A stretch of DNA of 16,418 nucleotides. Source: an uncultured Candidatus Competibacteraceae bacterium. GTDB taxonomy: Bacteria; Pseudomonadota; Gammaproteobacteria; Competibacterales; Competibacteraceae. Positions 1-16,418 of the stretch are shown one piece after another; position 1 is the stretch's first letter, and the number at the start of each line of letters is the position of its first letter. The stretch is taken from positions 1 to 16,418 of the forward strand of contig CALMNY010000505.1 of assembly GCA_937872125.1 (NCBI GenBank), read 5' to 3'. The position numbers and the translations under genes were made by a program. Under the pieces are notes generated by a model. It was given only the letters and a program-made list of their open reading frames with translations. It was not told where the DNA came from and made no database searches.

Positions 1-2
1 GC

Positions 3-227
3 GTCGTCGATGGCCTGGCGATGCGCCAGGTGAAAAAGGCCAACATGATCGCCGTCTCCTCCGTGGTCCATCGCCTGGCCCTGTATGCCTTTGGGGCACT
101 GGTCTATCTGGTGCTGATGGCGCTGTTCTACCCGTTGCCGGTCAGTCCGCTGTTCTATCCCCTGGTCGCGGGCGGCCTGGCCCTGCTCATGGCAACCCTG
201 GTCGCCAACCTGCAAAAAAATCTCTGA
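3..227 (+). CDS. Small two-helix membrane protein, possibly 5'-truncated
   Basis: I do not recognise this protein. The frame is open to the left edge. The first ATG is at position 21 and gives 68 residues, but codons upstream of it (reading VVDGLA) are also open, so the gene may begin outside the window. From the ATG, a basic N-terminus (RQVKK) is followed by two hydrophobic stretches, about residues 19-40 (LALYAFGALVYLVLMALFYPL) and 45-64, then a short polar tail ending LQKNL. This predicts a hairpin in the inner membrane. Its stop is 4 bases before the start of the 2877-residue giant, which has no Shine-Dalgarno site of its own, so the two are probably translated in a coupled way and may act together. 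It could be a whole small membrane protein or the tail of a larger one. Confidence 0.6.
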   Translation, partial: VVDGLAMRQVKKANMIAVSSVVHRLALYAFGALVYLVLMALFYPLPVSPLFYPLVAGGLALLMATLVANLQKNL

Positions 228-231
228 CCCC

Positions 232-3200
232 ATGAAGCGCCGCTACCCGCTCCTGTTCCTGTTCCTGGTGACCGCCCTCGCGGGGGCGAACCCGGGCGCC
301 GTCCCGGACGCCGCGCCGGAGCTGCTGCCGATCACCCTGGAGACCGCCGAGGACACCCTCAGCCCGTGGGTGGCCTTGACCCCCCACCTCCCGCACCTGC
401 CGGCGGTGACGCTGACGGTCGTGACGCCCCCGGCCGGCGGCCAGCTGGAGCTGGATGGCGCCCACCGGGCGCGCTTTCGCCCGCAACCGGACTGGCACGG
501 CGACACGACCTTTCGCCTGCGTGCCTGCCACCCCGATGGGCGCTGTCACGAGACAGAACACACCCTCCGGGTGTCGCCCACGGCGGACCCCCCCCAGCTC
601 CCCGCGGTCTCCCTGACCAGCGCCGCGCCGCAGCCCAGTCCCTGGTTCGCCCTCCCCATCAGCGATCCCGATGAGCCCCCGCCGGGCGGCCACCGCCTGG
701 AGCTGGTCAATCCGCCGCCGCCGACGCACGGGGTGGTCGAGGTGGACGGCGAGCGGGTGCGCTTCGTGCCGGCCCCGGGGTGGACGGGGGTGACCCGCGC
801 CGATCTGGCGGCCTGTCACGCCGACGGCCGCTGCGGCCGCCCCACGCCGTTGACCCTGCAGGTCTTGGCCGACGCCGCCCCGCCCGCCTGTGATGCGCCG
901 CTGGTGCGCGTCCAGGCCGGCGAGCCGGCGACCACCGCCGCGCTGGACGCCACGGCGGCGGGCGACCCGCGCCAGCTAAGCATCCCCGCGCACGCACCGG
1001 GGCTGACGGTGCAGGTGACGGACGCGACGCAGCTGTCCGTCCAGGCGCCCGCCACCGCGCGGCGCGGGGACGCCTGGTACCTGCTGGAGGTGTGCGCCGA
1101 CGCCGACCGCTGCACCACCTGCCGCGGCACGGTGCGGATCGAGACGGTCAATCACCCCCCCCGCCTCAGCGTGCCGTCCTTCGTCACCGACGAAGATACC
1201 CCCAGCCGGTTCCTGCGCCCGTCGGTGGCCGACGCCGATCCGGGCGATGACTGGCGGCTGGAACTGGTCACGCCGCCGCCGGCGACGACGGGCGTGGTCC
1301 AGACCCTGGGCAAGGAGCTGCGCTTCAAGCCCGCCCCGGACTGGCACGGCACGACGGAATTCACCCTGCGCGTCTGTGATGCGCAGGGCGCCTGCAGCGC
1401 GCCGCAGCCGGCGCCGGTGACGGTGCGCCCGGTCAACGATGCCCCGACGCTGCCCGCCACCGCGTTCACGCTCGCCGAGGATCAAGCGCCGGCGTGGTTC
1501 CCCTTGCCGGTGGTCGACCCGGACTCGTCGGGGCCGTTCCAGGTGGCGGTGGTGGCCCAGGGCGCGGGGGTGGTGGCGGCAGGGGAGGGCGGCCGCGCGC
1601 CGCGCCTGCGGCTGACGCCGCGCCAGGACGCCACCGGCACGGCCCTGGTGACCCTGCGGCTGTGCGATGACGCCGGGGCCTGCGCCCCGGCCACGGTAAC
1701 CGTCACCCTCCAGCCGGTCAACGATCCGCCCGTGGCGGCGAGCGGCACGCTGCTCGGCCCCGCGGGGGCGACGAGCGCCTGGCTGGACGTGGCGGTACTG
1801 GATCCCGACGCCCATGATACCCACCGCGTGGAGATCGTCACCCCCCTGGACGACACCCTGGGCGCCCTGGAGGTGAGGGGGCGCCGGGTGCGGGTGCAGG
1901 CCCCCGCCGGCGCGGCCGGTCGGGACACCGCGGGGTTGCGGGTCTGCGATGCCGCGGGCGATTGCTCCCCGTCCTTCCCGCTCACGGTCGAGGTGACGCC
2001 GACCCTCCCCGCCTGTGCGGCGCTGCAGGCGGCGCAGGCGGCGGCGGCGGTCTGCGCCGCCGCCGCGGTTCCCGCCGCCAGCGCCGAACTGGCGGCCGCC
2101 TGTTGGCAGGCCGGGGCGGCAACCCCGGACAGCCCGCCCGCCGCCGACACCCTCCTGTTGGCGACCGGGGAGGATGAGCCCAGCCCCTGGGTGCCGCTGC
2201 CGTGGCAGGGGGCGGACTGCGCGTGCCCGGACGACGGCTGTCCCCTGGAGCTGGTTACGCCGCCCCCGCCCGCCGCCGGCACGCTGGAACTGGCCGCGGG
2301 ACGCCTGCGCTTCGTCCCCGCCCCCGACTGGTCCGGCACGGCCGCGGCCCAGGTGCGGGCCTGCGCCCCCGGCGGCGCCTGTCAGTCGCCCCGGACCGTG
2401 GCCCTGCTCGTCACTCCCCAGCCGGACGCGCCACGCGTCCCGGCCGGGCTGATCGAACTCACGCTGGACGATCAACCCGCGCCGCTGGCGCCCGCGGTGC
2501 TCACGGTGGACCCCGGGACGTCCGCCACCGATCTGCGCTTCCGGCTCCTGACCACGGCGGCCGCCAGCGACGGCGTGGCGCTGACCGCCTCCGGCGCCCT
2601 GCAGCGCGACGCGGCCCTGGCCGCGCGCCCGCTGGAGGTCACCCACTTGCTGCAGGTGTGCGCGGCGGACGAGCGCTGCACGGTGACCCATCTGCGGCTG
2701 CGCGCCGCCGACGCCCGCCCGGCGCCGCGCCTCACCGCGCCGCCGTGGGTGGTCACCGCCGGCAGCCCGGATACCTGGCATCCCTTTGACCTGCAGTCTG
2801 CGGACCCCGACGCCCACCTCCAGCTCGAGCTGTTGAGCAGCACCCTGCCGGGCACGGTGGCGGTCAACGGCGCCGCGGCACGGCTGGTCCCGACCTGGGG
2901 CTGGACCGGGGAGGGGCTGACCCGCTGGCGGGCCTGTGATGACCGCGGCCACTGTTCCGAACCCGTCGCGGTCCCGGTGCGGGTCGTGGCGGCGCCGGAC
3001 GCGCCGGCCTTCAATCCGGTCACCCTCGCCACCCGCGAAGACACCGCCACCCCGTGGCTGGAGCTGGCCGTGCGCCAGGCGGAGCCGCGGCCCCCTTACA
3101 CCCTCACGGTCGATCCCCCGCCCTCCGCCGGCGCGGTGCTGACGGACGGCGCCCGGCTGCAGTATGTCCCGGCGCCGGACGCGTCCGGGGAGGACGCCTT

Positions 3201-6200
3201 CGGCCTGGTGCTGTGCGATGCGGCGGGGCGGTGTGCGCGCCAGCCGGGCCAGGTGCGCGTGCAGGCGGTCAACGATCCGCCCCAGACCACCGCGGCCCCC
3301 CTGCTGACCGCGGAGGATCAGAGCAGTCCCTGGCGGGATCTCACGCCGGCGGATCCCGACCCGGCGGAGCGCCACACCTTGGAGATCCGGCGCCATCCGC
3401 CCCTGGAGGCCGGCACCGTCGAGGTGGCGGACCTGCAGCTGCGCTTTCATCCCGCCCCCCACTGGTTCGGCGCCACCGCGCTGAGCTATCGCGTCTGTGA
3501 TGCGGCGGCGGCGTGCAGCGCGGACGTCGAACTGGAACTGCTGGTCACGCCGGTCGGTGACGCCCCGCGGCCGCAGCCGGCGGAGCAGACCACCCGCGAG
3601 GACACCCCCAGCGACTGGTGGCCCCTGCCAATCGACGACGACGACCCGGAGGATCAGCACGACGTGACCCTGACCGCGGTGCCCGCGGGACTCACCGTCC
3701 AGGTGCGTGATCGGCAGCTCCAGGTCAGCCCCGACCCGGACGTGGCCGGCGCCTTCGCGGTCGGCCTGACGGTCTGTGACCGCTATCAACGCTGCACCCC
3801 CACCACCCTGCCGGTGCGCATCGACCCGGTGGCGGACAGCCCGCAGGTCGAGGAGCTGTTCGTCGTCCACGAGCAGGGGACCCCCCCGGAGTGGCTGACC
3901 CCGACCCTGCGCGACCCGGACGTCGGGGATCAGCATCACCTGGAATTGCTCGGCGTGCCCGACCAGGGCCAGGCCGAGGTCAAGGGCGCGCAGCTGCGCT
4001 ACCTGCCGGCGCCGGACTTCCTCGGCGAAACCGTCCTGGCCTTCCGCGCCTGTGATCAGCAGGGGCTGTGCTCGCCCCCGGCGCGCGCCGTCCTGCGGGT
4101 GGTGGACCACAACGACCCGCCGCACCTGGCCGCGCTCCAGATCAGCGTCGCCCCGGGCGAGACCGCGGAGGTCCGGGTCGACTACTCGGACCCGGATGCC
4201 GACGAGACCCACGTCCTGCGCCTGCGCCAGGAGCCGGGCTTCGGCACGGCGACCCTGAGCGATAACCGCCTGCGTTACACCGCCCCGGCGGAGGCCACCG
4301 GCGCCACCGAGCTCCACCTTGAACTGTGTGACCAGAAACCGCAGTGCGTGGCGCGCGTCGTGCCCATCACCCTCCTCGCGCGCAACCAGGCCCCGGTGCT
4401 GGCCCCGCTGACCCTGCTGCTGCCCGCCGCGCCCGCGCCCGCCCCCTGGGTGCGGGCGGTGATCGAGGATCCGGATGCGGGCGATGAGCACCGCCTGGAG
4501 GTGGTCACGCCGCCGCGCCACGGACGCGTCGAACTCCAGGGCGCGGAGCTGCGCTACCAGGCCGCGCCGGCCTTCAGCGGCGAGGAACGCCTGACCCTGC
4601 GCGCGTGCGACGCCCAGGACGCCTGCTCGCCGCCCGCCCCGGTCACCGTCCGCGCCACCCCGGCCGCGGACGGCGACCCGTTGCAGGTCGACGACAGCAG
4701 CCTGGAGCTGAGCGAGGATGGCCTCGCGCCCTGGGTGGACCTCCTGACCCGGGTGCGCCCGGCCGTCGCGCCCGACACGCTGGTGGTGGAACTGACCGAC
4801 CCGGCCCAGCATGGCCAGTGTCACCTGTCCGGCCGCCGGCTGCGCTATCGGCCCCCGGCCGACTGGTCGGGCGCGGACAGCTGCGGCTATCGCGTCTGTC
4901 GCACCGACGGGCACTGTAGCGCGCCCGCGCGCCTGCAGGTCACCGTGACCCCCCAACCGGATGCGCCCCGCCTCGGCGAGCTGACGCTGGACCTGCTGGA
5001 ATCGACCACGCAGACCGTCACCGTCCCGGTCTTCGATGCCGACGAGCAGGCGGGGCACCGGGTGACGGTGGTGGAGAGCGCCGCCGACCTGACCCTGGTG
5101 GTGTCCGGTCTGGAACTCGAGGTCACGCCGCGGCCGACGTTTTCCGGGGACGCCCCCTTTACCCTGCAGGCCTGTGATGCCGGCGGGCTGTGCAGCCAAC
5201 GCGCCTATACCGTGACGGTGCTGCCGCTGCCGGACGCGCCGCGCCTGACGCCGCTGACCCTGGAGGTCGAGGAAGATACCGCCACCGGCCCGGTGGCGGT
5301 GCCGATCGTCGACGCGGATGCCAACGAGCGGTACTGGCTGCAGGTGCTCGCGCCGCCGGAACATGGCCAGGTGACCGTGGCGGCGGGGAGTCAACCCACC
5401 CTCACCTACACCCCCCATCCCGACTATGCCGGCAACGATGACCTGTTGCTGCAGGTCTGCGACCAGCACACCCTGTGTAACGAGATGCCCGTCACCGTGC
5501 GCGTGGCGGCGCGCAATGATCCGCCCCAGGCGGTGACGCTGGTCCTGCGCACCCACCAGGACACGCCGGTCCCCTTTACCCGGCCCGCGGTGACGGACCC
5601 GGACCGCGACGATCGCCACCAGCTCAGCGTCGTGACGCCGCCGCAGCAGGCCACGGTCGAGCTGGGCACGGACCTGTTGAGCCTGCGCGCCCTGCCGCGG
5701 CCCGGGTTTACCGGCCGGGAAACCTTCACGGTGCGGGTCTGTGATCTGAGCGCGGCGTGCGTGGACGCGGCGGCGGAACTCGAGGTGCTGCCCCTGCGCA
5801 ACCCCGCTGACACCCTGGCGATCCTGCCCACGGTCGCGGTGGTCGGGCCCTCCCCCGAGGGGCGCTGGCCGTTGGTGACCACGCCGCTCACGCGCCGCGA
5901 CACCGGCGAACGCGTGACGGGCAAGCACCCGCTCACCCTGCGCTACGCCGCCGACGGACGGGCCAACCTGCGCTTGGGCACCGCCACGCTCGTCCCGGGT
6001 GGCACGCTCACGGTGCCCGACTATGATTTCGATGCCGCGGGGGGACGCATTGCCCTGGCGTTGGCCCTTGACGCGCCCGCCACCGCCCCGGACGGCGTGA
6101 TCGGGATGCTCACGCTCCGGGTGGAGGCGCTTGTGACCGAGGACATCGGCGTCCAGCTCGCCACCTGGAATCCCGCCCGCCTGCTCGCGCCCCAACCGCC

Positions 6201-8865
6201 GACGACGGTCGTGGCGCGGGACGTCCAGCGCCTCGACATCCCCGTCGCCGACCTCAGCGGCTACTGCGCCGGGACGGTCCTGACCTGGACCTCAGCCGCC
6301 GCCTTCCCGCGGCGGGATCGCAGCCGGGGCTACTGCGCGGTGGAATGGCTGGACCTCCCCCCCGGACTGGAGCCCGACCGCCGCGCCGTGGGGGCGAGCC
6401 TGACGGGGCGCGTGACGACCCCGGACCCGGTGGCCACCCTCGTCTGGCGCGCCGGCCTGGTGTTTTTCGATCACCTCGGCCTGCCGCGCTTCTTTCCGGC
6501 CGCCGGGGAACGCCGCCTGGAGCTGCAGGTGATCGCGCCGCCGCTCCCGGAACTGCTGTTCCGTCCCGACGCGACGGCCAGCGTCACGGGGCCGGCGGGT
6601 GGCTATTGGCCCCTGCCGGCCACGGCGGTGGCGCAGGTCAGCGCCCGGGCGCCCTATCCCGGCCTGACGCTGACCCTCGACCCGGTCGGGGGGGCGGACC
6701 CGGAGGGGATTGTCGTGCACAGCGCCAGCACCACGGTCCAGGCGGACGTGACCAGCGCGCGCCGCCCGCAGACTTACCGCCTCACGGCGGCCTACTCGCA
6801 GGCCCCGGCGCACGCCGCCACCGCGCAGCTGACCCTGGGCGAACCCGGTCGCGGCAGTGCCGTGACCTTGCATGGCGGGCCGACCCTTACCCAGCGCGCC
6901 GATGAGGCGCTGGTGATCCACGGCGCCCTGGTGGACTTCGCCGCCCCGGACCGGCCGGCGGACGAGGCCGGGCGCTGGCGGGTGCAGCTGATGCGCCAGC
7001 AGGCGGGCGGCCCGGACGTGGCCGTCGGCCCGGAAATCGAGGCCGGCGCGGCGCCCTTCACCCTGACGCTGCCGCCCCAGGCGCCCGGGGAATTCCTGCT
7101 CTTTGCCGAAGCGCTCGATGCCTATGGCACCGGGCAGCGGGTGCATTCCGCGCCGCTGCGCGTCATCCTCAGTGACCCCGCCGCGGCGCCGGCCATCACC
7201 CTGGACGCCGACCTCCGCCAGGGCCAGGCCCCGCTGGCCACGACCCTCACCGCGCGGCTGCCCGCGGCCGCCCTCGCCCAGGTGGCGGCCGTGGCTTGGG
7301 AAAGGGCCCCCGACCCGGACGGGGCCTACCAGGTGATCGCGACGACGACCGCGCCCGAGTTGCGGTTGACCCTGCCGCTCCTGGTGCGGGAACCGGGCGT
7401 CTATCATTACCGGCTGCGCGTCACGCCGCGGGGCGGCGGGCCGCCCACCTATTCTCCGCCCCTCACGGTGCAGGCCTATCAGCTGCCCCCGTTGCGCATC
7501 CACGGCTATCCCGAAACCGTGCTCGGCCGGCCGGTACAGTGGGCCGTGCTGGAGAGCGGGGCGGACGCCATCGAGTATCAGTGGACCTCACCCGCGCTGG
7601 TCGGCAGCGCGCAGGGCGCCAGCGTCCAGCTGGCCGCGGATCAGCCCGGCCGCCTGCCGGTCACCGTGCGGGCCAAGTACGTCACCGCGCCCGACCTGCC
7701 GGCGGCCTGGGCGACCTGGACCGGCCAGTTGCTGGTCGCGCCGCCGTTCCTGCGGGCGCCGACCCTGAGCGGGCCCTACACCGTGTACGAAGGTCAGGTT
7801 GCCCGTTTCCACAGTCCCCAGGAGCCGGTGGTGGATCCGGCCGCGCCGCTGGCGCCGGCGGTGCGCCGGCTGTGGCGCCTGCCCAACGGCCGGGTGGCGA
7901 CCGGCGACAGCGTGGTCTACACCGTGGGCGCGGACGACGCCCATATCGATTACAGCGCCTGGCTCGATGGCCATGAGGCGACGACCCGCGTCACCAGCCG
8001 GCTGCCCCTCCACACCCATGCCCGCCCCTGGCCGCGCTGGCAGTTGCAACGGCGCCCCCTGCGCGCCCAGACCCCGGCCCGCGTGTATTACGCCCTGGTC
8101 CCCGAAACGCCCGCCGGGCAGCGCGATCTGCGCCTGGGCCAGGACCTGCGCTATGACCTCGACCTGCCCGCGGGGGTGACCGTGCTCGCGCATGACCGGC
8201 ATACCGCCCTGCTCCAGTTCGACGCCCCGGGGCCCTATGCGGTGCGCTTTACCGTCACCGACGCCCAGGGCCGCCAGCAGACGGTGGAGGACCGGCTGAC
8301 GATTGCCGATCCCCCCCCGCTGCTGGCCTCCGTGCGCACCTTTTTCGCCGATCGCTGGCAACGGGCGCCGCTGGACACGACCCTGCGCTGGTCGGTCGAG
8401 GGCCTGGCCGCCGGGGAAACGGTCACCGCCGTCCAGCTCCTGCTCGACGGCGAGCTGGCGCAGACGGACCCCCCCGCGACCGCTGCCCTGCGCCTGATGA
8501 CGCCGGGCCAGCATGAGGTCGTGCTGCGGGTACGCACCTCCCAGGGACGCAGCGTCGCGGAGCGGACCCGGATCCAGGTCCAGCGCCCCGCGCCGCCGCG
8601 CTGCCAGATTGAGGTCAGCGGGCCCCTGCCGGGCAACGCCGGGATCAGCGCCGTCTGCACCACGCCCCTGGGCCGCGTCGGCAGCTATCACTGGCGCGTG
8701 CTGTTCGTCGATGGCGGGCGCGTGGAGCTGAAAAACGGCGGCCAGCGCTTTCAGCTGGCCAAGGCCGACCAGGCGCGGGCGGTCGCGCGGATCGAGCTCG
8801 TCGCGCGGGACGATCAGGGCCACGCCGCGCCGGTGGTCACCTGGGCGCCGGAGGCGCGGCCGTGA
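232..8865 (+). CDS. Giant secreted cadherin/Ig-like tandem-repeat protein (2877 aa), cysteine-looped
   Basis: The N-terminus (MKRRYPLLFLFLVTALAGA, probable cleavage after residue 19) is a Sec signal peptide. Residues about 26-1857 are 19 divergent repeats of 92-99 residues. A typical repeat runs ED(T)xSPW...DPDxxDxH...LELVTPPxxG...LRFxPAPDWxG...LRVCDAxGxC...VTVxPVNDPP. This is the plan of bacterial cadherin-like/tandem-95 repeats, with conserved acidic residues that could bind calcium between domains. Each repeat has C-x5-C. Residues 1858-2877 form a different, mostly beta-rich module shared with the next gene; it contains cysteine pairs 2012/2035 and 2791/2809. I count 52 cysteines, an even number. 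No sortase motif, autotransporter barrel or C-terminal anchor is visible. Expected location is the periplasm or cell surface, with a role in adhesion or cell-cell contact; this is inference from architecture. The layout recalls conjugative-plasmid giant Ig-like proteins such as RSP of R27. The start is fixed by the signal peptide. The ATG lacks a Shine-Dalgarno site and lies 4 bases after the preceding stop. Confidence 0.93.
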   Translation: MKRRYPLLFLFLVTALAGANPGAVPDAAPELLPITLETAEDTLSPWVALTPHLPHLPAVTLTVVTPPAGGQLELDGAHRARFRPQPDWHGDTTFRLRACHPDGRCHETEHTLRVSPTADPPQLPAVSLTSAAPQPSPWFALPISDPDEPPPGGHRLELVNPPPPTHGVVEVDGERVRFVPAPGWTGVTRADLAACHADGRCGRPTPLTLQVLADAAPPACDAPLVRVQAGEPATTAALDATAAGDPRQLSIPAHAPGLTVQVTDATQLSVQAPATARRGDAWYLLEVCADADRCTTCRGTVRIETVNHPPRLSVPSFVTDEDTPSRFLRPSVADADPGDDWRLELVTPPPATTGVVQTLGKELRFKPAPDWHGTTEFTLRVCDAQGACSAPQPAPVTVRPVNDAPTLPATAFTLAEDQAPAWFPLPVVDPDSSGPFQVAVVAQGAGVVAAGEGGRAPRLRLTPRQDATGTALVTLRLCDDAGACAPATVTVTLQPVNDPPVAASGTLLGPAGATSAWLDVAVLDPDAHDTHRVEIVTPLDDTLGALEVRGRRVRVQAPAGAAGRDTAGLRVCDAAGDCSPSFPLTVEVTPTLPACAALQAAQAAAAVCAAAAVPAASAELAAACWQAGAATPDSPPAADTLLLATGEDEPSPWVPLPWQGADCACPDDGCPLELVTPPPPAAGTLELAAGRLRFVPAPDWSGTAAAQVRACAPGGACQSPRTVALLVTPQPDAPRVPAGLIELTLDDQPAPLAPAVLTVDPGTSATDLRFRLLTTAAASDGVALTASGALQRDAALAARPLEVTHLLQVCAADERCTVTHLRLRAADARPAPRLTAPPWVVTAGSPDTWHPFDLQSADPDAHLQLELLSSTLPGTVAVNGAAARLVPTWGWTGEGLTRWRACDDRGHCSEPVAVPVRVVAAPDAPAFNPVTLATREDTATPWLELAVRQAEPRPPYTLTVDPPPSAGAVLTDGARLQYVPAPDASGEDAFGLVLCDAAGRCARQPGQVRVQAVNDPPQTTAAPLLTAEDQSSPWRDLTPADPDPAERHTLEIRRHPPLEAGTVEVADLQLRFHPAPHWFGATALSYRVCDAAAACSADVELELLVTPVGDAPRPQPAEQTTREDTPSDWWPLPIDDDDPEDQHDVTLTAVPAGLTVQVRDRQLQVSPDPDVAGAFAVGLTVCDRYQRCTPTTLPVRIDPVADSPQVEELFVVHEQGTPPEWLTPTLRDPDVGDQHHLELLGVPDQGQAEVKGAQLRYLPAPDFLGETVLAFRACDQQGLCSPPARAVLRVVDHNDPPHLAALQISVAPGETAEVRVDYSDPDADETHVLRLRQEPGFGTATLSDNRLRYTAPAEATGATELHLELCDQKPQCVARVVPITLLARNQAPVLAPLTLLLPAAPAPAPWVRAVIEDPDAGDEHRLEVVTPPRHGRVELQGAELRYQAAPAFSGEERLTLRACDAQDACSPPAPVTVRATPAADGDPLQVDDSSLELSEDGLAPWVDLLTRVRPAVAPDTLVVELTDPAQHGQCHLSGRRLRYRPPADWSGADSCGYRVCRTDGHCSAPARLQVTVTPQPDAPRLGELTLDLLESTTQTVTVPVFDADEQAGHRVTVVESAADLTLVVSGLELEVTPRPTFSGDAPFTLQACDAGGLCSQRAYTVTVLPLPDAPRLTPLTLEVEEDTATGPVAVPIVDADANERYWLQVLAPPEHGQVTVAAGSQPTLTYTPHPDYAGNDDLLLQVCDQHTLCNEMPVTVRVAARNDPPQAVTLVLRTHQDTPVPFTRPAVTDPDRDDRHQLSVVTPPQQATVELGTDLLSLRALPRPGFTGRETFTVRVCDLSAACVDAAAELEVLPLRNPADTLAILPTVAVVGPSPEGRWPLVTTPLTRRDTGERVTGKHPLTLRYAADGRANLRLGTATLVPGGTLTVPDYDFDAAGGRIALALALDAPATAPDGVIGMLTLRVEALVTEDIGVQLATWNPARLLAPQPPTTVVARDVQRLDIPVADLSGYCAGTVLTWTSAAAFPRRDRSRGYCAVEWLDLPPGLEPDRRAVGASLTGRVTTPDPVATLVWRAGLVFFDHLGLPRFFPAAGERRLELQVIAPPLPELLFRPDATASVTGPAGGYWPLPATAVAQVSARAPYPGLTLTLDPVGGADPEGIVVHSASTTVQADVTSARRPQTYRLTAAYSQAPAHAATAQLTLGEPGRGSAVTLHGGPTLTQRADEALVIHGALVDFAAPDRPADEAGRWRVQLMRQQAGGPDVAVGPEIEAGAAPFTLTLPPQAPGEFLLFAEALDAYGTGQRVHSAPLRVILSDPAAAPAITLDADLRQGQAPLATTLTARLPAAALAQVAAVAWERAPDPDGAYQVIATTTAPELRLTLPLLVREPGVYHYRLRVTPRGGGPPTYSPPLTVQAYQLPPLRIHGYPETVLGRPVQWAVLESGADAIEYQWTSPALVGSAQGASVQLAADQPGRLPVTVRAKYVTAPDLPAAWATWTGQLLVAPPFLRAPTLSGPYTVYEGQVARFHSPQEPVVDPAAPLAPAVRRLWRLPNGRVATGDSVVYTVGADDAHIDYSAWLDGHEATTRVTSRLPLHTHARPWPRWQLQRRPLRAQTPARVYYALVPETPAGQRDLRLGQDLRYDLDLPAGVTVLAHDRHTALLQFDAPGPYAVRFTVTDAQGRQQTVEDRLTIADPPPLLASVRTFFADRWQRAPLDTTLRWSVEGLAAGETVTAVQLLLDGELAQTDPPATAALRLMTPGQHEVVLRVRTSQGRSVAERTRIQVQRPAPPRCQIEVSGPLPGNAGISAVCTTPLGRVGSYHWRVLFVDGGRVELKNGGQRFQLAKADQARAVARIELVARDDQGHAAPVVTWAPEARP
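319..5802 (+). repeat. 19 tandem cadherin-like protein repeats with C-x5-C loops
   Basis: The repeats are seen at protein level; I saw no long identical DNA copies, so they are old and diverged. The first cysteine of each C-x5-C lies at residues 99, 195, 288, 382, 478, 572, 711, 810, 902, 995, 1089, 1182, 1274, 1366, 1459, 1556, 1648, 1743 and 1837. The period is 92-99 residues except for one 139-residue step, which holds an alanine-rich insertion. Boundaries are marked by VNDPP-like or DAP separators. Most loops read CDxxGxC or close variants; the classical repeat family has an SDGxGG-type loop at the same place. Confidence 0.9.
2008..2127 (+). other. Alanine/cysteine-rich insertion between repeats 6 and 7
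   Basis: Residues about 593-632 of the first giant protein are mostly alanine with Gln, Val and three cysteines (595, 608, 624). This would favour helix or a flexible linker, in contrast to the beta-rich repeats on both sides. It accounts for the only break in repeat spacing (139 instead of about 94 residues). The DNA is very rich in GCG/GCC codons. It may be a hinge between a 6-repeat and a 13-repeat arm. Confidence 0.7.
5803..8862 (+). other. C-terminal module of giant protein 1, shared with giant protein 2
   Basis: Residues 1858-2877 lack the C-x5-C repeats. They align by eye along their length with residues 393-1411 of the next protein. Matching blocks are ATWNP/ALWDP, GYCAVEWLDLPPGL/RYCALRWLELPDGL, YPGLTLTLD in both, VLGRPVQWAV/YLGRATPWRV, TLSGPYTVYEG/RLSGPARVRAG, PARVYYALVPE/PARVYYELKPD, and a final RCQIEV...SYHWRV/HCTIDS...RYHWVI. 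The late part looks Ig- or PKD-like (repeated beta sandwiches). I cannot assign a named family with confidence; DUF4165-type plasmid proteins are a candidate to test. Confidence 0.75.
8850..8854 (+). promoter_or_regulatory. Shine-Dalgarno site for the second giant gene
   Basis: GGAGG lies 7 bases before the GTG at 8862. It supports that GTG as the real start, although it overlaps the stop of the upstream gene (GTGA). The site is inside the last codons of the upstream gene, so terminating ribosomes can restart directly. Confidence 0.7.
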
Positions 8866-11800
8866 GGCGCGGGCGGGTGGCGGTCCTGCTGGCGTGCGCC
8901 GCCCTGATCAGCGCCGTCGCCCGCGCGCAGGCGCCCGACACGGACCAGGTGACGCTGACCCTGCGCGAGGATGAGCCCAGCGCCTGGCAACCGCGCGTCC
9001 CGGGCGCCCTGGCGGGCGCCGACGCGCCGACCCTCGAGGTGACCGCGCCGCCGCGGCACGGGGTGATCGAGCGCGCGGACCAGGGCTGGCGCTATCGCCC
9101 GGCGCAAGACTGGTACGGGGAAGATGCGGCGACCCTGGCGTGGTGCGTGGCGCCGGCACGCTGTCACACGACGACGGTGAAGCTCCGGGTCACGCCGGTC
9201 AATGATCCCCCGGCCCTGGCGCCGCTGACGCTCACCACCCACCAGGACCTGCCGTCCGCCCCCATGCCGCTGGTCGTCAGCGATCCGGATGCCCGCCGCC
9301 CGCCCACCCTGGCGATCATCGGCAGTGAGCGCGGCAGCGCGACCCTGGAACAGGACCGGCTGCGCTTCACCCCGGACTACGGGGTCACCGGCACGGCGCG
9401 CGTCGACCTGATGCTGTGCGATGAGGCCGGCGCCTGCGTGGAGGCGGCGGTGCCGGTGCGCATCCGCAATGTCAACGATCCGCCGCGCTTGACGGTGACC
9501 CCGCTGGCGCTCGACGAGGACGCCGGCCCCACGCCGTTGGCCGTCACGGTGCGCGATCCCGATCCGGCGGACCGCTACGACCTGGCCGTCACCCTCGCTC
9601 CGGCGCACGGGGAGGCCGCCGCCACGCCGGACCGGCAGCAGATCACCTATACCCCGGCCGCGGACTTTCACGGCGAGGATCATTTTTTCATCGCCGCCTG
9701 TGATGCCGCGCAGGCCTGCGCCGATGCCCGGGTCAGCGTCACCGTGCGTCCGGTCAATGATCCGCCCGCGCGCGTGCTCCTCACCCTGGTGACCAAACAG
9801 GGCCAGGGTACGGACTATGTGACGCCGCTGGTGCTGGACGCCGACGCGGACGATCAGCATCAGCTCTCCCTGCTGTCGCCGCCCGAGGGGGTGTATCTGG
9901 AACTGGACGCGGCGCGCGCGGCCCTGCGGGCCCTGCCACAGCCGGGCTTCAGCGGCGCGGCCACCTTCCTGCTGCAAGCCTGCGATGCCGCCGGGGCGTG
10001 TGTCGTCAATGACGCTTTTCTCGACGTCATCCCCACCGTGACCGTGGCGCCGGAGGCCGGGACGCTGCCCGTGGCCCTGCTCGCGCCGGAGGCCCTGGCG
10101 GAGCAGGCGGTCGACATCCTGCGCACCGAGCCGTTGGCCCTGTATGGGACGCCGGCGGCCGCGCCCCTCACCGGCGTGGTGCGGGTCGACGCCCAACTGG
10201 ACGCCTCGGCGCCGCTGGCCTATCGCCTCGGGGAGGTCACCCTCCACCCGGGGGAGGAACGGTTTATCGCCTATGTCGACGTCGACGCCCACGCCGGCCG
10301 GCTGGAACTGCCGATCGCCCCTCTGCCCACCGGCCCCGTGCCCGCGGGGGCGGGGGGGCTGTTGCACCTGCGGGTCTCGGAACCGCACGCCCCCGACGTG
10401 CGCGTGCCCCTGGCACTGTGGGATCCCGGCGCGGCCATCGACCTGCGCGCGAGCCAGGCCCAGTTCGCCGCCAACGTCGAGCCGGTCCGTGTGCATGCCA
10501 GCAGTGGCGACCCCCGCTGCGCGGACGGCGTCCGCGTCGTGCGCGAGCCGCTGCCGCGCGCCGCCCCGGGGCGGGCCACTCGCTATTGCGCGTTGCGCTG
10601 GCTGGAGCTCCCGGACGGCCTGACGCAGGTCGCGGACAGCGAGGTGGCCCAACTCAGCGGCGTGGTGACGGGGGAGGGGAGCACGGCGCGCATCCGCTAC
10701 CAGCCGGGACTGCTCGTGTTCGCTGACCCGCAGGGCCCGGGGCGCTTTCTCCCCGGCCGCGAGGCCCGGGAATTTACCCTGGCCCTGGCCCGCCCGCGGC
10801 CCCCGGCCCTGTTCGTCATCCCGGTCAGCGACAACCCAACCGGGCAGGCCTATACCGCCGACGGCCCGTGGCCGGCCGCGGAGCGCGCCGCCCACGTCGT
10901 CGCCCGCGGGGACTACCCCGGCCTGACGCTCACCCTCGACGAGCAGACCCACGCCACGCCGCATCACCAGGTGCAGGCACGTCTGCCGGACGCGCCCGCG
11001 CGGATTACGGCGACCGCCCACTATCCGGCGGCCCCGCACCTCACCGCCCAGGCCCGGCTGGATCGGCGCCCCGGGGCGGCGACGCCCACCCCCCGGCTGG
11101 CGGCCCTCGACCAGCCGCCGCTGGCGGGCGCGCCCGTCACCGTCCACGGGCGCCTGTTCGGCCTGTCCGCCCCGCTGCCGCCCGAGGGCGGCGGCTGGCA
11201 GGTGCAGTTGTGCCAGCTCACCGCCGGTCAGCCGCCCACGGCCCTGACCGCGGCCCAGGCGCTGACCGCCGCCACGGGCGCCTTCGTCTTTGCCGACGTC
11301 TCCTTGCCCGCGGGCGACCTGGCGCTGGCGGTGCGGGCCGAGCGGCGCACGGCGGACGGCGACGGGCTGGAGAGCCTGCTCTCCGCCCCCCTGGCGGTGA
11401 CGGTGGCGGACCCGGCCCCGGTGGCCGTGACCCTGCGCGCCCCCCGCCCCCAGGGGGCCGTGCCCTTCGTGGCCGACCTGCGGGTGGAGCTGGCCCGGCC
11501 GGAGCAGGCCGCGGCCCTGGGTGAGGTGCGCTGGGAGAGCTCCGCGGATGACGGCGCTACCTGGACCCCCGTGCCGCCCGCGGCGCTCACCCCGCCGGGG
11601 TTGGCCTATGCCCCCACCCTGACCGCCGCGGGTGCCCGCCAGTATCGCGTCACCAGCGTCAATCGCTTCAGCGGCGCGACCCAGGTGGCGCCGGTGGTCA
11701 CGCTGCGCGCCTTCGACGTGCCGGACATCGCGCTGGTGGGCTTTGCCGACACCTACCTCGGGCGCGCCACCCCCTGGCGGGTGGTCTCCAGCGACCCCGC

Positions 11801-13097
11801 GCCGCTGCGCTATCGCTGGCGCCTGGAGCGCGCGGATGGCGCGGCGCCCCCGGTCGAACTGGAGGGCGCGACCCACGCGTTGGGGGCGGACCTGCCGGGG
11901 GCGCTGACGGTGACGGTCGCCGCGCGCCGGGCGGACGCGCCGGAGGTGCCCGAGGCCTGGCGCACCGTGCGCCGCCCGCTGCACGTGGGACTCCCGCCCC
12001 TGCGCCCACCCCGCCTGAGCGGCCCGGCCCGGGTGCGCGCCGGGGAGCCCGCCACCTATCACGCGCACACCGCGGCGACCCTCGACGCCACCGGGGACAG
12101 CGGCTGGCGCCTGGGCGGCCAGTGGCACTTGCCCGATGGCACGCGCGTGGCGGGCCCCCAGGTCCACTACACCCCCGCGGCCGGCGATCGCCCCCTGCGC
12201 TATGAATACTGGCTGGAAGGCCACGCCGACGCCACCCGCGCCAGCGTGACCCTCGCTCCGGAGATCTGGTCCTACCGCTGGCCGGACTGGCGCCTGTTCA
12301 CCCAGACGCTCCGTCCCTATGCCCCGGCGCGGGTCTACTATGAACTCAAACCCGATCCGCCCGACGCCCTCGGCGCGGAACCCGTGACGACGACCTGGGA
12401 CGTGCCGCCCGGGGGGGTGATCGAAGACCGCCAGGACGCCGGCATCGTGGTGCGCTATGACCGGCCCGGCAGCCATGCCGTCAGCGCGCGGGTGCGCGAC
12501 ACCCACGGGCACGCGGCCGAGCTCAGCCACGTCTTTGACGCCCTGGAGCCGCCGCCCCTGGGGGTCACCCTGACCCTGACCGCCGCCGATCCCTGGCGCC
12601 GCGCGCCGGAGACCGTCACCGCCACCTGGGAGGTCGCTGGCTTGACGGAGACCGAGGTGATCGAAACGGTGACCCTCACGGTGGACGACCGGGAACATGC
12701 CCTGACCTCGCGCGAGGGCGCGCGCTTTCCGCTCGACACCCCCGGGGAGCATCGGGTGCGGGTGGCGATCCGCACCAATTACGGGCGCACGGCGGACGAT
12801 CTGCGCGGGCTGGTCCTGACCACGGGCGTCCCGCCGCACTGCACGATCGACAGCGTCATGCCCGCCGGCCAGCCCCGCACCCTGCACGCGCGCTGCACGG
12901 CGGCACAGGGTGAGATCCGCCGCTACCACTGGGTGATCCGCTACGCCGACAACGGCGCGGAGCAGGCGGTGACCACCCGGGGCGGCGCCATCCGCCTCAG
13001 CCGGCAGGCGATGCAGCGGGGGGTGGCGGCGGTGACGCTGGTGGCCCGCGATGACAAGGACCAGGCCAGCGCCGCGGTCCAGTGGCCGCCGCCGTGA
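8862..13097 (+). CDS. Second giant secreted repeat protein (1411 aa), paralogue of the first
   Basis: A GTG start overlaps the preceding stop by 4 bases and has a good GGAGG site. The signal peptide runs about MRRGRVAVLLACAALISAVA with probable cleavage after residue 22 (ARA|Q). Residues about 26-392 hold four cadherin-like repeats of 91-94 residues, each with C-x5-C (first cysteines at 95, 186, 280, 374) and VNDPP separators. Residues 393-1411 form the module shared with the upstream protein. Cysteines 553/576 and 1327/1345 keep exactly the spacings (23 and 18) of their counterparts upstream. Cys784 has no visible partner; the aligned position upstream is methionine. The protein looks like a short-armed version of the first giant, so duplication followed by repeat gain or loss is likely. 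The two probably work at the same extracytoplasmic site, perhaps as a complex. No anchoring motif is seen, and function is not established from sequence. Confidence 0.92.
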   Translation: MRRGRVAVLLACAALISAVARAQAPDTDQVTLTLREDEPSAWQPRVPGALAGADAPTLEVTAPPRHGVIERADQGWRYRPAQDWYGEDAATLAWCVAPARCHTTTVKLRVTPVNDPPALAPLTLTTHQDLPSAPMPLVVSDPDARRPPTLAIIGSERGSATLEQDRLRFTPDYGVTGTARVDLMLCDEAGACVEAAVPVRIRNVNDPPRLTVTPLALDEDAGPTPLAVTVRDPDPADRYDLAVTLAPAHGEAAATPDRQQITYTPAADFHGEDHFFIAACDAAQACADARVSVTVRPVNDPPARVLLTLVTKQGQGTDYVTPLVLDADADDQHQLSLLSPPEGVYLELDAARAALRALPQPGFSGAATFLLQACDAAGACVVNDAFLDVIPTVTVAPEAGTLPVALLAPEALAEQAVDILRTEPLALYGTPAAAPLTGVVRVDAQLDASAPLAYRLGEVTLHPGEERFIAYVDVDAHAGRLELPIAPLPTGPVPAGAGGLLHLRVSEPHAPDVRVPLALWDPGAAIDLRASQAQFAANVEPVRVHASSGDPRCADGVRVVREPLPRAAPGRATRYCALRWLELPDGLTQVADSEVAQLSGVVTGEGSTARIRYQPGLLVFADPQGPGRFLPGREAREFTLALARPRPPALFVIPVSDNPTGQAYTADGPWPAAERAAHVVARGDYPGLTLTLDEQTHATPHHQVQARLPDAPARITATAHYPAAPHLTAQARLDRRPGAATPTPRLAALDQPPLAGAPVTVHGRLFGLSAPLPPEGGGWQVQLCQLTAGQPPTALTAAQALTAATGAFVFADVSLPAGDLALAVRAERRTADGDGLESLLSAPLAVTVADPAPVAVTLRAPRPQGAVPFVADLRVELARPEQAAALGEVRWESSADDGATWTPVPPAALTPPGLAYAPTLTAAGARQYRVTSVNRFSGATQVAPVVTLRAFDVPDIALVGFADTYLGRATPWRVVSSDPAPLRYRWRLERADGAAPPVELEGATHALGADLPGALTVTVAARRADAPEVPEAWRTVRRPLHVGLPPLRPPRLSGPARVRAGEPATYHAHTAATLDATGDSGWRLGGQWHLPDGTRVAGPQVHYTPAAGDRPLRYEYWLEGHADATRASVTLAPEIWSYRWPDWRLFTQTLRPYAPARVYYELKPDPPDALGAEPVTTTWDVPPGGVIEDRQDAGIVVRYDRPGSHAVSARVRDTHGHAAELSHVFDALEPPPLGVTLTLTAADPWRRAPETVTATWEVAGLTETEVIETVTLTVDDREHALTSREGARFPLDTPGEHRVRVAIRTNYGRTADDLRGLVLTTGVPPHCTIDSVMPAGQPRTLHARCTAAQGEIRRYHWVIRYADNGAEQAVTTRGGAIRLSRQAMQRGVAAVTLVARDDKDQASAAVQWPPP
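8937..10037 (+). repeat. Four tandem cadherin-like protein repeats with C-x5-C loops
   Basis: The loops read CVAPARC, CDEAGAC, CDAAQAC and CDAAGAC. Spacing between them is 91, 94 and 94 residues. Two of the repeats carry DPD and DADADD acidic runs in the position expected for calcium ligands of cadherin-like folds; the first repeat lacks the CD start of the loop. They are diverged from each other and from the 19 upstream repeats. Confidence 0.88.
10038..13094 (+). other. C-terminal module of giant protein 2
   Basis: Residues 393-1411 (1019 residues) match residues 1858-2877 (1020 residues) of the upstream giant in block order, length and cysteine spacing. The block ending in PARVYYELKPD is followed by a beta-rich stretch ending in RYHWVI. 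The near-equal length while the repeat arms differ almost five-fold suggests that this module is the conserved working or assembly part. Confidence 0.75.
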
Positions 13098-13106
13098 GCG
13101 GGACGC

Positions 13107-15242
13107 TCAACAGCGATGGCGCAGCCCGGTGATGCGCGGATCCTTGTGACTCTGCAGGCCCAGCTCCAACGCCCCCTCCTCGTAGAGGATGGCGCCAAAG
13201 CGCTTGCCGCGGGTGATGGCGGTATACAGCAGGGAGCGGGACAGCACCGGGTAATGCTCCCGGGCCAGGGCGATAATGACCGCGTCATATTCCGAGCCCT
13301 GGCTTTTGTGGACGGTCAAGGCATAGGCCAGCAGCAGGCCCTCGCTTTCGCGGCGGGTGTAGGTGACCGCGCGGCCATCGAATTCGACGGTCAGGGTGTC
13401 GTCCGCCGGGTTGATATCCCGGACAAACCCGGCGTCGCCGTTGAACACCTCCTTGGTGTAATCGTTCGCCGTCGCGATCACCTTGTCCCCGTGCGCGAAC
13501 GGCAGGGCGGACCCGACGCGCTCCGGCGGCAGATTGGGGTTCAGCCGCCGTTGCAGGCGCACATTCAACGCCACGGTGCCGGCCGCGCCGCGCTTCATCG
13601 GGCTGAGCACCTGGATCTGCCGCAGGGGATGAAAGCCGTAGGTCTGCGGCAGGCGGTCACACACCCACTCCTCGACGCAGGCGGCGATGTCCGCGGCGCT
13701 CGCCACCGCCAGGGCCACGTATTCGCGGCTATCGCCGCGGGGGGGCACCCGCCCGGCGCGAATGGCGTGCGCCGCCTGGATGATGTGACTGTCGGCGGCC
13801 TGCCGGTGCACCTCGCGTAAGGTCGCCACCGGGATGGCGCCACTGGCGATGAGGTCGTCGAACACGCGCCCCGGACCGACCGAGGGCAGCTGATCGGCAT
13901 CCCCCACCAGCAGCAGGGTGGTGGTCGGCGCCAGGGTTTCGAGCAGCCAGGCCATCACCTCAACGTCGACCATCGACGCCTCATCAATCAGCACCACGTC
14001 GGCCAACAGGCCGCCGCTGTTCTGGCTGTGGGTCCACAGCAGGCGGTGGATGGTGCTGGCGTCATGACCCGTGGCGGTGGCCAGGCGCTTGGCCGCGCGG
14101 CCGGTGGGCGCGGCGAGCAGGATCTTGGCCCCATACTGCTGGAGCACCTCGATGATCACCTGGGTCGTGGTGGTTTTGCCGCAACCCGGACCGCCGGTAA
14201 TGATCGCGATCCCGTGCTGCAGCGCCAGTTCCACCGCCTCGCGCTGGGAGGCGGACAGCGTCAGCCCGCAGCGCCGTTCCGCCGCCGCGATCGTGCCAGC
14301 CTCATCCGCCAGGCCATCCCGATACCAGGCCGGCGCCGCCGCGAGCCGTGCGCGCACCCAGTCAGCGACGCGCGCCTCGGCCTGGTCGAGCCGGGGCAGA
14401 TAGAGGAGATCCTCCCCGCCGAAGGAGCGGCGCGCCAGCCGGCCATCGTCCTCCAGCGCGGTCCCGACCGGCGCCAACGCCGCGGCGGCGCATTGCAGCC
14501 ATTGCGCTCCCTGCTCATACACCCGCGGCGGCGGCAGGGCGCAATGCCCATACTGCGCGGCCGTTTCCAGGGTATGCACCAGCCCGGCGCGCAGACGCTG
14601 CGGGTCGGTGGCGGCGACGCCCAGGCGCCGGGCGATGCCATCAACGGTAAGGAAACCGAAGCCCCGGACTTCGATCAGCCGGTAGGGCGTGCTGCGCACA
14701 ATGCCCAGCGTCTGGTCGCCGAAATGGGCCATGATCTGCTGCGCCTTGGCGGCGCTCACGCCCTGGCCTTCCAGAAACATCAGCAGATCCCGGTCCTGGT
14801 GATGCTTGGCCCAGGCGGCGGTGATCTGGGCCAGGCGCGCGGGGCCAATCCCCGGCACCTCCCGAATGCGCTCGGGCGTATGGTCGAGGACGTGAATCAA
14901 TTCATCACCGAATTGCTCGACCAACCGCTCCGCATAAGCGGCGCCAATGCCGGTGATCACGCCGGAAGCGAGAAAGGCGCGCAACCCCTGCGGACTGGCG
15001 GGCGGGGCAATTTTAATCGTCGAGGAGCGGAACTGGCGCCCATAGCGGCTATCCTCCACCCAATCCCCATAGGCGCAAATTTGTTCCCCGGCGGAAATCC
15101 CGGGCGCGACGCCCGTGACCCGGGCCTGGCGCCCGGAAGACCGCTCTTTCAGCAACAGGACCGCCCAGCCATTCTCCTTGGCGAATATCACCTGAATGAC
15201 GTCGCCTTCCAATTGCTGCGTAGGGGCACGGGTAACCATCAT
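13107..15242 (-). CDS. recD2: RecD2-family SF1B DNA helicase (711 aa)
   Basis: This is an ATP-dependent 5'-3' DNA helicase of the RecD2/YrrC family, acting in the cytoplasm in repair or replication-fork processing without RecB and RecC. The N-terminal domain (1-85) has the family pattern VEDSRYGRQF. Helix-hairpin-helix segments follow at about 86-112 (SGVITGIG), 129-144 (VPGIGPARL) and 192-208. The helicase core shows a Q-motif (TLSASQREAV, 328-337), Walker A GGPGCGKT (350-357), motif Ia APTGRAAKRL, Walker B VVLIDEAS (416-423), motif III VGDADQLPSV (446-455), motif V LTVHKSQGSEYD (642-653) and motif VI YTAITRGK (673-680). The length is normal for the family and all motifs are intact. The start is ATGATG, so translation may begin at 15242 or 15239; an in-frame TAG at 15255-15257 rules out a longer form. 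It lies downstream of the SLOG gene on the same strand, and its stop is 9 bases from the convergent giant gene. Confidence 0.95.
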   Translation of the reverse strand: MMVTRAPTQQLEGDVIQVIFAKENGWAVLLLKERSSGRQARVTGVAPGISAGEQICAYGDWVEDSRYGRQFRSSTIKIAPPASPQGLRAFLASGVITGIGAAYAERLVEQFGDELIHVLDHTPERIREVPGIGPARLAQITAAWAKHHQDRDLLMFLEGQGVSAAKAQQIMAHFGDQTLGIVRSTPYRLIEVRGFGFLTVDGIARRLGVAATDPQRLRAGLVHTLETAAQYGHCALPPPRVYEQGAQWLQCAAAALAPVGTALEDDGRLARRSFGGEDLLYLPRLDQAEARVADWVRARLAAAPAWYRDGLADEAGTIAAAERRCGLTLSASQREAVELALQHGIAIITGGPGCGKTTTTQVIIEVLQQYGAKILLAAPTGRAAKRLATATGHDASTIHRLLWTHSQNSGGLLADVVLIDEASMVDVEVMAWLLETLAPTTTLLLVGDADQLPSVGPGRVFDDLIASGAIPVATLREVHRQAADSHIIQAAHAIRAGRVPPRGDSREYVALAVASAADIAACVEEWVCDRLPQTYGFHPLRQIQVLSPMKRGAAGTVALNVRLQRRLNPNLPPERVGSALPFAHGDKVIATANDYTKEVFNGDAGFVRDINPADDTLTVEFDGRAVTYTRRESEGLLLAYALTVHKSQGSEYDAVIIALAREHYPVLSRSLLYTAITRGKRFGAILYEEGALELGLQSHKDPRITGLRHRC

Positions 15243-15283
15243 GCGCGGATCGATCTATTCATCACCAGCCAGGAAATCACCAT
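15239..15283 (-). CDS. Possible 14-codon leader ORF coupled to recD2
   Basis: The ORF reads MVISWLVMNRSIRA. Its TGA overlaps the recD2 start (ATGATG). An AGGAGG lies 11 bases before its ATG, while recD2 itself has no clear Shine-Dalgarno site. The peptide is too short for a domain and shows no run of one amino acid like those of classic attenuators. It may only load ribosomes that then restart at recD2. It could also be chance, because the spacing is longer than ideal. Confidence 0.35.
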   Translation of the reverse strand: MVISWLVMNRSIRA

Positions 15284-15294
15284 AACACACAATT

Positions 15295-15300
15295 CCTCCT
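15295..15300 (-). promoter_or_regulatory. Strong Shine-Dalgarno AGGAGG upstream of recD2
   Basis: A perfect AGGAGG lies 52 bases before the first recD2 ATG, much too far to serve it directly. It lies 11 bases before the leader ATG at 15283 and 4 bases before a GTG at 15290. The GTG frame ends after 11 codons at a TAG (15255-15257). The site is in the AT-richest part of the window (about 15240-15345). No convincing sigma-70 promoter pair was seen beside it. Confidence 0.5.
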
Positions 15301-15337
15301 CTTTAATAGGTTTATCATGCCCAAGCGGCGGTTTTCC

Positions 15338-16162
15338 TTACCTTTCGGTGATTCCGGGCGCGGCCGTCATCGGGTCGGTCTCTCCCTTGCGCGGCGCCGT
15401 GCTCCACAATACCCGCAGGGCGCGCCCCAGCCCCTTCGCTTGCGCGATGACATGCCGGCATGGCGAAGCATCTCCCGCCGCCAACGGCTCAAATACCACC
15501 ACATGGGTCGCGGCCATCACCAGGCGCGTTTCACAATCGAGCCGGGCGCGCGCGTTGTAATGGCGACCATGCCGATTCCGGACAATCGCGCGCGGCGCCG
15601 CCAGCTGCTCCCAATGGCATTGATAGCGGGCAAAGGGGATCTGGCGCTCACTGAACCAGCGCGCGGCCAATTCATCGAGTCCCCGATTATCCCCGCACAA
15701 ACCAAACAGCTCGGCGGGATTGAGCCGCGCGCACAGATGATCCAGTTGCGCGGCGAACGGGGCATACGCGGGGGGCAGTCGCCCGCCGGTCACCAATAGC
15801 CGCAGCGGTTTCGCTGGCAGGGGCGGGGCAAACGCATCCCAGCTCGCCGGTACCTGGATATTGCCGGGGCGGACGCGAAAGAGCTCCACATAGGGGCGGG
15901 GGTCGGGCTTGCCCCCCGGAGCGCCGGGGCACAACTGGCGGCCCGTAACGGTGAAGCGCAGCTGCGGGCAGCCGGCCGCCACCCGGCGCAAACGCTCGAC
16001 GCCGACCGCCACGCTGGCCAGGCCCACCGGCTGCTGATCGGCGACGCTGGTGACGCCCAGGTGATAGTGATCCCCGTAGAGGCCGTCGGCGCGGCCAGTG
16101 TCGCCGCCAACCACGGCGACGGTGCGGGGGGGCGGATCAGTTAAGGGTGAGTGGATCGACAT
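15338..16162 (-). CDS. DUF2493/SLOG-family protein with A1S_2505-like N-terminal part (274 aa)
   Basis: Residues about 119-252 fit the DUF2493 (YspA-like, SLOG superfamily) Rossmann-type fold, thought to bind nucleotide-derived ligands. They show LRLLVTGGR near 120, GDNRGLDELAARWFSERQIP (157-176), then HWE, RAIVRNR, and a terminal VVVFEP...HVIAQAKGLGRALRVL. Residues about 15-112 recall the phage/mobile-element A1S_2505 family: GLYGDHYHLGVTS, then PQLRFTVTG and F-x6-NIQVPASW. The GSNxxGRHG-type start of that family is missing or reduced to VVGGDTG. I chose the ATG at 16162, which overlaps priA by 26 bases; a longer form from 16225 would overlap priA much more. No Shine-Dalgarno site is obvious, so coupling to priA is likely. 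The function of such proteins is unknown, and many occur in phages and mobile elements. Confidence 0.75.
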   Translation of the reverse strand: MSIHSPLTDPPPRTVAVVGGDTGRADGLYGDHYHLGVTSVADQQPVGLASVAVGVERLRRVAAGCPQLRFTVTGRQLCPGAPGGKPDPRPYVELFRVRPGNIQVPASWDAFAPPLPAKPLRLLVTGGRLPPAYAPFAAQLDHLCARLNPAELFGLCGDNRGLDELAARWFSERQIPFARYQCHWEQLAAPRAIVRNRHGRHYNARARLDCETRLVMAATHVVVFEPLAAGDASPCRHVIAQAKGLGRALRVLWSTAPRKGETDPMTAAPGITER

Positions 16163-16418
16163 CGATGGCCCAATGCAGGTGCAGGGGGGGGCGCTGCGCC
16201 GCCAGCACCCCGCTCCAGGTGGCAACGAAATGGCGCAACGGCGTGCGCTCCGGGGCCATGGCGATCAGCTGCGCGCGATACTCCCCCCCCAGCCGCTCCA
16301 TCGCCGGGGGCACCGGGCCGTGCAGTTCCACCCCGGCGGGCGCGGCCAGCTGATGGCGCGTCTGCTCCAGGAAGGCCAGCGCCGCCCCGGGCTGGCGACT
16401 GCGCGCGGTGGCCACGGC
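16137..16418 (-). CDS. priA: Primosomal helicase PriA, C-terminal fragment (cut by window edge)
   Basis: The last 93 codons of a gene that enters from the right edge. The segment VELHGPVPPAMERLGGEYRA and the ending LHWAIDVDPLTLN match the C-terminal domain of PriA (typical form: VxGPxPAPMxRxxGxYRxQLL ... RWSxDVDPxxL). PriA is the 3'-5' helicase that restarts stalled replication forks by recognising branched DNA and loading DnaB. The helicase core and zinc-binding cysteines lie outside the window, so I cannot say whether it is intact or whether it is the only copy in the cell. It is the upstream member of the - strand cluster and overlaps the SLOG gene. Confidence 0.85.
   Translation of the reverse strand, partial: AVATARSRQPGAALAFLEQTRHQLAAPAGVELHGPVPPAMERLGGEYRAQLIAMAPERTPLRHFVATWSGVLAAQRPPLHLHWAIDVDPLTLN

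Follow-up and report, generated by a model that had tools for sequence, protein, structure and literature searches.

Paired cysteines in the tandem-95 repeats of two large predicted proteins remotely related to plasmid RSP-type conjugation proteins

The window, by which we mean the whole stretch of DNA analysed (16,418 nucleotides, one contig from an uncultured Candidatus Competibacteraceae bacterium), contains two large open reading frames, ORF A and ORF B, each predicted to encode a stalk of repeats followed by a long C-terminal half (Table 1). ORF B starts with GTG and overlaps the end of ORF A by 4 bases, and the N-termini of both products, that of A being hydrophobic, are signal-like as judged by eye. 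The two proteins have a C-terminal half of about 1000 residues in common, and ORF B is a paralogue of ORF A. The earlier note on this DNA did not mention the RSP-type half shared by the two. On the other strand lie a YspA/SLOG-like ORF and a RecD2-like helicase; for the latter only partial matches were found in the 7 same-genus genomes, and similar helicases are carried by plasmids. No tra genes are present in the 16.4-kb contig; since it begins only 231 bases upstream of ORF A, the usual tra-operon neighbourhood is out of view.

Table 1. Positions of the features of the window
Feature	Position	Strand	Remark
ORF A, 2877 aa	232..8865	+	19 Cx5C Big_9/tandem-95 repeats, then RSP-type C-terminal half of ~1030 aa
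A stalk, 19 repeats	322..5817	+	
Cx5C hairpin, A repeat 1	526..546	+	
Cx5C hairpin, A repeat 2	814..834	+	
Cx5C hairpin, A repeat 3	1093..1113	+	
Cx5C hairpin, A repeat 4	1375..1395	+	single-repeat model, pLDDT 95
Cx5C hairpin, A repeat 5	1663..1683	+	
Cx5C hairpin, A repeat 6	1945..1965	+	
Cx5C hairpin, A repeat 7	2362..2382	+	
Cx5C hairpin, A repeat 8	2659..2679	+	
Cx5C hairpin, A repeat 9	2935..2955	+	
Cx5C hairpin, A repeat 10	3214..3234	+	
Cx5C hairpin, A repeat 11	3496..3516	+	
Cx5C hairpin, A repeat 12	3775..3795	+	
Cx5C hairpin, A repeat 13	4051..4071	+	
Cx5C hairpin, A repeat 14	4327..4347	+	
Cx5C hairpin, A repeat 15	4606..4626	+	
Cx5C hairpin, A repeat 16	4897..4917	+	
Cx5C hairpin, A repeat 17	5173..5193	+	
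Cx5C hairpin, A repeat 18	5458..5478	+	
Cx5C hairpin, A repeat 19	5740..5760	+	
A C-terminal half	5782..8862	+	final 560 residues (7183-8862) in the alignment with RSP-type plasmid proteins
ORF B, 1411 aa	8862..13097	+	4 Cx5C repeats, then RSP-type C-terminal half of ~1020 aa
B stalk, 4 repeats	8940..10058	+	
Cx5C hairpin, B repeat 1	9144..9164	+	
Cx5C hairpin, B repeat 2	9417..9437	+	
Cx5C hairpin, B repeat 3	9699..9719	+	Cys 68 and 74 in the model, with strands at 59-68 and 74-84
Cx5C hairpin, B repeat 4	9981..10001	+	Cys 162 and 168 in the model, with strands at 153-162 and 168-178
B C-terminal half	10032..13094	+	final 560 residues (11415-13094) in the alignment with RSP-type plasmid proteins
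RecD2-like helicase, neighbour	13107..15242	-	
YspA/SLOG-like ORF, neighbour	15338..16225	-	weak, under Pfam cut-off

All 23 repeats, 19 in ORF A and 4 in ORF B, carry a C-x5-C motif (Cx5C), and the motifs follow one another at 91-99 residues, with the exception of the 139 residues between A repeats 6 and 7. Mean pairwise identity among the repeats is 0.28 (range 0.13-0.44), and the only invariant columns of the 23-row alignment are the two cysteines (23/23 each), the runner-up being a glycine at 22/23; the motifs account for 46 of the 66 cysteines of A and B. The earlier note had described such a pair in every repeat, mostly as CDxxGxC, in a span of 319-10037. The counts bear this out, the wording of the motif is fair (Asp directly after the first Cys in 16/23 repeats, Gly at motif position 5 in 13/23), and the span covers the repeats, which run from about 322 to about 10058, within about 20 bases. 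Its claim of selection on the pair in each domain also holds strongly: two orthologues of A, with stalks 76 and 60% identical, keep 38/38 motif cysteines and three orthologues of B keep 8/8, so the pattern is not due to chance.

Pfam assigns the repeats to Big_9 (PF17963), Cadherin_4 and Cadherin_5, and NCBIfam to tandem-95 (NF012211). Both proteins are members of these families, scoring 342.6 (A) and 103.6 bits (B) for Big_9 against a curated cut-off of 23.6, and 257.6 and 90.3 for NF012211 against a cut-off of 90. A search of the own genome gave no match to PF00028 (Cadherin). Among solved structures searched by sequence, the repeat profile had no match at all, A lacked any with an E-value of 0.1 or below, and B had 4 weak ones only; a scan of the genome collection with B returned one locus, in Myxococcus, which matched the repeats only and was left aside. 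A and B resemble known Big_9/tandem-95 proteins in the length of their repeats and in their family scores, and the cadherin-like domains of SraP were also counted among the closest known systems. However, the loop between the last two strands, which in the family is usually free of Cys, is a CDxxGxC-type hairpin in 23/23 repeats here. The earlier note was right that the Cys-free loop is the usual state (neither Cys in 2319 of the 2468 gap-free repeats of other tandem-95 proteins, among the matches listed), but its suggestion of a distinct repeat family has to be rejected. A profile of the 23 repeats made blind to cysteine recovered ordinary tandem-95 repeats, 1543 of them in 120 proteins: 107 with both cysteines, 17 with one, 1403 with none and 16 gapped. 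A Cys-free loop is not a curated criterion of Big_9 or tandem-95, and therefore Cx5C marks a variant and not an exclusion. Leaving out the own family (8 proteins: P0001-P0004, P0006, P0121-P0123), 9 of 178 tandem-95 proteins have four or more repeats of which at least half carry Cx5C, a share among the matches listed that is likely too high because these proteins were found through Cys-rich queries. Cx5C is a recurrent variant within Big_9/tandem-95.

A disulfide-closed loop, as the earlier note proposed, seems the likeliest reason for the pair. In the 178 other proteins, again among the matches listed, a second Cys stands at most 15 residues after the first in 138 of the 145 repeats that have the first, against a background of 5%. 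Losses and gains mostly affect both cysteines together, in keeping with a disulfide. In the modelled repeats the two flank a turn of 5 residues that connects neighbouring strands in the last beta-hairpin, a predicted position that is as expected of a disulfide staple; one disulfide per repeat, stapling this hairpin, is likely. That the pair is instead a metal-binding or reactive thiol site, which the earlier note had also offered, we consider very improbable: the Asp beside the first Cys could in principle contribute, but the 23-row alignment has no other invariant ligand column, the loop spacing differs among relatives with both cysteines staying, and the ORFs look secreted (by eye). We give equally little credit to a reversible redox switch of rod stiffness in place of a permanent staple. 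One bond per domain would make a many-site switch, and DsbC-family genes occur in the transfer regions of relatives; against this, there is no evidence of cycling, and closing a hairpin turn rarely alters the shape of a domain. In the literature searched we found no description of Cys pairs in tandem-95 repeats or in RSP, and the words "disulfide" and "cysteine" are absent from the main texts of PMC6764697, PMC11268884 and PMC8730810. Disulfides in other Ig-like stalk domains are the subject of passages of PMC12617251.

The C-terminal half is PKD- and Ig-like, and its profile matched PKD-type and similar chains among solved structures. A structure search with a 1199-residue model gave Ig-chain-like matches only (query TM at most 0.18 among the best 50 listed) and was not used. 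The last ~560 residues of A and B can be aligned through to the C-terminus with IncHI RSP (our relative L040; R27 rsp in papers) and with relatives from IncC and Pseudomonas plasmids. This alignment of 15 rows, 12 of them from the 19 plasmid proteins fetched, has 17 invariant columns, including a Cys pair near the end of the half, and B is 19-26% identical to the 12 rows from plasmids, with the lowest value for IncHI RSP. The alignment points to a strong but remote kinship of A and B with the RSP/plasmid Big superfamily. L040 resembles them in being large and in its signal-like N-terminus (by eye), but no tandem-95 repeats were detected in it and, in contrast to its gene context, A and B are not seen beside tra genes. 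We reject A and B as RSP proper, since Big_3 is absent from their Pfam matches at E up to 1 and the identity of B to IncHI RSP is only 19% over the last ~560 residues; by their alignable ends they are homologues of RSP, not RSP.

The genes of the plasmid relatives usually belong to F-type tra operons and lie close to dsbC. A plasmid search with the C-terminal half of B matched 2160 records, 1949 of them typed conjugative; RSP is the name given to 26 among the 60 matches listed, and no match in the 2160 records covers at least 80% of the half in one place. All 19 fetched homologue genes lie among transfer genes, and in 17/19 regions dsbC and traC come after the homologue, with at most traA and small or intron ORFs between. 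The Big proteins of IncC and Pseudomonas MOBH plasmids (annotated as DUF4165, Ig-like and tandem-95) have the same C-terminal region as A and B, from which they differ in lying beside traV, traA, dsbC and traC and in having repeats without Cys. Tandem-95 repeats are found in 14 of the 19 plasmid proteins, several being closely related and hence not independent, and either Cys in 0/115 scored repeats, with the pCAR1 gene, apparently split by an IS, scored for its N-terminal piece only. The earlier note had counted frequent loss of one or both cysteines in homologues against its reading, which is partly refuted on that count: the pair is often missing in relatives, these plasmid proteins included, but loss goes mostly by pairs. 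Elsewhere N-termini are Cys-rich, with 56 Cys in the first 850 residues of a Hydrocarboniclastica plasmid protein and 22 in the first 222 of a Geoalkalibacter plasmid relative.

It could be argued that A and B serve as adhesins of a general kind, at the surface or in the periplasm, and that their RSP-type half is merely a common tail unrelated to conjugation, the locus being chromosomal, on a non-conjugative element or a contaminant. The neighbourhood would suit this account, with its helicase, its weak SLOG-like ORF and no tra genes, and so would protein P0006, in which SLH (PF00395) and Cys-paired tandem-95 repeats are combined with this C-terminal half. Moreover, four further stretches of this half lie on other contigs of the own assembly, exceeding the usual need of one plasmid, and with an estimated assembly contamination of 3.9% the contig could be a contaminant. 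On the other hand, the plasmid records with relatives are mostly conjugative, the fetched plasmid genes sit among transfer genes, and a search of 7 genomes of the same genus did not turn up the C-terminal module; on balance we judge the adhesin account unlikely. Contig C453 of the same assembly carries F-type genes (traC, trbI-like, S26, trbC, S49, traU), DsbC and DsbB are encoded as well, and TraI_2 (MOBH) relaxase had no match in this 80.7%-complete assembly. With 3 candidates per genome scored, full-length module matches were confined to the own genome among 369 (own included), and partial ones, at most 42 bits, were found in 26 others; TraU is present in 52/369, so one TraU-positive genome with the module statistically proves nothing. 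A phage origin was rejected, as no pattern-sharing viral contig encodes a relative; the phage collection gave 1 matching record, labelled Salmonella enterica.

The whole explanation that we favour, and consider reasonably probable, is that A and B are secreted rod-like mating or adhesion proteins of the RSP/Big superfamily, with an interchangeable stalk that is here disulfide-stapled. A conserved C-terminal half of ~1000 residues would stand behind the exchangeable N-terminal stalk, which in this lineage would be a tandem-95 rod with one disulfide closing the turn of each last hairpin (19 in A, 4 in B). If they behave like RSP/RSP2 of R27 and the Big protein of IncA/C, A and B would transit the periplasm, Dsb enzymes would make the bonds, and an F-type type IV secretion system would export the proteins. 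Outside the cell they may be rods that adhere to pili, flagella or partner cells and so promote mating contact, with the staples lending the rod stiffness and protection; their genes may lie on a plasmid or integrative element. Passages of PMC6764697 and PMC8730810 describe export of R27 RSP/RSP2 by the type IV secretion system, binding to pili and flagella and a role in conjugation; an effect on transfer at 25 C is also reported for an IncA/C protein, and PMC8730810 cites an IncC study in which the Big gene had no effect on transfer at 37 C. It is from these proteins that we infer, by analogy, a role of A and B in conjugation. A broader proposal, possible but more doubtful, is that RSP-type conjugation proteins consist of one conserved C-terminal half with swappable stalks, that several lineages have separately made the stalk disulfide-armoured using Dsb enzymes of the transfer region (by Cx5C tandem-95 repeats here, by other N-termini rich in Cys in the Hydrocarboniclastica and Geoalkalibacter plasmid proteins), and that the window is part of an undescribed conjugative element.

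Of greater use than the staple, which is a variant form of a domain already known, is the proposed connection with DNA exchange. For the reading of Big_9/tandem-95 sequences the staple gives a rule, namely that a Cys ending the penultimate strand is nearly always partnered across the turn, and the 23 natural stapled repeats, together with unstapled relatives of the same superfamily, form a set for measuring the effect of a hairpin disulfide on the stability of a rod. A and B would widen the range of RSP/Big conjugation proteins past the plasmid groups that the papers cited here name. They suggest a conserved C-terminal half with exchangeable stalks across RSP/Big proteins and offer a possible reason why dsbC adjoins the RSP/Big genes in transfer regions.

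The two large ORFs of the window, A and B, overlap by 4 bases, and each consists of an N-terminal stalk of repeats followed by a C-terminal half; the source assembly comprises 553 contigs, is 80.7% complete and contains the window as contig C505. The repeats belong to the families Big_9/Cadherin_4/Cadherin_5 of Pfam and tandem-95 of NCBIfam. C-x5-C was counted 19 times in A and four times in B, and when the 23 repeats were aligned (mean pairwise identity 0.28), the two cysteines were the sole invariant columns; a second alignment returned the same two columns. The earlier note had placed this motif in every repeat of both proteins, and its description and coordinates are right. The cysteine pattern is real.

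The pair is kept in orthologues. Those of A (P0122 and P0123, 78% and 62% identical) each keep 38 of 38 motif cysteines, with a stalk identity outside the motif of 76 and 60%, and those of B (P0002-P0004; 81, 70 and 68%) each keep eight of eight. A possesses 14 further cysteines outside the motif, of which P0122 lacks one (608) and P0123 two (663 and 670). These last two lie 7 residues apart and, because both are missing in P0123 while Cys 665 stays, the sequences suggest that they may form a further bonded pair.

Coordinates of the ORFs, paralogues and plasmid relatives discussed in the text
Feature	Location	Strand	Remarks
ORF A	232-8865	+	2877 aa
ORF B	8862-13097	+	1411 aa
Extra non-motif Cys of A	window 889-2241		A residues 220-670
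C234 paralogue (L013)	537-6968		intact; 6 Cys in all
Larger C199 paralogue (L015)	3-5090		cut at contig edge; 4 Cys in all
C316 copy (L014)	about 10164-13298	-
pCAR1 RSP-type gene (L029)	1-9461
Hydrocarboniclastica marina plasmid RSP-type protein	L043:1516-7668		62 Cys in 2050 aa
Geoalkalibacter plasmid RSP-type protein	L028:5394-9788		29 Cys in 1464 aa

The comparison set consisted of 178 tandem-95 proteins from outside the A/B family, 177 of them with scored repeats (32 repeats were excluded for gaps). Both cysteines were present in 99 repeats, the first only in 46, the second only in 4 and neither in 2319. Nine of the 178 proteins, each having at least four repeats, carried both cysteines in half of them or more. 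As a motif, Cx5C is a variant found in a minority of members of a known repeat family; a distinct repeat family, which the earlier note considered possible, is not supported. When the first cysteine was present, another lay within 15 residues downstream in 138 of 145 repeats and none in the other 7, against a background of 5% for positions drawn at random from these proteins; the commonest distances were 5 (87), 4 (27) and 7 (11) residues. The partnered first cysteines and their varied spacing indicate that cysteines are gained or lost mostly as pairs around a loop of variable length, which is expected of a bond across a turn and argues against a metal site of fixed geometry, the alternative previously considered. 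The disulfide-closed loop gains support accordingly: each domain very probably carries one hairpin disulfide, or staple. In two large tandem-95 proteins, P0134 and P0141, C-x4-C is found at the same hairpin in many repeats and is a second staple spacing. As for the fold, the model of A repeat 4 had its top matches in neck and collar proteins of Agrobacterium phage Milano, a phage known for disulfides in its tail, but the likeness probably reflects a shared sandwich fold only.

Searching plasmids with the C-terminal half of B gave 2160 matching records, 1949 of them typed conjugative; coverage was at most about half, and none of the 2160 reached 80%. Of the 60 matches listed, 26 bear the annotation 'IncHI-type conjugal transfer protein RSP', and others are labelled Ig-like or DUF4165. 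The last ~560 residues of A, B, the C234 paralogue and 12 of 19 fetched plasmid proteins, the IncHI RSP and the IncC protein among them, were aligned in 15 rows; the alignment extends to the C-terminus and has 17 invariant columns, including a cysteine pair. Here the plasmid rows are 19-26% identical to B, indicating a remote relation, and the homology spans this region, not the whole C-terminal half. Upstream, plasmid proteins carry cysteine pairs spaced like those of A and B, a hint that homology may continue.

Tandem-95 repeats occur in 14 of the 19 plasmid proteins (118 repeats by a Cys-blind profile, 3 excluded for gaps). None of the 115 scored repeats has a cysteine at either motif position, several of the 14 proteins being closely related to one another and pCAR1 scored from one piece; a plasmid repeat reads, for example, RAxDxxGAxS, versus R(A/V)CDxxGxCS in the window. 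The stapled stalk is therefore derived or swapped-in in the window's lineage (A, B and their orthologues) and does not characterise the protein class as a whole. C-x5-C strings outside the motif columns were seen in three of the 19 (Geoalkalibacter five, pQBR55 and the P. frederiksbergensis plasmid one each). The N-termini of the Hydrocarboniclastica and Geoalkalibacter proteins are very Cys-rich, with CPSGYSYSSS-like units quite unlike the Cx5C stalk and no Pfam family over them at E up to 0.001; this difference suggests that disulfide-rich stalks had more than one origin. In pCAR1 an IS66-type insertion appears to have broken the RSP-type gene in two, a DUF4165 part and a part annotated as a hypothetical protein.

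A and B are paralogous over the last ~1000 residues, and the own assembly holds four more stretches of this C-terminal half, on contigs C234, C316 and C199 (two). Two of the four, the ORF on C234 and the larger of those on C199, were checked, and both the Cx5C motif and scored repeats are absent from them: other, Cys-poor N-terminal stalks are joined to the same C-terminal half, and this is a mosaic family in one genome. The C316 copy, interrupted by a stop, is a broken relative. Among 115 genomes (the own, seven of the same genus and others) the C-terminal half was found in the own only, with weak partial matches in two. The database protein P0006 combines SLH (PF00395), five tandem-95 repeats and an RSP-type half, and its stalk resembles that of A and B, with both cysteines in 4 of 5 repeats.

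In 17 of the 19 fetched plasmid regions dsbC and traC come after the Big gene, separated from it by no more than traA, small ORFs or intron ORFs. Two regions differ: in Geoalkalibacter the gene lies between a traG-type gene and traL/traE genes, with transposase-type genes present, and in IncHI, RSP is followed by trhF, trhW and trhU. PMC6764697 describes the RSP of R27 as exported via the plasmid's own type IV system with a periplasmic intermediate, as binding flagella and as needed for efficient R27 transfer. PMC8730810 reports that RSP2, too, attaches to flagella and to conjugative pili and that transfer at 25 C is favoured by an IncA/C protein, and cites an IncC study with no effect at 37 C.

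Besides A and B, the window encodes a RecD2-like helicase and a weak SLOG-like ORF. For the helicase, the seven same-genus genomes gave partial matches only; RecD-like helicases covering at least 80% of it occur in 271 plasmid records, at identity below 60%. The RecJ adjoining the C234 copy is the second of the assembly, and the AAA ATPase of C316 has similar proteins in 1539 plasmid records (968 typed conjugative; about 33% among the matches listed). Contig C453 carries an F-type cluster (traC, a trbI-like gene below the Pfam cut-off, an S26 peptidase, trbC, an S49 peptidase and traU), and DsbC and DsbB genes lie on other contigs of the same assembly; a TraI_2 relaxase was not found in this 80.7%-complete assembly. 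This genome context would agree with a large mobile element divided among several contigs, with a putative physical link between A/B and the transfer genes; the window contig could be a contaminant. We place A and B in the superfamily of RSP-type conjugation proteins, whose stalks vary among members, and this membership is a more informative result than the cysteine motif.
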